A stretch of 64,000 nucleotides of DNA from Desulfatibacillum alkenivorans DSM 16219 (GTDB lineage: Bacteria > Desulfobacterota > Desulfobacteria > Desulfobacterales > Desulfatibacillaceae), in the NCBI RefSeq assembly GCF_900142135.1, contig NZ_FQZU01000015.1:1-64000 (forward strand). Direction: 5' to 3'. Made by a program: the position numbers and the translations under genes. How positions within the stretch are numbered: the first letter of the stretch is position 1; the number at the start of each line of letters is the position of its first letter. Below the pieces are notes generated by a model that worked only from the letters and a program-made list of their open reading frames with translations, was not told where the DNA came from and ran no database searches. Below, one piece after another: positions 1 through 64,000 of the stretch.

Positions 1-154
1 CTTCCGCCCCTTGTTGGGCGGAAAAGGCCCGGACGCAGTTTTCAACCTCATCGGCAATCTTGCCCTTGAGTATTTTGTAACGATACTTGGGCGTCCAAAC
101 TATGTGATACTGGCAATGCCAAATTGTTTGTGATAACTTCTTGAATCGACTCAT
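1..154 (-). CDS. tnpA: IS200/IS605-family transposase TnpA, N-terminal part (runs off window)
   Basis: The first 51 codons read MSRFKKLSQTIWHCQYHIVW followed by TPKYRYKILKG, the typical N-terminus of the small Y1 (HUH) transposases of the IS200/IS605 family. These proteins cut and rejoin single-stranded DNA at hairpins near the element ends. The HUH motif and the catalytic tyrosine would lie further along and are outside the window, so activity cannot be judged. The start is the ATG whose first base is 154, with a short purine-rich stretch upstream. The hairpin at 214-237 lies upstream of the gene as expected for the left end. Confidence 0.85.
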   Translation of the reverse strand, partial: MSRFKKLSQTIWHCQYHIVWTPKYRYKILKGKIADEVENCVRAFSAQQGAE

Positions 155-213
155 TTGTTACTCCTTGGCTACGGTTGTGGGGACAACTCGGCCTCGGTTG
201 TAGCAAATGAGTC

Positions 214-237
214 GTTCAGATGGCAAAGCCACTGAAC
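214..237. repeat. Imperfect palindrome with bulge, probable IS200/IS605 left-end hairpin
   Basis: GTTCAG, one unpaired A, TGGC, loop AAA, GCCA, CTGAAC. The two stem blocks pair perfectly and are separated by a single bulged base. Bulged subterminal hairpins of this size are what TnpA proteins of this family bind, and this one lies 60 bp upstream of the tnpA start. The exact element end was not determined. Confidence 0.6.
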
Positions 238-242
238 TCTGA

Positions 243-267
243 CCTTGCTCAGAGAGCAAGGTTTTTT
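243..267 (+). terminator. Rho-independent terminator-like hairpin
   Basis: CCTTGCTC, loop AGA, GAGCAAGG, then TTTTTT: a perfect 8-bp stem followed by a T tract on the + strand. It sits between the transposon end and the 3' end of the permease gene. It could insulate the permease region from transcription coming from the left. Confidence 0.6.
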
Positions 268-298
268 ATGTTGGAATAAACTATCCCCCGGCGGCTTT

Positions 299-2929
299 TT
301 AATCTTCCGGTTCTATATTTTCATTCTCAGGCGTTTCGTTGTTTTCCGAATCTTCGGCCGGGGCCTCGCTTTGCTTCTTTTCCGTCTGGGGCGCCTGGGG
401 CGCTTTGATCGTCAAGCCTAAGGACTCCATGATTCTAGCGGCTTCCTGCAGCCGGGCCTCGGCCTTGGCGGATTTTTTGAATGCTTTGGCGGCTTCGTCC
501 CGGGCTTCCTGGGCCTGCTTGACCATGGCGGCGCGCTGGGCTGCGGCTTCCTCCGTGTTTTCCGTGGGGCAGTCAAGGAGCCGGGTTTCCGCCTTAAGAG
601 CCTCTTCCCGGGCCATTTCCGCGTCATGCTCCAGGCTTTGGGCCTTTTTAAGGCATGCTTCATACTCGTCCATGGCTGCAGCCAGCTTGCCCGCCTCGCC
701 TTCGTCGGGCTGGGCGGTCAGGTCCACGTCATGAGAGGCCAGGACCAGGGCGACAATGGGCAGTTTGTTGAGCAAATCCTCTATTTTACCGCCGAACTGG
801 TTTTGCAGTTGATTGTAATGCAGCCTGAACGGGCTGAACACCAGGGCCGCGTCTCCGGACTCCTCCCGGACCGCCTGGGGATCCACCTTGGAAAGAACCA
901 CGGGTTCGGCCTTGATGCGGGCTTCCTGGAGAAAGTCCGACATGATCATGACGGCTTCCTTTTCGTCCTCTTTGCCGGCCTGGGCAAGCACCCGGATTTT
1001 GGCGTTCTCCCAGCCGGAATTCCGGGTTATCAGATAGGCCAATAAGAGCATAAGCCTGCCCGTGGCGTCGTCCTTCCACCACACGTCAATGCGCCGGTCC
1101 TCTTTGGGAATAGCGTCCAGAGCGGCCCATTCCTCCTCGCCCGCAGCTAACAGCACGATGTTCACCCCGGCCCGGAAGGCGATCCGCAGGTTGCGGCTGT
1201 AAGGGATTTCCCGGCCGCCCACGGTGCTGTACCGCTTTTCCTCAAACCAGTTCAGGACGGCGGTGTTCGCCTTGAAAGGCCCGATGCCAAAGCACTGGAC
1301 CAGGGTTTCCAGCGAGGTCTGGACGTCCGAAGTGCGGATGGCCAGGGGAAAGATGGGCAGCTTTTGCTCGGCGATGGCCTGACGCAGCTCCTCCTCGGCC
1401 TCCTGCTTCATTTTGTATCCCACCGCCCCTGACTTTTCGATCACATGCACAGCAGTCACTGTGCCGCTTTTTCCTTCCAGCCAGGAGGAAAAGCGCAGCA
1501 GATTGGCCCGCCGGTCCGGCCTTTCCGTAAAGACCAAAATGTAAGGCCGCCAGTCCCGGTAATGCTCGGGTTCGTTCACCGTGGCCAGCAGATGCTTGCG
1601 CATTTCCTGCAAATGGTGGGAGCGCTGGCCGTCCGCCCAGCGTTCCGTATGGGCCGTGCGCAGCAGGTATTGATGGATGGCGAACAGCACGGCGATGGCC
1701 GCGGCGCCGGCCTTGGGGTCGATGGCCAGCATGGCGCCCAGGCAGGCCAGAAAGCCCAGCAGGCTGTAGTTTTTGTTGAAAAACTGGAACGTGGGCCGGA
1801 AGGACGGGCTGGACGCCTTGGCCTCGAAATAGGTGGCGTAATTCAACAATCCGTATGAAATCAGGAAGAACATGGAAACCACAGGGGCGATCAGGTTTAA
1901 ATTACCTGTCAAGACCGTAATCAGGGCGATTCCAGCCGCCAATAACACCCCGCGCCGGGGATTGCCGCTGGCGCCCTCCCCCTTGGCGAAGGGCGTCAGA
2001 AAGGGAAAAATTTTGTCCTGCGCCAGGGATTGCAATATCCGGGGCGCTCCTAAAAAGGAGGCCATGGCTGAAGACAAGGTGGCGGCGACCACGCCGGCGT
2101 CGATCAAAACCGGCCACTTGGCGACTTTTTGCATGGCCGAATAGTCCTTGCTCAATACGTCCAGGGAACTGGTTGCAGCAAAGACCATGGCCGCGCCGAA
2201 ATATACGGCGATGGAAAGAAAGACGGCCGCAAAGGTTCCCCGGGGCAGGCTCTTTATCGGGTCCTTCAGGTCCCCGGACATGCTCACCCCCTGGGTGAAC
2301 CCGGTCACTGCCGGAAAAAATATGGCGAACAAAATCCAAAATCCCGGCCCGTTCGACGGCCCGGTCCAGTTTTGCGCCAGCGTGGACCCTTTCACCTGGG
2401 GCAGGCCGCCTATAAAAAAGGACGCCAGCGCCAGAACCAGCAGGGCCATGACCACAAACTGGAATTTGGTGGCCACGTCCGCGCCCAGCCAGGCGAACAC
2501 AAAAAGCAGGCTCATGGCGATCAAGGCGATCATCCGGGGGGAAAGGGCGCTGCCTCCAGGCAGTATGCCTTCCAACGCCTCGCCGAAGCCGATGCAATAA
2601 AAGGCTATGGAAACCGACTGGGCCAGGAACAGCACCAGGCCTATGGCGCCGCCGAATTCCAGGCCCAAAGTCCGGGAGATCAAATAATAATCCCCGCCGC
2701 CTTTGACCTTCATGTTGGTGGCGACGGCCGACAGGCTGACGCTGGTCAATACGGATATGGCGTTGGCCAGGCCGATGATGATGAGCACCTTCCACAATCC
2801 GGCCTCGCCTACCACGTAGCCCAGACGCAGAAATAAAATGATGCCTAAAATAGTCAGGATGCTGGGGGTGAACACCCCGGCGAAGGTTCCCAACTTGCTC
2901 CCGTTTGGCTCGGCGGCTTTATTGTTCAT
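299..2929 (-). CDS. SLC12-like (cation-chloride cotransporter type) permease, APC superfamily
   Basis: Protein of 876 residues. The first ~430 residues form about 12 hydrophobic segments beginning GVFTPSILTILGIILFLRLG, the start seen in SLC12/NKCC-type members of the APC superfamily. The rest is a soluble domain (from about residue 460, IL VFTERPDRRANLLRFSSWLE region) like the C-terminal domain of the eukaryotic cotransporters. The last ~110 residues are charged and alanine-rich, predicted coiled coil, ending in an acidic tail. Likely role: transport of inorganic ions or amino acids across the inner membrane; the substrate cannot be read. It lies 33 bp downstream of the sigma-54 activator gene on the same strand, so the two are probably co-transcribed. 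The start MNNKAAEP is the first ATG of the hydrophobic protein. Confidence 0.8.
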   Translation of the reverse strand: MNNKAAEPNGSKLGTFAGVFTPSILTILGIILFLRLGYVVGEAGLWKVLIIIGLANAISVLTSVSLSAVATNMKVKGGGDYYLISRTLGLEFGGAIGLVLFLAQSVSIAFYCIGFGEALEGILPGGSALSPRMIALIAMSLLFVFAWLGADVATKFQFVVMALLVLALASFFIGGLPQVKGSTLAQNWTGPSNGPGFWILFAIFFPAVTGFTQGVSMSGDLKDPIKSLPRGTFAAVFLSIAVYFGAAMVFAATSSLDVLSKDYSAMQKVAKWPVLIDAGVVAATLSSAMASFLGAPRILQSLAQDKIFPFLTPFAKGEGASGNPRRGVLLAAGIALITVLTGNLNLIAPVVSMFFLISYGLLNYATYFEAKASSPSFRPTFQFFNKNYSLLGFLACLGAMLAIDPKAGAAAIAVLFAIHQYLLRTAHTERWADGQRSHHLQEMRKHLLATVNEPEHYRDWRPYILVFTERPDRRANLLRFSSWLEGKSGTVTAVHVIEKSGAVGYKMKQEAEEELRQAIAEQKLPIFPLAIRTSDVQTSLETLVQCFGIGPFKANTAVLNWFEEKRYSTVGGREIPYSRNLRIAFRAGVNIVLLAAGEEEWAALDAIPKEDRRIDVWWKDDATGRLMLLLAYLITRNSGWENAKIRVLAQAGKEDEKEAVMIMSDFLQEARIKAEPVVLSKVDPQAVREESGDAALVFSPFRLHYNQLQNQFGGKIEDLLNKLPIVALVLASHDVDLTAQPDEGEAGKLAAAMDEYEACLKKAQSLEHDAEMAREEALKAETRLLDCPTENTEEAAAQRAAMVKQAQEARDEAAKAFKKSAKAEARLQEAARIMESLGLTIKAPQAPQTEKKQSEAPAEDSENNETPENENIEPED

Positions 2930-2962
2930 TTCAGTTTTCCCATTTTTGGAAATTAAACTTTT

Positions 2963-4345
2963 TTATTCTATGCCGTGCTTTTTCATCTTTTGATACAGCC
3001 CGGTGCGATGGATGCCCAAATTCCTGGCCGCCCCGGCCCGGCTGGAAGCCTGGACCAATGCCTGCTCGATGATTTTTTTCTCCGCCTGATCCATCAGAGC
3101 CTTTAACGAGGCTTTTTCTTCAATAACCTGGGGCAAAACCTCCTGCTGGCTCAGGTCGGGCAGGTCGGCCGGCGACACCGCGTTGTCCCGGCAGACGATC
3201 AAGGCGCGCTCGGTCACGTTTCTCAACTCCCGCACATTGCCCGGCCAGGAATATTTTTCAAGGATTTCCTTGACCCCGGGCAAAATTTTCGGCGGCGTCT
3301 TCTCCCGGCCCAAAATCCGGGAAAAATGCTGGAACAGGGGAAAAATGTCGTCCCTGCAATCCCTCAGCGGCGGCAGCTTGAGGGTCATGACGTTGATGCG
3401 GTAATACAAGTCCTGGCGAAAAAGCCCCTGCCGCATGAGCCTGGCCAAATCCCGGTTGGTGGCGCAAATCAGCCGGAAGTCGATTTTTTTCGGCCGGTTG
3501 GCGCCCACGCGCTCCACTTCCCGCTCCTGGAGCACCCGCAATATTTTGATCTGCATGGGCAAAGGCATGTCTCCGATTTCGTCCAGAAAGATAGTCCCTC
3601 CGTGGGCCAGCTCGAACTTGCCGGCCTTGCCTTTTTTCCGGGCGCCGGTAAACGCCCCTTCCTCGTACCCGAACAATTCCGCCTCCAGCAATTCCCCGGG
3701 AATGGCCGCGCAATTCACCTTGACCAGGGCGCCCGAGTCCCGCTGGCTCAGTCCGTGGATGGCATGGGCGAAAAGTTCCTTGCCCGTGCCCGACTCCCCC
3801 ATGATCAACACCGGAGAATCCGCCCCGGCCGCCTGTTCGGCAAGCCTCTTGGCCCGGATAATATCCGGCGAGTCTCCTAAAATGCTGTCCAGGGAATAGT
3901 TGGTGCGGTATATCTGCGCCAGTTCATCCTCGTATTTTTCCAGCCGCCGCTCCAGATGAGTGATGCGTTCGTACAACTCCTTCATCTTGCCCGGATCCAT
4001 GAACAACAGCTTGCCCGCCGCGCCGATCACCTTGCCGTCCTTGCTCAGGGGAAAACGGGCCACCACCCTGGTCTTGTCGTCCAGAATCATGCTGCGTCCG
4101 ATCTCCGCCTTGCCGGTGCGTATGGTCCGGTCCATGCGGCTCTTGGGCGAGACGTCATGGATGTGCCTGCCCACCGATTCCTGGGGCGTGAAAGGGTATA
4201 TGCCCTCGTTGGCGCTGGACATATGGCGGATGATTCCCTGGTCGTCCACCAGAATCAGGCCTTCGTACGGGTTGTTCAAGAGGGCGTCCAGCAGATCCTG
4301 GGGGATTTTTTGGGGGGCGGCGGATTTTTTGCGGGATTGGCTCAT
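2963..4345 (-). CDS. Sigma-54-dependent transcriptional activator with PAS sensor domain
   Basis: Protein of 460 residues with the three parts of a bacterial enhancer-binding protein. An N-terminal PAS domain (about 15-118) is followed by a short coiled coil (about 119-150). The AAA+ domain has Walker A GESGTGKE (183-190), the sigma-54 contact loop GAFTGA (230-235) and Walker B IFLDEI (252-257). A Fis-type helix-turn-helix closes the protein (NLGIHRTGLYQKMKK). There is no receiver domain with a phosphorylatable aspartate, so a small ligand or redox signal sensed by PAS is likely. The gene is divergent from the beta-oxidation operon, and the gap between them carries two palindromes and a -24/-12 promoter; it is therefore the likely activator of that operon (inference). 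Confidence 0.92.
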   Translation of the reverse strand: MSQSRKKSAAPQKIPQDLLDALLNNPYEGLILVDDQGIIRHMSSANEGIYPFTPQESVGRHIHDVSPKSRMDRTIRTGKAEIGRSMILDDKTRVVARFPLSKDGKVIGAAGKLLFMDPGKMKELYERITHLERRLEKYEDELAQIYRTNYSLDSILGDSPDIIRAKRLAEQAAGADSPVLIMGESGTGKELFAHAIHGLSQRDSGALVKVNCAAIPGELLEAELFGYEEGAFTGARKKGKAGKFELAHGGTIFLDEIGDMPLPMQIKILRVLQEREVERVGANRPKKIDFRLICATNRDLARLMRQGLFRQDLYYRINVMTLKLPPLRDCRDDIFPLFQHFSRILGREKTPPKILPGVKEILEKYSWPGNVRELRNVTERALIVCRDNAVSPADLPDLSQQEVLPQVIEEKASLKALMDQAEKKIIEQALVQASSRAGAARNLGIHRTGLYQKMKKHGIE

Positions 4346-4388
4346 GGGGTATTTTCTCCTGGTTTGGAGCGCCGTATAAGAAAATCTA

Positions 4389-4410
4389 CATGTATAATAT
4401 TATATACATG
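4389..4410. promoter_or_regulatory. Perfect inverted repeat, candidate enhancer site 1
   Basis: CATGTATA, spacer ATATTA, TATACATG: 8-bp perfect arms. It lies 44 bp upstream of the activator start codon and about 180-200 bp upstream of the -24/-12 promoter of the divergent operon, the usual distance for sigma-54 enhancers. It could also mediate autoregulation of the activator gene. Confidence 0.55.
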
Positions 4411-4460
4411 GACGCTATCTAGTGCAATTCCAAAATGCTAAACCATCATATTGGAAAATG

Positions 4461-4478
4461 TGTAGAGAAATCTATACA
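4461..4478. promoter_or_regulatory. Imperfect inverted repeat, candidate enhancer site 2
   Basis: TGTAGAGA, AA, TCTATACA: 7 of 8 arm positions pair. It shares the TGTA/TACA ends with the palindrome at 4389-4410 and lies about 110-130 bp upstream of the -24/-12 promoter. Two related dyads in series fit cooperative binding by a Fis-type activator. Confidence 0.5.
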
Positions 4479-4588
4479 GATTGGTCCTGGTTTTTCACCG
4501 CAAAAATAGATAACGCAACTACATATTGTTCAAAAAATTCAACAATAAATCAAACAGTTATTTTATTATGTCGCCATTGATCCGGGTT

Positions 4589-4604
4589 TGGCAAGCCTTT
4601 TGCC
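4589..4604 (+). promoter_or_regulatory. Sigma-54 (-24/-12) promoter of the beta-oxidation operon
   Basis: TGGCAAG-CCTT-TTGCC matches the RpoN consensus TGGCACG-N4-TTGCW at all invariant positions, with GG at 4590-4591 and GC at 4602-4603 at the correct spacing. Mismatches are one A for C and the last base. It points toward the gene at 4932 and implies a leader of about 315 nt that includes the repeat at 4630-4820. Confidence 0.75.
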
Positions 4605-4629
4605 TATTAACCAGCTGATGGGGCTCCCT

Positions 4630-4661
4630 ATGGGGTCAAATCTACGTTTGACGTTTGAGCC
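4630..4661 (+). repeat. 32-bp dispersed repeat, copy 1 of 3
   Basis: Starts ATGGGGTCAAATCTACG and ends GACGTTTGAGCC, containing the dyad TCAAA...TTTGA. It is identical over 32 bp to copies at 5811-5842 and 12687-12718. This copy lies in the predicted leader of the beta-oxidation operon. Confidence 0.9.
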
Positions 4662-4794
4662 ATTACGGAGCGGTTTGAATGGCCAATCGGGAGCATCTAA
4701 CGTTTTGTCGGGTTTGAAGTCCATCCGCGTTTTCGCCCATGTGAAGTGCAAAACCGGACTTTGCAACCCGGCGGCCAAACTTGACAGGCCGCAG

Positions 4795-4820
4795 GTTGGG
4801 TAGAGCTTGCGAAACCCAAC
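4795..4820. repeat. GTTGGGT...ACCCAAC dyad repeat
   Basis: GTTGGGT, AGAGCTTGCGAA, ACCCAAC. The same 26-bp dyad, with a few changes, recurs at 6015-6040, 35920-35945, 57256-57281 and 57433-57458; a half copy lies near 12755. It is a genome-scattered palindromic repeat. Confidence 0.85.
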
Positions 4821-4931
4821 AAAATCAGTCCGATAAGTTCTAACGGCAAGAGTTTTCAATCCGTAAGTTTTTTATAACAGGGAATTAACCTTTTACCTTT
4901 TTAATCAATCATCACCCTTCAGGAGGAAATC

Positions 4932-5804
4932 ATGGCTATTAAATCAATGTTTGTGGTGGGTTCGGGACTCATGGGGGCGGGCATCGCCCAGGTGAGCGCC
5001 CAGGCCGGCATCGATGTGTTTCTGACCGACATGTCGGAAGCGGCTCTTGAAAAGGCCAAAAAAAACATCGCCTGGTCCGTGGGCAAGTTTGCGGAAAAAG
5101 GCAAGATTTCCGAAGACGTGGACACGGTCATGAAGCGCATCACGACCGTCACCGGCTATGAGGCCGCCAAGGACGTGGACCTGGCCATTGAGGTGGTTTT
5201 TGAAAACCTGGAAGTCAAGGAGGGAATCTTCAAGGCTTTGGACGAAGCCTGCGGCCCGGACGCGCTCATCGCCTCCAACACCTCGGCCATTCCCATCACC
5301 GAACTGGCCGCCGTCACCAAGCGGGAGGAACAGGTTCTGGGCATCCATTTTTTCTCTCCGGTCCCCATGATGATGGCCGTGGAGGTCATCAAGGGCGTGG
5401 CCACCACGGACGAAACCGCCCAGGCCGGCAGGGAGTATGTGCTTCAGATCGGCAAGGAGCCCATCATGGTCAACCGCGACATCGCCGGGTTTGTGATCAA
5501 TCGCATCAATTTCCCTTCCAACATCGAGGCCATGCGCCTGGTGGAGCAGGGCGTGGCTTCCTGCGAAGACATTGACAAGGGCCTGCGCCTGGGTTCGGGC
5601 CGCAAGATGGGCATTTTCGAGACCGGCGACATGGTGGGCCTGGACGTGTCCTACGGCGCCATGATGGCCACCTACAAGGAAACCGGCGACCCCCGTTTTT
5701 ATCCGCCCCTGCTGCTCAGGCGCAAGGTCAAGGCCGGGCACCTGGGCCGCAAGACCGGCAAGGGATGGTACGAATACAACGAAGACGGAACCCGTAAAAA
5801 ATAA
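4932..5804 (+). CDS. hbd: 3-hydroxyacyl-CoA (3-hydroxybutyryl-CoA) dehydrogenase
   Basis: Protein of 290 residues, the usual length of stand-alone HBD/PaaH-type enzymes. It oxidises (S)-3-hydroxyacyl-CoA with NAD+, step three of beta-oxidation. The N-terminal Rossmann fold shows VVGSGLMGAGIAQ (residues 8-20). The catalytic histidine is in LGIHFFSPVPMM (H139). The C-terminal dimerisation domain includes DIAGFVINRINFP and the final GRKTGKGWYEYNEDG. AGGAGG ends 6 nt before the ATG. It is the first gene of the operon behind the sigma-54 promoter, and 317 bp of repeat-rich DNA separate it from the next gene. Chain-length preference cannot be read. Confidence 0.93.
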   Translation: MAIKSMFVVGSGLMGAGIAQVSAQAGIDVFLTDMSEAALEKAKKNIAWSVGKFAEKGKISEDVDTVMKRITTVTGYEAAKDVDLAIEVVFENLEVKEGIFKALDEACGPDALIASNTSAIPITELAAVTKREEQVLGIHFFSPVPMMMAVEVIKGVATTDETAQAGREYVLQIGKEPIMVNRDIAGFVINRINFPSNIEAMRLVEQGVASCEDIDKGLRLGSGRKMGIFETGDMVGLDVSYGAMMATYKETGDPRFYPPLLLRRKVKAGHLGRKTGKGWYEYNEDGTRKK

Positions 5805-5810
5805 AACCAA

Positions 5811-5842
5811 ATGGGGTCAAATCTACGTTTGACGTTTGAGCC
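5811..5842 (+). repeat. 32-bp dispersed repeat, copy 2 of 3
   Basis: Identical to the copies at 4630-4661 and 12687-12718. It begins 6 bp after the stop codon of the hydroxyacyl-CoA dehydrogenase gene. Confidence 0.9.
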
Positions 5843-5982
5843 AACACGAGGCGGGTTTTTATGAGTCGGCCGGGAGGAATGAACATTTTTTTGGGTGAAA
5901 CTGCACAGCTTTATTGGGTTTTTAAAATTCGGAGGGAGAGCGGATGCCTTTGGATTCTACTATCCGATGTGCGGCAGAGCCG

Positions 5983-6040
5983 CCCAATCTGCGCCTTTTC
6001 TTATCGCGGCGCAGATTGGGTTGAGCTTGCGAAACCCAAC
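5983..6040. repeat. Large hairpin joined to a GTTGGGT-type dyad
   Basis: CCCAATCTGCGCC (5983-5995), a 12-nt loop, GGCGCAGATTGGG (6008-6020) form a perfect 13-bp stem. The right arm overlaps a copy of the GTTGGGT...ACCCAAC dyad (6015-6040). It fills most of the gap between the first two operon genes and could stabilise or attenuate the transcript. No T tract follows, so it is not a classic terminator. Confidence 0.75.
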
Positions 6041-6121
6041 AATAAACGTTTCTCAATGCGGATTGAACGCATACCCGCCCTCGATCAACCGCCCGCAAAA
6101 GCGGCGATAGGATGAAAAGCT

Positions 6122-7909
6122 ATGAGCGATTTCAAAATCAATCAAAAGGATTTGTTCTTTATCCTTAAGGAGCAGTTGGGATACGGCAAGCTCTGCGAAT
6201 TCGAGCGGTACGAATCCCTGAACGAAGATACTTTGGACATGCTGGTGAACGAAGCCATCCGCTTCGCCAAAGGCGTGGTCTCTCCGCTGAACGAGATCGG
6301 GGAGGAGCAGGGCGTGCATTGGGAAAACAATACGGTCACCTGCCCCAAGGAATTCAAGGCCGCCTTCAAGGCCTACGGCGAGGACGGCTGGACCGCCGCG
6401 GTGCGCGATCCCGAATTCGGCGGCCAGGGCTTCCCCACCATGATGCGCATTGTGGTCAACGATCTCATGTACGGCGCGTGCCAGTCCTTTAACATGGCGC
6501 CCAGCCTCACCCACGGCGCGGCGCACCTGATCGAGTCTTTCGGCACCGAGGAGCAGAAGCAGACCTACATTCCCAAGATGTACGGCGGCGAATGGGCGGG
6601 CACCATGGCCCTGACCGAGCCCAACGCGGGCTCCAACCTGGCGGCCCTGGAAACCATGGCCTATCCCGAAGGCGATCATTACAAAATCAAGGGAAACAAG
6701 ATTTTCATCTCCTGGGGCGATCACGACCTGGCCGACAACATCGTGCATTTGGCTCTGGCCCGGATTGAAGGCGCTCCCGAGGGCGTGCGCGGCATTTCCC
6801 TGTTCATCGTGCCCAAGTACCGTGTGGACGAAAACGGAAACCCCGGCGAGTTCAACGACGTGGTTTGCACGGGCATCGAGAAAAAGCTGGGTCTCCACTC
6901 CTCGCCCACGGCCGCCCTGGCTTTCGGCAGCAAGGACGGCTGCATCGGCTATTTGTGCGGCAAGGCCAACATGGGCCTGGCCCATATGTTCCAGATGATG
7001 AACGCAGCGCGCATCAACACCGGCGTGTCCGGCATGTCCATGGCCAGTGCAGCCTACCAGCACGCCCTGGATTACACCAAAAGCCGGGTTCAGGGCCGGG
7101 ATATCGCCAAACGCAAGGAAGGCTCCGTGCCCATCATCGACCATCCCGACGTCCGCCGCATGCTCTTGTGGATGAAGGGCGCCGTGGACGGCATGCGCTC
7201 CATGATTTACACCACCGCCTTCTGGGCCGACCTCGCCCAGGTGACGCCCGACCCGGAGGAAAAAGAGCGCTGCTCCATGCTCATGGAGTTCATGACCCCC
7301 ATCGTCAAGGCCTATTGCTCGGACATCGGGTTCAAGGTCTGCGAGACGGCCATGCAATGCCTGGGCGGCTACGGTTTCTGCAAGGATTACCCCATTGAGC
7401 AATACCTCCGCGACTCCAAAATCATGAGCCTGTACGAAGGCACAAACGGCATTCAGTCCACCGACCTCATGGGCCGGAAGATGCACATGAACGAAGGCGC
7501 GCCCTACAAAGCCTTTCTTAAGGAGATCAACGACTTCTGCGAGAGGAACCACGCCCACCCCGGGCTGGGAAGCCAGGTGCGTTTTCTCAAGGACGTCATG
7601 GACGATCTCCAGGAGATGGCAAGGGAAATGAGCGCCCGCTATTCCGCCGATCCCCTGCAATGGGCTTCCTATACCTATCCGGCGCTCATGTGCTTTTCTG
7701 AGGTCATCATGGTTTGGCGCTTGGTGGATATGGCCATTATCGCGTATGATAGAGCCCAGAAATCCGGCAAGAAAAACGACTTTTTCCGCGGCAAGGTGGC
7801 CCAGGCGACCTTCTTCACGGACATCACCCTGCCTCACACCCAGGCCCGGGCCCGCACGTGCACGCGGGTGGACCGGGAGGTTGTGGAAATGGCCGACAAC
7901 GCGTTCTAA
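6122..7909 (+). CDS. Acyl-CoA dehydrogenase, long form (C-terminally extended)
   Basis: Protein of 595 residues, about 200 longer than the basic acyl-CoA dehydrogenase fold. The FAD/substrate signature MALTEPNAGSNLAALET is at about 160-177 and the base-carrying loop LYEGTNGIQSTDL is near 440. The last ~150 residues form an extra helical domain as in the FadE5/AidB-like branch. Expected reaction: alpha,beta-dehydrogenation of an acyl-CoA with electrons passed to electron-transfer flavoprotein. The gene lies inside the beta-oxidation operon, 18 bp before the first thiolase gene. Substrate length is not readable; the extended form often acts on medium to long chains. Confidence 0.9.
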   Translation: MSDFKINQKDLFFILKEQLGYGKLCEFERYESLNEDTLDMLVNEAIRFAKGVVSPLNEIGEEQGVHWENNTVTCPKEFKAAFKAYGEDGWTAAVRDPEFGGQGFPTMMRIVVNDLMYGACQSFNMAPSLTHGAAHLIESFGTEEQKQTYIPKMYGGEWAGTMALTEPNAGSNLAALETMAYPEGDHYKIKGNKIFISWGDHDLADNIVHLALARIEGAPEGVRGISLFIVPKYRVDENGNPGEFNDVVCTGIEKKLGLHSSPTAALAFGSKDGCIGYLCGKANMGLAHMFQMMNAARINTGVSGMSMASAAYQHALDYTKSRVQGRDIAKRKEGSVPIIDHPDVRRMLLWMKGAVDGMRSMIYTTAFWADLAQVTPDPEEKERCSMLMEFMTPIVKAYCSDIGFKVCETAMQCLGGYGFCKDYPIEQYLRDSKIMSLYEGTNGIQSTDLMGRKMHMNEGAPYKAFLKEINDFCERNHAHPGLGSQVRFLKDVMDDLQEMAREMSARYSADPLQWASYTYPALMCFSEVIMVWRLVDMAIIAYDRAQKSGKKNDFFRGKVAQATFFTDITLPHTQARARTCTRVDREVVEMADNAF

Positions 7910-7927
7910 ATCCATGGAGGAAAAAGA

Positions 7928-9172
7928 ATGACAAAGGAAATAGTGATTGTCAGCGGCGTCCGCACTCCCGTCGGGCGCTACATGGGCGCGCTCAAGACGA
8001 TTGAGGCTTACGACCTGGCCGCCCTGGTTTTGAACGAAGCCATCAAAAAGGCGGGGATTAAACCGGATCAGGTGGACGAAGTGATCATGGGCCAATCCTA
8101 CCAGAACGGCGAGTACGTGAACATCGCCCGCATGGGGCTGTTGAACGCAGGCTGGCCCGAGGAAATTCCCGGACTCACCATCGACCGCCGTTGCTGCACC
8201 GGCCTGGAAACCATCCGCCTTGCTTCGGCCCTGATTCAAAGCGGGCAGGCCGAGATCATCGTGGCAGGCGGCGTGGAAAGCATGTCCAACGCCGAGTTTT
8301 ATTTGCCGGGAAATATCAAATGGGGCGTGGGCGGCCAAAAGGGCATGCCCCGCGGCCATGGCGATTTAGGCATCTGGGGCATGCCCATGTACGACCGCAT
8401 TCAGCGGGCCAGGGTCATGAGCCAGCCCGAAAGCCGCTACGGCATATTGCCTTCCATGATGTCCTGGGCCGAGACCGGCGCCAAGGAGGAAGGCGTCACC
8501 CGGGAGGAATGCGACGAATGGGCTTTGGGCAGCCATCAAAAGGCCTGCGCCGCCCAGGAGGCGGGCAAGTTTGACGAGGAAATGATCCCCATAACCATTC
8601 CCCAGCGCAAAGGCGATCCCATTGTGGTGGACAAGGACGAAAACCCCAGGCCTGACTCGGCCATTGAAAAGCTGGCCAGGCTCAAGCCGGTTTTGGGCGG
8701 CGTTTGCACGGCGGGCAACTCCTCTACGGAAAACGACGGCGCCGCCGCCGTGGTGGTCATGACCGCCGAAAAAGCCAAGGAACTGGGCCTGGAGGTTCTG
8801 GCTTCGGTCAAGGCCGTGGCCGTGGCCGGCGCAGACCCCACCCGCACTTATCTTACCGTAGGCGCGGCCGCCCGCAAGGCATTGGCTCAGGCCGGGGTCA
8901 GCCTGGACCAGATGGAGCTGATTGAAATCCAGGAGGCCTTTGCGGCCCAGGTTCTGGCTGATCTCAAGGACATGGGCATTGGCAAGGAAGATTACGGCAA
9001 GATCAACGTCAACGGATCGGGAATATCACTGGGCCATCCCATCGCCGCCACCGGCGTGCGCGTGCTGGTTTCCCTGGTGTATGAAATGCGCCGCAGGGAG
9101 GCCAAAATGGCCCTGGAATGCATTTGCGGAGGCGGCGGCCTTGGAATTGCAGCCGTTCTCGAAAGGAAATAA
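7928..9172 (+). CDS. Acetyl-CoA C-acyltransferase (thiolase) 1
   Basis: Protein of 414 residues. Thiolytic cleavage of 3-ketoacyl-CoA, last step of beta-oxidation. The nucleophile loop is DRRCCTGLETI, with C89 aligning with the CSSG cysteine of other thiolases; a second cysteine directly follows it. The base-site motif is GSGISLGHPIAATG and the C-terminal cysteine loop is CICGGGGLGIA. GGAGG precedes the ATG. The stop is directly followed by the start of thiolase 2, so the two are translationally close. The two thiolases are clearly diverged and probably differ in chain length or branching. Confidence 0.92.
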   Translation: MTKEIVIVSGVRTPVGRYMGALKTIEAYDLAALVLNEAIKKAGIKPDQVDEVIMGQSYQNGEYVNIARMGLLNAGWPEEIPGLTIDRRCCTGLETIRLASALIQSGQAEIIVAGGVESMSNAEFYLPGNIKWGVGGQKGMPRGHGDLGIWGMPMYDRIQRARVMSQPESRYGILPSMMSWAETGAKEEGVTREECDEWALGSHQKACAAQEAGKFDEEMIPITIPQRKGDPIVVDKDENPRPDSAIEKLARLKPVLGGVCTAGNSSTENDGAAAVVVMTAEKAKELGLEVLASVKAVAVAGADPTRTYLTVGAAARKALAQAGVSLDQMELIEIQEAFAAQVLADLKDMGIGKEDYGKINVNGSGISLGHPIAATGVRVLVSLVYEMRRREAKMALECICGGGGLGIAAVLERK

Positions 9173-9174
9173 TC

Positions 9175-10365
9175 ATGGCCGGAAAATTATCAGAAGTTGT
9201 CGCGGTGGACGCCGTGCGCACGGCATTCGGCAGGGCGGGGGAAAAGGGCATATTCTGGAACACCAGGGCGGAGGACCTGTGCATCCCCCTGCTGCATGCG
9301 CTTGTGGAACGCAATCCTCCGGCCAAGCCCGAAATGGTGGAAGACATCCTGTGGGGCGTCACCAATCAGATGAAAGAGCAGGGCGGAACCATAGGCCGTA
9401 TGATCTCCATGCTGGCCGGCTGGGGCTGGAACGTCCCCGGCTGCAGCATTGACCGCATGTGCGCCTCCGGGCTCACCGCTCTCGGATTTGCATGCTCCAT
9501 CATCGCCAGCGGCATGGTGGACTGTTTGGTGGCCGGCGGCGTGGAGCACATGGGGCACTTGCCCATGGGATTCATGCGGGATCCCCATCCCAGGGCGGAA
9601 GAGGCCATGGGGGACGCCAGCGCCTTCAATATGGGCCAGACCGCCGAAAACATCCACGACCGGTGGCCCGAGTTCACCAAGGAAATGGCCGACGCCTACG
9701 CCGTGGATTGCCAGGCCAAGGCCGCAAAAGCCATTGAAGCGGGCAAGATGAAAAGCATGATCATCCCCGTGGAAACATTGGACGCCGAAGGCAATAAGGT
9801 GGTCATCGATCGGGATCAGGCGCCGCGGCCCTCCACCACCATGGAAGGCCTGGCCAATCTCAAAACCCCGTTTCGGGAAAACGGACGGGTTACGCCGGGC
9901 AACGCCTCGGGTTTGAACGACGGCGCATCCGCAGTCCTCTTGATGGAAGCGGACAAAGCCTGGGACATGGGCCTGAAGCCGGTCATGCGGTTCGTCGCGT
10001 CCGCCGTGGCCGCCGTGGATCCCCGGGTCATGGGCATTGCGCCTGTGCCTGCTACGCAAAAAGCCTTGCAAAAAGCCGGGCTGACCATGGATGATATCGA
10101 CATCATCGAGATTAACGAAGCCTTTGCCGTTCAGGCCCTGTATTGCCTGAATCGCCTGGGCGTGGAATGGAACGATCCCCGGGTGAATCCCTGGGGCGGG
10201 GCTTTGGCCTTCGGCCATCCCCTGGCGGCTTCCGGCCCTCGCTTGGCGGCCTTTATGGCGGCCCAGTTCCGCGAAAATCCCAAGGCCAGATACGGCCTGT
10301 GCACCATGTGCGTGGGAAGAGGGCAGGGCTATTCCATCATCTGGGAAAACATCGCGCAAAAATAA
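9175..10365 (+). CDS. Acetyl-CoA C-acyltransferase (thiolase) 2
   Basis: Protein of 396 residues from the ATG at 9175, chosen because it gives the standard thiolase N-terminus (EVVAVDAVRTAFGRAG) and follows GAAAGGAAA in the end of the preceding gene. A longer reading from 9118 would overlap thiolase 1 and adds an arginine-rich stretch not seen in thiolases. Nucleophile C96 lies in DRMCASGLTALGFAC, followed by GGALAFGHPLAASG and the C-terminal CTMCVGRGQG. Its role is cleavage of 3-ketoacyl-CoA or the reverse condensation. Confidence 0.92.
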   Translation: MAGKLSEVVAVDAVRTAFGRAGEKGIFWNTRAEDLCIPLLHALVERNPPAKPEMVEDILWGVTNQMKEQGGTIGRMISMLAGWGWNVPGCSIDRMCASGLTALGFACSIIASGMVDCLVAGGVEHMGHLPMGFMRDPHPRAEEAMGDASAFNMGQTAENIHDRWPEFTKEMADAYAVDCQAKAAKAIEAGKMKSMIIPVETLDAEGNKVVIDRDQAPRPSTTMEGLANLKTPFRENGRVTPGNASGLNDGASAVLLMEADKAWDMGLKPVMRFVASAVAAVDPRVMGIAPVPATQKALQKAGLTMDDIDIIEINEAFAVQALYCLNRLGVEWNDPRVNPWGGALAFGHPLAASGPRLAAFMAAQFRENPKARYGLCTMCVGRGQGYSIIWENIAQK

Positions 10366-10410
10366 CAAACTCAACGCCTGGGCCATAGCCCGGCATTATG
10401 GAGATAAACC

Positions 10411-11574
10411 ATGATTTTTGAACTATCCAAAGAGCTGCAAATGCTCCAAAAGGCCGTCCGCGAGTTTGCCTCCAAGAACATCGCCCCCAATGCGGATCAA
10501 TGGGACGCCGACCACTATCTGCCCATCAAGGAAGTCCTGAAGCCCATGGGCGAACTGGGCTTTTTCGGCGCCGTCGTTCCTGAAGAATACGGCGGAGAAG
10601 GCATGGGCTGGCTGGCCGCTTCCATCATCACCGAGGAAATAGCGCGGGCCTCCAGCTCCCTCCGGGTGCAGATCAACCTCTTGGGCCTGGGCTGCGCCTA
10701 TCCCATCTACAAATACGGAACCGAAGAAGCCAAAAAGAAGTACGTGGAAAAACTCTGCCGCGCCGAATACCTGGGCGGCTTCGGCATTACCGAGCCCAAC
10801 GCAGGATCGGACGTTTTGGCCATTGAGACGGAAGCCACGGACATGGGCGACCACTACGTGCTGAACGGCTCCAAAACCTGGATCTCCAACGCCCATCAGG
10901 CGGACGTGATCATCATCTACGCCTACACGGACAAGTCCGCCAAAACCAAGGGCCTGTCCGCGTTTATCGTGGAGCCCAGGAATTTTAACGGCATCAAGAC
11001 CACGGACCTCTCCAAGATGGGCTCCCATTCCTCGCCCACCGGCGAGCTGTTCTTTGACAACACCCGGGTTCCCAAGGAAAACCTTCTGGGCAAGCCCGGC
11101 GACGGCGCCAGAATCGTGTTTTCGTCTTTGGCCAACACCCGCCTTTCCGCGGCCGCAGGCGCCGTGGGGTGCGCCCAGGCGTGCCTGGACATCGCCACAA
11201 AATACATCACCAAGCGGGAGCAGTTCGGCAAGTCCGTGGGAACCTTTCAGATGAACCAGGATTTGATCGCCCAGATGACCACGGAAATCGAGGCGGCCCG
11301 ACTTTTGGTCTACAAAGCCTCGTGGCAGAAGGACCAGGGCCAGGAAAACAACGGCATGGCCGTGGCCCAGGCCAAGTACTTCGCCGGAGAAACCGCCATG
11401 AAGTGCGCCAACTACGGCATGCGGTTGATGGGCGCCTACGGGTACTCTACGGAATATCCCCTGGCCCGGTACTACCGTGACATCCCCACCTACGTGCTGG
11501 TGGAGGGTTCGGCCAACATCTGCAAGATGATCATCGCCATGGACCAGTTGGGATACCGCAAGGCCAACAGGTAG
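10411..11574 (+). CDS. Acyl-CoA dehydrogenase, standard length
   Basis: Protein of 387 residues, the normal length for butyryl-, glutaryl- or benzylsuccinyl-CoA-type dehydrogenases. FAD signature GFGITEPNAGSDVLAIET is near 125-142, and the second signature region QLIAQMTTEIEA-like is QDLIAQMTTEIEAARLLVY. The presumed catalytic base is E365 in YVLVEGSANICK, which replaces the more usual YEGTxxI. The arginine that glutaryl-CoA dehydrogenases use to hold the distal carboxylate is not at its usual place, although an arginine occurs four residues later (SLRVQ). The substrate is therefore open: short, branched or cyclic acyl-CoA are all possible. Confidence 0.9.
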   Translation: MIFELSKELQMLQKAVREFASKNIAPNADQWDADHYLPIKEVLKPMGELGFFGAVVPEEYGGEGMGWLAASIITEEIARASSSLRVQINLLGLGCAYPIYKYGTEEAKKKYVEKLCRAEYLGGFGITEPNAGSDVLAIETEATDMGDHYVLNGSKTWISNAHQADVIIIYAYTDKSAKTKGLSAFIVEPRNFNGIKTTDLSKMGSHSSPTGELFFDNTRVPKENLLGKPGDGARIVFSSLANTRLSAAAGAVGCAQACLDIATKYITKREQFGKSVGTFQMNQDLIAQMTTEIEAARLLVYKASWQKDQGQENNGMAVAQAKYFAGETAMKCANYGMRLMGAYGYSTEYPLARYYRDIPTYVLVEGSANICKMIIAMDQLGYRKANR

Positions 11575-11618
11575 GAATGATTGGAAGGACTCAAAATCTT
11601 GTGAGTTGATTCTTGAAA

Positions 11619-11860
11619 GACGCTGGGTCCCCGCTTGCGGCCGATCCTGAAAAAACGGATCGGCCTTGCGGGGATGACGGGCGTTGAAGGAGCGGGCGAG
11701 ATTAATCAGCGAAATAGATGTGCTGGTTGTTCAAGCGCATCCATATCCCATTTATTGCAACAACCTCAGCTCTCCGTCATCCCCGTGGAGGGATGCGGCG
11801 GGATGATTGCGGCAGTTTGCAATCATCATGACGCAATCCCGGAAACGGGGACCCAGTGTC
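11619..11860. repeat. Inverted-repeat-bounded intergenic element
   Basis: GACGCTGGGTCCCCG (11619-11633) and its inverted copy with one change (11846-11860) bound about 240 bp in the gap between the acyl-CoA dehydrogenase and enoyl-CoA hydratase genes. A strong hairpin lies inside (11639-11665: GGCCGATCC, 9-nt loop, GGATCGGCC). The same GACGCTGGGTCCCCG core recurs in the hairpin at 45394-45430. No coding potential is seen; the element resembles a small non-autonomous mobile repeat. Confidence 0.65.
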
Positions 11861-11915
11861 GTGCTTTTTCGGATAGCAACCCGTTTGTTCGCACCTTGAA
11901 ATAAAGGAGAAAACC

Positions 11916-12686
11916 ATGAACCTGGAAAATATTATTTACGAGAAGAAGGGGCATATCGCCGTTATTACCTTCAACCATCCCCCGGCCAACGCCTGGAACC
12001 TGGCGGCCGTCACGGATTTCTTGGCCGCCGTGGACGAAGCGGAAAAAGATAAGGACGTGCGGGTGGTCATCCTGACCGGCGCGGGCGAAAAATGCTTTTC
12101 GGCCGGCATGGACGTTTCCGACGCCGCCAACCTGCCCAAAACCAGCCCCATGGCCAAGACCCTGTGGACCCGCATCGACCGGTTTGAAAAGCCCGTCATA
12201 GCGGCCATCAACGGCCACGCTTTGGGCGGAGGCCTGGAACTGGCCCTGTGCTGCACCTTCCGCATTATGGCCGACAATCCCAAGGCGAAAATCGGCCTGA
12301 CCGAGCTGAATTTGGGCATCATCCCCGGTTGGGGCGGCACCCAGCGCCTTTCCCGGGTGGTCGGCGAAGCCAAAGCCCTGGACATGATTCTGTTTTCCAA
12401 ACGCCTGGACGCCAATCAAGCCTTGGAAATAGGCTTGGTCAACCAGGTCAGCGCGCCGGAAATGCTTATGGAAGACGCCATGGCTTTCGCCGAAGCCCTG
12501 GCAAAGCGGCCTCCGGTGGCTGTGGCCATGGTGTTGAGATCCATGTCCGCCGGCGCTTACGAAGGCATTGAAAAAGGCCTGGAGGTCGAAGGGCAGGGCA
12601 GCGCAGTGGTTAAAGCCACCAAGGACAGCCAGGAGGGGTTCGCCGCATTCCTGGAAAAGCGTCCGCCCAATTTTATCGGCGAATAA
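11916..12686 (+). CDS. Enoyl-CoA hydratase (crotonase family)
   Basis: Protein of 256 residues, typical crotonase size. It adds water to 2-enoyl-CoA. Both catalytic glutamates of the hydratase type are present: E108 in ALGGGLELALCC and E130 in GLTELNLGIIPGWGG. The oxyanion-hole regions are CFSAGMD and HALGGGL. AAAGGAGAAAACC precedes the ATG. It completes the enzyme set for a full beta-oxidation turn with the neighbouring genes. The 32-bp repeat begins right after the stop codon. Confidence 0.92.
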   Translation: MNLENIIYEKKGHIAVITFNHPPANAWNLAAVTDFLAAVDEAEKDKDVRVVILTGAGEKCFSAGMDVSDAANLPKTSPMAKTLWTRIDRFEKPVIAAINGHALGGGLELALCCTFRIMADNPKAKIGLTELNLGIIPGWGGTQRLSRVVGEAKALDMILFSKRLDANQALEIGLVNQVSAPEMLMEDAMAFAEALAKRPPVAVAMVLRSMSAGAYEGIEKGLEVEGQGSAVVKATKDSQEGFAAFLEKRPPNFIGE

Positions 12687-12718
12687 ATGGGGTCAAATCT
12701 ACGTTTGACGTTTGAGCC
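12687..12718 (+). repeat. 32-bp dispersed repeat, copy 3 of 3
   Basis: Identical to 4630-4661 and 5811-5842; it begins at the base after the enoyl-CoA hydratase stop codon. It opens a 620-bp gene-free gap that also holds GTTGGGT-type half copies (about 12755-12975) and the palindrome series at 13041-13187. Confidence 0.9.
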
Positions 12719-13040
12719 TTGGCAAGGCGGGTTGTTATAAAACGCACTTGGCGACTTTTTGTTGGGTTTCGCAGGAAGAAAAAACAGTTGGATGCGATCC
12801 TTCAAAATGCAGGTTGCGGGCTTTCAATAGGTCTTTTCATCGCTCTACCCAATCTACGATCTGTCCATAAAGTTAGTAGGTTGGATAAGGCTTGCGTGGA
12901 CTATCCGAACGCCAGGAACTCGTCGGGCCAATGCAGGAGACTGAGGCCTGAAGCGCCGGACGCGAAACCCAACAATCGGTTGGAGAAAATTCAAAACCGC
13001 AGGAATTTGACGGACCAAGGGGCGGAATTCGTCATGTAGC

Positions 13041-13187
13041 GGCGCCCCCCTGTGGGCGCCTTTGAAACGCGCAAAGCGCGTTTTGGTCAGGGAAACCCTG
13101 ACCCTACGGATCGACGCCTCATTAAAATGATTACGCAGTGTAGCCGCAGGGCTTGCCCTGCTTTGGACGAAAGGATGTTCGTCCAAA
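13041..13187. repeat. Series of five perfect palindromes
   Basis: In order: GGCGCCC/GGGCGCC (13041-13060), AAACGCGC/GCGCGTTT (13065-13083), GGTCAGGG/CCCTGACC (13085-13103), GCAGGGC/GCCCTGC (13146-13161), TTTGGACGAA/TTCGTCCAAA (13162-13187). Loops are 2-6 nt. The first three are nearly contiguous and are framed by GTAG and CTAC. The array could mark an intergenic repeat element, and on RNA it would strongly separate the upstream genes from the CoA-transferase genes. Confidence 0.8.
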
Positions 13188-13306
13188 TCGCAACTTAAAA
13201 CCCTTACCGTCCTTTGCGGGCGTCATAAAAACTCGCAGTATGAGTTTAAAAGCCTATCCCCCTTTTACCCCCACCCCTTACCCATTCACTCGAAGAGGAG
13301 ACATAC

Positions 13307-14353
13307 ATGGAGGGAAAAAGATCCAAAGTCACCACCGCCCAGGAAGCCGTGCAACGGCTGATCCACGACGGCGATGAACTGGTGATCGGCAATTACACCG
13401 TAGGAACCTGCGCAGACCTTGTATGCGAAGTCATCCGCCAGGGGCGCCGCGGCCTCACCCTGTACTCCCAGTCCGGTATTTTCGACGCGGAAATTCTCAC
13501 CGCCGCCGGCTGCCTGTCCCGCATGGTCAGCACCTATGTCATGCGCTCCGGCGGAAAGACCGGCGGCTCGTCCGTGGAAAGAGCCTTGCAGGACGGCAGC
13601 CTGGAACTGGAGGACTATAGCAATTTCAACTACAACGCCCGCATGGTCGCCGGCATGCACGGTTTTAGCTTCATGCAGGTGTTGGAGGGAATCCGCGAGA
13701 CCGACCTTTTCACCAAACGCACTTTCATGGGCGAGGACAAATACCGGATTATCAAATGCCCCTACACGGGCAAGGAAATCCTCACCGTTCCGGCGGCCAA
13801 CCCGGACGTTTGCATCGTGCACGTGCAGCGGGCCGACAAATTCGGCAACGCCCAGTACTGGGGCGCCTTGGGCAGCGTGGCCGCGGCCGCTCTCGCCAGC
13901 AAGAAGATCATCGTGTCCTGCGAGGAAATCGTGGACGAAAGCATTGTCCGCGCCAGTCCTCATTTCACCATCATCCCCGCCTACCGGGTGGACGCCGTGG
14001 TGGAAAGCCCGTGGGGCGCCCATCCCTGTGAGGTCCTGGGGTATTACAACCAGGACAAGCTCTTTTACGGCCTGATCATGGAGGCCATGAAAACCAGGGA
14101 GGGTATGGAAAAATGGCTGGATGAATGGGTTTACAACTGCCCCTCCAGGCAGGCCTATTTGGATCATTACGCCAAGGTTTTCCACATCAGCAGGCTGCAG
14201 GCATTGAAAGCCAAACCCCTGCCCAGCGCGCCCGCCAGCTACGGCGCGGCCTTCCACTCGGCCTGGGACGAAAACGGCCGCGACAGATACCTGGGAAAAA
14301 CCCGGGAAGAACTGGAACTCTTGCTGGAACAAAGGGAGAAGCTCTATGGCTAA
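13307..14353 (+). CDS. Family I CoA-transferase, alpha subunit (glutaconate CoA-transferase/IpdA-like)
   Basis: Protein of 348 residues. The N-terminal half matches the alpha subunits of two-chain family I CoA-transferases (DELVIGNYTVGTCADLVCEVI, then RGLTLYSQSG). The middle carries GKEILTVPAANPDVCIVHVQ and DKFGNAQYWG, common to GctA and to the ring-cleaving hydrolase subunit IpdA. Likely role: activation of a carboxylic acid by transfer of CoA, feeding the beta-oxidation enzymes encoded upstream. A hydrolase role of the IpdAB kind cannot be excluded from sequence alone. Gene end and beta-subunit start overlap by 8 bp, as expected for a heteromeric enzyme. GAGGAG lies just before the start codon. 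Confidence 0.85.
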   Translation: MEGKRSKVTTAQEAVQRLIHDGDELVIGNYTVGTCADLVCEVIRQGRRGLTLYSQSGIFDAEILTAAGCLSRMVSTYVMRSGGKTGGSSVERALQDGSLELEDYSNFNYNARMVAGMHGFSFMQVLEGIRETDLFTKRTFMGEDKYRIIKCPYTGKEILTVPAANPDVCIVHVQRADKFGNAQYWGALGSVAAAALASKKIIVSCEEIVDESIVRASPHFTIIPAYRVDAVVESPWGAHPCEVLGYYNQDKLFYGLIMEAMKTREGMEKWLDEWVYNCPSRQAYLDHYAKVFHISRLQALKAKPLPSAPASYGAAFHSAWDENGRDRYLGKTREELELLLEQREKLYG

Positions 14354-15170
14354 GCCGTTTACGCTCAACGAAATGCTGATCATCGCCGCGGCCCGGGAAA
14401 TCAACGACGGGGAGAACATCATCCTGGGCGTAGGCCTGCCCATGACCGCCGGCGCTTTAGCCAAGGCTCTTCACGCGCCCAACGCCACCCTCATGCTGGA
14501 GTCCGGCATTGTGGATTTCGAGCCCCTGGTTCCCCTGAACCACATCGCCGACGCTCACGCCATGCGCGGCTATTCTTATAGCACAGACTTGTTTTCCATA
14601 TTCACGGCCCTGTACCGGGGCTTTGTGGACGTTTGCTTTTTGGGAGTAGGGCAGGTGGACCGGTACGGCAACCTGAACACAACCACCATCGGCGACTACT
14701 ACAAGCCCGATCTCCGGCTGCCAGGCTCAGGCGGCGCCGCGGACTTCATATCCTATTCCAAACGCACGGTTTTGACCATGCGCAGCGGCGAGTTCAAGGA
14801 AAAGCTGGACTACCTGACTTCCCCCGGCCATTTACGGGGCGGAAACTCCCGCAACGAAAGCGGGTATTTTCCCAAAGACAGCGGGCCTTGCGCCCTCATC
14901 ACCACTCAGGGGATTTTTCATTTTGACGCGGAGACCAAGGAGATGTTTCTGGCCCGGATTCATCCGGGAGTTGAGGTGGAGGAAATCCAGGCCAAGGTTC
15001 CGTGGGAGATGAAAGTCGCCGAGGATCTGAAGGTTACGGAGCGCCCCTCGGACGAGGAAATCGCTTTTATCCGGCATTTCGCCCCCAACCAGACCATGAG
15101 CCGCGCCCTGGGCATTGAACTGGGCATCGAAAACGCCGTCGCGCAAATCAAGCAGATGCGGGGGGAGTAA
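14346..15170 (+). CDS. Family I CoA-transferase, beta subunit (glutaconate CoA-transferase/IpdB-like)
   Basis: Protein of 274 residues, the size of GctB-type subunits. The probable catalytic glutamate is E52 in TLMLESGIVDFEP, close to E54 of the Acidaminococcus enzyme (known family fact). Other family motifs are FLGVGQVDRYGNLNTT and RLPGSGGAADF. It starts inside the last codons of the alpha subunit, so the pair is translationally coupled. It is the last gene before a strong bidirectional terminator, closing the operon. Confidence 0.86.
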   Translation: MAKPFTLNEMLIIAAAREINDGENIILGVGLPMTAGALAKALHAPNATLMLESGIVDFEPLVPLNHIADAHAMRGYSYSTDLFSIFTALYRGFVDVCFLGVGQVDRYGNLNTTTIGDYYKPDLRLPGSGGAADFISYSKRTVLTMRSGEFKEKLDYLTSPGHLRGGNSRNESGYFPKDSGPCALITTQGIFHFDAETKEMFLARIHPGVEVEEIQAKVPWEMKVAEDLKVTERPSDEEIAFIRHFAPNQTMSRALGIELGIENAVAQIKQMRGE

Positions 15171-15184
15171 TTTTTTAAGGAAAT

Positions 15185-15221
15185 AAAACGCCCGCTCTCT
15201 GCAGAAGAGGGCGGGCGTTTT
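15185..15221. terminator. Bidirectional rho-independent terminator
   Basis: AAAACGCCCGC, interior TCTCTGCAGAAGAGG, GCGGGCGTTTT: an 11-bp GC-rich stem with an A run on one side and a T run on the other. It lies between the convergent CoA-transferase and substrate-binding-protein genes and can serve both. Confidence 0.88.
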
Positions 15222-15246
15222 GGAATGCCAAGGGTTTACGAGGCGC

Positions 15247-16431
15247 TTAGTCCCTGAAAGAGACGTCGGCGATTTTCACGAACTTGTTGTTCTTCACCTG
15301 GCTCAGGATGGCGTCAAAGGCGCCTTGATGCTGTTCCGAGGTGAATTCCACGTCCACGCCGCCGAAGATCGGATCTTTGTACACGCCATAGCTTTCAGCG
15401 GTATCGATCCATTTTTCCCGGGTCAGGTCCGGGCCGGCTTTTTCAGCCACCTTGATGAAATAATCCATTCCGCCCCAGCCCGCCGAGGTCGGAAGATCCG
15501 GATCCTTGCCGTACCATTCCTTATGCTTTTTGCAGAATTCGCGGATGGATTCCAACTCGCTGTCGGGATAGACGTAGTTGGACTGCCCGGTGGCGTAGAG
15601 GCCGTCCGGGGAGAAGCCGGCTTTCAGGCAAAGGCCCACCACGTAGCTGTTGTAGCCGGGGGAAAAACAGACCATGTCCACGTCCCAGTTGAGTTTTTTG
15701 GCTTCCTTGACGCCGCCCACGGTTTCGCGGATGACGGTGCCCAGGCATACCAGTTCCACGTCGGCTTTTTTCAGCTTGGCCATCTGCGAGCTGAAATCCG
15801 TGGCGCCGCGCTTGTAGGATTCGGCGGCAGCGACTTCAAGCCCGTGAACAGCCAGTTGGTCCTTCAGGCCCTTCATCATGATGTGGCCCATTTCGTCGTC
15901 CTGGTACATCATGCCGATTTTTGTATAACCTTTGTTTTCCACGAACCATTTGACGGCGGCGCGGACCTGGTCGTAATAGGGCACCCAGCCGCCGAAGCTG
16001 TACCTGTCGTAGGGGTCGAAGAACAGGGATGCCGCGGTGATGGGGAAGATCTGCGGGATTTTCTTTCCGGAGATCAGGGGTTTGGTGGCGCCCGCCGTGG
16101 GGGAGCCCATGTTGCCCACAAACATGAAAACCTTGTCGCGGGCGATGAGTTTATTGGTCACCATGATGGCCTTTTTGGGGTCGTAGGCGTTGTCTTCAAT
16201 GACCAGCCTGATTTTCCGGCCATGGATGCCGCCTGCGTCGTTGCATTCCTTGGCGCGCATTTCCATGCCCAGTTTCGCCTGGGTTCCCCAGCCCGCGATG
16301 GGGCCGCTCAGGTCCAGATGGGAGCCGATGACGATTTCGTCGTCGGTAACGCCTACTTCGGCCGACGCCGTAAAAGCAAAGCCAGCTGCCATCAAAAGAG
16401 TTAATAACAGTACCACCCATTTGGTTTTCAT
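15247..16431 (-). CDS. livJ: Branched-chain amino acid-type ABC transporter, periplasmic substrate-binding protein
   Basis: Protein of 394 residues. A classic signal peptide (MKTKWVVLLLTLLMAAGFAF, cleavage after ASA) leads into EVGVTDDEIVIGSHLDLSGP, the opening of LivJ/AmiC-type type-I binding proteins. Leucine, isoleucine and valine are the classical ligands, but relatives bind fatty acids, aromatic acids or urea. Here it sits in one operon with livHMGF and an acyl-CoA ligase, which makes a carboxylic-acid ligand plausible (inference). GGAGG lies 7 nt before the ATG. It is the last gene of the operon, facing the terminator at 15185-15221. Confidence 0.9.
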   Translation of the reverse strand: MKTKWVVLLLTLLMAAGFAFTASAEVGVTDDEIVIGSHLDLSGPIAGWGTQAKLGMEMRAKECNDAGGIHGRKIRLVIEDNAYDPKKAIMVTNKLIARDKVFMFVGNMGSPTAGATKPLISGKKIPQIFPITAASLFFDPYDRYSFGGWVPYYDQVRAAVKWFVENKGYTKIGMMYQDDEMGHIMMKGLKDQLAVHGLEVAAAESYKRGATDFSSQMAKLKKADVELVCLGTVIRETVGGVKEAKKLNWDVDMVCFSPGYNSYVVGLCLKAGFSPDGLYATGQSNYVYPDSELESIREFCKKHKEWYGKDPDLPTSAGWGGMDYFIKVAEKAGPDLTREKWIDTAESYGVYKDPIFGGVDVEFTSEQHQGAFDAILSQVKNNKFVKIADVSFRD

Positions 16432-16464
16432 TTTCCACCTCCACTATGGTTAGAGTTAAGGGGC

Positions 16465-18282
16465 TTAATACATGGATTCAATGACATCCTTGAACTTCTC
16501 GTTCACGAAATTGCGTTTGAGTTTTCCCGTGGGAGTGATTTCGTCATCGTCCGTGGTCAGCTGAATGTCGATCAAACGGAACTTCTTGATCGTCTCCACC
16601 CTTGCAAATTGTTTGTTCACTTCCTCCACTTCGTTTTGAATCAGGTCCACAACCTCCTGGGCCTTGGTAAGGCTTGCGTAAGTGGTAAAAGGCACTTTGT
16701 TTTCCTGGGCGAACTTCATGACGTTTTCGTCGTCCACCATAATGAGGGCCGTCAGGTATTTCCGGCCGTCGCCGATCACTACGGCGTCCGTGATGTAGGG
16801 GCTGAACTTGAGCTGGTTTTCGATTTCGGACGGCGTGATGTTCTTGCCTCCGGCCGTGATGATGATGTCCTTTTTCCGGTCCGTAATGATCAAATGGCCG
16901 TCTTCGTCGATTCTGCCCACGTCGCCGGTGTACAGCCATCCGTCGATGACCGTTTCGGCGGTTTTTTCAGGATCGTTGAAATAGCCCTTGAAGACATGGG
17001 GGCCTTTCAGCAAGATCTCGCCGTCCTCCGCAATCTTCACCTGGGCCCGGGGCAGGGGCTGGCCCACGGTGCCGAATTTCACCTGGCCCGAATAGTGCAC
17101 CGTGGTGGGGCCGCAGTTTTCCGTCTGGCCGTACACCTCCCGAATGTCCAGGCCCAGGCCGTGGTAGAACTTCAACAGGTCCGGGGAAATGGGCGCCGCG
17201 CCGGACATGCAGTATCTGGCCCGGTTCAGGCCGATCACCTTTTTCAGGTTGCGCAAGACCGTCCAGTCCGCGAACTTGAACAGAACTTTCAGGTAGGCGG
17301 GCGGCTCCTGGCCGTGCAGGCGAATATCCGACAGTTTTTGGCCGATGCCCGTGGCCCACTTAAAGGCCAGCTTTTCGAACCGGGTGGATTCCTTCATGGT
17401 CAGAATCAGAGAGGAATAGAATTTTTCCCAGATTCGGGGCACGGCGAAGAATATGGTGGGGGACACCTCCTGCATGTTCTGGGGGATCGTGTCCATTTCC
17501 TCCACAAAGTTGATTCTGCCGCCCGTTAGCAAGGGCGCAAACACCGACACCGTTCTCTGGGCGATATGACACAGGGGCAGGAAGGAAAGGACTTCGTCCG
17601 TTTCATCCCCGGGATTCACCTCGTTTTGCATGTCCATGGTGTTCAGGATGTTGCTGTGGGTGATCATGGCCCCTTTGGGAGGCCCGGTGGTGCCGGAAGT
17701 GTAAATGAGAATGGCCGTGTCTTCCGGCTGGGGCTCGCGCAGGCGCTGTTCAAAGAGCAAGGGGTTTTCCTCGTCCATTTTCCTGCCCAGTTCCAGCAGA
17801 TCGTCAAAGCTCAGGAACATGTCGTCTTCAAAATGGCGCAGGCCTTCCATGTCCATCACGATGATCTTTTTCAGGTGGGGGGTGCGCTCCCGCACTTCCA
17901 GGACCTTGTCCAACTGCTCTTCGTCTTCGGCGATGTAAAATTTCGCCTGGCAATGATTCAGGACGTACTCCACCTGTTGGGGGGAGTCCGTGGGATAAAT
18001 CCCCACGGAGATGCCGCCGGCGCACATGGCGCCCATGTCGCTGAACAGCCATTCCGGGTTGTTTTCGCTGATGATCGTGACCCGATCCCCTTTTTCCAGG
18101 CCCAGGCTGATAAGGCCCAGGCCGGCGTACCTGGCTTTTTGCCCGTATTCCCTCCAGGTGATTTTTCTCCAGATGCCGTAAACCTTGGCGCGCAGGGCGG
18201 TGTTGTCCGCCCAGTCGTGTACGCGGCGCCAGAACAGGGTGGGGACCGTCTCGTTTTGGATATTGATTTGGGAAGGCGTCAT
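16465..18282 (-). CDS. Long-chain acyl-CoA synthetase / AMP-dependent ligase
   Basis: Protein of 605 residues from the ATG at 18282 (MTPSQINIQNETVPTLFWRR). An ATG at 18384 gives 34 extra residues that overlap the livF end and look unrelated to the family. The ATP-binding P-loop is IYTSGTTGPPKGAMITH; adenylate motifs are YGQTENCGPT and YTGDVGRIDEDGHL; the C-terminal lysine region is DRKKDIIITAGGKNITPSEI. It makes acyl-AMP then acyl-CoA from a carboxylic acid. Lying between livF and livJ, it probably traps the imported acid as its CoA thioester. A medium-chain or aromatic substrate cannot be excluded. Confidence 0.88.
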   Translation of the reverse strand: MTPSQINIQNETVPTLFWRRVHDWADNTALRAKVYGIWRKITWREYGQKARYAGLGLISLGLEKGDRVTIISENNPEWLFSDMGAMCAGGISVGIYPTDSPQQVEYVLNHCQAKFYIAEDEEQLDKVLEVRERTPHLKKIIVMDMEGLRHFEDDMFLSFDDLLELGRKMDEENPLLFEQRLREPQPEDTAILIYTSGTTGPPKGAMITHSNILNTMDMQNEVNPGDETDEVLSFLPLCHIAQRTVSVFAPLLTGGRINFVEEMDTIPQNMQEVSPTIFFAVPRIWEKFYSSLILTMKESTRFEKLAFKWATGIGQKLSDIRLHGQEPPAYLKVLFKFADWTVLRNLKKVIGLNRARYCMSGAAPISPDLLKFYHGLGLDIREVYGQTENCGPTTVHYSGQVKFGTVGQPLPRAQVKIAEDGEILLKGPHVFKGYFNDPEKTAETVIDGWLYTGDVGRIDEDGHLIITDRKKDIIITAGGKNITPSEIENQLKFSPYITDAVVIGDGRKYLTALIMVDDENVMKFAQENKVPFTTYASLTKAQEVVDLIQNEVEEVNKQFARVETIKKFRLIDIQLTTDDDEITPTGKLKRNFVNEKFKDVIESMY

Positions 18283-18356
18283 TATTTTATTCCGTAAAGA
18301 TAAAGATTGCGGGAAAAGCGGCTCATAGCCGCCGGACTGACTGGCCGCCGGTGGAT

Positions 18357-19127
18357 TTAGCGCCATTTTTTCTTGCGCTTCCACCGTTTGGCGCCACGGA
18401 CGCTGTCCTCCTTGATTCCCAGGTAAAACTCCTGCACGTCCTCGTTGGCCATGAGCGCCTGGCAGGTGTCGTCCATCACGATCCTGCCCAGCTCCAGAAC
18501 GAATCCGTGGCTTGCAATGGACAAGGCCATGGGCGCGTTTTGCTCCACCAGCAGGATGGTGGTGTTATGCTCCTGGTTGATGCGCTCGATGATCTGGTAA
18601 ATCTCCTTGACCAGCAAGGGCGAGAGGCCCAAAGACGGCTCGTCCAGCATGAGCAGCTTGGGGCGCGCCATGAGAGCGCGGCCGATGACCACCATCTGCT
18701 GCTGGCCGCCGCTCATGTCTCCGGCCAGCTGCGCTGTGCGGTCTTTCAGGATGGGAAAATAATCGTACACCATGTCGATGTCCCGTTTGATCCCGGCCCG
18801 GTCGTTGCGCAGGTAGGCGCCCATGAGCAGGTTTTCCTTGACCGTCAGGTCATGGAAAACCTCCCGGCCTTCCGGTACCTGGGAGATGCCCATGGCCACG
18901 ATTTTTTCCGGAGGCAGCCCCTCGATGCGCTGGCCCATGAATTCAATGGTCCCTTTTTCCGGGTCCATGATGGAGGACAGGGTTTTTAAAATGGTGGTTT
19001 TGCCGGCGCCGTTGGCGCCCAGAATGGTGACCACCGCCCCTTCCAGTATGTCAAAGGAGACCCCCTTGATAGCCATGATGGGGCCGTAATAAGTTTCTAT
19101 GTTGCGGACTTTAAGCATTACAGACAT
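18357..19127 (-). CDS. livF: ABC transporter ATP-binding protein LivF
   Basis: Protein of 256 residues. Walker A GANGAGKT (37-44), signature MSGGQQQM, Walker B LLMLDEPSLGLSP. The pattern YYGPIMAIKGVSFDILEGAVV is typical of LivF. The final ~15 residues are unusually rich in lysine, arginine and tryptophan. The start codon lies inside the end of livG (17-bp overlap). Energises import together with LivG at the cytoplasmic face. Confidence 0.93.
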   Translation of the reverse strand: MSVMLKVRNIETYYGPIMAIKGVSFDILEGAVVTILGANGAGKTTILKTLSSIMDPEKGTIEFMGQRIEGLPPEKIVAMGISQVPEGREVFHDLTVKENLLMGAYLRNDRAGIKRDIDMVYDYFPILKDRTAQLAGDMSGGQQQMVVIGRALMARPKLLMLDEPSLGLSPLLVKEIYQIIERINQEHNTTILLVEQNAPMALSIASHGFVLELGRIVMDDTCQALMANEDVQEFYLGIKEDSVRGAKRWKRKKKWR

Positions 19128-19887
19128 TTTCTTCCCCCAGGTAGGCTCTCATCACGTCAGGGTGGTTCAAGACTTCGTTGGTTTCTCCCTCGATAATGGT
19201 CTGCCCGAAATCAATGGCAAGCACCCGGTCCGTGGTTTGCTTGACGAACCGCATGTTGTGCTCCACCATCAGGACCGTGATGCCCAACTCCTCCTTCATG
19301 TCGTCCAGCCAAAAGGCCAGATCCTCGGATTCCTCCATGTTCAGGCCCGAGGTGGGCTCGTCCAGAAGCAAAAGCGTGGGCTCCATGGCCAGGGCCCGGC
19401 CCAGCTCCACGGTTTTCTGGACGCCGTAGGGAAGATTGACGACCAACTGGTCCCGGTGGGCTTCCAGGTCCAGGAAATCGATGATCTCCTCGGCCTTTTC
19501 CCGGCTGTTTATCTCCTGCCGTTGCACGGGCTTGAAAAAGAACATCTCCGTCAGGATGTTGGAGCGCCTTTTCCGATGCCTGCCCAGAATCAGGTTGTCC
19601 AGGACCGTCATGTTCTTGAACAACTCGATGTTCTGGAAGGTGCGGGCGATTCCCATATCGGCGATCTGGTGGGTCTTGGCGGAGCTAAGGCTTTTCCCGT
19701 CCAGCAAGAACACGCCCTCGTCCAGGTCGTAAAACCGGTTTATGCAATTGAAGATGGTGGTCTTGCCGGCGCCGTTGGGGCCTATGATGGAAAAAATCTC
19801 CCCCTTGTTGACCGTAAAGCTCACCCGGTCCAGGGCCTTTAGGCCGCCGAAGCTGATGGATATTTCCTGTGCTTGAAAAAACGCCAT
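19111..19887 (-). CDS. livG: ABC transporter ATP-binding protein LivG
   Basis: Protein of 258 residues. Walker A GPNGAGKT (36-43); Walker B LLLLDEPTSGLNMEE. The ABC signature is degenerate (LPYGVQKTVELGRAL where LSGGQQ is usual), a feature common in LivG proteins of this type. TFQNIELFKNMTVLDNLILGRH is the LivG-specific stretch. The gene directly follows livM with no gap. Confidence 0.93.
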   Translation of the reverse strand: MAFFQAQEISISFGGLKALDRVSFTVNKGEIFSIIGPNGAGKTTIFNCINRFYDLDEGVFLLDGKSLSSAKTHQIADMGIARTFQNIELFKNMTVLDNLILGRHRKRRSNILTEMFFFKPVQRQEINSREKAEEIIDFLDLEAHRDQLVVNLPYGVQKTVELGRALAMEPTLLLLDEPTSGLNMEESEDLAFWLDDMKEELGITVLMVEHNMRFVKQTTDRVLAIDFGQTIIEGETNEVLNHPDVMRAYLGEENVCNA

Positions 19888-20961
19888 TTAGTGCCTCTCT
19901 GCTTTCTGGTATTTTTTCTCTCGTTTGAAGGAGTCCTTCTTGTACAAGGGAAACCACTCAAAGTAGAATTTTGTCTTAAGCCACCTGCCGTAAATGCCCA
20001 TGGGCTCGAAAAGCATGACCAGGATGATCAGCAAGCCGAACAAGGCGGGCTGCAGCCCGGTCTGGTCCTGGACGAAGGACGGCAGGTAATCCTTGCTTAT
20101 GATGATCAACTGGGGCAGAAATATGAAGAATATGGAGCCGTACACCGCGCCGTGGAGGCTGCCCAGCCCGCCGATGATGACAATGGCCAAAAGCTCGATG
20201 GACTGCATGATGGTGTAGCTCTCCGGGTTGATGAAAAAGATCTTGTGGGCGTACAGGCTGCCGGCTATCCCCGTAAAGAACGCGCTGATGGCGAAGGACT
20301 GGGTTTTGAAGCTGGCCAGGTTGATGCCCATGGCTTCGGCGGCGATTTCGCTGTCCCGGATGGCGATGAAAGCCCGGCCGGTGGGAGACCGGAGAATGTT
20401 TTTTGCTAGCAGTAAAACCAGTATTAGGACCACTAGTGAAAGGTAGAAAAAACGGATCTCGGTGTCAAAGCCGAACCCGAATATGGTGGGCGTATCCACC
20501 ATCATGCCCATGTTGCCGTTGGTGACGCTTTCCCACCTCACCAGGATTTCCTCGATGATAAAGGCGGCGCCCATGGTGGCGATGGCCAGATACAACCCCG
20601 TCAAGTGGAGGATGGGCCTGCCGATGACGATTCCGACCAGAGCGGCCGTTACGCCGGAAGCGGGGAGCGCCAGCAAAAAGGGAACTCCCTTGGCGGTCAA
20701 CACGGCCGAGGTGTACGAACCGATGGCCAGAAAGGCCGCATGCCCCATGGAGATTTGCCCGGTGAACCCGGTGAGCAGCATGAGCCCCACTCCGGCCACG
20801 GCGTAGATGCAAATAAAGGTCAACTGGGAGAGCATGTATTCGTCTATGATTTTGGGCAGCAGCACGCATCCCAGAACCAGGGCCAGATACCAGAAGAACG
20901 TGCTTCTGTACTTGAACAGCCTGATATCCTGATAATAATCCGTCTTCATTAAAAAACGCAT
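19888..20961 (-). CDS. livM: ABC transporter permease LivM
   Basis: Protein of 357 residues with about ten membrane segments. LLTGFTGQISMGHAAFLAIGSYTSA is the characteristic LivM motif and LGSLHGAVYGSIFF the conserved cytoplasmic loop near the C-terminus. The soluble tail after about 320 is long and basic. Starts 5 bp after livH ends; inner-membrane pore subunit. Confidence 0.93.
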   Translation of the reverse strand: MRFLMKTDYYQDIRLFKYRSTFFWYLALVLGCVLLPKIIDEYMLSQLTFICIYAVAGVGLMLLTGFTGQISMGHAAFLAIGSYTSAVLTAKGVPFLLALPASGVTAALVGIVIGRPILHLTGLYLAIATMGAAFIIEEILVRWESVTNGNMGMMVDTPTIFGFGFDTEIRFFYLSLVVLILVLLLAKNILRSPTGRAFIAIRDSEIAAEAMGINLASFKTQSFAISAFFTGIAGSLYAHKIFFINPESYTIMQSIELLAIVIIGGLGSLHGAVYGSIFFIFLPQLIIISKDYLPSFVQDQTGLQPALFGLLIILVMLFEPMGIYGRWLKTKFYFEWFPLYKKDSFKREKKYQKAERH

Positions 20962-20966
20962 AGTCG

Positions 20967-21854
20967 TTACACCTTTTTCTTTTCCTGGATGCCGAACAGG
21001 CCCTGGGGCCTAATAATGAGTACCGCAATCAAAATGATCCAAGCCGCAATGTCCTTCCAACCCTCCTCCAAATACACGCCGGCCAGGCTTTCCGTAATGC
21101 CGATGATCAGGCCGCCCACAATGGCCCCGGGAGGACTGGTGAATCCCCCCAAAACCGCGGCCGGCACGGCCTTAAGGCCGATGAAGCCCATGTTCATGTG
21201 AACAAAGGTGATGGGCGCCAGCAAGATGCCGCCGATCCCCCCCAGGGCCGCCGCAATGGTCCAGGTGAGGGAAAAAACCCGCGTCACGCTGATGCCCATG
21301 TAAACCGCAGCCAACTGGTTCTGGGAGGTCGCCCTCATGGCCGTGCCCATGCGGCTGTAGCCGAAAAAGACGAAAACCGCGGCGATCAATACCAAAGCCA
21401 AAACGACGATGGAAAGATACTCATAAGAGATGACCACGTCCCCCCAGCGGAGGAACTTATCCGTGAACGGAGTGCGGAACCCGTAGGTGTCGGTCCCCCA
21501 GCCCGGTATCATGCTTACAATGCTTCGGATAAAATAAGAAATTCCGATTGTTACAATGACAATAGCGTAGGTGGGCTCCCCCACAAGAGAGCGAAGCACA
21601 ACCCGCTCCAGGATCGCGCCCACGATTCCCATGGCCAGGATGGTGACCACCAGCGCCGTCCAATAGGATAGGTGAAGCTGCGTGATTAAACTGTAGCTGA
21701 TGAAGGCGCCCAGCATGAGAAGTTCCCCCTGGGCGAAGTTGATGACTTCCGTGCTTTTGTAAATAAGCACGAAGCCTAGAGCCACCATCCCGTAAATACA
21801 CCCGATGGCGACCCCGTTTAAGATGGTCTGGGTGAGCTCGTTGAAAAATTCCAT
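20967..21854 (-). CDS. livH: ABC transporter permease LivH
   Basis: Protein of 295 residues with about eight membrane segments. NGVAIGCIYGMVALGFVLIY and INFAQGELLMLGAFISY are LivH hallmarks; GFTSPPGAIVGGLIIGITES is the conserved loop. It is the first gene of the livHMGF-ligase-livJ operon; its promoter must lie in the 613-bp gap at 21855-22467. Confidence 0.93.
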   Translation of the reverse strand: MEFFNELTQTILNGVAIGCIYGMVALGFVLIYKSTEVINFAQGELLMLGAFISYSLITQLHLSYWTALVVTILAMGIVGAILERVVLRSLVGEPTYAIVIVTIGISYFIRSIVSMIPGWGTDTYGFRTPFTDKFLRWGDVVISYEYLSIVVLALVLIAAVFVFFGYSRMGTAMRATSQNQLAAVYMGISVTRVFSLTWTIAAALGGIGGILLAPITFVHMNMGFIGLKAVPAAVLGGFTSPPGAIVGGLIIGITESLAGVYLEEGWKDIAAWIILIAVLIIRPQGLFGIQEKKKV

Positions 21855-22467
21855 TCCTGTTAAACCCCTTGTGGATCAAAGTGTAACAACCGGAATCAAC
21901 CGCAGCATAAACTGGAGTTGTCGCTTATAGGTGGGCCAGTTGTTGTTAAACTACAAAGACTCAACCTGCAATTTTTACAGCAACCTGCAATATGGAAAAA
22001 CAAATGATACGGGTTTTTCAAGAAGCTGACGACAATGGCCGCTTTTACCCCGATAGTGCGCTATGTGTTTTGAAAGTGCGGCGCTTAGCCGCTATATGAA
22101 AATGAGTAGTCATTCTTACGATTGGAGCCCAAGTTTCACGGACGGATAAATGATACCATCAGGCATGATCTCAGTGCAATAAAGAAATAACGTTTTTTTG
22201 GAAAAATTGCATTTAATGCAAGTAAAACTTACTTTCTATTTGAAATCAATACGATCTAACCCATTAATTTGGAATCGAAAAATAAAGTTCGTCCAGGTGT
22301 TGAAAAAAATGACTGCCCGTTTTTCCCCTTGGTTTTATTGGGAAAACAACTGCGGCATGGCCTTTAAAATGTCTAATCATAGGCAAAAAACCAACCATAT
22401 CTGCATATTTAAACTGATAAAAATGACACTTTAAACAGAAAACCGGCTTGCGGCGCCAGCTTGATCC
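21855..22467. other. Gene-free gap upstream of the liv operon
   Basis: AT-rich, without a convincing gene. It should hold the liv operon promoter, but no clear -35/-10 or -24/-12 site was found. A short direct repeat CAACCTGCAAT occurs twice near 21965-21990, and a small hairpin GCGGC/GCCGC near 22078-22093. Confidence 0.5.
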
Positions 22468-24273
22468 TTAGTCGATGAGCACTTTGAAGTAGGCTTTTCC
22501 TTCATCCGGGCCGCTTCCGGGAACCCCGTCGTCCGCTCCCGTCAGGGGGATGACAAAGACGATATTGGGGGCTATGACGGTTCCTTCATCCCCATCCCCC
22601 GCATCCGTAACCGGGGTCGCCGAGGCGTAGTCGCCGTCCGCCGGTCCTATTCTCAGGCTGCCGGGGAGAAAAGCGGTGAATGCGGGAATTTCGTCCGTAA
22701 TCACAATGTCGTGGGCGGCGTCGGAGCCGATATTGTGGTAGTGGATGGAGTAAATCAGCTCCTCCCCGGGCTTGGCGTTGGTTTTGTCCACGTTTTTTAC
22801 TATTTCCAGCAAGGGGGCGATTACCGTGACCGGGGCGGCGTCTCCCGTGGAAACCTGATTGAAGTTGGCGCCTGAAACGCTGGCGTTGTTATAGAACACG
22901 CCGGAAGCGGTTCCTGCATAAACCTGGAAGCTCAAGTTCACATTGGAGTATGGCGGCACGCTCCAGGACCCGTTCCAGGTGAGCACCTGCCCCGATAAGG
23001 CCGGGTCCGCCGCGGCGAGCCCCTGGGTGGAGCCGGCTTGGTAGGTAAAATTGCCGGGAAGCACGTCTTGTATTTGGGTGATTGTTCCTGCTCCGCAGCC
23101 GGAGTTGGTCACGGTAATGGTGTATTCCGCGCAGCCTCCCGAAGTAACCAATGGCGTGGGCGTGGTTTTGGCGATGGAAATTGCGGGCAATCCCATGACC
23201 AGCGAATCCGTCCTGGCGATGTTTACGCTTCCGCCGGCGGTTATTTCGTCCATGTAAGTCACGGTCGCCGTTTCCCCCGGGAAGACCTGCAAGGTTCCGT
23301 CGCCGGGATTGGAGGCCGCCGCCGCCGTGGGGATGGAGCCCGTAAACCAGCTTGTATTCACCCCGGTCTCCGTCAACACAATGGTTTCCGAATCCCCGGA
23401 CGGAACCGTCAGCGTGACCTCCAGGGTTTGGGCCGAGGCGTCCACATAGTTTTTATCCCCGTCTATGACGCGGACGAATAATGCGTCGCCGGGGCATGCC
23501 GCTGTCATGTCGCCGGTTCCCGCCAGGTTTTCCACAAACTTTACGGACCCGTCCGTGGGAGTGGTTCCCGTGGGGGTGATGATGTCCGTAAAGCCTCCCG
23601 AAAGGGTGGAGGCCCCCAAGAGGTCGGCCCCGCGTTCCGTCAAAGCGTTGGTGCTGGAGGACGATCCGCCGAACACCCGGATGGGGGAGGAATCGTCTAG
23701 CCCGGTCATTTGCAGAAAGGTGGAATAGGGAAAGCGGTAGTCCAGAAAATAGTCCTGGTCGCCGTTGAACGAGGTGTCCGCCAGGTTTATTTGATAATTG
23801 CCGGAAACGGAAATGGCGTAAGCATCAATTTCCGAGGAGTCTGACGGGTCGTCGATGCTCTGCTGCACCGTGTTTTGCTCCAGGATGATATTCTCCGTCT
23901 TGGAAATGCCGTCCAGGATCAGCAGCCATTCATAGGAGGTGGGGTCGGAGTCCGTATCGAATTCAAAGCCCCAGCCATAAGGCTGCAACAACCCTTGGCC
24001 GCCCGTGCCCTGGGGGTTTTGGTCCAGGCGCATCCTGAAGTAGATGTAGGTTCCGTCGTTATAGATGTAAGCGGCCGCATGGGTTGCATCCGACACAATG
24101 TTCCGGGACCCCTGGGCGTCGTTGTTGGGATCCAGCAGAAATGCCCCGTTTTTGAGCAGGGGATTCCACTCGGAGGCTGCAGGCCACGCCAGGGCGGAGG
24201 CGGGCGCCAGCAATGCCGTCAGCAGGATCGCCGTAATCATTCGGATTACCATGTATGCGGCCGGTTTTTTCAT
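22468..24273 (-). CDS. Secreted protein with two DUF11 repeats
   Basis: Protein of 601 residues from the ATG at 24273, which follows AAAAGGAAAC and gives a clean signal peptide (MKKPAAYMVIRM, hydrophobic core, cleavage near ALAWPA). An upstream TTG at 24327 would overlap the preceding gene and is unlikely. The N-terminal ~200 residues form a beta-rich domain of unknown type. A middle domain carries GDALFVRVIDGDKNYVDAS and SETIVLTETG, which recurs in the 1995-residue neighbour. Two DUF11 (conserved repeat) domains follow (ISIAKTTPTPLVTSGG...; LEIVKNVDKTNAKPGEELIY). Probably an exported surface or filament component encoded in one operon with the two larger DUF11 proteins. Confidence 0.8.
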   Translation of the reverse strand: MKKPAAYMVIRMITAILLTALLAPASALAWPAASEWNPLLKNGAFLLDPNNDAQGSRNIVSDATHAAAYIYNDGTYIYFRMRLDQNPQGTGGQGLLQPYGWGFEFDTDSDPTSYEWLLILDGISKTENIILEQNTVQQSIDDPSDSSEIDAYAISVSGNYQINLADTSFNGDQDYFLDYRFPYSTFLQMTGLDDSSPIRVFGGSSSSTNALTERGADLLGASTLSGGFTDIITPTGTTPTDGSVKFVENLAGTGDMTAACPGDALFVRVIDGDKNYVDASAQTLEVTLTVPSGDSETIVLTETGVNTSWFTGSIPTAAAASNPGDGTLQVFPGETATVTYMDEITAGGSVNIARTDSLVMGLPAISIAKTTPTPLVTSGGCAEYTITVTNSGCGAGTITQIQDVLPGNFTYQAGSTQGLAAADPALSGQVLTWNGSWSVPPYSNVNLSFQVYAGTASGVFYNNASVSGANFNQVSTGDAAPVTVIAPLLEIVKNVDKTNAKPGEELIYSIHYHNIGSDAAHDIVITDEIPAFTAFLPGSLRIGPADGDYASATPVTDAGDGDEGTVIAPNIVFVIPLTGADDGVPGSGPDEGKAYFKVLID

Positions 24274-24313
24274 GAAGCAGCCTGTTTCCTTTTCAACGGT
24301 TCGCTTTTTGGCG

Positions 24314-27300
24314 TCATTTTTTTGCAAACAGGTTCTCGTCGAACTTGAACCGTATCCGAATATACGGCCCCTGGCCCTGGAAGCTGTCCCCGGTCAGGTC
24401 CGTGTCAAAGTCGTCAAAGCAATATCCGCCCGAAATCCATAAATTCTTGAACGCCCGCACGCCCAGTTCGGCGAATCCGCCCTGGCGCATGCTTCCGTTG
24501 GCCGTGTGGGCGGTCAACACCCTGTAGCCTGCACTGGCGTCAAAGCGGTCCGTGATGTCATAGATAATCCTGCCCGACCACAGGTCGGTATAGGCCTCAA
24601 GATCGCCGTCCGTTTGGAATTTGGCGGCGTACTTGCCTATGAACTGGGTTTTGTGCGAGGCCTGATACACTCCCTCAATGGATGGAATGACGCTATGGGA
24701 TTCGTATTTCGGCGTGGACTTTTGGTTGTCCTCGTATTTGTACTCCGTCTTGGCCAGCATGTGAAAGGCGTCCGATTGAATGGGCCTGAAGGCCAGCCCG
24801 GCCATGGTCCGGCTGTAAACCTGATCCCCGTCCTGTTCCGAGAGGTCCCAGAATCCCCTGGCCCTGGCCAGCAGCGAATAATCCGGATGCATCTTGTAAA
24901 TCAGGCCGGCTTCCCCCAGGTAGGTCCTGCGGGTTTGCCACGCCGAGTCCTCCATGGTGTATTCCGCCCGGGTTGTGACCTTCAGCAGATCGTCCGGGAT
25001 GTAGCGCAAGGCTCCGCCTAGTGCGAATCCGTCGGGAATGGAGCTGTCCGCTTCGCCTGCAATGGTCTGGGCGTATTCCATGGAGGCGTCTCCGGTCAGG
25101 GCGCTTGTGAAGCGCAGCCGGTGCTTTAGCCCGACTATCTGGTGGTTCCGCTCTCCCGAAGCGCCGCCTTCCAGGCGCATTTCATTGTACGCCGTGGTGT
25201 TTTCCCCCACTTGCGATTCCAGGCCGGCCGTGGTGTGCATGTCGTCGTATTCCGAATACTCCGCATATTCCTGGCGGATGTAGCCCGTGGTTTTGTCCGT
25301 CAGGGCGGCGTTGACGCCTGCGTCCGTCAGGTGATACCCGGAGCCCGTAACGCTGTGATGATGCCTGGCCTTAAACGAGAGTTTTTCCGAGTAATCATAT
25401 CCCGCCCCGGCCATGACCGAGGTTTCGTGATCCAGGGCCGGCCGGTCCGTTTCAAAGGTGCGCAAATAATCCGGGCGTTTGGACGCATTGGCGCCTTCCG
25501 TGATGTTTTCGTAGACGACTCCGGCCTCCACCTGGGTTTTGGCAAACTTCTTGGCGACCGCCGCCGCCCCGGTCTGGCTCACCCGATTGTTCAGCCTGTC
25601 GTCGTCCTCATAATATTGCGCCGAAAAGGACAGGCCCGAGTCCAGGGCGTACTGCGCCTTTCCGCCCAGGCTTTCCACGCCCCTTTGGGCGCCTATGGCG
25701 GACGGGTTGGAAAAGAATTCGGACAGGTTCTGATAATACCCCGACAGGCTCAGTTTATCAACCGGCCTGGATTCCAGGTCAAAACGCCAGCCTTCTCCGT
25801 TTTCCGGCCCCAGAGCTCCCAATTCATCAAAGATGGCGCGGGTCTGGGCGTATTCCGCTCTCAGGTCCGTCCGCCACGGCAGGTGCAAAGCCATGTCCCC
25901 GCCTGTCAGATTATAATTGGCTAAGTCGTTTTCCTCCACCACGCCGGTGGCGCCCACGTCCAGCCACGAGAACACGGCAGCCTGGCTGCGGCCTCCGTAA
26001 GCGTAATAATCCAGGTGCGGAGAGCGGGATTCGTAATTGACCACAATAAAGATCGGGTTGAAGTTGATATCGTAGCTGGGCGCGGGCTCCATGAACAGGA
26101 CGGCGCCCAGGTCGTATTCCATGTTGTAGTCCGATCCCCTGGAGAGCGTTTTCCGCGATAAAACCCGTTCCACCTGATTCCTGTCCCGCACTTCGATCAC
26201 CACCCGCTCCGAGCCTTCCACCAAATCCATTTCGGACAAGTAATAATAGCCCGAACTCCCCTTGGCGCGCAGCACGTCCACAATCAGAGCCTGGTCCGAC
26301 TTGGTGGCCATGCCCTGGAGGCGGAAGCGTTTCAGGTTCAGGTCTCCGTAGCCGCCCGTAAAGGACCGGTTGTACTCGGCCAGGCGGGAGCCGGTGAAGG
26401 CGGTTTCAAAATCCCCGTACATGAGGGACGATTTATCCCGTTCGATTTTTGCGTAGACTTTTTCCCTGGACTGGGCCAGGTACTCGCTTTCCGACTCGTC
26501 TCCGTATATGGGGTATTTGTCCGGCGAGTCCAGGGTCTGCTCCTGGGAGTTGAAAATATTGTCGTCCCGGCGATCCCTGTCTTTGGCTGTGTCCACGCCG
26601 ATGGTCAGGAGGTTCTTATCAAAGACCCTGCCTTGGGCGAATACGGCGGCGCGGCCGTCGGCGTAACCGTTTTCGTCAAAGGAGCGCTCCTTTTTCAAGA
26701 CGGTGTAATCCCCGCCCGAATCCCCCAGGCCTAAAACCACTTCGCCCAAGCCAACGATCATCATGTCCCGCAGATGAGGCGTAAAATAGACTTCCTGCTC
26801 CTTGCTCAAGCCTTCGGATCTTACACGGATCACGGCCTGGCCGGTTTCTCCCGGAGGCTGGATGTGAAGCGCGGCCCTGCCGGATTCGTAGGCAATCTGC
26901 AGGCCGTCTTCGTCCGGGTTTGCGTCCGGATTCAGGATTTTGCCCATGGAGGCTTCAACTTCCATCAGCCCGTTATGGCCCACGACTCTTTCCTTGTTGT
27001 CCACAAGGCTCACCGGGATTTCCACGGGAGCGGACGGATTGGCCGGAAAGCCCTTGTCGTCCGCGTCAATCTTGATCTTCGCCGGCTTGCCAGTGCATTC
27101 CACGGTAATGGAAACCGCGCCCCGCTGATTTCCATATGGGTCCAGCAGTCTGGCTTCCAGGGTGTTGCTTTCGCCGGCCTGCAGGGAAACGCCCAGGAAT
27201 TCATAGGCGGACACCTTGGTGCGGCTGTCGGCGACAACCGTGGCCAGCCGGTCCCTGGACGCCTCGCGGCCGTTGACGAAAAGTTTGATGCTTCCCCCTG

Positions 27301-30300
27301 AATGCCCTTTTAGGATGACGTCCACGGTGTCCTTGGGCAGGACGGCCTTGTCGGCCGGGCTGATAAAGGCAAGGGCGTTATCCATGCCCGGAATTTGTTC
27401 TTCCAGGGGGATTTTTGGGGATTCCTCCGGCGCCTGAACATCCTTCTCATTTAAGAGCCCGGCTTCCGGCGGCCAGGCATGCCCTGGCCTGACCCTGACT
27501 CCGAAATTCGCCTTGACCAGCCCGTGGGGATGCATGTCCACGAACTGGGACCGGTCGTCCCCCATGAATCGATTATGCAGGGAGACCAGCCTGAGGGACG
27601 GCGGCAAAGAGGTCTCATCCAGCCTCAGGACGTGGGTTCCCGGCTTGACGGAGAAGACGGAGTATTTTCCATCCTTGTCCGTGCGAATGCGCAGCCCGTA
27701 TTCCGTAAAGATGACCGCGCCGGGAACGCCCGGCTCTAAAAATTTTCCCTCCGGCCCCGGAGGGTCCTGAATCCCGTTGCCGTTCCGGTCTAAAAACACC
27801 TTTCCGATGATGGTTCCGTCCGTAGTGAACACGCCCTGGACGATTTTCAACTGATGCGAGGCCGCGTTGGAATGCACCATGCCGCCTGTGGTGACGCCCT
27901 GGGCGGCCACGGTGTTGCGTCCGTCGCCCAGGTGGCTGTCCGGGCCGATGACAACCCGGTAGGAAAGCGTCATGATTGTGCTGGGGGCAAGCACGGGAAT
28001 GGTCCATTCCATGGTTCGGCCGGAGCTGGCAACCGGGTCTTCCGCCTTTTTTCCGTCAATGGTTGTGGATCCGTCCTTATATAAAAATCCGTGGGGCAGG
28101 ACGTCCTGGATCTTAAGATCCGTAATGGCCGAGTACCCCTGATTGCTCAGGGTCAACTCATAAAGCACGATGTCGCCTATCTCGGCCCTTTCCTTGCTGC
28201 ACGTTTTGGAAACGGACAACACTCCCGGTGAGGGGTCCAGGGGAATGTCCATGTTAACCGACGGGTTCTGAACGCTTAGGGTGAAGATCTCCCCCCTGGA
28301 GCCCGTCTCTACTGAGAATCCCGGAGGCAATTCCCCGTCCGGCTTCTGGCTGGGAAACTGGAATTCCACCCCCGGGACGACGCTGAAGAAGTAGCTTCCA
28401 TAAGGCACGTTCCGGAATGAAAAAGCCCCGTCGGCGCCAGTGGTGGTGACGTCCGGCATGCCCGCAGGCCAGTCCGGAAGCGTGGACGCCCTTTGTCCTG
28501 AATTGGTGAAAAGAATAACCTGAACCCCGGCTACGGGGGCGCCGGTCGTAGCGTCGAAGACCACGCCGCCCGGCTCCACCAGAATGGACGCCTGGGATTG
28601 TCCGGGCAGCCCGCACAAGGGGTCCAGGGGATCTTCGTACAGCGCGTCAATCACAATGTCCTGGGAAAGCTGGAGCGTTCCGTCCTGAGGCGATGCCGGG
28701 TCCCCGCTGCTTGGCAGGCCGCCGAAGAAGAGGCCGGAGTCTACGGCGGGCGCTTTGTTGAACATGCTTTCGGTCAGAATAATGGTTTCGGCGTCTCCCG
28801 TGCCCGGAACCGAAAGCGTCACCGTAACGGTTTCCGCCGTCAGGGGGTCCAGGTTGCGGTCCGGGTCCTGCACCGTCAGATAAATCTGATCCCCAATGGA
28901 GAAATCCCTTACAGCCTCCCCGCCGGGCCCCACAAAGGAGACCACGCCTTGGCTTCGGCAGGTGAGCGCCGCCGTGGCCGACGCGGAAATGGGATTCAGT
29001 CCCGGAGCCCGGGCCGTGGCTGTGTTTTCCATTGCATTCTGCCCCTGGTCGATGGCGTCGGTCTTCACCTCAAGCGTTAAGGTCTGCGTCTGGCCGGGCG
29101 CCAGGGCGTCTATGGACCAGGTTACTGTTTGAGCGTCCAGCACGCCGCCGTTATCCGCGCTTACAAAAGTAGCGCCATGAGGCAGGGGATCGGCAACCGT
29201 GATTCCGCTCAGGGCGATGGCCCCGTTGTTTTCCGCCAGGATTGAAAACACAAGGTTTTCCCCCGCTCTGACGCTTGCCGGGGAAACGGTTTTTTTCAGG
29301 GCCAGGGAAAAGGCGCCGGATACGGTTATCAGAACCTCGTTGGATAGCACGCCGCCGGTTTCGTTGCTTAGCAGAACGCCGGTGTTGGCTATGACCGCCC
29401 CTTCCTTTGCCAGGACGGAGACTTGCGCCTTGTAGGCGACCTGGCCCGAAGCTCCCGGCGCCAGATTGCCCAGGCTCCAGGATAAGGTTCTGGCATTTAA
29501 CGCTCCGCCTCCAGTGGCGGAGTTTTCCACGTAGCTTGTCTGGTCCGGCAGATCGTCCTGAATCCGCACGTTTGTTGCGGCCGCATTCCCAAGGTTTTTG
29601 TAGCTCAGGGTGTATTGAATCTCGCCGCCGGGCGCCGCGGAGTTGGATTGCACCGATTTGGTCAGCACGAGGTTGGGGCCTGATCCGACGGTGCTAATGA
29701 TGGTTTCCTCTTCGTCAATTTCGTTGGATTCGATTTTGGCCGTGTTGTATATCAGGCTGCCCGCCGCAATGGCGTCAGGATCGCCCGGAGCGTAGTCGCC
29801 GGAAGTTTTCACCAGCGCCCTGATGGTGAGCGAGCCGGAGGCGCCCGCGGCCAGATCGGGCGGGCTCCATGTCACCCGGCCTCCGCCCGGAGGCCCGGGG
29901 GCGTATACGCCTCCGTCCGAGGCTTCCTGGAACGTGAGGAAGCCGGACAAGTTATCCGTAATAATCACCCCAGTCGCCGGGGCGTTGCCCTGGTTGGAGT
30001 AGAGGATGGTGTAAACGATTTCCGAGCCCATGGCTATGGGATCGCTGCTTGCCGTTTTGGTGATTTTCAGCACAGGGGCTCCGCCAACCTCCGTGCTGAC
30101 CGAAGCGCTGAGCTCCGGCATATCGTTGCCATTGGCGTCGGCGTACGCCGCCTCCGCCGTATTGGTTATTTGGGTTCCAACAGGAGGACTAAGGGCCAGG
30201 GCCGGGTAAGCCTGCGCCAGCACGCACCATAGCAGCAGCAAACAGGCGCCCGCCATGCGCTTTATACAGTGCTCAGGTTGTTTTCCCGGCGTCCGGTGCA

Positions 30301-30301
30301 T
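24314..30301 (-). CDS. Giant secreted DUF11-repeat protein with C-terminal outer-membrane barrel-like domain
   Basis: Protein of 1995 residues. A signal peptide (residues 1 to about 36) is followed by GTQITNTAEAAYADANGNDM, the opening module shared with the neighbour at 30330. Three DUF11 repeats (about 70-445) come next, then the GDQIYLTVQDPDRNLDP domain (450-570), a carboxypeptidase-regulatory-like fold (575-690), another DUF11 (700-810), an SdrD-B-like domain (KVFLDRNGNGIQDPPGPEGK, 835-930) and Ig-like segments (990-1230). The last ~760 residues alternate hydrophobic and polar residues with many aromatic beta-strands (for example QGPYIRIRFKFDENLFAKK at the end), as in outer-membrane barrels. 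I infer a surface protein anchored in, or exported through, its own barrel. Export and function are untested. Confidence 0.78.
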   Translation of the reverse strand: MHRTPGKQPEHCIKRMAGACLLLLWCVLAQAYPALALSPPVGTQITNTAEAAYADANGNDMPELSASVSTEVGGAPVLKITKTASSDPIAMGSEIVYTILYSNQGNAPATGVIITDNLSGFLTFQEASDGGVYAPGPPGGGRVTWSPPDLAAGASGSLTIRALVKTSGDYAPGDPDAIAAGSLIYNTAKIESNEIDEEETIISTVGSGPNLVLTKSVQSNSAAPGGEIQYTLSYKNLGNAAATNVRIQDDLPDQTSYVENSATGGGALNARTLSWSLGNLAPGASGQVAYKAQVSVLAKEGAVIANTGVLLSNETGGVLSNEVLITVSGAFSLALKKTVSPASVRAGENLVFSILAENNGAIALSGITVADPLPHGATFVSADNGGVLDAQTVTWSIDALAPGQTQTLTLEVKTDAIDQGQNAMENTATARAPGLNPISASATAALTCRSQGVVSFVGPGGEAVRDFSIGDQIYLTVQDPDRNLDPLTAETVTVTLSVPGTGDAETIILTESMFNKAPAVDSGLFFGGLPSSGDPASPQDGTLQLSQDIVIDALYEDPLDPLCGLPGQSQASILVEPGGVVFDATTGAPVAGVQVILFTNSGQRASTLPDWPAGMPDVTTTGADGAFSFRNVPYGSYFFSVVPGVEFQFPSQKPDGELPPGFSVETGSRGEIFTLSVQNPSVNMDIPLDPSPGVLSVSKTCSKERAEIGDIVLYELTLSNQGYSAITDLKIQDVLPHGFLYKDGSTTIDGKKAEDPVASSGRTMEWTIPVLAPSTIMTLSYRVVIGPDSHLGDGRNTVAAQGVTTGGMVHSNAASHQLKIVQGVFTTDGTIIGKVFLDRNGNGIQDPPGPEGKFLEPGVPGAVIFTEYGLRIRTDKDGKYSVFSVKPGTHVLRLDETSLPPSLRLVSLHNRFMGDDRSQFVDMHPHGLVKANFGVRVRPGHAWPPEAGLLNEKDVQAPEESPKIPLEEQIPGMDNALAFISPADKAVLPKDTVDVILKGHSGGSIKLFVNGREASRDRLATVVADSRTKVSAYEFLGVSLQAGESNTLEARLLDPYGNQRGAVSITVECTGKPAKIKIDADDKGFPANPSAPVEIPVSLVDNKERVVGHNGLMEVEASMGKILNPDANPDEDGLQIAYESGRAALHIQPPGETGQAVIRVRSEGLSKEQEVYFTPHLRDMMIVGLGEVVLGLGDSGGDYTVLKKERSFDENGYADGRAAVFAQGRVFDKNLLTIGVDTAKDRDRRDDNIFNSQEQTLDSPDKYPIYGDESESEYLAQSREKVYAKIERDKSSLMYGDFETAFTGSRLAEYNRSFTGGYGDLNLKRFRLQGMATKSDQALIVDVLRAKGSSGYYYLSEMDLVEGSERVVIEVRDRNQVERVLSRKTLSRGSDYNMEYDLGAVLFMEPAPSYDINFNPIFIVVNYESRSPHLDYYAYGGRSQAAVFSWLDVGATGVVEENDLANYNLTGGDMALHLPWRTDLRAEYAQTRAIFDELGALGPENGEGWRFDLESRPVDKLSLSGYYQNLSEFFSNPSAIGAQRGVESLGGKAQYALDSGLSFSAQYYEDDDRLNNRVSQTGAAAVAKKFAKTQVEAGVVYENITEGANASKRPDYLRTFETDRPALDHETSVMAGAGYDYSEKLSFKARHHHSVTGSGYHLTDAGVNAALTDKTTGYIRQEYAEYSEYDDMHTTAGLESQVGENTTAYNEMRLEGGASGERNHQIVGLKHRLRFTSALTGDASMEYAQTIAGEADSSIPDGFALGGALRYIPDDLLKVTTRAEYTMEDSAWQTRRTYLGEAGLIYKMHPDYSLLARARGFWDLSEQDGDQVYSRTMAGLAFRPIQSDAFHMLAKTEYKYEDNQKSTPKYESHSVIPSIEGVYQASHKTQFIGKYAAKFQTDGDLEAYTDLWSGRIIYDITDRFDASAGYRVLTAHTANGSMRQGGFAELGVRAFKNLWISGGYCFDDFDTDLTGDSFQGQGPYIRIRFKFDENLFAKK

Positions 30302-30329
30302 ACCGCAGCCCTCGTCCCTCAGGTTCCGG

Positions 30330-32087
30330 CTAATCGATGGTTACCGAAAAACGCACAATCCACTGGCCGTTCTGCCCCAGGCTCAGGGTTCCTCCGTCAG
30401 GAGCGACCACGGAATTCACGCCCTGGCTGTACCCGGCGCCGTCGCCGTCAATGGCGTCGCTTCTCGACGCCAGGCTGGCCACGGTGGAGCCTGTGTGGAT
30501 AGAGCCGGGCACAAAGGTCGTGTACGTGGGAACCTGGTCCGTCACGCTCACTTCCGTGGCTGCGCCCGTCCCCGTATTGGTGGCGGTGATGGTGTAGACC
30601 AGCACCGTGCCGGGGTTTTGGGGTCCTGTGGGGTTCACTGTTTTGGTGATGTTCAGCACCGGAGCGGTGACGGTGGTAATCAGGGTTACCGAATCGGTCA
30701 CCGTGGGATCGACAGAGGACGCCACGGTGATTATGGTCGTGTCCTGGGACTGGTCCGCACTGCCCGCCGGTATGGTCACCAGAGCCAGAATGGTCCTGCA
30801 GGCGCCCACGGGCAGAGAGCCTGTGTCCACCTTGCCGTCTCCGTCCGTATCCGTCAGGATGTAATCGCCGTCGTCCTCCACTATGCCGTCCAGGTCCAGG
30901 TCCAGCCACAGGGTCCAGGTCCATCCCTGAGAGGACTGGACGGTCAGGTCTATGACGTCCGCGGCGTTGCCGTAGTTGCAGACCTCGATGGGATAGACCA
31001 TTTCGTCACTGGGATCGCCCGAAAGGGACTGGTCTGTGGTGATGGATACATCCGGCTGGCTGTCCACCGTATTCTGGGCCTTGGTGGAGTTGTCCGTGGG
31101 CTGGGAAACTCCTCCGACTTCGTAGTCGATGTCTGCGGTGTTTTCTATGTGCACTCCCGCCTGGACGTTTGCATTGACCGTAACTTGAAAATAGATGATT
31201 CCCGAATCGCCGGCGGGCGCGTCTCCCCAGAACACCGTGACCTTCCCGGGATTGGAGATGTTGTAGTCCGCCCTGTCGCCGCCAACCTGCCCATTGTCAG
31301 CAAGGTCCGTCTGCGGAGTCGCTGTTCCGTACGTGCCGCCTGCCGGGCCGATGCGGATGCTGTTGGCCACATAGGTGGTGTTGGCGGGGATGGGATCCGT
31401 GATAATCACATTTTCCGCCGTGGCCGTGCCAGTGTTGGAGCCTTCAATGGCGTAGGTCAGGACGGCCCCGGGATCCACGCCTCCCGAAGGGTTCACGGTC
31501 TTGTTGACCGTCAGTTCTGCATCCTGCACCACGTAAGTGAATGTCCCCATATCATACACGGTTCCGTTAAATTGACTGGTCGCCGTCAAATCCGTGTCGC
31601 AGGCGTCTCCGTTGCTGGCGCCGGCCGGGGAGGTGACCTGGACCACCACCCAATAAGACTCGTCCGGGTCCAGGGTGGCCGTGGCCGCCACCTCCGTATC
31701 CTCTCCCGCGTCCCGGATGCCGTTTTCGTTATTGTCCAGATAGATGACGGCGGTCCAGCCTGCACAGGTTGCAACGCTCAGCGTGAATGTATCCTGGCCG
31801 TTGCCTGTGTTGAGGATTTCAGCCCCGAAGTTGACCGTGGTCCCTTTGGCCTTGGACTTGGTCGCCGTGGGCGGGGAGAGATCCACCGCCGCAACCTGCC
31901 CCACCAAGGTGGTGACAGGCGTTGCATAAACCCTGGGCAGGGAATTTCCGTTGGCGTCCTTGTAATCTGCATGCGCCTGATTGGAAATCACCGTGCCGGC
32001 CGGCGTCAGGGCCGCATAAACCGGCCCAGACCAGACCAGACAGGCTGCAATGAGGCATAACAATACCAAGGTTCTGAAATTTTTCAT
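30330..32087 (-). CDS. Secreted DUF11-repeat protein
   Basis: Protein of 585 residues from the ATG at 32087, which follows CAGGAGGAGCGCC and begins a standard signal peptide (MKNFRTLVLLCLIAACLVWS, cleavage after YAA). A longer start at 32135 lacks such a site. The first mature module is LTPAGTVISNQAHADYKDANGN, as in the 1995-residue neighbour. DUF11 repeats begin near ELTVNKTVNPSGGVDPGAVLTY and VLNITKTVNPTGPQNPGTVLVY. Between them is a segment ending in DLDLDGIVEDDGDYILTDTD, possibly a calcium-binding loop. First gene of the operon; 28 bp separate it from the next. Confidence 0.8.
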   Translation of the reverse strand: MKNFRTLVLLCLIAACLVWSGPVYAALTPAGTVISNQAHADYKDANGNSLPRVYATPVTTLVGQVAAVDLSPPTATKSKAKGTTVNFGAEILNTGNGQDTFTLSVATCAGWTAVIYLDNNENGIRDAGEDTEVAATATLDPDESYWVVVQVTSPAGASNGDACDTDLTATSQFNGTVYDMGTFTYVVQDAELTVNKTVNPSGGVDPGAVLTYAIEGSNTGTATAENVIITDPIPANTTYVANSIRIGPAGGTYGTATPQTDLADNGQVGGDRADYNISNPGKVTVFWGDAPAGDSGIIYFQVTVNANVQAGVHIENTADIDYEVGGVSQPTDNSTKAQNTVDSQPDVSITTDQSLSGDPSDEMVYPIEVCNYGNAADVIDLTVQSSQGWTWTLWLDLDLDGIVEDDGDYILTDTDGDGKVDTGSLPVGACRTILALVTIPAGSADQSQDTTIITVASSVDPTVTDSVTLITTVTAPVLNITKTVNPTGPQNPGTVLVYTITATNTGTGAATEVSVTDQVPTYTTFVPGSIHTGSTVASLASRSDAIDGDGAGYSQGVNSVVAPDGGTLSLGQNGQWIVRFSVTID

Positions 32088-32249
32088 GGCGCTCCTCCTG
32101 TTGGAATATTTTCGGCGGAATTTAAGGCGAGTCATTATATAATTAGTTCTTATTATCAGTATGGAAAGCGGCGGACCGGAAACGCCGCAGGTTATTGAGC
32201 CGCGGTAAAACAGGGTAAAATGTCTTGAAATTAAGTCGATTGAAGCATA

Positions 32250-32265
32250 TGCAAAAGCCGTTCCA
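32250..32265 (-). promoter_or_regulatory. Candidate sigma-54 promoter of the DUF11 operon
   Basis: On the minus strand: TGGAACG-GCTT-TTGCA, matching TGGCACG-N4-TTGCW except for one base; the invariant GG and GC are present at the right spacing. It lies about 163 bp upstream of the start of the first DUF11 gene and points at it. No activator gene is adjacent. Confidence 0.6.
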
Positions 32266-32457
32266 TTGGCGGAAAAACAATGTTAGCGTGTAAATATGCA
32301 ATGTACCGCCCCATCATTATACGGTTTATTAGTGTTATTTCTGTCGCGGCATGGGCGCTGCCGTTTTGTTGGCGGCCCGGAAGGGTTGGCAGCCCGGCTA
32401 TCCTTTGTGTTTTTATTTCCGAAATAACCCTGCTAATGCGGATGATTCCTGTTAAAC

Positions 32458-32486
32458 AGGCCAGTCCTGAAAAAAGGGACTGGCCT
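32458..32486 (-). terminator. Hairpin terminator after the small gene at 32514
   Basis: AGGCCAGTCC and GGACTGGCCT form a perfect 10-bp stem around a 9-nt loop rich in A (+) or T (-). Read on the minus strand it follows the stop codon at 32514 and is trailed by TGTTT, a weak T tract. Confidence 0.6.
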
Positions 32487-32513
32487 AAGAGGGGAGAGAG
32501 AGGGGTTAGAGGG

Positions 32514-32750
32514 TTAAAGTTCCGCGCCCATGCCGGGCCCGGTTACGCGGAATACCAGGTTGGGGGAGACCTGGGTCCGCTTGGCGAATCCTTGATTGAC
32601 CAGGCTTTCCATGTCTTCCACGGAAAAGCCTCCCATGCGGGGAGCGCCTTCCTCGGAGTGCACAGCCCCTTCCATGCGGCGCCAGATGATCCGGCCGTAA
32701 CTTTGCAAGGCGGTCAACGCCTTTCTTTCTCCGTAACTTAGTCGTTCCAT
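32514..32750 (-). CDS. Small protein of unknown function, possibly winged-helix
   Basis: Protein of 78 residues from the ATG at 32750, chosen because GAGGTGATT precedes it. The sequence (MERLSYGERKALTALQSYGR..., EDMESLVNQGFAKRT..., NLVFRVTGPG) suggests helices followed by a beta wing, as in small winged-helix proteins, but no family was recognised. The strong downstream hairpin and good ribosome binding site support a real gene. Confidence 0.6.
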   Translation of the reverse strand: MERLSYGERKALTALQSYGRIIWRRMEGAVHSEEGAPRMGGFSVEDMESLVNQGFAKRTQVSPNLVFRVTGPGMGAEL

Positions 32751-33146
32751 AATCACCTCACTGGCCCTGAATAGTGCAACCCTCATACCAGACGGACCTG
32801 ATTTTTCGCCCGGGGCTGGTTTCAAGGCAAGAGGTTGGAGGCGCCCTTGGATGATATTAAAATCATATCAAGAGGCTACCTTCGTGAGTTAGAAGTTCAA
32901 TAAAAATAAATTATTTAAAAAATAACTGGATAGCCCATAACTAATTAAACTTATTTCATAAACATGATATGACTTGCATATTCAAGGGGTTTGAAGGATT
33001 TATTAAGGCCATGATGCACGGGTTTCTCCTGGAAAATTTGACAACGCCAAAAAAATGTCGTGGACAAGGACGCCTTGTCCTGCTTTATCTCTTGTCAGAG
33101 GGGAATATTTTTTGACAATCCAAATAAAATTCGCTGGAGTCTGAGC
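32751..33146. other. AT-rich divergent intergenic region
   Basis: About 400 bp between the small minus-strand gene and the parvulin gene. A long AT-rich tract lies at 32860-32960. TTGACA hexamers occur at about 33039 and 33112 on the + strand, but no well-spaced -10 was found. No gene is seen. Confidence 0.5.
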
Positions 33147-34151
33147 ATGATCGGTTTTTTCAAAGGGACCGCCATTCTATGTGTATCTCTCTGCTTTTGG
33201 TGCGCGTCTCTGCCTGCAGCTTACGCCGACGACCTTACGGAGGACTACTCCCGGGTGGTCTTGCGCGTGAACGGCATGGATTTTCACAAATGGGAAATGA
33301 ATCTGGCGGAAATCCTGACTCAAGACCAGATGTTCCGGGAGGGCGCCTATTTCAGGCCTTCGGAAATTCCCGCGTTTCGCCAGGCTATGATGGAGAGCAC
33401 CATCTGGGCCATGCTGATCTATCAGGAAGCCAGGGCCGCCGGCGAGAAAGCCGATCCAGCCAAGGTGGATGAGTTCATCTGGAGCTTTCAGAAGCGCTTC
33501 CCCAGCCTGGAGGCCTATAAAAAAGGCTTGGAAGCCCTGCATGTCTCTTCGGAGCAGTTTCGCGGGATCGCGGAGCGCTATGTCATGACCCAGGATTATC
33601 TGGACAAGAAATTCGACCCCCTTTCCAAGGTCTCGGAGGCCGAGGCCAGGGAGTATTACGACGGCCATCAGGAGAATTTTTACCAGGAGGAAATGGTGCG
33701 GGCCAGCCACATTCTGGTGGAATTCAAGGAGGAGGACGGCGACAGGGCCGATGAAAAGGCCTTGATAACAGCCAAACGCATTGTGCGAGAGCTGAAAAAG
33801 GGCCGGAACTTCGCCGCCGCCGCCCGGGAGTATTCCGACTGCGAATCCAAAAAACGGGGCGGCGACCTGGGCTACGTTCAAAAAGGCGATTTGCCCAAAG
33901 CTCAGCTAAAACCCCTGGAGGAAGTCGTGTTCGGCATGGACGTGGGGGAAATCAGCGACCCGGTGGAAAGCGTTTTCGGCTATCACATCCTGTATGTGGA
34001 GGACAAAAAACCCCGGACCCTATTGCGCTTTGACGAGATTAAAGACAAGCTAATCGCCAAGATGACCGAGGACAGAAAAGCCGCGTTGATCCTGGAATAC
34101 GGCGTCGGGCTGAAGGAATCCGCCGAGATAGAACGCCTGGAAGAGCCTTGA
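33147..34151 (+). CDS. Periplasmic peptidyl-prolyl isomerase, PpiC/SurA (parvulin) type
   Basis: Protein of 334 residues from the ATG at 33147 (GGAG 10 nt upstream), giving a signal peptide MIGFFKGTAILCVSLCFWCA with cleavage after AYA. A SurA-like N-terminal helical domain (about 20-190) precedes a single parvulin domain (about 190-290) with ASHILVEFKEEDGD, GGDLGYVQKGDLPKA and ISDPVESVFGYHILYVED. It likely assists folding of exported or outer-membrane proteins, which fits a neighbourhood rich in large secreted beta proteins. An upstream in-frame start at 33060 would place a non-signal sequence before the signal peptide. Confidence 0.85.
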   Translation: MIGFFKGTAILCVSLCFWCASLPAAYADDLTEDYSRVVLRVNGMDFHKWEMNLAEILTQDQMFREGAYFRPSEIPAFRQAMMESTIWAMLIYQEARAAGEKADPAKVDEFIWSFQKRFPSLEAYKKGLEALHVSSEQFRGIAERYVMTQDYLDKKFDPLSKVSEAEAREYYDGHQENFYQEEMVRASHILVEFKEEDGDRADEKALITAKRIVRELKKGRNFAAAAREYSDCESKKRGGDLGYVQKGDLPKAQLKPLEEVVFGMDVGEISDPVESVFGYHILYVEDKKPRTLLRFDEIKDKLIAKMTEDRKAALILEYGVGLKESAEIERLEEP

Positions 34152-34214
34152 GCAGGCTCATGCCGTTTCTCAGGATCGGGCGCAAGCATGGACCCTGCGT
34201 CTTAAATTTTTGTA

Positions 34215-34916
34215 TTATTTCAAAATATTAAAAGAGCCTACGCCGTCTGTCCCGGGAACCGCTTTGGCGGGGCAGTCCGTTTTTCCTTCGCCGCCCCCAT
34301 TACAATTCCATTCATACACGCCCCCGTCTTTTCTGATTCCAATCAAACGCCGCCCTTTGAAGAAAATTTGGACGATATCCTGCAAGCCCTGGATTTGAAG
34401 CGGCTCCAAAATAATGGGATATTTGCATTCAAAAGGGCAGGGGGGGACCGCGTACCAGGTCCACACGGTTCCGTCATCCTTCAGTGCAATGGAATGCAGC
34501 CTTCCCGAGGCTATGGCGATTACATGATCCAGGCCTTCAACCCTGACCGGAGACTCAAAACTCATTGCTATGGATTTTTCCATGTGGGCGTCCGGGAGAT
34601 ATCCCCAAAACCAGACCGTTCCGTTTTTTTCCATCGCCACGGAATGGCCATGCCCGGCTGCAACGGCCGTGATGTCCGTCAGCCCGGGGATCATCACCGG
34701 CAATGTGGTGTCCTCCCTGCCGCCGTCTCCCAATTGCCCATGTTCATTGCCGCCCCAGGCCCACACCCTGCCGTCGGCCTTCAAGGCCAGGGTATGATCC
34801 TCCCCTGCGGCGACCATGGGCGCGGCGGACAGGGCGCTTTCCTGTCCAAGGTGCATCATGGATAAAACGAGTAAAACAAACAGGAATCCAAACCGGCGGA
34901 GGCTGTATAAACTCAT
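34215..34916 (-). CDS. Secreted RCC1-repeat protein, short
   Basis: Protein of 233 residues with a signal peptide (FGFLFVLLVLSMMHLG..., cleavage near LSA). About four RCC1-type blade repeats follow (AAGEDHTLALKADGRVWAWG, AAGHGHSVAMEKNGTVWFWG, ASGRLHSIALKDDGTVWTWY, GRRLIGIRKDGGVYEWN). RCC1 propellers usually have seven blades, so this is either a truncated propeller or it needs a partner. Convergent with the parvulin gene. Function unknown. Confidence 0.8.
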   Translation of the reverse strand: MSLYSLRRFGFLFVLLVLSMMHLGQESALSAAPMVAAGEDHTLALKADGRVWAWGGNEHGQLGDGGREDTTLPVMIPGLTDITAVAAGHGHSVAMEKNGTVWFWGYLPDAHMEKSIAMSFESPVRVEGLDHVIAIASGRLHSIALKDDGTVWTWYAVPPCPFECKYPIILEPLQIQGLQDIVQIFFKGRRLIGIRKDGGVYEWNCNGGGEGKTDCPAKAVPGTDGVGSFNILK

Positions 34917-35260
34917 GTTAAATCCTTTAATGATAAGAAGTGATTAATTAGCATTGAATAGAAGATAGAGTAATATTAGCAGAATTTCACGCCAAATGAA
35001 AATGCCATGTTACTGATGCGGTGTTGAAAGAATTGTTCGAGAAAAAAAGAAAGGCCCGAAATCTTGTCAAAATTTCGGGCCGGGTTTTTAAGGTTGGGAA
35101 ATTGGCAGGATGCGGTTTTACTTTCGTTCCCATGCTTTGCGTGGTAATGCATATAAAACTATTTGAAATTAAAGATGATAGCTTTAAAAATCTGCAAGAT
35201 CGCCGAAGAGGCGCAACCTACATCAAGCTCAGCAGAATCCCCAGGAATCAGGACCAGGAA
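34917..35260. other. Intergenic region with a terminator hairpin
   Basis: No gene is seen. It holds the hairpin at 35053-35081 and a segment (TTCGTTCCCATGC...GCATA, about 35122-35155) that recurs with changes at about 35990-36020, a scattered repeat. Confidence 0.5.
35053..35081. terminator. Bidirectional terminator hairpin
   Basis: GGCCCGAAAT, loop CTTGTCAAA, ATTTCGGGCC: a perfect 10-bp stem, with GGGTTTTT after it on the + strand and TTTCTTTTTTT after it on the - strand. It is about 180 bp beyond the stop of the gene at 35261. Confidence 0.75.
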
Positions 35261-35542
35261 TCAATAATTCTCCGAATCGTCCCGGGTCTGATCCACGCCG
35301 TCCAGGATTTCCTCAGCGAAAGCTCCCACTTCCTGGTTGATCTTGCGAATCAGGTTGTACACCCCGCCCACGGTTTGATGATGGAACTGCCGGGCCGACT
35401 CCGCGGCGTCCGCGCCGGGGTCGATTTTCTTCAGGGCGTCAAAGGGCATGTCCGCCACCGCCTTGTGGATTTCCTCCACCGTGGTAGCCCCTTTGTCCAC
35501 TAAATTCTGCACCAGGTCTTTGATTTGCATCAGCTTGCTCAT
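35261..35542 (-). CDS. Small helical protein of unknown function
   Basis: Protein of 93 residues from the second of two close ATGs (35542), because GGGGG then stands 8 nt upstream; the ATG at 35548 abuts the G run. The sequence is amphipathic and helical (LMQIKDLVQNLVDKGATTVE, then YNLIRKINQEVGAFAEEILD) with an acidic tail. A phasin-like or regulatory role is conceivable, but no family was recognised. A good sigma-70-like promoter lies at 35630-35657. Confidence 0.7.
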   Translation of the reverse strand: MSKLMQIKDLVQNLVDKGATTVEEIHKAVADMPFDALKKIDPGADAAESARQFHHQTVGGVYNLIRKINQEVGAFAEEILDGVDQTRDDSENY

Positions 35543-36075
35543 GGTCATCCCCCTTTTTCGCTGCGTCCGGCTGATCGCCGCACCTTTTCACTGTGTTCAA
35601 TGTCCTCCGGCCCCTCGACTTTGATTGGAAGATAACCCTGACAAAATCATTTGTCAAATGTAAAACAAATTAATATGGCAAAAAATTATGACAAAAATAA
35701 TGCTTCCTTCTTGACTCTAAGGAATGCGTGTCCTATAAGACACAATAGCAATTGGGTTTGAAGTCCCAAAGCGCCTTAGCCTCCGTTCCGTGGATCGGGC
35801 TCCAAGGAATGGTTAAGATAATTTTTGTTGGGTTCGAAGTCCAAAGGCGTTATTGGAGGCCTGAAGAGCCATAGCCGGACTTCTTAACCCAACCTACGGC
35901 TCAGCATGGAGCGATGCAGGTTGGGTAGAGCTTGCGAAACCCAACGAAAAGCACCGTTGGGGCCTCGCCAAACCCGCTGCTAATGGTTTTTTTTTCGTTC
36001 CCATGCTGTTGGGAATGCATACTTGAGACCCATAGAACCTGAGGCGCACTGATTCATAAAACTGGAGAAAAACAT
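35543..36075. other. Intergenic region with dispersed repeats
   Basis: No gene is seen. It carries a GTTGGGT...ACCCAAC dyad (35920-35945), a related half copy near 35828, and a copy of the TTCGTTCCCATGC repeat near 35992. It also contains the promoter of the minus-strand small gene. Confidence 0.6.
35630..35657 (-). promoter_or_regulatory. Sigma-70-type promoter of the gene at 35261-35542, overlapping a palindrome
   Basis: Minus strand: -35 TTGACA (35652-35657), 16-bp spacer, -10 TTATCT (35630-35635). The -35 overlaps the perfect palindrome CATTTG-T-CAAATG (35646-35658), which could be an operator. Confidence 0.5.
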
Positions 36076-36285
36076 ATGGCCGTAAAAAGATTGGACGACA
36101 AAGACGCCAGCAAAACCGCCATCCTTCGCGTGACCGTTCCCAAACGGTTGCTGAACGAAATCCGGGAGACCAAGAAAAAGTGCAAGGAAAAAGGGTTTTC
36201 GTTCGACATCAAGCCGGACGTGGCCCGGGCCATTGAAAACGCCATTTCGGAGGCCAAAAAGGTCTTGGCCGAAGAAGGGGATTAA
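36076..36285 (+). CDS. Small basic protein of unknown function, possible DNA-binding
   Basis: Protein of 69 residues, MAVKRLDDKDASKTAILRVT then VPKRLLNEIRETKKKCKEKG. A beta-strand (AILRVTVP) followed by two helices resembles ribbon-helix-helix proteins (antitoxins, small regulators), but the match is not firm. GGAG precedes the ATG by 9 nt. No toxin-like partner gene is next to it. Confidence 0.6.
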   Translation: MAVKRLDDKDASKTAILRVTVPKRLLNEIRETKKKCKEKGFSFDIKPDVARAIENAISEAKKVLAEEGD

Positions 36286-36348
36286 ATCTTCCTTTTCCCT
36301 TTATTGCGGCGCCGGCAAATATAATTATCATCTGAATTCCTTTAAATA

Positions 36349-36378
36349 TTGACGTTTTCCCTCCAATAACTTTATACT
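36349..36378 (+). promoter_or_regulatory. Sigma-70-type promoter
   Basis: TTGACG, 18-bp spacer, TATACT, located about 113 bp upstream of the ATG at 36491. Confidence 0.5.
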
Positions 36379-36490
36379 CGTCCCATACAGATTTTCATCT
36401 TTGTTTTTTCATCTTCACCACTTTGAGGCGCCGGCGCCATGGGGGCCTTGACCAGCTGTTTTTGCAGGATTGTCCATCAAGGAGGCGGTC

Positions 36491-37153
36491 ATGAAAAAAT
36501 TGGGAATGGTTGTGTTGTTTGTGTTGGCTATGGTCCTGGCTTGCGGCGCCATGGCGGCGGGCGAGACGGAGCAAAATGTCAGGCAAGGTCTCGCCGTTCA
36601 AACTGCCGGCCAGGGAGGCGATGCCGATGCCTCTGACAAAGGATCGGTGGTCAAGGTAAACGCGGACTGGGAGCAGATGGGAAATGTTCTCGCTCTGTTT
36701 CTGGTCTTATCCCTGATATTTGAAACCGCCATGACTCCCATATTCAACTGGACGTATTTCGCCAGGTTTTGCGAGGGCAAGGGCGTAAAAACCCCTCTGG
36801 TAATCATTCTCGCCTACGCGATTTTTTCCAAATACAACCTGGATATAATCGCCAACTCCGTGCAAGCCTTCACCACCTATGAGGGGACTTTCTGGGGAGG
36901 CAAGATCTTGAGCGCGATGCTGATCGCAGGCGGCAGCGACGGGATTTTTCGCATATTCACCAAACTGGGCATCAGAAATCCCCAGGAGCGGAAGGATAAA
37001 TCCGAAAGCGTCCGGCGTCAGGCGCAAGAGGCTAAGGCGGTTGAGGAAGCGAAAAAGGCCGAAGCGGCCAAAGGCGGCGCCCAGGCGCCCAAGCCGGGAA
37101 CGCCAGGTCCCGCGGCTGGCGCCTCGCAGAGCGGCGACATTGTCCAGCCATAG
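36491..37153 (+). CDS. Membrane protein of unknown function with signal sequence
   Basis: Protein of 220 residues from the ATG at 36491, preceded by GGAGGCGGTC. The N-terminal hydrophobic segment ends VLACGAMAAGE, either a signal peptidase I site or an atypical lipobox. Three more hydrophobic segments follow (NVLALFLVLSLIFETAMTPI, TPLVIILAYAIFS, GGKILSAMLIAGGSDGIFRI). The C-terminal 70 residues are a charged alanine/lysine helix then a proline/glycine tail. The layout of short membrane segments plus a charged tail recalls holins, but nothing else phage-like is nearby. Confidence 0.65.
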   Translation: MKKLGMVVLFVLAMVLACGAMAAGETEQNVRQGLAVQTAGQGGDADASDKGSVVKVNADWEQMGNVLALFLVLSLIFETAMTPIFNWTYFARFCEGKGVKTPLVIILAYAIFSKYNLDIIANSVQAFTTYEGTFWGGKILSAMLIAGGSDGIFRIFTKLGIRNPQERKDKSESVRRQAQEAKAVEEAKKAEAAKGGAQAPKPGTPGPAAGASQSGDIVQP

Positions 37154-37269
37154 GCGCATGGGCTTTTTGAGCCAATCAGTTTTTCCGGACCAACATGATC
37201 GCTTATCCCTCAGGCCGGCGCAGAAAGGCTGCCGGCCGGAGGGCGCTCCAGCGCCTGCTTTCCTTGGTT

Positions 37270-40200
37270 TTACCGCATTTCAAGGAGACTCTGCATAATA
37301 TAGATGGCTTCCGCCAGGTCAATGACCCCATCGTCATTGATATCCTTGATCCTGGAGGTCATGGACCTTTCCTGCATGGTCAGGATTTGAAGCACGGCGA
37401 CGGCGTCCACCAAATAGAAATCTTTCGCCCCTCCCCGCACGGGCCAGACATAATTGTAGTTGGAGGGATCTTCCCCGTAAAAATCGCCTTCCCGCATATT
37501 CAGGCGAAGCCTCCAGGCCGCGGTGTATGCTGTGGACGTCCAATACTTTCGTTGAACATTGGAAAAGGGATGATCCGAGGGCAGAGTTGGGTCTGAATTG
37601 CCGTGGTCCAGCAGGCTTGCCATCTCCTCCGAGTTAGGGAGCCTCCAATCCGTGTAGCCCAGGTAGGACGAGGCGTTAAGCTCCTGAATCCGGGCCAGGG
37701 CGCTCGTCCAGGTTCTTTCCCCCTGGGAAGATGCGTTTTGCAGCCACATGAGGTGCGTCATGAAGTCGGTCACCGTCCCGTCCTTGTGATCAATAAACCG
37801 GGGCGAGGGCGGAGCAACGCCGCTGTTCAACTCTCCATCCTGGCCGGAGCCGAGGCAGCTTATTTCCGTGTTTGCGGCGTCGTAGCATTGGGTCTGGCCG
37901 GTCCGGGCCACGGCGCAAATAGGCGCGACGCCGGCGTCGCGCACGGGCCAGGCTTGCGTATAGCTTGTGGAGTAGGGGCCTGGATCTTTAGCGCGGATTT
38001 TAATTGGATAAAGCCGCACGGCGCCGTACAACCCCGCTGTAGAGTAATAGGAAACGTCGCTGGTGGAGGTCCACCATCTCTGCTCGCCTCCTATGGGCGA
38101 ATGCCAGGGGATGAAGCCCCAGGACGTGAGCAGGTCGGAGCCGCTCACCGTGGGTTCTCCGCAAAACAGGGTCTTCATTTCGTTGGCGTTAGGCAGGCGC
38201 CAATCCGTATAATCGGCCGTATATCCGCCGCAGGCGCTGATGTCATAAGTTCCGTCGTTGATGCCGGCCACGAAGTCAAGGGCTTGCTGCCATGTTAACT
38301 CGCCGTAATAAAAGGTCCCGATGCCGATGGCCGCCGAACAGGTGCTGTGTTTGAGCCACATAAGGCCGGTCAAAAGATCCGTCACCGTGCCGTCGCCATT
38401 GTCCTGAAAGCGCGGCTCGGGCCAATCCATGCCTTTTTGAAGATCCCCGTCGTCGCCCGTTGCATAGCTGGTGGTCTGTCCTGTTTTTCGCAGCACTATG
38501 GAAGGGGGACCCAGCACAAAGCCTTCTCCGCTCACGGGTATTTCCACCACCGGGAAGGCCGGATCGTCGGAGGGGATGTTCAACAGAGCTTCCTTATCCC
38601 CGGAGTTAATGGGCGCCAAGGCCGCGACGATACTGCACTGGGCGCCGGGGGACAGGGTTTCTCCCGAACACGCGTCGCCGTCTATTATAAACTCGCCTGC
38701 ATTGGCTCCGGAAAAATTGACCTGCCCAATGCTCCGGTTAACGGAGGCGCTGTTGGTTATGGTGAATGTTTGAAGTTTGGAGCGCCCGCCTGTTTCCGTG
38801 GCAGGGAAAACCATGAATGTGGGGTCCGGGATTAAATCCGAGGCCGGGGTGAAATCCGTCTCTTCGCTGACGAAATTGTTGTCGGTGTTGGATTCCCCCG
38901 AGTCGCTGAAGGCAAAGGCTTCCACGCCGCCCGTCCCTATGCGGGCCGGAGTGGCCGTGAGCGTCACGGTGGCTGTAGACGCCGGGTCAATGTCGCCTAG
39001 GTCGCAGTTGAAGGATTCCCCTCCCGTACAGGTCCCGGAGGACGGGGTTAAAACCACCGAGTCGAAGACCCCGGAAAGCTCCCCCGTCAGGGTTGCGTCC
39101 GTTGCCATGTCCGGGCCCTTGTTTTCCACGGTAAAAGTGTATGTCAGAGTTTGCCCCACTTTAACCGGGTCGGCTTCCTCCTCAAGCCTAAGTTCCATAT
39201 CGCTGAAGACGGGAGTCCCTAAAGAGATTTTCGCCACGATTCCGTCGTAGGTTCCCTGCAGGGAGTCCTGGGTGGGAAAGGCCCCTCCCGGAAAGGCTAT
39301 GGCGCCCAGAACCGGATAGGTTTGAGAGGTTGTGTTGCCCCCCACGTAAACGTCGCCCAAGGCGTCCACGGCTATGGCGGTTAATGAATCCCAATTGTTT
39401 CCGCCCAGATAGGTGGAAAAATCAAGGGCCGCGCCTCCCGGCGTGTAGATTGATACAAAGCCGTCCCACCAATTGTTGTTGGGATCGCCGCCCAAGGCGT
39501 AACTGGACTGGATGGCGTCAACCAAGGGAAAGGCGTCGCCGCCGGCGCCGTCGGAACTGGTTTGGCCGGCGGCATAAATGTATCCTGACGGGTCCAGGGT
39601 GAGGGCGTAGCCGTAATCCGCATCCGCTCCCCCCAGATACGTGGAAAAGACAAGCTCGCTTCCCGACGCCGAGAACTCCGTGACAAAGGCGTCCGCCCCC
39701 CCTCCGCAGGCGTTTTGGACGGCGTTCAAGGTGGGAAAGGAAGTCGACGTGGTCACGCCGGTCACATAGGCCCTGTTGCTGGAATCCAGGACGATGGCCG
39801 TGCATCGTTCCGAGGCCGAGCCCGACCCTGTTTCATCCGATCCCAGATAGGTGGAATACTCCAGCGCCGAGCCGTTGGCCGTAAGTTTGGCCACAAATCC
39901 GTCGTAAGAGCCTCCCCCATGCGCCCCTTGATAGGCGCTGACCGTGGGGAAATCCGTTGACATGGTTTCGCCGGCCACATAAATGCATCCGTTCCCGTCC
40001 ACGGCCACGCCCCTTCCCCAGTCTGTCTTGCTTCCCCCCAGATAGCTGGAATAAAGCAGCATGCTTGCTGTGGGATTGATTTTTATGACAAAGGCGTCGT
40101 CTGCGAACTGGGCTTCGTCCACATTCAATGCGCTTTGATAAGCGCCGGCCGTTACCGGAAAGTCCTCCGCGGTTGTATGGCCTGTAATGCAGATATTGCC

Positions 40201-41499
40201 GCTGGAATCCACGGCTACGGCCGAGGCCTCCCCGCCGCCGCTTCCTCTGAATCGGGTGGAGAACATCAGGCTGGCGCCGTCGCCGCTGATCTGCGCGGCA
40301 AAAAACTCTCCTTCTGAAAACAAAGGCGACATTTCGGGGAAATTGGAGGAAGCTTTTCCTACAACCACCACATCGCCGTTGGAATTCAAGGCAAGGGCGT
40401 TCACCTTGTCCTGCCCCGAGCCGCCCAGGAGGGTGCTCCACTCCAGAAAGGCGCCGGAACGATGCACTTTCGCCACCCAGGCGTCGTACTTTTTGCTCAT
40501 CGTGGAGGTGTAGACCGCTCCCGATATCTGGCTGATTGCGGGAAAGTCCGAGGCCGTGGTTATTCCGCCTATATAAACGCCCCCGTTTGCGTCCACGGCG
40601 ATCCCGTCCACCCTGTCCGCATTTATAATGTCCTCATCCGTACCCCCGATATACGAGGAAAATTGCAGGGCCGGATCAATGATCAGGGGCCGCGCGGCGT
40701 CATAGGATGCCAGTTCAAACCCATAAAGGCCCGGGCCCAGCTTTTGGCAGCCGCCTTCCACCGGCTGACGCAAGCCTCCGTTCTCCTGGTAGATAACCGG
40801 CTTGTGCTGCAACATCCGCTGGCCCCCGGGGGCGGAAAATTCCAGGGCGCCATTCGGCGTTGCGCTGTCTGCTTTTGCGCCTTCAAAGGCGATGCGTATT
40901 TGGGACGGATCAGCCCCGGGGCGGACGATAAAATCGTATTCAAGCATCCGGGGATTTCCGTAAAACACCAGATCAATCCCCGGATACACGGAATGGTACT
41001 TTACCTTCCGATAGGTGGAGATGCCGGTTTTCCATTGGGCGGGATCATTTCCCGTAAAGTAATTGGCCTTGCCCGGAAGCCTGCCCACGGCTTCAATTTG
41101 CGGAGACGGCCTGGCCCCGTCCAGGCGCATGCGAATTCGATCCGTCCGACGAATCCCGGAGGTATTGCCTCCCTGATTCCCCAAGGCCCCGGTCCCGCCT
41201 TCCACGCAAAAATCCACGGCATTGTCGTAAAAATGGAGTACGGCGCCAGGGCAGCGGGCGATAAAACGCACCTGATCCTGGGCCTGGCCTGCATTGGGCT
41301 CAAAGGTCATGGGCAGGCGCCGAACAGCGTCGTAGGCCCATTTTGGCTGCGCCGGCGGATCCGGGGCAATTTGCGCCGTTGAATGGGCGAAAACCGGAAA
41401 GACGCACGTTAAAAGAAATGCAGCCCAAAAAAGCCGCAAGAAAGGCCTAACGCAATTCGTCATGCGTCTGCCGGGTAGTAGGGACGTATTCGCACACAT
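37270..41499 (-). CDS. Large secreted protein: SBBP beta-propeller repeats, DUF11/CARDB, two DUF1566 domains, dockerin-like C-terminus
   Basis: Protein of 1409 residues. A signal peptide (core FLRLFWAAFLLTCVFPVFA) leads to the domain that usually precedes SBBP repeats (MTFEPNAGQAQDQVRFIAR, then YFTGNDPAQWKTGISTYRKV). Seven or more SBBP repeats follow (FSTYLGGADADYGYALTLDP type, about 280-770). A DUF11/CARDB-like domain (about 780-880) and an HYDIN-like segment come next. Two DUF1566 domains carry DGTVTDLLTGLMWLK and DWRLPNANEM, and DGTVTDFMTHLMWLQ and DWRLPNSEEM. The end, VDAVAVLQILT... DINDDGVIDLAEAIYIMQ, is a dockerin-like/EF-hand module. The start at 41499 follows GAGAGGTG. Probably a cell-surface protein; partner and ligand are unknown. 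Confidence 0.82.
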   Translation of the reverse strand: MCANTSLLPGRRMTNCVRPFLRLFWAAFLLTCVFPVFAHSTAQIAPDPPAQPKWAYDAVRRLPMTFEPNAGQAQDQVRFIARCPGAVLHFYDNAVDFCVEGGTGALGNQGGNTSGIRRTDRIRMRLDGARPSPQIEAVGRLPGKANYFTGNDPAQWKTGISTYRKVKYHSVYPGIDLVFYGNPRMLEYDFIVRPGADPSQIRIAFEGAKADSATPNGALEFSAPGGQRMLQHKPVIYQENGGLRQPVEGGCQKLGPGLYGFELASYDAARPLIIDPALQFSSYIGGTDEDIINADRVDGIAVDANGGVYIGGITTASDFPAISQISGAVYTSTMSKKYDAWVAKVHRSGAFLEWSTLLGGSGQDKVNALALNSNGDVVVVGKASSNFPEMSPLFSEGEFFAAQISGDGASLMFSTRFRGSGGGEASAVAVDSSGNICITGHTTAEDFPVTAGAYQSALNVDEAQFADDAFVIKINPTASMLLYSSYLGGSKTDWGRGVAVDGNGCIYVAGETMSTDFPTVSAYQGAHGGGSYDGFVAKLTANGSALEYSTYLGSDETGSGSASERCTAIVLDSSNRAYVTGVTTSTSFPTLNAVQNACGGGADAFVTEFSASGSELVFSTYLGGADADYGYALTLDPSGYIYAAGQTSSDGAGGDAFPLVDAIQSSYALGGDPNNNWWDGFVSIYTPGGAALDFSTYLGGNNWDSLTAIAVDALGDVYVGGNTTSQTYPVLGAIAFPGGAFPTQDSLQGTYDGIVAKISLGTPVFSDMELRLEEEADPVKVGQTLTYTFTVENKGPDMATDATLTGELSGVFDSVVLTPSSGTCTGGESFNCDLGDIDPASTATVTLTATPARIGTGGVEAFAFSDSGESNTDNNFVSEETDFTPASDLIPDPTFMVFPATETGGRSKLQTFTITNSASVNRSIGQVNFSGANAGEFIIDGDACSGETLSPGAQCSIVAALAPINSGDKEALLNIPSDDPAFPVVEIPVSGEGFVLGPPSIVLRKTGQTTSYATGDDGDLQKGMDWPEPRFQDNGDGTVTDLLTGLMWLKHSTCSAAIGIGTFYYGELTWQQALDFVAGINDGTYDISACGGYTADYTDWRLPNANEMKTLFCGEPTVSGSDLLTSWGFIPWHSPIGGEQRWWTSTSDVSYYSTAGLYGAVRLYPIKIRAKDPGPYSTSYTQAWPVRDAGVAPICAVARTGQTQCYDAANTEISCLGSGQDGELNSGVAPPSPRFIDHKDGTVTDFMTHLMWLQNASSQGERTWTSALARIQELNASSYLGYTDWRLPNSEEMASLLDHGNSDPTLPSDHPFSNVQRKYWTSTAYTAAWRLRLNMREGDFYGEDPSNYNYVWPVRGGAKDFYLVDAVAVLQILTMQERSMTSRIKDINDDGVIDLAEAIYIMQSLLEMR

Positions 41500-42050
41500 C
41501 GCGCACCTCTCACATAGTGTTCATGCAGGGTCGTTAAGTGGATCGGCTAAAGGACCGCTGCAACGCCGGATAACCATGCCATCGCCCAGGCATCCTCCTC
41601 CCGCAACAGGCATTAACCGGATAACCGCAGGGGCCGGATAGCCAGAATAACGGAAAAGCGCCTTTTCCCTTCATATTGCGGCGTGAAAAGATTGGGCTTT
41701 GTGATCTGTCAGCAACAAATTGGATGTCCCGTGTATACGATCATTAAACACTAGTATTTCATGAATTGCAAGAGGGGAAAAACTGCCTCAAACCGCCGTA
41801 TCCGGGGCTTTTGAAAATCGGGCCTTTAAGACAAAAGAACTCCTTGGTTTTCCTATCCGGGGGGCTTTGGAGCGATCTTTTTTTTCGGCCAGGGCGATTT
41901 TTGGGGGAAAAATTCAACCAAAAATTGCCGCCTCTTTTCATTTAACAATTCTTCTCTGGGTCAAAAGAGTGTGTCAAGGCCTGATGAACGCCATTTTTTA
42001 TTCAAATACTTTCGGTTTCAAATGCATAAAAATAGCATGTTTGTAAAAAA

Positions 42051-42079
42051 TTGACGTAATAAACAAGACAATATATTCT
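42051..42079 (+). promoter_or_regulatory. Sigma-70-type promoter of the acyltransferase operon
   Basis: TTGACG (42051-42056), 17-bp spacer, TATTCT (42074-42079), 90 bp upstream of the start codon at 42168. Confidence 0.5.
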
Positions 42080-42087
42080 TTTATGTG

Positions 42088-42110
42088 CATAAGAAAATCG
42101 GTTTCTTATG
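42088..42110. promoter_or_regulatory. Perfect inverted repeat, candidate operator
   Basis: CATAAGAAA, spacer ATCGG, TTTCTTATG: 9-bp perfect arms starting 9 bp after the -10 element, over the expected transcription start. Its place suggests repression of the downstream gene by a dimeric regulator. Confidence 0.6.
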
Positions 42111-42167
42111 TAGTAATTGTATAATGTTTTGCAATATTTTTCAGGACTTTAGTGAAAGGAGATGCGT

Positions 42168-42581
42168 ATGAAACTGGATTATTTCATTGTGCTCGTGGCG
42201 CCCGACGCCGAGAGCCTGGTGGGCAGGCATCAGTTTTTTCAGGCCATGGTCCAGAGCGGAAGGTTGAACGACATCGTTCGCCTGAGGACCGGCCAGAACA
42301 GCATCCAGGGAAACCTCTCCCTGGCGCGAACCGCGCAGGAGGCGGTGGAAACCATTGACAGAAACTACAAGTATACGGAGGACGCCGTGCAAATTGTATG
42401 CGCAGACTATAGGGTCAATCCCGCTTTGGGGGATTACGGCTCAGACCTAACCGGCCGGAACATTCAAAACGGTCTTGACTTAACGGATTACCTGAGATGG
42501 AACTTCGTGGGAAAAAAAAATGGGCTCTGTGGTTTTCGGCGAGGACGAGGCCCGTTTACCCCTTCAAGCCTTCCGCAATAA
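42168..42581 (+). CDS. Receiver-like domain, N-terminal fragment of a frameshifted acyltransferase gene
   Basis: Reading of 137 codons from the second ATG (42168; AAAGGAG ends 6 nt upstream). Residues 1 to about 117 (MKLDYFIVLVAPDAESLVGR to TDYLRWNFVGKK) are plausible protein; the following ~20 residues (GLCGFRRGRGPFT) are read out of frame. An A9 tract at 42512-42520 marks the switch. With A8 the reading continues without a gap into the frame of the CDS at 42520-43527, and the joined region GLDLTDYLRWNF...FGEDEARLPLQAFRNKGAYD resembles the second half of a response-regulator receiver domain. This is best treated as the first part of a single ~452-residue protein. Confidence 0.7.
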   Translation: MKLDYFIVLVAPDAESLVGRHQFFQAMVQSGRLNDIVRLRTGQNSIQGNLSLARTAQEAVETIDRNYKYTEDAVQIVCADYRVNPALGDYGSDLTGRNIQNGLDLTDYLRWNFVGKKNGLCGFRRGRGPFTPSSLPQ

Positions 42582-43527
42582 GGGCGCATACGACGCCATC
42601 CCGGAACCCCTGAACACGGACATTGTCCTGACTTCCTTTGACCGGCTTTTAGAAGCCATCTTCTCCAAACAAGTTCACGCCAAACAGGAAGTTCAATCGG
42701 TTTTTACGGCCAGGATCATCGATAATTATCAAGACTTCCTCGCCTCATGCCGCCTGAGCTACGGCGTGTACGACCATTTGCATTATCTCAACCAGCACAA
42801 CAGGCTGCGGATCGATCTGGACAAGTTTTCACCCTACAGCATTCCCTTCGGCGTGTTTGAACGAACCGGGTCCGGCGACGTCCTGGTGGGAACCACCCGC
42901 CTCATATTCAGGGAGCGCCAGGAGCCCTTCGCCTCCTACATCGACGCCCTTCTGGATCACGACAATCCGTCCCTGGAGGACCATCCCGGCCTTACCCTGG
43001 CCGATTACGTGCGCCAGCCGTTGCGGGCTTTTTCGCCCATGGCCGAAAGCGTGGATCTAACGCACTTGCTGACCGAGTGGGACGCCGGCGGCGTGCAATA
43101 CGCCGAAAGCAGCCGCAACGTGGTGCATCCCGATTATCGGGGCTTCGGCGTCAGCAGGCTGGTCATGGCTTCGTCCCTGACTTACGCCTGCCGCTCCGGC
43201 CTGGATTTGCTCATCGGCCAGAGCGACGTGAACCACGTGCCCATGTATCAGAAATACGGCGTCACCCCCATTCCCGGCATGTCCCTGTATATGGAGCAAA
43301 CCGTGCGAAACATCACCGCGGCCCTGATTATCGATTTCAGGAAGCCCCTGGCCGGGCCGGCGGAGCATATGATCAAAAAGGTTTACCGCGACAAATGGGA
43401 CAAGGACGGCTTTCTTTGCCTGTGCCCCAACAGGGCGTGCACGGCCAAGGGCGCGTCATACATCGCCAACAAAACCATTGAGTGCCCCATGGAAAATGAC
43501 CAACTCAACGCCGAAGGGAGGAATTAA
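42520..43527 (+). CDS. GNAT/LuxI-like acyltransferase (FeeM-type), C-terminal part of a split gene
   Basis: Reading of 335 residues whose ATG uses the last A of the A9 tract; only a weak G-rich stretch (GTGGGA) precedes it, so independent initiation is doubtful. Residues 1-50 (LPLQAFRNKGAYDAIPEPLN) continue the receiver-like domain. From about 60 on comes an acyltransferase of the GNAT/N-acyl amino acid synthase kind: VGTTRLIFRERQEPFASYI, then the acyl-CoA-binding motif VVHPDYRGFGVSRLVMASS and MYQKYGVTPIPG. Such enzymes make N-acyl amino acids or acyl-homoserine lactones. The C-terminus has several cysteines (CLCPNRAC). It ends 2 bp before the radical SAM gene, so the two form an operon. Confidence 0.7.
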   Translation: MGSVVFGEDEARLPLQAFRNKGAYDAIPEPLNTDIVLTSFDRLLEAIFSKQVHAKQEVQSVFTARIIDNYQDFLASCRLSYGVYDHLHYLNQHNRLRIDLDKFSPYSIPFGVFERTGSGDVLVGTTRLIFRERQEPFASYIDALLDHDNPSLEDHPGLTLADYVRQPLRAFSPMAESVDLTHLLTEWDAGGVQYAESSRNVVHPDYRGFGVSRLVMASSLTYACRSGLDLLIGQSDVNHVPMYQKYGVTPIPGMSLYMEQTVRNITAALIIDFRKPLAGPAEHMIKKVYRDKWDKDGFLCLCPNRACTAKGASYIANKTIECPMENDQLNAEGRN

Positions 43528-43529
43528 CC

Positions 43530-45362
43530 ATGAAGCAAGTAAAAATATACCTGTGGAACTCCATGATGGGGCAAGTGTACTCCGCCAGCGACAGTTTTCT
43601 GGATAACGGCCTGGCGTATTTGCAGGCCGCCTGCGAAGCCAAGGGCATGGACGTGGAACTGGACGATCCGGCCAACATGGATTTTATGACCGGTTTCGTG
43701 CAAAGCGTTCCCGGCGTAAGAAGCCTTTCCGCCAAGCTCTCCCTGCTGGCGCCCAGGGTTTTCCGGCCTAATCCGGATGCCGGCGACATGCAGTCCTGGT
43801 ACGCCTTGCAGGAGGAGGCGAGCCAAATCATTGCCGGAAAAATGGAGGAGTACCTTTTGGATCTGGCCAAAAAAATCCAAAAAGGGCGCTATCACATCCT
43901 GGGGATTAAAACCTGGCTGGGCAAACGCCATATTTACTCCGAGAGGCTGGCGGCTTTGGTTCAGGAGCACGCCCCCGAGACCATCATCATATCCGGCGGT
44001 CCCCAGATGAACCAATTCCAGGAGGATTGCCTGACGGACAATCAGTTTGACCTGGGCGTGTATTCGGAGGGGGAAAAGGCTCTTGTCCGGGTTGCGGAGA
44101 TTGCGGCTGACAAGCGCGCCCAGGGCTGGAAAAAGGGGCAAATCCTTTCCTTCATCGCCTCCCTGGCCGACCGGGACCTGATTCCCAACCTGGTCTACCG
44201 GAAAGACGGGGCGATCCGGAAAACCCGCGCAAAATTCGCCTCCCTGGACGATCTTCCCCTGCCTCTGTATTCCTGCGGGGAAGGCAAGGTGAACGTGGGC
44301 GTGGTCGTGGACGATCTGGGTTGCTATTACAAAAAAGGCTGCGCTTTTTGCGCCCACAAAACAAGCCTGGGCGGCTACCGTCCCCGCAAGATCATCCGGA
44401 CCATGGCTGAAATCGAGCACCTCATCACTCAGGACATCGGCCTTTTCCGATTTTCCAGCTCCGCCACCCCAGCCAACAAAGGCTATAAAATCGCCCTCAA
44501 AGCCCTGTCCCGCGGCGTGAACATGGAGTTTTCCATGTTCACCCGGGGAGAGCACAGCGCGTTAAAGCGCTACCCGGAGCTTGTGCACAAATACCAGGTT
44601 ATGGCCAAGGCCGGATTGCGGGCCGTGTTCCTGGGCGTGGAAGCGGCTAACCAGCGGGTTTTGGACGAAATCGTGGAAAAGGGCAATACCGTGGACGACC
44701 TGTTTTATACGGTCGCCGCCATCAAAGAGGCCTCCATGCTGGAAAAGACTCACGTGGACGTGGGCCTTAGCTTTATCCATCCCGTTCCTCTTCCCAAGGG
44801 CCTGGACGCGGAGGAAATTATGCATGATAACCTGTCGTTTTTGCAAAAACTGGAAGAACGCAACTGCCGCGTGGATTCCGTGCTGGTGACTCCGGCCGGG
44901 CCTTTGCCCGGCGCCCGGTGGTTCGAGGAGCAGGTGCGTTACGGCTTTGCTCTGCCGGAGGACTTTTTGTCCACCTATATGCGGTACAATTTTGAACTGG
45001 GCAAAGATCCTAAAACCTGGCCGGACATCGGCATTAACCTGAACGGACGCTCCTTTAAGGAAATGCTGGAGGAGGCCGGACGTTTTTCCCAGATTCTGGC
45101 GGACAAGGGCTATGCCGTGAATCTTACGGACGAGCATTGCCTGTGCGCCCGGGCCTGCGGCTTTCTCGGACATGAAGGTTTGCTGGAGTTCAAACAAAAA
45201 AGCGATCAGGCCATTTTATGCCTGGATTACGCCTTTTTAAACAAAATGGCCGGGACTATCAACAAGCACAGCCGCCTGATAGCCCGGAAAAACGCCTTTC
45301 ACCCCCTGAACAGGAGGAACGCGGGATTGGAAGCGCAAAAACGTAAAGCCGTCCATGGGTAG
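43530..45362 (+). CDS. Radical SAM protein with B12-binding-like N-terminus and CX5CX2C cluster motif
   Basis: Protein of 610 residues. The N-terminal ~200 residues resemble the cobalamin-binding domain of B12-type radical SAM proteins (HILGIKTWLGKRH, IIISGGPQMNQF, GVYSEGEKALVRV) but no DxHxxG is seen. The iron-sulfur motif is C265-YYKKG-C271-AF-C274, with five residues between the first two cysteines instead of three. The barrel continues with ITQDIGLFRFSSSATPANKG and AVFLGVEAANQRVLDEIVEKG. The final ~150 residues include a second cysteine group (HCLCARACGF) that could bind an extra cluster. GGAGG precedes the ATG; it is co-transcribed with the acyltransferase. Substrate unknown. Confidence 0.78.
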   Translation: MKQVKIYLWNSMMGQVYSASDSFLDNGLAYLQAACEAKGMDVELDDPANMDFMTGFVQSVPGVRSLSAKLSLLAPRVFRPNPDAGDMQSWYALQEEASQIIAGKMEEYLLDLAKKIQKGRYHILGIKTWLGKRHIYSERLAALVQEHAPETIIISGGPQMNQFQEDCLTDNQFDLGVYSEGEKALVRVAEIAADKRAQGWKKGQILSFIASLADRDLIPNLVYRKDGAIRKTRAKFASLDDLPLPLYSCGEGKVNVGVVVDDLGCYYKKGCAFCAHKTSLGGYRPRKIIRTMAEIEHLITQDIGLFRFSSSATPANKGYKIALKALSRGVNMEFSMFTRGEHSALKRYPELVHKYQVMAKAGLRAVFLGVEAANQRVLDEIVEKGNTVDDLFYTVAAIKEASMLEKTHVDVGLSFIHPVPLPKGLDAEEIMHDNLSFLQKLEERNCRVDSVLVTPAGPLPGARWFEEQVRYGFALPEDFLSTYMRYNFELGKDPKTWPDIGINLNGRSFKEMLEEAGRFSQILADKGYAVNLTDEHCLCARACGFLGHEGLLEFKQKSDQAILCLDYAFLNKMAGTINKHSRLIARKNAFHPLNRRNAGLEAQKRKAVHG

Positions 45363-45393
45363 CAACGCCAAGTTGCTGTGAAACAAGTCCGTA

Positions 45394-45430
45394 ATGACGC
45401 TGGGTCCCCGTTTCCGGGACCCGGCGTCAT
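45394..45430. terminator. Strong hairpin between convergent genes, related to the 11619 repeat
   Basis: ATGACGC-T-GGGTCCC, loop CGTTTCC, GGGACCC-G-GCGTCAT: a 15-bp stem with one mismatch, between the radical SAM gene and the hybrid kinase gene. It contains GACGCTGGGTCCCCG, the same sequence that bounds the element at 11619-11860, so a dispersed repeat is serving as, or sits at, a terminator position. No long T tract follows. Confidence 0.65.
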
Positions 45431-45432
45431 CC

Positions 45433-47781
45433 TCAAATTTTGCCGTCCAGCACTTTGCGGATTTTACTTAGGAAATCGTTGACGGAAAACGGCTTCTGGA
45501 TGTACCGGACTCCCCGGTCCAGTACGCCGTGATGGGCGATGACATTGGATGTGTAGCCTGACATAAACAAGTGCTTCAGGCCGGGCCGGATTTCCTCCAG
45601 CCTGCTTTTCATGGCGCTGCCGTTCATTTCCGGCATGACCACGTCGGTGATCACAAGATCCAGAGGACCGTCCCATTGGCGAACTATTTCCAAAGCTTCG
45701 TGGGGAGTGCTTGAGGCGAGAACCTGGTATCCGTTGCGTTTCAAAATTGCCGTGCACATGTTCAAAATGGCCTTTTCATCCTCAACCACCAAAATGGTTT
45801 CGGTTCCCGGAGCAGGGGCGGGCGATGCTTTGCGGAGGGCGGTTTCGTTTTTTAAAGACCGGGGCAGATAAATCCGGAAAACAGTCCCCTGGCCCGGCTC
45901 GCTCTCCACTTTGATGAAACCTTTGTTCTGACGCACAATGCCGTACACGGTGGCAAGGCCCAATCCGGTGCCTTCCCCCACGCCTTTGGTGGTGAAAAAG
46001 GGTTCGAAAATCATGTGCATGGTTTCTTCATCCATGCCTTTTCCGTTGTCTCCGACTTCCAGCACCACGTAGTCGCCGGGGGTGAAATCCGCACTCTCCT
46101 GGCTTTTCCTATTGTTTAAAGAGGCGTTGTATGTGGCGATTGTCATGCGCCCCACGCCTTGGATGGCGTCTTTGACGTTTACGGCCAGATTGGCCAGGAT
46201 TTGATCCACCTGGCTGGGATCCATCTCAACGGGCCAAACGTCCGGGCTTGGGCTCCAATTCAACGCGATGTTTTCTCCGATGAGCCTGCGGAGCATCTTG
46301 AGCATGGAGTCGACGGAATCATTGAGATTCATGACAATGGGCCTGGCGATCTGTTTGCGGGCGAAGCCGAGCAATTGCCGGGTCAGGTTGGCGGAGCGCT
46401 TGGCGGCATCCAGGATTTCGGTAAGGTCCTCCCGGATTTTCGCATCCATGGCCGTGGCATCCAGAGCCATTTCCGCGTGCCCTACGATGACCCCCAGCAT
46501 ATTATTGAAGTCATGGGCCACCCCGCCCGCCAGACGCCCTACGGATTCCATTTTTTGAGCTTGGAGCAACTGCCTTTGAAGCCGCTGCTTCTCCTCCTCC
46601 GCCCTTTGACGCTGCGTGATGTCCAGGTTGACCACCACGGCGGCTTCCACCTCTCCCTTGTGGTCCAGAACCGGAGCGGTGTAGTTGAGGATCACCCTTT
46701 TTTCTCCGTCAAAGGCTTCGATCTCCAAAATTTCATCCAGTATTGTGACGCCCTCGTTCACCGTCTTGGCCAGAGCCCAGTCTTCGGGGCCGACTTCTTC
46801 ACCGGATGGCAGCTTCCGGGCTTTAAACACGCCGTATTCCTCCTGGCCCACCTTAGGCTCTCCTCCCCATATTTTTTGGCCCATGGGGTTGCCCCGGAGC
46901 AATCGCCCCTTTTTGTCGGCGAACCAGAGGCCCACGGGGAGAATGTCAAAAACCCGGCTCATGAGGTTTTCCCTCCGCCGCAACTCCTGCTCCATGATTT
47001 TCCGGTCTGTAATGTCGTTGGTGTAACCCAAAAAACGGGTCTCGGACAGCTTGGTTGCGAACACGGACCACCACCGGACTTCTCCGTCCTTTCGGATTAA
47101 GGGAAGCTCCCCATATGCCTTGCCGTTTTTGACTAATTGCTGAAAATGAGCCTTGCCCTCCTCGTGGCTTTCCGGCGGAACAAGGCTGAGGATGCTCATG
47201 GAAAGCAGCTCCTCCTCGCTGTACCCGGTCTGCCGGCGCGCCTCGCTGTTTACCTCCAGGTATTCCCCGTGCTCATTGGTCACGAACACCCCGTAGGGGG
47301 CGTGTGATATGTAATCATGATACTTCTGCTCGCTGGAGCGCAGGTCGATTTCCGCCTGCTTGCGGGAGGTGATGTCCTGAAAGGTTCCCCGCACTTTTCG
47401 GGGGACGCCTTCTTCAAAGACGGCCTCGCCCGTCAACCGGCACCATATTTCTCGGTTGCTCCACGTTTTTCGGTTGACCTCCAGGTCAAAGGGCTTCCCT
47501 GTTTCCAGGCATTCGGCAATAGCCGATTCCAAAGCCAGGCGGCCATCCTCAGAGTAATAGTGCATGTGCTCCAGAGGCGAGACGGGCTCCGTACCGTCGA
47601 ATTCCAGGATGTCGTAAAGAGATCGGGTCCATGCCGCCTTTCCCGTTTCCAGATCAAACTCCCAGCCTCCGATTTTCGCCATGCGGCCTGTTTCATCCAA
47701 AATATCTGCGCTGCTGGACAACTGCCTCCGGAGCTTGATCACGGTTTTTTCAAGATCTTCATAGCTGGGTTTGGCTTGCAT
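45433..47781 (-). CDS. Hybrid histidine kinase with three PAS domains and C-terminal receiver
   Basis: Protein of 782 residues with no membrane segment, so cytoplasmic. PAS domains at about 30-145, 150-265 and 275-400; the joining [12 protein letters not shown] and [12 protein letters not shown] are PAC ends. The H-box is [16 protein letters not shown], the N-box [16 protein letters not shown], then [29 protein letters not shown]. The receiver begins [14 protein letters not shown], with the phosphorylatable aspartate in [13 protein letters not shown] and the lysine in YIQKPFS. H-box and N-box are of the HisKA_4-like type common in deltaproteobacteria. No separate DNA-binding partner is adjacent; signal unknown. 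Confidence 0.92.
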
Positions 47782-47977
47782 GCATAACCTCTGTGATGAA
47801 CAAATGCAGCGGGTCCACGCCCTTATAAATCAAGGGCATCATGGATTTTTTGCGGGTTAAATGTACGTGTAACGGGAAAATTACTTGGCCGCGAATAACG
47901 AATTGATAATAGACCACAAAGCCCATTTAGCGCAAGAAAATTAGGCCGCAATCCAGGAGGCGCGGCCAGGGGGGATG

Positions 47978-49588
47978 CTACTTGTCTTTCCAGACCGCGG
48001 CCAGGTCTATGCGAAAAACTCCTGACATGGAGTGAATCCACAACCGGTCCCGGGAGTCCAACTGCATGCCGTGGGGCCTGCCTCCCACCCGGATTTCCCA
48101 GAGCCGTTTTCCGCTTTCCAGGTCAATGGCGAAAACCTTGCCCGAACAATACCCCAGGACGTAGATGACATTGCGCTTCGGGTCCAGGCTAAGATACCTG
48201 GCGTGGCGTTCGCCTTCATACACCCTTTCGATGGCGAAATCCCTCACACGCACCTTGGTCAGGCCGTCCCATACATTGGACTGGCAATATAAGGCGTCCT
48301 CCTCCGGGGTGAGGGCCATGGAGGTCAGGGAAAACAAGTCCCATTGTTGGGTGCGCAGGATTTTCAAGGAGTCCGGGTCGATTTCCGAAATGTCCCTTCC
48401 CTGCCAGGTGGCGACCACCATGTATAACAGCCGGGTTTCCCTGGACTGGGAAATGCACCAGGCCCAGCCCCCCTCGCCCAGGGTTCCGGGCTCGTACAGC
48501 GGCATGACCTTTACCTGCCGGTTGGCCTCCAGGTCCACCACCGCTATGCTGGGATACATGGACGTGGCGATGTACAGGGCCTTTCCGTTCACGTCCAAAG
48601 CCATGTCCATAGGCTCCCACAGCATGGGGGGGACGTAGCCTCCCACCGGGATGGACCGGACGATGGACAGGTCTTTCTTGGAGATTTCGTAAAGATGGTT
48701 GTCGTGCCAGGGCGCCACAAACATGCCGTCCCTGGTCATCTCCACCCGGCGCACGTTGTGCTCCGTCAGCAAATAGGAGATTTCTCCGGTGTCCAGGTCC
48801 TTTTTTACGATGGCGGGAATAGTGGTGCTTCCGTAGGCGTAATAGGTCCCTCCGTAAAAGGCGAATAAGGCGTTCAACTTTTCATCGAAAAACACCTCCC
48901 GCACCTTGTTGGAGGCTCTAATCTCGCCGCGGGTTTTGAATCCCGTCCCCGGGGGGGTCAGGTAGGCGAGGTTGTCCGGGTAATCCCTAAGCAAAGCCTG
49001 GGCGACTTCCCCCACGTCCATGATTTTGACCACGCCCGCCTGGGATAGGATTGTTTCGTCCGAGGCTGCTCCGGCGCCCCCGATTTTCCATTGCACGATA
49101 AAAATTATCGTTGTAATGGCCAAGGGCAGAAACACCGCGCAAATCATCCTGAATCTTCCCGCCCGGACCGCCAGCAGGTAATATATGACTATCCAATAAG
49201 CCAGCGCAACCCAGGCCCATCCCATAACGGAGCGCCACATCAGGAAATTGTTGACCAGAAAAAAACTCCAGTAAATTTTAAACCCCGGAGTCGCCTGGAG
49301 CTTGATCAAAATATAGACCACAAAGATCCCGTAAAACATGGCCCACATGACTACGTTGCACAGCCAGTAATAAAAACGCCTTCGGCCGGAAGGGGCCGAG
49401 CCTTGGGATCGGGGATGCAGGTCTGTAAATGTTTTGGTCGCCCGCCATTCAAAGAGCATTACGGGAGTAAACAGGAGCACCACTGCGGACAGGCTGGTTA
49501 CGGTTTCGGTGCAGCACAGGATCAGGACGCCGTGCATATACAGAAAAACCGCCCAGGCCGTCCAAATCGGAAAAAACCAACGGTTCAT
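47978..49588 (-). CDS. Integral membrane protein with C-terminal beta-propeller
   Basis: Protein of 536 residues from the ATG at 49588, which has GAGGCG 5 nt upstream; an ATG at 49633 is possible but has a poor site. Roughly the first 185 residues hold about six membrane segments (AWAVFLYMHGVLILCC, SAVVLLFTPVMLFEW, YYWLCNVVMWAMFYGIFVVY and others). The rest resembles a YVTN/NHL-like propeller (MALDVNGKALYIATSMYPS, MALTPEEDALYCQSNVWDG, SLDPKRNVIYVLGYCSGKV). No quinoprotein or enzyme motif was recognised. It ends the four-gene radical SAM operon, so it may bind or move the product of these enzymes (inference). Confidence 0.75.
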   Translation of the reverse strand: MNRWFFPIWTAWAVFLYMHGVLILCCTETVTSLSAVVLLFTPVMLFEWRATKTFTDLHPRSQGSAPSGRRRFYYWLCNVVMWAMFYGIFVVYILIKLQATPGFKIYWSFFLVNNFLMWRSVMGWAWVALAYWIVIYYLLAVRAGRFRMICAVFLPLAITTIIFIVQWKIGGAGAASDETILSQAGVVKIMDVGEVAQALLRDYPDNLAYLTPPGTGFKTRGEIRASNKVREVFFDEKLNALFAFYGGTYYAYGSTTIPAIVKKDLDTGEISYLLTEHNVRRVEMTRDGMFVAPWHDNHLYEISKKDLSIVRSIPVGGYVPPMLWEPMDMALDVNGKALYIATSMYPSIAVVDLEANRQVKVMPLYEPGTLGEGGWAWCISQSRETRLLYMVVATWQGRDISEIDPDSLKILRTQQWDLFSLTSMALTPEEDALYCQSNVWDGLTKVRVRDFAIERVYEGERHARYLSLDPKRNVIYVLGYCSGKVFAIDLESGKRLWEIRVGGRPHGMQLDSRDRLWIHSMSGVFRIDLAAVWKDK

Positions 49589-49651
49589 GAATACGCCTCG
49601 TGCGTAGGCAGCTAATGTTCCGCCCTTGTCCATTTACGTCCCAATCATCCT

Positions 49652-51142
49652 TTAGATTTTTTGCCCGGCGCCTTGCCCGAAACGCGCTGCGGCCGCCCCC
49701 CAAACCTGTTTGGCCAGGCTTTTGAGCTTATGCAGAAAAAGATAATCCAAAAAACGGAAAAGAGTTCCTGAAATTCGGCCTCCGTTTTTGGAGACATGCC
49801 GGTATATGGCCCACAACCGCCTTGGACTGCATAAAAACAGAAGATAGGCCAGGGATTGATACATCCGTAATTCCGTTGCGCCTACATGGGCCAAGCTGTC
49901 CTTGACGTTAAAATATAAAGAGCTTCCCGCTTTCGGGCCGCCGGGTGTCTTGCTGCAATATTCCCGGGCCAGTTCCGTCCCTTCCTGAGGAATCACGATG
50001 AAAAAAAAAGCGCCATGCATCGGACTTCTCCACGCCCAGAACAGGGTTTTCAGGATTTCACGCCGGGTCTCCGTGGGAAAGCCCAACATAAAAAATCCCC
50101 AGCAAAAAATCCCCAGCTCCGAAGCAATCGCCGCGTTTTCCTCCAGTTTTTCCAGGTTGATATTTTTTTTGGCCAGTTTTTGAATGCGCGGCGATGCGGA
50201 CTCTACGGCTATATCGATGTGGTAGGTCCCCACCGAAGCCAGGGCCTCCAAAACCTCCCGGTCCAAAATGTCCGACCGGAGCCCGTTGGGAAAAGTGAAA
50301 GCCGTTTTCAGCCCCCGCCTTTTGATCTCACTGCAAATTTTCAGAACGCGCTTTTTGTTCAGGTTAAATACATCATCAATTATTTCAAATTCATGAATTC
50401 CAAAATCCGTTATCAGCCGCTCAATTTCGTCCACCACCTGTAAGGCGTCCATAGGCCTGAATTTTTTTGAAAAGATGTCATGGCAGTATATGCAGTGATA
50501 CGGGCATCCCCGGGACGTCATTATGTACGCGTAGGGCTCTTTCGTGCTCATGGGGGTCATTCGGGGCTGATGCTGGTATTCCATGAGATCAATCAGATCA
50601 TAGGCGGGGAACGGCATGCTTTTGATGTCAATCAGATCTTTGTTTTTAGGCCGGCAAACCGTTTTACCGTCCGGGTCTGAAAAGGCCAGGCCGCTGATTT
50701 CCCTGCCGGGATGGGAGAGCCCCTGTTCGAACATTTCCAAAAGGCTTACAAACGCCTTTTCCCCTTCTCCCATGACCAGATAGTCCGCGGGAATGTGCTT
50801 TATCAGGTCAGGGCCCGCGGATGATGCAAGGGGGCCGCCCAGGACGACGGGAATATTCGGGAAGTTCTTTTTCAGGAAAGGAATCAGCGCGTCAACCCGG
50901 CCGGCGTCGGCGCTCATGGCGCTGACGCCGATGCAATCCGGCCTCAGCTCCTCAATATAGGCAATCCACTCCTTTTGGGTTTTTGGATGAATCCGTTCAT
51001 CCAGGATAGTGAACTGATCCTTTCCCGGACGCACTTTGTTTGCATAGGCGGCCAGGCACAACAATCCCAGGGGAGGGGCGACGGAGTCTCCGGTTTCCAG
51101 AACCGCCTTTCTCATGGCTTTAATCAATAAAACGCGGGACAT
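49652..51142 (-). CDS. B12-binding-type radical SAM protein (paralogue 1)
   Basis: Protein of 496 residues. The N-terminal domain (APPLGLLCLAAYANKVRPGK, VVLGGPLASSAGPDLI, YLVMGEGEKAFVSLL) is of the cobalamin-binding type but lacks DxHxxG. The [4Fe-4S] cysteines are C213, C217 and C220 in RGCPYHCIYCHD. The barrel follows (FEIIDDVFNLNKKRVLKI, IDIAVESASPRIQKLAKKNI, WGFFMLGFPTETRRE). The C-terminal ~100 residues are hydrophobic and basic, as expected for a membrane-facing enzyme. It aligns without gaps over its first 220 residues with the protein at 52228. Likely class-B radical methylase or related C-C-forming enzyme; substrate unknown. Confidence 0.87.
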   Translation of the reverse strand: MSRVLLIKAMRKAVLETGDSVAPPLGLLCLAAYANKVRPGKDQFTILDERIHPKTQKEWIAYIEELRPDCIGVSAMSADAGRVDALIPFLKKNFPNIPVVLGGPLASSAGPDLIKHIPADYLVMGEGEKAFVSLLEMFEQGLSHPGREISGLAFSDPDGKTVCRPKNKDLIDIKSMPFPAYDLIDLMEYQHQPRMTPMSTKEPYAYIMTSRGCPYHCIYCHDIFSKKFRPMDALQVVDEIERLITDFGIHEFEIIDDVFNLNKKRVLKICSEIKRRGLKTAFTFPNGLRSDILDREVLEALASVGTYHIDIAVESASPRIQKLAKKNINLEKLEENAAIASELGIFCWGFFMLGFPTETRREILKTLFWAWRSPMHGAFFFIVIPQEGTELAREYCSKTPGGPKAGSSLYFNVKDSLAHVGATELRMYQSLAYLLFLCSPRRLWAIYRHVSKNGGRISGTLFRFLDYLFLHKLKSLAKQVWGAAAARFGQGAGQKI

Positions 51143-51172
51143 GCAATACCCCTCTTTGTTGCATTGGGACTC

Positions 51173-52222
51173 TCAAGGCCTGTTAACCGGGCAGTCGTGA
51201 AATCGCCGGTAGCTTCGGGTGAGATCGGACCGCCACATTCTCAGGACTATATCGGACAACGGCTCGTTTGTCACGGCGCCGAACTTTTCCTCCATGTAGC
51301 AGCAGGGCTGCACGTCGCCGAAGGCCGTCACGTGAAACATGAGCCTGTCCAGGGCCGCGCACGAAAACACCGCTTTTGGATGGTTAATCCAGTCCGACTC
51401 CCAATAGACCCTGCCGGGCTTTAGCAGCTTGCGCATTTGAGCGATTTCGTCCCGGGAAAGCACCACGCGTGTTTTTCCCTCCCAGCCTCCGCACATGATG
51501 GAAGTGAGCATGCGCACCCGGGCGCCCAGGCCGCCCGCCAGGTCCAGGATGGCCTGCAAATCTCCATTGTCCAGATTTTTCTTGGTTGCCACCGCAGACA
51601 CATCGCAGCGAATGCCGTTTTCCAGGCATAGCCTGACGCCCTGCACTGCTCGGGCGTGAAGCCCTTCCACCCCGCGAAAGGCGTCATGGAGCCTGGGCCG
51701 GGCGTGGTCCAGGCTCACCCTGACGTGATCCGTCCCAAGGGCCGCCAGGCTTTTCACCCTGTCCGAATCCAGCAGATACCCGTTGGTGTCCAGGCTCACC
51801 CGCATGCCAAGGCCTTTGGCCGTTCTGACGAAATCGTCCAGGTTGGGGTGCAGCAGGGGCTCCCCTCCGAACAGGTACAGGTTCGCGGTCCCGGCTTTGC
51901 TGCATTGTTTTATGAGGTCGATGATCTGGCCCCTGGAAAGTTCCGGCCGGTTTTTTTGCTGATTGGTTCGGGATCCGCAATGGGGGCACTGGCACTGGCA
52001 TTGATAGGTCAGGGAAATCATGGCCGTGGCCCCGAACAAAGGCGCGGACATCATCCTCATGGAGGGCATGAGCGCGTCTTTGTACGCAGCCAGAATCAAT
52101 CGGGACAGGGGATCGTCGAACCGGGAAAATCGTTCGGCCAGCCTGCTCCGGGCCTTGTTCAGGCCCTGAGAAGCGCCTGCTCGCAAGCCGGCCCGGACCG
52201 ATGAAGTCTTTTCCTTTCCCAT
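51173..52222 (-). CDS. Radical SAM/SPASM-type protein
   Basis: Protein of 349 residues. The SAM cluster motif is C75-QCQ-C79-PH-C82 within LTYQCQCQCPHCGS, with an additional cysteine at 77. The glycine-rich motif is LYLFGGEPLLHPN, followed by VSLDTNGYLL. The C-terminal SPASM-like region has cysteines in FSCAALD, GDVQPCCYMEEKFG and FHDCPVN. The family includes peptide-maturing enzymes, but no precursor peptide gene is seen next to it. The N-terminal ~60 residues are basic and helical. It starts 5 bp after the upstream paralogue ends and lies 30 bp before the next, so it is translated from the same transcript. Confidence 0.87.
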   Translation of the reverse strand: MGKEKTSSVRAGLRAGASQGLNKARSRLAERFSRFDDPLSRLILAAYKDALMPSMRMMSAPLFGATAMISLTYQCQCQCPHCGSRTNQQKNRPELSRGQIIDLIKQCSKAGTANLYLFGGEPLLHPNLDDFVRTAKGLGMRVSLDTNGYLLDSDRVKSLAALGTDHVRVSLDHARPRLHDAFRGVEGLHARAVQGVRLCLENGIRCDVSAVATKKNLDNGDLQAILDLAGGLGARVRMLTSIMCGGWEGKTRVVLSRDEIAQMRKLLKPGRVYWESDWINHPKAVFSCAALDRLMFHVTAFGDVQPCCYMEEKFGAVTNEPLSDIVLRMWRSDLTRSYRRFHDCPVNRP

Positions 52223-52227
52223 AATCC

Positions 52228-53712
52228 CTACGCAGTCCTGGGGGTGATGCGGAATTTAAAAACCTTTCGGGCCTTGGTTTTTAGCGTATAAAAGACTTTA
52301 TCCACCGCAATGTAACGTACAAGGCCCAAAGCCAGGGAAACCAAACGGCGGAACGGCGCCACTCCGCTGGTGTATATCAAATACACCCGCCAGGGGTTGA
52401 AAAAAAAGAGGAAAAAAGCCAGGGAATGCATGATGGCCAGTTCCCGCGGGCCTACAGCGCCTAACGCGCCTTCCGGCGAAAAATAATCCCACAGGCGTTT
52501 TTCCCCATCGCTTTCGATGGCCTCTTCATATTTTTGGGCCAGCTCCGTGCCTTCAAAGGGAACCACCGGAAAAAAATACGCCCCGTGCAGTTTGGAGGAG
52601 GCCGCAAACCAGATGGTTTTCCACAACTCCCGCCGGCTTTCCTGGGGCAGCCCCATCATGAGAAAGCCCCAGGTGAAAATTTTCAGGTCCGCGGCGATGG
52701 AGATGTTCTCGCGGATTTTTTTCAGGTTGATGTTCTTTCGTAAAACCTTCTGGATGCGGGGCGACGCCGTCTCGATGGCGAAAGCCATGTGCACGGTCCC
52801 CATGTCCTTCAATGCTTCCAGTGTTTCCCGGTCCAAAATGTCGCCCCGAACTCCGTTGGGAAAGGTGAAGCAGGTTTCCAGCCCCCGTTTTTTGATCTCC
52901 GCACTAATGTCTTTGACCCGTTGTTTGTCCAGGTTGAAAATGTCGTCGTAAACCTCGAACTCATGCACTCCGTACGCGTTGATCATGTGCTCGATTTCGT
53001 CCACCACCCGCATGGCGCTCATGGCCCGGAACTTTCCTGAAAATATGTCGTGGCAGTATATGCAATGATACGGGCAGCCCCGGGACGTGAACAAAGGCGC
53101 ATATAACTGGGAGGTGCGCACGGGCGTCATGCGGTCCCGGCCCACGTAATCCTGCAGGTTGATGAGGTCGTAGGCCGGATAGGGCAGGGCGTCCAGGTCG
53201 GCCCGGTTTTTGGAAGGGGGATTGTCGATGATGCTTCCCGAATCGTCCCGAAAAGCCAGCCCGGCAATCCGATCCAGGGGATAATCCTCGTTCCCGTCCA
53301 GGGCCTCCAGCAAGCCCGTAAAGGGGATTTCCCCCTCGCCCTTGACCACAAAATCAATGTTTGCCTCGTCCAGAAGCCCGGCCCCGGAGGACGACGCCAA
53401 AGGCCCGCCTATGACGATTTTCGCCTGCGGCAAGGCGCGTTTGAAAACCGGCAGCAAATAATCCACCTGATCCTGCTCGATGGACATGCTGCTGAAGCCG
53501 ATGACGTCCGGCCGGAGGTCTTTCAGATAAGCCTCCCACTCCCTGGAAGTCTTGGCGTAAACCCGCTCGTCGACAATGGTGAAAACGTCCTTGCCGGGGC
53601 GCTTATCCCTTGCGTAAGCCGCCAGATACAAGACTCCCAAAGGCGGAGAAACAGCCAAAAAATGGTCCGTATACTCCCGTTTTCGATTTTTTATGAGCAG
53701 GATATTCGCCAT
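52228..53712 (-). CDS. B12-binding-type radical SAM protein (paralogue 2)
   Basis: Protein of 494 residues from the ATG at 53712. This start was chosen because it makes the N-terminus (MANILLIKNRK) align exactly with that of the paralogue at 49652 and puts the cluster cysteines at the same positions (C213, C217, C220 in RGCPYHCIYCHD). An ATG at 53730 is also possible. No DxHxxG. FEVYDDIFNLDKQRVKDISA and AFAIETASPRIQKVLRKNI match the paralogue. C-terminal region hydrophobic then basic. First gene of the four-gene operon; two diverged copies suggest two successive or parallel modifications. Confidence 0.87.
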   Translation of the reverse strand: MANILLIKNRKREYTDHFLAVSPPLGVLYLAAYARDKRPGKDVFTIVDERVYAKTSREWEAYLKDLRPDVIGFSSMSIEQDQVDYLLPVFKRALPQAKIVIGGPLASSSGAGLLDEANIDFVVKGEGEIPFTGLLEALDGNEDYPLDRIAGLAFRDDSGSIIDNPPSKNRADLDALPYPAYDLINLQDYVGRDRMTPVRTSQLYAPLFTSRGCPYHCIYCHDIFSGKFRAMSAMRVVDEIEHMINAYGVHEFEVYDDIFNLDKQRVKDISAEIKKRGLETCFTFPNGVRGDILDRETLEALKDMGTVHMAFAIETASPRIQKVLRKNINLKKIRENISIAADLKIFTWGFLMMGLPQESRRELWKTIWFAASSKLHGAYFFPVVPFEGTELAQKYEEAIESDGEKRLWDYFSPEGALGAVGPRELAIMHSLAFFLFFFNPWRVYLIYTSGVAPFRRLVSLALGLVRYIAVDKVFYTLKTKARKVFKFRITPRTA

Positions 53713-54451
53713 ACAACTCACACGCCCCATGATCGGGGCGCGCCTCCCTTTTCATCAGGCTGCGGGGCGGACGTCTCGGAAAAATGCAGGGGCGGCGGGG
53801 CGTAAAAATCCTCCCGGCGTGCGCAAACAAAAATGCGGCCGCAATTCCCATGCTGTTTTCGTTGCATAATCCCCCCCCTCAGGAGTCATTTACACCGTCG
53901 ATTTCATATCCCTAATACCATTCCTGGCGCGTCAATTAAAGGCTAAAAAAACTTCCGGCCAACGGCGCAGCTGAATAAATATATAATTGCAAGACGATAC
54001 AACCACACAACTGCAGACCGAGCGCCTTCGGCGGCTAACTACATACCTTCAAAACTGCATAACAGCACGCCTCCGGCGGCAAACTTTTAAAAAAGTTTGA
54101 TCAAAACTTTAAAATGGCGCTTCGCGCAAGAGCGCAGACAGGTTTGCCATTCCCGAGCGTCCCTGTCGGGAATCCAGCGCCCCGGCACTTGTCTTGTGAA
54201 AAACAACGCGTCGCGCCTAATATTGTCGATACAGGGAACCTATGCTACTATAAATTCTCAGCCGTGAATGAAATGTTTCCCCGGTTTCTCTTGCGGGAAC
54301 CGGATTTCCGACCCCGTACTCGTATTGCAGCAAACATGGCGAATTATTGCCAGGCTCTTTGACATTTCGAGAACAATCTAAAAACCAGGGTCACGCCCAA
54401 AAATGCAATTTTAAAGATAACTATTCAATATTGATTGGGATTGATTGCCTG
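53713..54451. other. Gene-free region upstream of the radical SAM operon
   Basis: About 740 bp without a credible gene. It must hold the promoter of the radical SAM operon; none was recognised with confidence. A repeat containing ATTCCCGAGCGTCCCTGTCG lies at about 54149-54175 and recurs in altered form at about 57490-57517. The right end marks the break where the Rhs reading frame begins. Confidence 0.5.
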
Positions 54452-54494
54452 ATCCCAGAACGGCGGGAACTACGAATACGCACCCCATGGGCGC

Positions 54495-56291
54495 GTGAAA
54501 AAATGGGAAATCAGCCAGTCCCGCTCGAAGATCCTGTTTCAATACGGATATGGCTACGACGCCCTCGGCAGGAGAACCAGCGTCACAAACAGCGGGACAG
54601 CGTTTGACGAGCCTGCGTTTAATATCTACGGGTATAACTCAAGGAACGAGCTTAGAGCCTCTAACCACTACCTTGGGACCAGCATCCTTGATACAGCCAG
54701 TCCAGTTGATGATGAGGAAAGGGCTTATAACTACGACCCAATAGGCAACCGCATCAATGCACAGCAGGATTACGACATCAGCGCCAGTGCGCCCATTACG
54801 TCCACTTATGTGACCAACAGCCTGAACCAATACGAATCTGTGACATCTGGCGGGGAGAGCATCTCTTTAGACTACGACGATGACGGCAACCTCATCCACA
54901 AGGACGGCGTACAGTACGTCTTCAATTGCGAGAACAGGCTGGTGGAAGTATCGCCCCTGGCTCCCGTGATAGGAGACACCAAGGTTGCCTTCGCCTACGA
55001 TTACATGGGCCGCAGGTATTTGAAGCAGAGCTACGTCTACTCAGCAGGGGAGTGGTCCCTTGTGTCCACCTCGACCTCCATTTGGGAAGGCTGGAACCGC
55101 ATCCAAGAGAAAGTCGTGTTGGCCGCTGATTCTTCCAATGAAGAAGTGACATCCTATGTGTGGGGCCTCGATCTATCCCAATCTTTGCAGGGCGCAGGAG
55201 GAGTGGGCGGTTTGCTTGCCGTGGTGGATGCTGACTCTGACGTGGACTTCTACCTCTACGACGCCAATGGCAACGTGGGGCAATTGATAAGTGCAACTGA
55301 CGGTACGCTCCATGCCACATATGAATATGGCCCCTTTGGACGCCTCTTGAAGTCCACTGGTTCTAAAGCCAATGAGAACCCCTACCGCTTCTCCACCAAG
55401 CCCATGGACGCTGAGACGGGCCTCTATTATTACGGTTACAGGTATCTTGACGTCGATCTTGGCAGGTGGGTCAGTCGTGATCCTATTGGGGAACGTGGGG
55501 GGTGGAACCTGTATGGGTTTGTGGGGAATATCCCCATCGGTCTCGTTGATTTCCTGGGAAACAAATACTATCCAAATTCTAGCTCTACTAGTACCTATGA
55601 CATAGACTATGGTGGGCCAACATATGGCCCGGAACCAAGTCCGGGGGGAGAAATTGGCGATATTATCGATTCCATAAAGGGGCAGAGCAGAAATCTTGCA
55701 GATTGGGCATATGACCAGATTAAGGATTTAGGTTCTTCTGTTGGAGACATGCTTACTTGGACTGAAACCTATGATAGTAATAGCAATCCAGTTCCTGCTG
55801 TTTATGATACAAACAGCATCCTGAGTCATGATACAGGTTGGGCAGATGCAGAGAACTATGATAAAGCCATGTTTGCCGCATTTAAAGGTCTTGTGGGATT
55901 TTTAGCGACTTATAAAGCTGGCATTGAGGTAGCCGTTGTCGGCGCATTGGTCTCAGGGGCAGCTAGTGATTTTTTTGTAAAACAATTCCGTATTACAGGA
56001 AAATCAATGATTAGAAGGGAATGGTATGGTAGTATTACGTATAGACTGAGCACTGAGGGAATTGAGCAGTTTTATGACTATCATTCAAGTGGTCCGGATG
56101 AAAGAGTAGTTATAGAGTTATATGTGTATGAACGATTTAAGTGCGGCTCTAAAGTAATAGCAGAGAAAGAGCCATATTTATGGCCAGGATTTATAGAAGT
56201 AAATAAGTTTTTGCAAAATTTAAGGGATCCTTTCTATGAAAAGGATATTACAACGTTCTATCCATTTGGCGCGGATACTCTCACTTATTAA
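54495..56291 (+). CDS. Orphan Rhs/YD-repeat C-terminal module with variable toxin-like tip (5'-truncated)
   Basis: Reading of 598 residues from a GTG; the frame stays open upstream only to the TGA ending at 54451, and the upstream codons (QNGGNYEYAPHGRVK) are typical Rhs sequence, so the long N-terminal part of an Rhs protein is missing. YD repeats (YGYDALGRRTSVTNSG, YDYMGRRYLKQ) lead to the Rhs core end RFSTKPMDAETGLYYYGYRY and DPIGERGGWNLYGFVGNIPI. From about residue 356 the sequence is unrelated, the DNA becomes AT-rich, and a hydrophobic stretch occurs (LVGFLATYKAGIEVAVVGAL). In Rhs systems this variable end is a toxin. No known toxin motif was recognised. The gene may be silent unless recombined with a full-length rhs. 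Confidence 0.8.
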   Translation: MKKWEISQSRSKILFQYGYGYDALGRRTSVTNSGTAFDEPAFNIYGYNSRNELRASNHYLGTSILDTASPVDDEERAYNYDPIGNRINAQQDYDISASAPITSTYVTNSLNQYESVTSGGESISLDYDDDGNLIHKDGVQYVFNCENRLVEVSPLAPVIGDTKVAFAYDYMGRRYLKQSYVYSAGEWSLVSTSTSIWEGWNRIQEKVVLAADSSNEEVTSYVWGLDLSQSLQGAGGVGGLLAVVDADSDVDFYLYDANGNVGQLISATDGTLHATYEYGPFGRLLKSTGSKANENPYRFSTKPMDAETGLYYYGYRYLDVDLGRWVSRDPIGERGGWNLYGFVGNIPIGLVDFLGNKYYPNSSSTSTYDIDYGGPTYGPEPSPGGEIGDIIDSIKGQSRNLADWAYDQIKDLGSSVGDMLTWTETYDSNSNPVPAVYDTNSILSHDTGWADAENYDKAMFAAFKGLVGFLATYKAGIEVAVVGALVSGAASDFFVKQFRITGKSMIRREWYGSITYRLSTEGIEQFYDYHSSGPDERVVIELYVYERFKCGSKVIAEKEPYLWPGFIEVNKFLQNLRDPFYEKDITTFYPFGADTLTY

Positions 56292-56349
56292 GGCTATTCA
56301 GAATAAATGAAGGCCATTTTTTCAATATTTTAAAGCATAAGGAATTGGC

Positions 56350-56820
56350 ATGGAAAAATTGTTAAAGAAAATGTTTAGTCGTTCATGCCTTTCAATTTTC
56401 TGTTTGGTTGGATCGCTGGGCATTTTTATTATTGGTTTTGTTTTCTGTTTTCCATTAGGGAAAATAATTGCTCATGAACTCACGCATAAAACAGTTATTG
56501 TATCGAAATCATACTATATACGATATATGTTCTACGTGTATTTGGTTACACATTGTATAGGAGGGTTGTTGTTCATTAAGGGAGTGTTTTTATATGATCA
56601 ACTTAAATCATACTCGTTGAGATTTTCAAATTTCACTTATTTGATTTTTAACTGTGCTTTTATAGTTTTATGGTTCATATTTTGTTTAAGTACACTTGAA
56701 ATGTTACTTGGAAAGAGTATCAGTATTTCAATAGAGCATTTAGGTATTCTATTTACAATTATGTATATAGTAGGCGGCGCTGATGGCCCAAAGTACTCGA
56801 AGCGAGGGCGAAAACAGTGA
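56350..56820 (+). CDS. Small AT-rich membrane protein, possible Rhs immunity protein
   Basis: Protein of 156 residues with four predicted membrane segments (SIFCLVGSLGIFIIGFVFCF, YVYLVTHCIGGLLFIKGVFL, FTYLIFNCAFIVLWFIFCLS, and a weaker last one). AAGGAATTGGC precedes the ATG. It lies 58 bp after the Rhs tip and shares its low GC content, unlike all other genes in the window. Position and composition fit the immunity protein that normally follows an Rhs toxin end; a membrane-embedded immunity protein suggests a toxin acting on the membrane or periplasm (inference). Confidence 0.6.
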   Translation: MEKLLKKMFSRSCLSIFCLVGSLGIFIIGFVFCFPLGKIIAHELTHKTVIVSKSYYIRYMFYVYLVTHCIGGLLFIKGVFLYDQLKSYSLRFSNFTYLIFNCAFIVLWFIFCLSTLEMLLGKSISISIEHLGILFTIMYIVGGADGPKYSKRGRKQ

Positions 56821-56826
56821 CTCTTG

Positions 56827-56993
56827 GACTTTAGGGGACGCCTTTAAGAAGTTAATAAACTCTGTAGCATGTTGATTTTGTACGATATTTGAGGCGGTTG
56901 GACTGGTTGGCAAGCCCCCATAGAGGGGCCTGAAACATAAAATTTCGGTTTTCGCCCGCACGCAGGGGAAGCGGTTTTTTTCCCGATCCCTGT
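56827..56993 (+). repeat. Long direct repeat, copy A
   Basis: Begins GACTTTAGGGGACGCC and ends CGATCCCTGTA. It is nearly identical to 57879-58045, about 1.05 kb further on; a partial copy of its first ~45 bp lies at 57813-57857. Confidence 0.85.
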
Positions 56994-57878
56994 AGGGAAG
57001 GTGCGGAGAAGGATGAGGCGGAGGCATGCATTCCCACGTGCAACATGGGAGCGAGTCCGAAAAGCATGAACAAAAAAAAACATAAACCACGGAAAACACG
57101 GAAGTCACGGAAGCGTTAAATTCTGTGTTTTCCGTGTCTTCCGTGGTTAATACGGCAGTTTTTGGGGGCGTTCGGGAATGACGATCCCCCCCATCCTGAC
57201 CTTCCCCCGCCAGTGGGGAAGGGATTTTATAGGATGCCGCTTCGCGCCGGAATTTGTTGGGTTTCGCAGGCTCTGCCCAACCTACGATGTCAATGGGGCG
57301 CCATGGGGACGTAAAATATTTTTGGCGTTGGGAAAGAGTTCCGGTCGCGCCTTTTGTGCTTCGCACCCAGGCAGGATACTGCTCTGCCTGGGCCACCCAA
57401 ACGAATAAGGATGCCGCTTCGCGTCTGCATTTGTTGGGCTTCGCAAGCTCTACCCAACCTACGATGTCGGCGCGGCCAGGGATAGGGACGCTGGATTCCC
57501 GACAGGGACGCTAGGGAATGACGATCCCCCCCCATCCTGACCTTCCCCCGCCGGTGGGGAAGGGACGTAGGGGCAGGGTTCCCCTGCCCAAGGGTTGGGA
57601 GACCCAACCCCTACGCGGGCGAAGCAAGCGGCGCCCTTACATGATCCAGGGAGTTGGGGAGCGCCGGATATATGAACTGTCTGGTTTTGCGCGAAGCGCA
57701 TTTTGAAGTTCTTTGATGTTCTTGGGGACGTCTTTGATTAATTGCCTAACTTGACATCCAAAGTTGGCTTGATGGAACTCTTGGGGGCGTCCCTGATTAA
57801 TCCACTAACTCTGACTTTAGGGGACGCCTTTAAGAAATTAAGAAACTCTGTAGCATTGTGACTTTAGGGGACGCCTTT

Positions 57879-58045
57879 GACTTCAGGGGACGCCTTTAAG
57901 AAATTAAGAAACTCTGTAGCATATTGATTTTGCGTGATGTTTGAGGCGGTTGGACTGGTTGGCAAGCCCTCAAAGAGGGGCCTGAAACATAAAATTTCGG
58001 TTTTCGCCCGCACGCAGGGAAGCGGTTTTTTTTTCGATCCCTGTA
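57879..58045 (+). repeat. Long direct repeat, copy B
   Basis: Near-identical to 56827-56993, with scattered single-base changes. Shared inner parts include GAGGCGGTTGGACTGGTTGG and AAATTTCGGTTTTCGCCCGC. Confidence 0.85.
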
Positions 58046-58787
58046 TTGGGCAGGGTCTTTGACATTTGAATAAAAATACGGAGATAAATGCGGATGGAGA
58101 GGGCGCCGTTTGGTAGGACGGCGCCCTCTCCATCCGCTAATGATTGCACCCTTCGCCCGCCATCCTCAAGGGCGATCACAAGGATCTCCCCTACGCGGGC
58201 GCATTACGTAAGGTGCGAATCTGGTATTCGCCCAGGCGGTAGGGCGCGAATCTTGTATTCGCCCCAACAACGGCGATAATTTGTGCGATCACAAGGATCG
58301 TCCCTACGCGGGCGCAGCAAGCAGCAGGTGTGGGTTTTGGCCTGAACATGATAACTTATCGCCCCTACGCGGGCGCAGCAAGCAGCGCCCAATACAGGCA
58401 AGAAAAAGGGCATATCAAAGGCGCTATTCAGGCCGATCAAGTCCGTCAAGTGACTTCAGGGGACGGACTTCAGGGGACGTCTTTGATTATTTGACTAACT
58501 CCATCGTCAACAGCAGGCTCAACCCAGTCAGTCCCCCAGGCGGTCCAGCGGCATAAGCATCATGAGCCTTTGCCTTTGTTGTCCACCCTTCCCATGATGA
58601 TCCCCTGGACCTGGTTCTTGACGATCATGGCGTCAATATGACCTGGGGGACATAAATTCGTCGTGGAATACTCAGGGATGTCCCCATAAGCCGTCTGCCG
58701 CGACTGCTTTGAGGAATTGTGTCAGGATCAGACCTGGCAAGACCAAATCAAAAAAAAGGACGAAACAGGGTGAAATCCGCGCTCTTT

Positions 58788-59756
58788 TTATAAAGCAGAC
58801 CGCTCCTCGTCCTTTTCGGAGTGGGTCCAGAGCTTCAGGTTTCTGAAATCCTCGCGTGCCAGGCCGGTTTGGGTCAGGCCCAGAGCCGGATACAGTACGC
58901 CCCGCAGGAGCCACAGCAAAAAGGCCAAAGCGCCCAGGGGAAAAACCACGCCGTTCAGCAGCTTGATTACAAACAGCCGCGCCACGCTCAGGGCGATGTC
59001 CTTTGTCGCCGTAAGGGAGTATTGCATCAATTCCAGGGATTTGTCGTACAGGAACTTGGCCTTGTCGGTGATTTTGTCGATCCGGTGGAACTGGGACACG
59101 TCAAAATGCCGCCCCGCTTCTTCAAAGGACGAAAACAGCGAGGCCTCCAAGGGCGCGGTGGTCGCCTGGGAAAGGTTCGCCGCTAAGTATACGGACGAAG
59201 GCAGCACCAGCAAGAACACGATGGCCGCCAAAAGGGTCATTTTGGAAATGCGTTCCACGGAGACGGCCCAGGCGTTGGTTTCCTTCAGCCAGGGGCGGAT
59301 CAGAAACCACAGGCAAAACCCGGACAGGGATACGATCAACAAAATATGGGCCACGGGATAGCAGCCCTGGAGCACGCTTTTGGTCACCGTGGAAAACATG
59401 ATGCTCAGGATGAGAATGCGCCAGGCCAGGTTCAAATAATCCAACACGGGTTGGAGGGCGTCGCCCACCTCCATTTCCGTGCCTGCATTGGCGAAGACCA
59501 CGCCGGCCTCAAACTGGAGGGTCGTGCCTTCGATGATGTCCGCCGCTCCTTTGGCCAGGCCGATGGGGATCATCAATTGAGCCGTGTCCCGCACCGAGGT
59601 TTCCAAAAAGGCGTCGTTGTATTCCGCCATGGGGCGCATGACGGCGCGATAGGCTTTTTCCAGCGGCCCTCCGGCAGCCAGGGCCAGAAAAATCAACGCC
59701 GCGGCCAGGGGCCAGTACATCAGGGCCAAACGCTTCGCCTTTGCCTTTGTCGCCAT
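58788..59756 (-). CDS. Integral membrane protein of unknown function
   Basis: Protein of 322 residues from the ATG at 59756, which follows GGAGGAAGGC; an ATG at 59789 has no such site. About five membrane segments (MYWPLAAALIFLALAAGG, ILILSIMFSTV, AHILLIVSLSGFCLWFLI, MTLLAAIVFLLVLPSSVYLA, VVFPLGALAFLLWLLRGVLY) and a long soluble stretch between the fourth and fifth. No transporter or enzyme family was recognised. Divergent from the radical SAM/MFS pair. Confidence 0.75.
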   Translation of the reverse strand: MATKAKAKRLALMYWPLAAALIFLALAAGGPLEKAYRAVMRPMAEYNDAFLETSVRDTAQLMIPIGLAKGAADIIEGTTLQFEAGVVFANAGTEMEVGDALQPVLDYLNLAWRILILSIMFSTVTKSVLQGCYPVAHILLIVSLSGFCLWFLIRPWLKETNAWAVSVERISKMTLLAAIVFLLVLPSSVYLAANLSQATTAPLEASLFSSFEEAGRHFDVSQFHRIDKITDKAKFLYDKSLELMQYSLTATKDIALSVARLFVIKLLNGVVFPLGALAFLLWLLRGVLYPALGLTQTGLAREDFRNLKLWTHSEKDEERSAL

Positions 59757-59980
59757 GCCTTCCTCCATGAAGGGCCGGTGTTTTTTCAATAAATTATTTT
59801 ACACAAGATAATGCATATTTTCAATGACACAACAATTCCCTCCATCGCACGGCCCCTGCAGTCATCCCTGGAAGATTGAAAGGCTATGATAAATGCACAA
59901 ATACGGTGACAAATCCGACCAAACCCATTAAATAGGGAAGGGGGGGAGGCAATCTATATCAGTACGGAGCAACAATCAGT

Positions 59981-60877
59981 ATGAGCGAGAAGGAAATCCC
60001 CGACGGGTTTCATTACGTAGGCAATTGCATCCGGCCGCCCAGCGAGGCCAATTCCATCCTGCTGCAGGCCACCTTGGGATGCTCCCATTCCAAATGCACC
60101 TTTTGCGGCGCGTACAAGGACAAAAGGTTCGCCATCAAGGACCGCAAATATCTGGAGAGCGACCTCCGGTTCGCCCGGCATTACTGCAAGCGCCAGGACC
60201 GGGTTTTTGTCATGGACGGCGACGCATTCGTCATGCCCATGAAGCACTGGAAATGGCTTTTGGGCGAGATCAGGGACAAGCTGCCCTGGGTCAGACGCAC
60301 CACCTGTTACGCCAATCTCAAGTCCATCATGTTGAAGTCGGACGAAGACCTGAAATGGCTGTTCGATAACGGCCTGAAAGCGGTGTTTTTAGGCTTGGAG
60401 TCGGGCCACGCCCAGGTGCGGAAGGACATCCGCAAGGGCGGAACTCCCGAGGAATTGATCCACCATTGCAAGAGATTGAGACGGTCCGGCATCAAGCTGG
60501 TTTCCATCGTGCTGTTGGGCCTGGGCCAGACCCATTTGAGCATGGAGCACGCCCGGGAGACGGGCCGCGCTCTTTCGGAGATCGACCCCGAGGCGGTCAG
60601 CGCCCTGAGCCTCATGCCCTTGCGCAACACCCCCCTGGGGGAAGCCTATGAGCGGGGCGAATTTGACATGCCCGATCCCCTGGGCATCATCCGGGAGTTG
60701 CGGGAGTTGGCGGCGCACACGAATTTGTCCCGGGGCTCATTTAGGGCGGTCCATGCCAGCAACTATCTGCCTATTGACGCCAAGTTCCCCCGGGACAAGG
60801 AGGCCGTCCTGGCGACGTTGGATCAGGCCCTGGCCGGAAACGTCCGGTTAAAGCCGGAATGGATGCGGGGCTTGTAG
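59981..60877 (+). CDS. Radical SAM protein with CX4CX2C motif
   Basis: Protein of 298 residues. The cluster motif is C34-SHSK-C39-TF-C42 in TLGCSHSKCTFCGAYKDKRF, a CX4CX2C variant known from one branch of elp3/YgiQ-like radical SAM proteins. Later motifs are VFVMDGDAFVMPMKHW, AVFLGLESGHAQVRKDIRKG and SIVLLGLGQTHLSMEHA. No B12-binding or extra cluster domain. The ATG follows CGGAG at a somewhat long spacing. The next gene, an MFS transporter, starts 3 bp after the stop, so the two form an operon. Substrate unknown. Confidence 0.87.
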   Translation: MSEKEIPDGFHYVGNCIRPPSEANSILLQATLGCSHSKCTFCGAYKDKRFAIKDRKYLESDLRFARHYCKRQDRVFVMDGDAFVMPMKHWKWLLGEIRDKLPWVRRTTCYANLKSIMLKSDEDLKWLFDNGLKAVFLGLESGHAQVRKDIRKGGTPEELIHHCKRLRRSGIKLVSIVLLGLGQTHLSMEHARETGRALSEIDPEAVSALSLMPLRNTPLGEAYERGEFDMPDPLGIIRELRELAAHTNLSRGSFRAVHASNYLPIDAKFPRDKEAVLATLDQALAGNVRLKPEWMRGL

Positions 60878-60880
60878 CCT

Positions 60881-62056
60881 ATGGCCAGATCCTCTTCAGG
60901 CATCCTGGTTTTGCTGTCTGTTTCCGTGGGCGTTTCCATGATCGGGCTGGGCATCATCTGGCCCTTGATCCCGGTGTACGCCGTGGAGCTTGGCGCGGGC
61001 GGATTCATGGTGGGCCTGATCATCGCCAGCTTCAACCTTTCCAAGGCCGCGTTCGGGCCGTTTATGGGAAGGTTTTCCGACACCCTGGGGAGGAAGAAAT
61101 TCATCACGGCCGGGCTGATCGCCTATACCTGCATGTCCGTCATGTACGTATTGGCGGGCAGCGCCGAGGTGCTTATCGCCGTGCGGGTCTTCCACGGCAT
61201 GGCCTCCGTGATGGTGGTTCCCATCGCCATGGCCCTGGCTGCGGACATCGCCCCCAAACACGAGCTGGGCTTGTACATGGGCACCCTGAACATGGCCGTC
61301 ATGCTGGGATTGGGGGCCGGGCCGGTACTGGGCGGCGCCCTCCGCGATCATTTCGGCATGAACTCGGCATTTTACGCCATGGGGCTTTTGGCCCTGGTCA
61401 CGTGCATCCTGGTGATCATCGTCATTCCTTCGGACGCCGAAACCCGGTCATTCAAGGAAAATCACACCCGATCCTCGGTGGGCCAGATCATCCGCCACAG
61501 GATCGCCTTGGGCATTATTTTCATGCGTTTTCTGGCCGCGTCAGGCCAGGGCGCGGTATACACGTTTCTGCCCCTTTTGGGCTTGAAAATGGACATGTCC
61601 AGCTCCCAGGTGGGGATCGTGCTTTCAACCAACGTTTTCCTAATCGCCTTTTTGCAGCGGTTCAGCGGCAGGCTGTCGGACCGGTTCAATCCAAAATACC
61701 TGGTGATATACGGCACCTTTCTGGCCGGGTTCGCCGTGTTGGGCATGCCCATGGTAAAGGGCTTTTGGCTGGTTCTGGCTCTGAACATTGTCATGGGCGC
61801 GGCCAACGGGCTGGCCCTGCCCGGCGGATTGGTCATCACGGCTCAACTGGGGCGCACCATGGGCATGGCCTCTCTTATGAGCATTACGGACGCAGCCTGG
61901 AGCCTGGGCATGATCGTCTCTCCCATCTTGTCCGGGATCATCCTGGACGTATACGGCCTTCCCTACGTTTTTCTCATGGGAAGCGCCCTGATTCTCACGG
62001 GCGGGGCGGCGGTCTCCCTGTTTTTGCGGACCTACGATCCCGCCATGGAGTATTGA
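60881..62056 (+). CDS. Major facilitator superfamily transporter
   Basis: Protein of 391 residues with about 12 membrane segments, the normal length of drug- or metabolite-type MFS proteins. The loop 2-3 motif is GRFSDTLGRKKFI, and the symmetric one in the second half is QRFSGRLSDRFNPKYL. ALAADIAPKHELGLYMGTLN is the region after segment 4. Exporter or importer cannot be decided. Tight coupling to the radical SAM gene suggests it moves the product or substrate of that enzyme (inference). Confidence 0.9.
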   Translation: MARSSSGILVLLSVSVGVSMIGLGIIWPLIPVYAVELGAGGFMVGLIIASFNLSKAAFGPFMGRFSDTLGRKKFITAGLIAYTCMSVMYVLAGSAEVLIAVRVFHGMASVMVVPIAMALAADIAPKHELGLYMGTLNMAVMLGLGAGPVLGGALRDHFGMNSAFYAMGLLALVTCILVIIVIPSDAETRSFKENHTRSSVGQIIRHRIALGIIFMRFLAASGQGAVYTFLPLLGLKMDMSSSQVGIVLSTNVFLIAFLQRFSGRLSDRFNPKYLVIYGTFLAGFAVLGMPMVKGFWLVLALNIVMGAANGLALPGGLVITAQLGRTMGMASLMSITDAAWSLGMIVSPILSGIILDVYGLPYVFLMGSALILTGGAAVSLFLRTYDPAMEY

Positions 62057-62365
62057 TTTCAACCTCCCCTGAAAGGGCGGCGGGGGGGACGGCGCTGCAT
62101 TCATTCGAAGGCCAATGCCTTGTGTTGTTTTGCGCCTCAACCGCTCCTAATTCTTCCCCGACTGTTTTATCCTTGAAGCCATTGGGATAATCCTGTAATA
62201 TCCTAACCAGTTGCATTGTAGATAATTAGGAAGCCAGTCCCTGCCGGCGGTTATTCCAAAAAAGGCGAAAAACAGCCTGAACGGACAACGTGAAATTCAT
62301 CCTGGCATTGACTTCCCGGGCTAAGGCCCTTCCATAAATCTTTTCATTATATAGGCCTGAAAAAC
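62057..62365. other. Gene-free gap
   Basis: About 310 bp between the MFS gene and the GGDEF-like gene. No gene, clear promoter or terminator was recognised. A minus-strand reading (61995-62216) has no family resemblance. Confidence 0.5.
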
Positions 62366-64000
62366 ATGGAAGAACTTGCGGATCTGGTTTTTTTTCTGGA
62401 AAACTCGGGTAAAGATCCCACGAGCATGATTTTCGACGACGAGCTTACGGGGCTTCGCAACCGGCGGTTTATTAAAAATCATCTGGAGTTCAGGGTCCAA
62501 TGGGGGGACTTGAAAGCGCGTCCCACTTCCATGGTCTTTGTGGATATCGACAACCTTGACCAGATCAACGACGCCCTGGGCCGGGATCTGGGCACGGCAG
62601 TCCTCAAGCATTTGGCCGAGCTTGTGAAGCAAGCTGCTCCGGAAGGGTCCACCGCCGCCCGGTACGGCGCCGACGAGTTTGTCATCCTGCTGCCTGGGGA
62701 GCCCAAGAAAACCGCAGTCACCATAGGCAGAAAGCTTATCAGCGCGGTCCATGGGGCGCCTTATATTTCCGAGGACGCCACCCTGGAAATTCCCTTTACC
62801 ATCAGCGTCAGCATCACCACGGCGCCGGAAGACGCCGAGTCTGACAAGACCTTTGTGGAAAGAGCCCTGACCGCCCTCAAAATGGCCAAGGACCTGGGCG
62901 GGGACCGGGCCATCAACGCTGCGGAAATCAGCCCGGAGAACGAAGCTGCGGAAAGCATGCTGCACAAGGATGCAGCGAAAAACGCCGGCCGCAAAAGCCA
63001 ATTGGCGCAGGTTTCCCAGGCCCTCAAACGCTTTGGAAAGCGCGAAAGCCAGTTGGTGCTCGTGGAAGGCGGGCCCGGCATGGGCAAGACCTCTTTTCTG
63101 GACACCATCAACACCCAGCTGGCCAAGACCAAGGTCGCCCGCATCAGGCTCGCCGGCGTGACGCAGGAATTGTTCCGGCCCTATTACCTGGTTTCCAACC
63201 TGGTGCAGGAACTGCTTTACCGCCGCAAGGACAAGGGGGGGGAGGTCCTGGCGAACCTGGACCCCACGGCGCTGTGCGCCCTGTCTTCGGCCTTTGTGCC
63301 TTCGGGCGACATGCGCATACACACCCGGCAGGCGGCGGATGTGGACCTGGGAGACGAGACCCAAAAACGCGAGCACGTATTCAACGCCATGGCCTCGATT
63401 ATTCCCAAACTGATCGAGAACAAACCCTTGATCGTCCTGGTGGACGACCTGCACCTGGTGGACGAAGCGTCTCTGCTGATATTCAAGCATTTGATTGCGC
63501 AAAAATCCCTGCCGTTGTTCCTGTGCGGAAGCGGTCCAGACGCCCTCCAGGCGGACGGCGAACACGGCCCTTTGTGGCGATTCGTGCAGTCGGTGATTGA
63601 AATGGCGCCATTGGAAACCATACACCTGACGCCCCTTTCGCCCCAGGAAATTGAAGCCCATTTCAACAAGCTCTATCCCGGAGTGAGGCTGCCCGAGCAG
63701 TTGTGCGAAGACATCGCCCAGGTCAGCCAGGGCAATCCCCTGTTTTTCAACGGGATCATGTTCAAGCTGGTTTTTGACGAAAAAATCCGGCGCGCGGACG
63801 GCCATTGGGTGGTGGACCCCATTGAGGAGGACTACCTGCCCCGGTCCATGGACGAAATCATCTCCCAAAAGGTGGCTTCCCTGGACCAGGAAAGCCAGGC
63901 CCTTTTGGACCGGGCCTCTGCTTTTGGAGACAGGGTGACCCTAAGCCTTTTGACCGGCAGTTCGGAAATGGACGAAGCCGCGGTCCTGGACTTTCTGGAC
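62366..64000 (+). CDS. GGDEF-like domain fused to AAA-type ATPase (3' end outside window)
   Basis: The + strand is open from the ATG at 62366 to the window end (545 codons, incomplete). Residues 25-185 form a GGDEF domain (DELTGLRNRRFI, MVFVDIDNLDQIND) with the active-site motif changed to GADEF (101-105), so cyclase activity is uncertain. Residues 205 onward are an AAA_16-type ATPase as in large signalling ATPases and adenylate-cyclase-like regulators: Walker A GGPGMGKTS (235-243), Walker B LIVLVDDLHLVDEA, and GNPLFFNGIMFKL further on. It may be a signal-transducing ATPase with more repeats beyond the window. A 515-codon minus-strand reading over the same DNA is a shadow of this gene. Confidence 0.85.
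   Translation, partial: MEELADLVFFLENSGKDPTSMIFDDELTGLRNRRFIKNHLEFRVQWGDLKARPTSMVFVDIDNLDQINDALGRDLGTAVLKHLAELVKQAAPEGSTAARYGADEFVILLPGEPKKTAVTIGRKLISAVHGAPYISEDATLEIPFTISVSITTAPEDAESDKTFVERALTALKMAKDLGGDRAINAAEISPENEAAESMLHKDAAKNAGRKSQLAQVSQALKRFGKRESQLVLVEGGPGMGKTSFLDTINTQLAKTKVARIRLAGVTQELFRPYYLVSNLVQELLYRRKDKGGEVLANLDPTALCALSSAFVPSGDMRIHTRQAADVDLGDETQKREHVFNAMASIIPKLIENKPLIVLVDDLHLVDEASLLIFKHLIAQKSLPLFLCGSGPDALQADGEHGPLWRFVQSVIEMAPLETIHLTPLSPQEIEAHFNKLYPGVRLPEQLCEDIAQVSQGNPLFFNGIMFKLVFDEKIRRADGHWVVDPIEEDYLPRSMDEIISQKVASLDQESQALLDRASAFGDRVTLSLLTGSSEMDEAAVLDFLD

Follow-up and report, generated by a model that had tools for sequence, protein, structure and literature searches.

Radical SAM enzymes of the B12 type perform reactions on carbon that are beyond most other catalysts, and to our knowledge most of them have no known substrate. 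The described members closest to the enzymes considered here are MgmA, CysS, OxsB, TsrM and TokK, together with the lipid families HpnJ, HpnR and TIGR04072. AprD4, a 1,2-diol dehydratase of related fold, works without cobalamin as far as we know. SPASM enzymes often modify peptides, and PqqE, GeoRSP and heme b synthase radical SAM enzymes are the described proteins nearest to a further enzyme of the locus.

The propeller proteins YncE and BtuG provide the closest points of comparison for the remaining component, a membrane protein with a propeller. According to the part of the source available, BtuG is a seven-bladed propeller and the binding face of BtuG2 is negative (PMC10404256). With respect to the lipids of the host organism, the accessible part of one report states that D. 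alkenivorans makes unusual ether cardiolipins and that its enzyme Ger makes lipid ether bonds, including in E. coli, and adds that the species lacks genetic tools (PMC11150832). A second report, also available in part, places Mss and Ger homologues in Desulfobacterota MAGs (PMC11868695).

Here we describe a locus in a window of 64,000 nucleotides, the whole stretch that was analysed, which is part of the 6.47 Mb genome of D. alkenivorans (G000). A literature search, made mostly in open papers and in parts of them, returned no description of this gene set, in keeping with the initial annotation, which had not recognised it as a described system.

Gene order and its conservation in Desulfatibacillum

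The four co-directional minus-strand genes noted from the sequence are present as open reading frames A to D, and two further genes follow them:

A: 52228..53730, minus strand, B12-binding-domain radical SAM enzyme (PF02310 and PF04055 above cut-off)
B: 51173..52222, minus strand, radical SAM enzyme with a short SPASM-like C-terminal region (PF04055, PF13186)
C: 49652..51142, minus strand, paralogue of A, B12-binding-domain radical SAM enzyme (Pfam, identity, tree)
D: 47978..49633, minus strand, predicted N-terminal membrane helices and YncE-like propeller (AlphaFold model, propeller matches, orthologues)
E: 45433..47781, minus strand, PAS/histidine-kinase/receiver protein (Pfam; order kept in G001)
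F: 43530..45362, plus strand, separate B12-type radical SAM protein with a CX5CX2C motif (kept in G001)

The likely start of A is at 53712 (Met-7), giving 494 amino acids, the length of the A orthologue in locus L021. The spacing given earlier, 5, 30 and 63 bp, holds for the A-B gap (5 bp) and the B-C gap (30 bp). The C-D gap depends on the start codon of D: it measures 18 bp if D begins at its first ATG and 63 bp if it begins at Met-16 (alternative start 49588). By eye, a plausible ribosome-binding stretch precedes either start. E starts 196 bp downstream of D, and its membership in the operon is uncertain. That of F, a neighbour on the opposite strand found at E ≤ 1e-40 in 2 of 194 genomes of the order, is doubtful.

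The second genome of the genus, G001, shows the same arrangement, with A-B-C-D and then E on one strand, followed on the other by F and by G, an acetyltransferase-like gene (name read by eye). Identities between the two species are 78% for A, 81% for B, 64% for C, 67% for D and 70% for E. The identical gene order, kept among orthologues that are 64-81% identical, goes beyond what chance would give. The four genes are probably co-transcribed. Scans for promoters (5, against 4.1 in shuffles) and terminators (7, against 10.8) gave no clear excess, and the region 42000-55000 gave no hit that reached the Rfam gathering score, neither a cobalamin riboswitch nor another structured RNA.

The full A-D set was found in two genomes only, both of Desulfatibacillum, so the expectation that all four families co-occur across Desulfobacterota did not hold. 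B was detected at E ≤ 1e-40 in 2 of 194 order genomes (the best 10 or fewer candidates per genome scored). The A type, at E ≤ 1e-90 and with the best seven or fewer candidates scored, was detected in four of the 194. All four A-type genomes hold a D orthologue, while D itself occurs in 9 of 194, counting full or near full-length matches and leaving out five weak propeller-region hits. The corresponding hypergeometric value, 2e-6, is inflated by kinship, since three of the four A-type genomes belong to one family. In genome G405, the A-type gene and D lie on different contigs; the former adjoins a distant B-like protein, 26.7% identical to the B-like protein of the C40 cluster described below, and the D cluster has another, with 27.9% identity to B. 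No B orthologue was found in D loci outside the genus.

Enzymes A, B and C

The earlier reading of three radical SAM genes was borne out by PF04055, which is passed in A, B and C. A and C each carry a B12-binding domain followed by a Radical_SAM domain, both above the Pfam cut-offs, and are 49-51% identical. The cysteines reported as shared between the two paralogues, C213/C217/C220, are found at exactly these positions in C and in A (494-residue numbering), where they form a CX3CX2C motif. The C-termini are basic, as had been noted, with 13 (A) and 12 (C) Lys/Arg among the last 75 residues against two Asp/Glu in each.

The predicted structure of A (pLDDT 83.8) is most similar to AprD4 (Z 31.2, rmsd 2.9, 407 residues aligned), followed by MgmA (29.9), CysS (29.1), OxsB (28.6) and TsrM (27.8), where entries within Z 1 of each other count as ties. 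By Foldseek E-value MgmA ranks first, and by Z second. MgmA, CysS, OxsB, TsrM and TokK have the same overall fold as A, with Z from 22 to 30, and A and C resemble them in domain order and in the CX3CX2C motif, but identity to A is only 16-20%. AprD4 is also the best PDB sequence match of A (E 1.6e-14); its identity to A, however, is 21%, and A scores 65.5 bits against the AprD4 NCBIfam cut-off of 500. Judged from the domain, A and C likely use cobalamin, but this use is unproven, since the top Z for A belongs to AprD4, which scores alike with the cobalamin enzymes.

Of the NCBIfam families listed, 22 for A and 24 for C, none reached its curated cut-off; they include ApyD, BchE, HpnJ, HpnR, TIGR04072, KedN5, Sden_1168 and TIGR04014. 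The best profile for both proteins is the RiPP enzyme ApyD (139.8 bits for A and 129.1 for C, cut-off 750). A scores 77.4 against the cut-off of 360 for the MgmA family, TIGR04014. The lipid families HpnJ, HpnR and TIGR04072 are distant profile matches of A at 120.9, 83.5 and 83.3 bits, short of their cut-offs of 577.6, 650 and 360.

In a tree of 17 proteins, the A proteins of both Desulfatibacillum species group together (100/100), as do the C proteins (100/100); A then joins C (99/97), and the pair joins a single relative from another contig of G000 (98/97). The A/C duplication therefore predates the split of the two species. D-adjacent relatives from loci L024 and L027 form a group of their own (100/100), with three of its four members from L024; this enzyme type thus underwent its own duplications next to D in a different lineage. 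The positions of three long branches (two of L022, one of L026) are unsure.

B passes PF04055 and, marginally, the SPASM family PF13186 (22.0 against 21.5 bits). It has a CX3CX2C motif at 75/79/82 and further cysteines in its tail at 288, 307, 308 and 344. Among the best 25 of 60 NCBIfam families, no cut-off of a SPASM family was reached (best 110.1, cut-off 400). Its best sequence matches among solved structures are cytosylglucuronate decarboxylase and PqqE. The profile and PDB matches place B in the same broad group as PqqE, GeoRSP and heme b synthase radical SAM enzymes, although it scores 101-110 bits against cut-offs of 381-500 and its tail is short and SPASM-like. B also matches the archaeal tetraether synthase Tes weakly (7tol, E 2e-4, ninth of 10 entries), but matches PqqE and cytosylglucuronate decarboxylase far better.

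Protein D and its genomic surroundings

No Pfam family matched D at E ≤ 0.001, and no NCBIfam cut-off was reached among the families shown (TIGR03866, 25.5 bits against 287.3). The AlphaFold model (pLDDT 84.8, pTM 0.83, 9 sequences) has six helices of membrane or near-membrane length up to residue 184, followed by 28 strands, and so agrees with the proposal that the last gene joins membrane segments to a propeller. The strand count would correspond to a seven-bladed propeller with four strands per blade. YncE is the best fold match (7seu_D, Z 30.3, rmsd 2.6, 297 aligned) and also comes first in the sequence profile search (E 6.6e-5); unrelated WD40 propellers are nearly equal, at Z 28 to 29. 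YncE and BtuG share their fold with the soluble domain of D (the BtuG3 entry 8okv ranks 25th) at 14-17% identity. They differ from D in that it has an N-terminal membrane domain and sits among B12-type radical SAM genes. For the membrane part, the list of fold matches, which propeller entries fill, contained none.

By hydropathy, five N-terminal stretches are clearly hydrophobic. Basic residues cluster ahead of helix 1 and in two loops, one following helix 2 and the other preceding the final helix. Five spans with this placing of basic loops would put the propeller in the periplasm, whereas six would put it inside; the pattern suggests a periplasmic propeller. The propeller is near neutral, with 37 basic and 41 acidic residues. 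Most invariant columns of D fall within it, many of them in the last 80 residues.

D orthologues are present in 12 genomes, the window's included: seven of nine in the family, four more of the order and one record (L022). In all 12 loci D has a BLAST homologue of A or C (E ≤ 1e-4) no more than 2.03 kb away, with one to five such homologues per locus. The genome holds 25 A-like matches in 6.47 Mb, so the chance of one falling within about 2 kb is roughly 2% per locus, by the density of a single genome and disregarding gene clustering. The nearest homologue is on the D strand in six loci (G000, G001, G002, G405, G428, G527) and on the opposite strand in the other six. Four of the six same-strand neighbours overlap D by longest-ORF calls, and overlapping same-strand neighbours occur in three families of the order. 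When ten D-neighbouring proteins from other loci were searched with Pfam, eight had both the B12-binding and Radical_SAM domains; a gene of L026, cut by the contig end, and a B-like protein of L051 had Radical_SAM only.

The linkage between D and B12-type radical SAM genes is well supported, and the core they form is apparently undescribed and wider than the genus. Of the conserved gene set proposed around the membrane propeller, D near A/C homologues stands; the four families together do not. Gene content around D varies between loci, and two genomes of the same family, G003 (83% complete) and G008, have no D. A contig search of the genomes with D alone confirmed no relative, and one with alignment A1, which used a single short pattern that distant D proteins may escape, confirmed eight loci.

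Weak propeller-region hits in 12 further genomes, which came from the phylum and order searches, were dropped from the D count (G064, G340, G364, G305, G082, G574, G544, G533, G493, G255, G325 and G043). Their loci, L061-L072, some only 4-6 kb long, contained one A/C homologue by BLAST; it lies in L062, some 3 kb away from the gene for the propeller. The matched ORFs have 0 to 3 hydrophobic segments in the eight of 12 dropped loci that were scored. The scored D orthologues have 5 to 6, and the D-like proteins described next have 3 to 7; the ranges of dropped ORFs and D-like proteins touch, and the three segments of L063 are spread across 1298 residues.

D-like proteins, which lie among homologues of A and C, occur in the C40 cluster of G000 and its G001 counterpart, in C111 of G019 (with eight A/C homologues) and, in G405 and G548, as additional genes next to D. 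Compared with D by profile, over all or part of the propeller, the C40 pair gives E 2.8e-12, G019 5.1e-13 and G405 1.4e-6; the G405 and G548 pair gives E 9e-5 with a probability of only 59.5. The C40 cluster also contains a UbiA-type prenyltransferase (98.1 bits) and a B-like radical SAM gene, and an ArnC-like glycosyltransferase lies nearby (95.4 bits, below its cut-off of 529). The company of these genes with D-like proteins is the indirect evidence that led us to propose a lipid or lipid-linked substrate.

Possible substrate and role of D

The reading we favour, with a rough probability of 0.4, has A, B and C acting on a lipid or a lipid-linked molecule, with D as their dedicated membrane partner. 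A and C, as B12-type enzymes, and the SPASM-like B would work in succession on a hydrophobic substrate bound to the membrane, alkylating its unactivated carbons or modifying them in another way. They would do so at the cytoplasmic side, to which A and C may attach through their basic C-termini. D would be held in the membrane by its N-terminal helices, with its propeller probably in the periplasm, and would bind the product or pass it on. In favour are the gene order, the domains, the linkage of D in 12 of 12 loci, the D-like clusters, the basic C-termini, the resemblance of the A model to MgmA, CysS, OxsB and TsrM, and the five segments and basic loops of D. Against it, the operon itself has no lipid-biosynthesis gene, the lipid theme coming from the D-like clusters; the D model has six helices rather than five segments, so that sidedness could flip; and AprD4 has the top Z for A. 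Additionally, D loci outside the genus offer only the distant 27.9% protein in place of a B orthologue, the nearest A/C homologue is opposite D in half of the loci, and the propeller is nearly as close to WD40 proteins as to YncE.

The constancy of D beside B12-type radical SAM genes would also fit D being itself the substrate, with carbon modifications placed on its residues by A, B and C, much as methyl-coenzyme M reductase is modified by MgmA. The high rank of the protein-modifying MgmA for A, the frequent action of SPASM enzymes on peptides and the concentration of invariant columns in the propeller and its last 80 residues point the same way. We consider this unlikely: for a fixed target it would be odd that loci differ in having from one to five A/C homologues and that B orthologues were found in the genus only, and a periplasmic propeller would need to be modified before export. 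A comparably small chance attaches to there being no joint pathway, the duplicated radical SAM genes lying beside a membrane protein of unrelated role, such as sensing with the downstream kinase. The restriction of the full set to two genomes, the varying gene content and the opposite strands in six of 12 loci would all suit such an arrangement, but the overlapping same-strand neighbours in three families and the linkage in every D locus argue against it.

Two further explanations appear more improbable still. ApyD as the best profile of A and C would suit a secondary-metabolite or RiPP pathway in which A and C would serve as C-methyltransferases and B would be the maturase, yet both proteins fall far under its cut-off. 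Furthermore, no similar ORF of at least 20 amino acids is shared by the gaps that flank the operon in the two Desulfatibacillum genomes, in line with the earlier remark that no precursor peptide gene was seen. The proximity of A/C-type homologues in all 12 loci could also mean that D is an inner-membrane-tethered, corrinoid-binding propeller that concentrates B12, like a membrane-anchored BtuG. The match to BtuG3 with cyanocobalamin (8okv) fits this, as do the BtuG entries 8bmx and 8bmy in the profile search, which at E ~0.06 are not significant. However, the propeller similarity is generic, the propeller of D is near neutral where the binding face of BtuG2 is described as negative in the available part of the source (PMC10404256), the genome has CobS, and no cobalamin riboswitch reached the Rfam gathering score in 42000-55000.

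As a more tentative and on balance doubtful proposal, D may be the founder of an undescribed family of membrane-anchored YncE-like propellers. A whole class of B12-radical-SAM pathways in Desulfobacterales would then have such a propeller as its dedicated part in the membrane and would make an unseen lipid or lipid-linked compound. A membrane-anchored family recurring beside B12-type radical SAM genes would provide a handle on this class of pathway and on its substrate.

Two narrower roles were considered and judged less likely. A hopanoid substrate is unlikely because no squalene-hopene cyclase (PF13243) was found in the genome (0 of 1, rated 100% complete; the control detected it in 2 of 14 genomes). 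Ether-bond formation is a less probable role of the operon, these bonds being made by the known enzyme Ger according to the accessible part of the report on D. alkenivorans lipids (PMC11150832). Since D. alkenivorans already makes unusual ether cardiolipins (PMC11150832), an unseen membrane compound in Desulfatibacillum would be checkable by lipidomics.

Cysteine spacing in the family of protein F

The radical SAM protein F, encoded near the operon on the opposite strand, carries an extended cysteine motif:

43530-45362, plus strand: F, B12-type radical SAM protein, motif CX5CX2C

The motif is formed by C265, C271, and C274, and F is kept in the second Desulfatibacillum genome (G001). Across the rest of the phylum, the CX4CX2C form occurs in six homologues, half of which belong to a single genus. 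Two remote homologues have the usual CX3CX2C. These spacings form a graded series within one family.

A second cluster with D-like propeller proteins

Proteins resembling the propeller of D, the last operon product, are also encoded in a second cluster:

G000 (the window's own genome), contig C40 (L059, L089), and G001, contig C90 (L058): additional cluster encoding D-like propellers
G000 contig C40, 73986-75269 (within L059 5888-7399), minus strand: B12-type radical SAM gene with in-frame TGA

Two D-like proteins are present in G001 (L058). The cluster also includes a UbiA-type prenyltransferase, a B-like radical SAM gene, and several homologues of A and C, with a glycosyltransferase gene nearby. 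In the C40 radical SAM gene listed above, the single in-frame TGA lies a short distance before the cysteine motif; the gene may be disrupted, or the codon may be recoded.

Other neighbours and genome-wide abundance

In two other genomes, a D or D-like gene directly abuts a large protein matching Spermine_synth:

L017 (G007), 5653-9644: 4-base overlap; match below the Pfam cut-off
L060 (G019), 6211-10252: 4-base gap; match above the cut-off

Across the whole of G000, A has 25 matches (E<=1e-3); B12-type radical SAM genes are abundant in this genome. The operon itself is adjoined by:

54495-56291, plus strand: RHS-repeat-like protein, so labelled from its translation by eye
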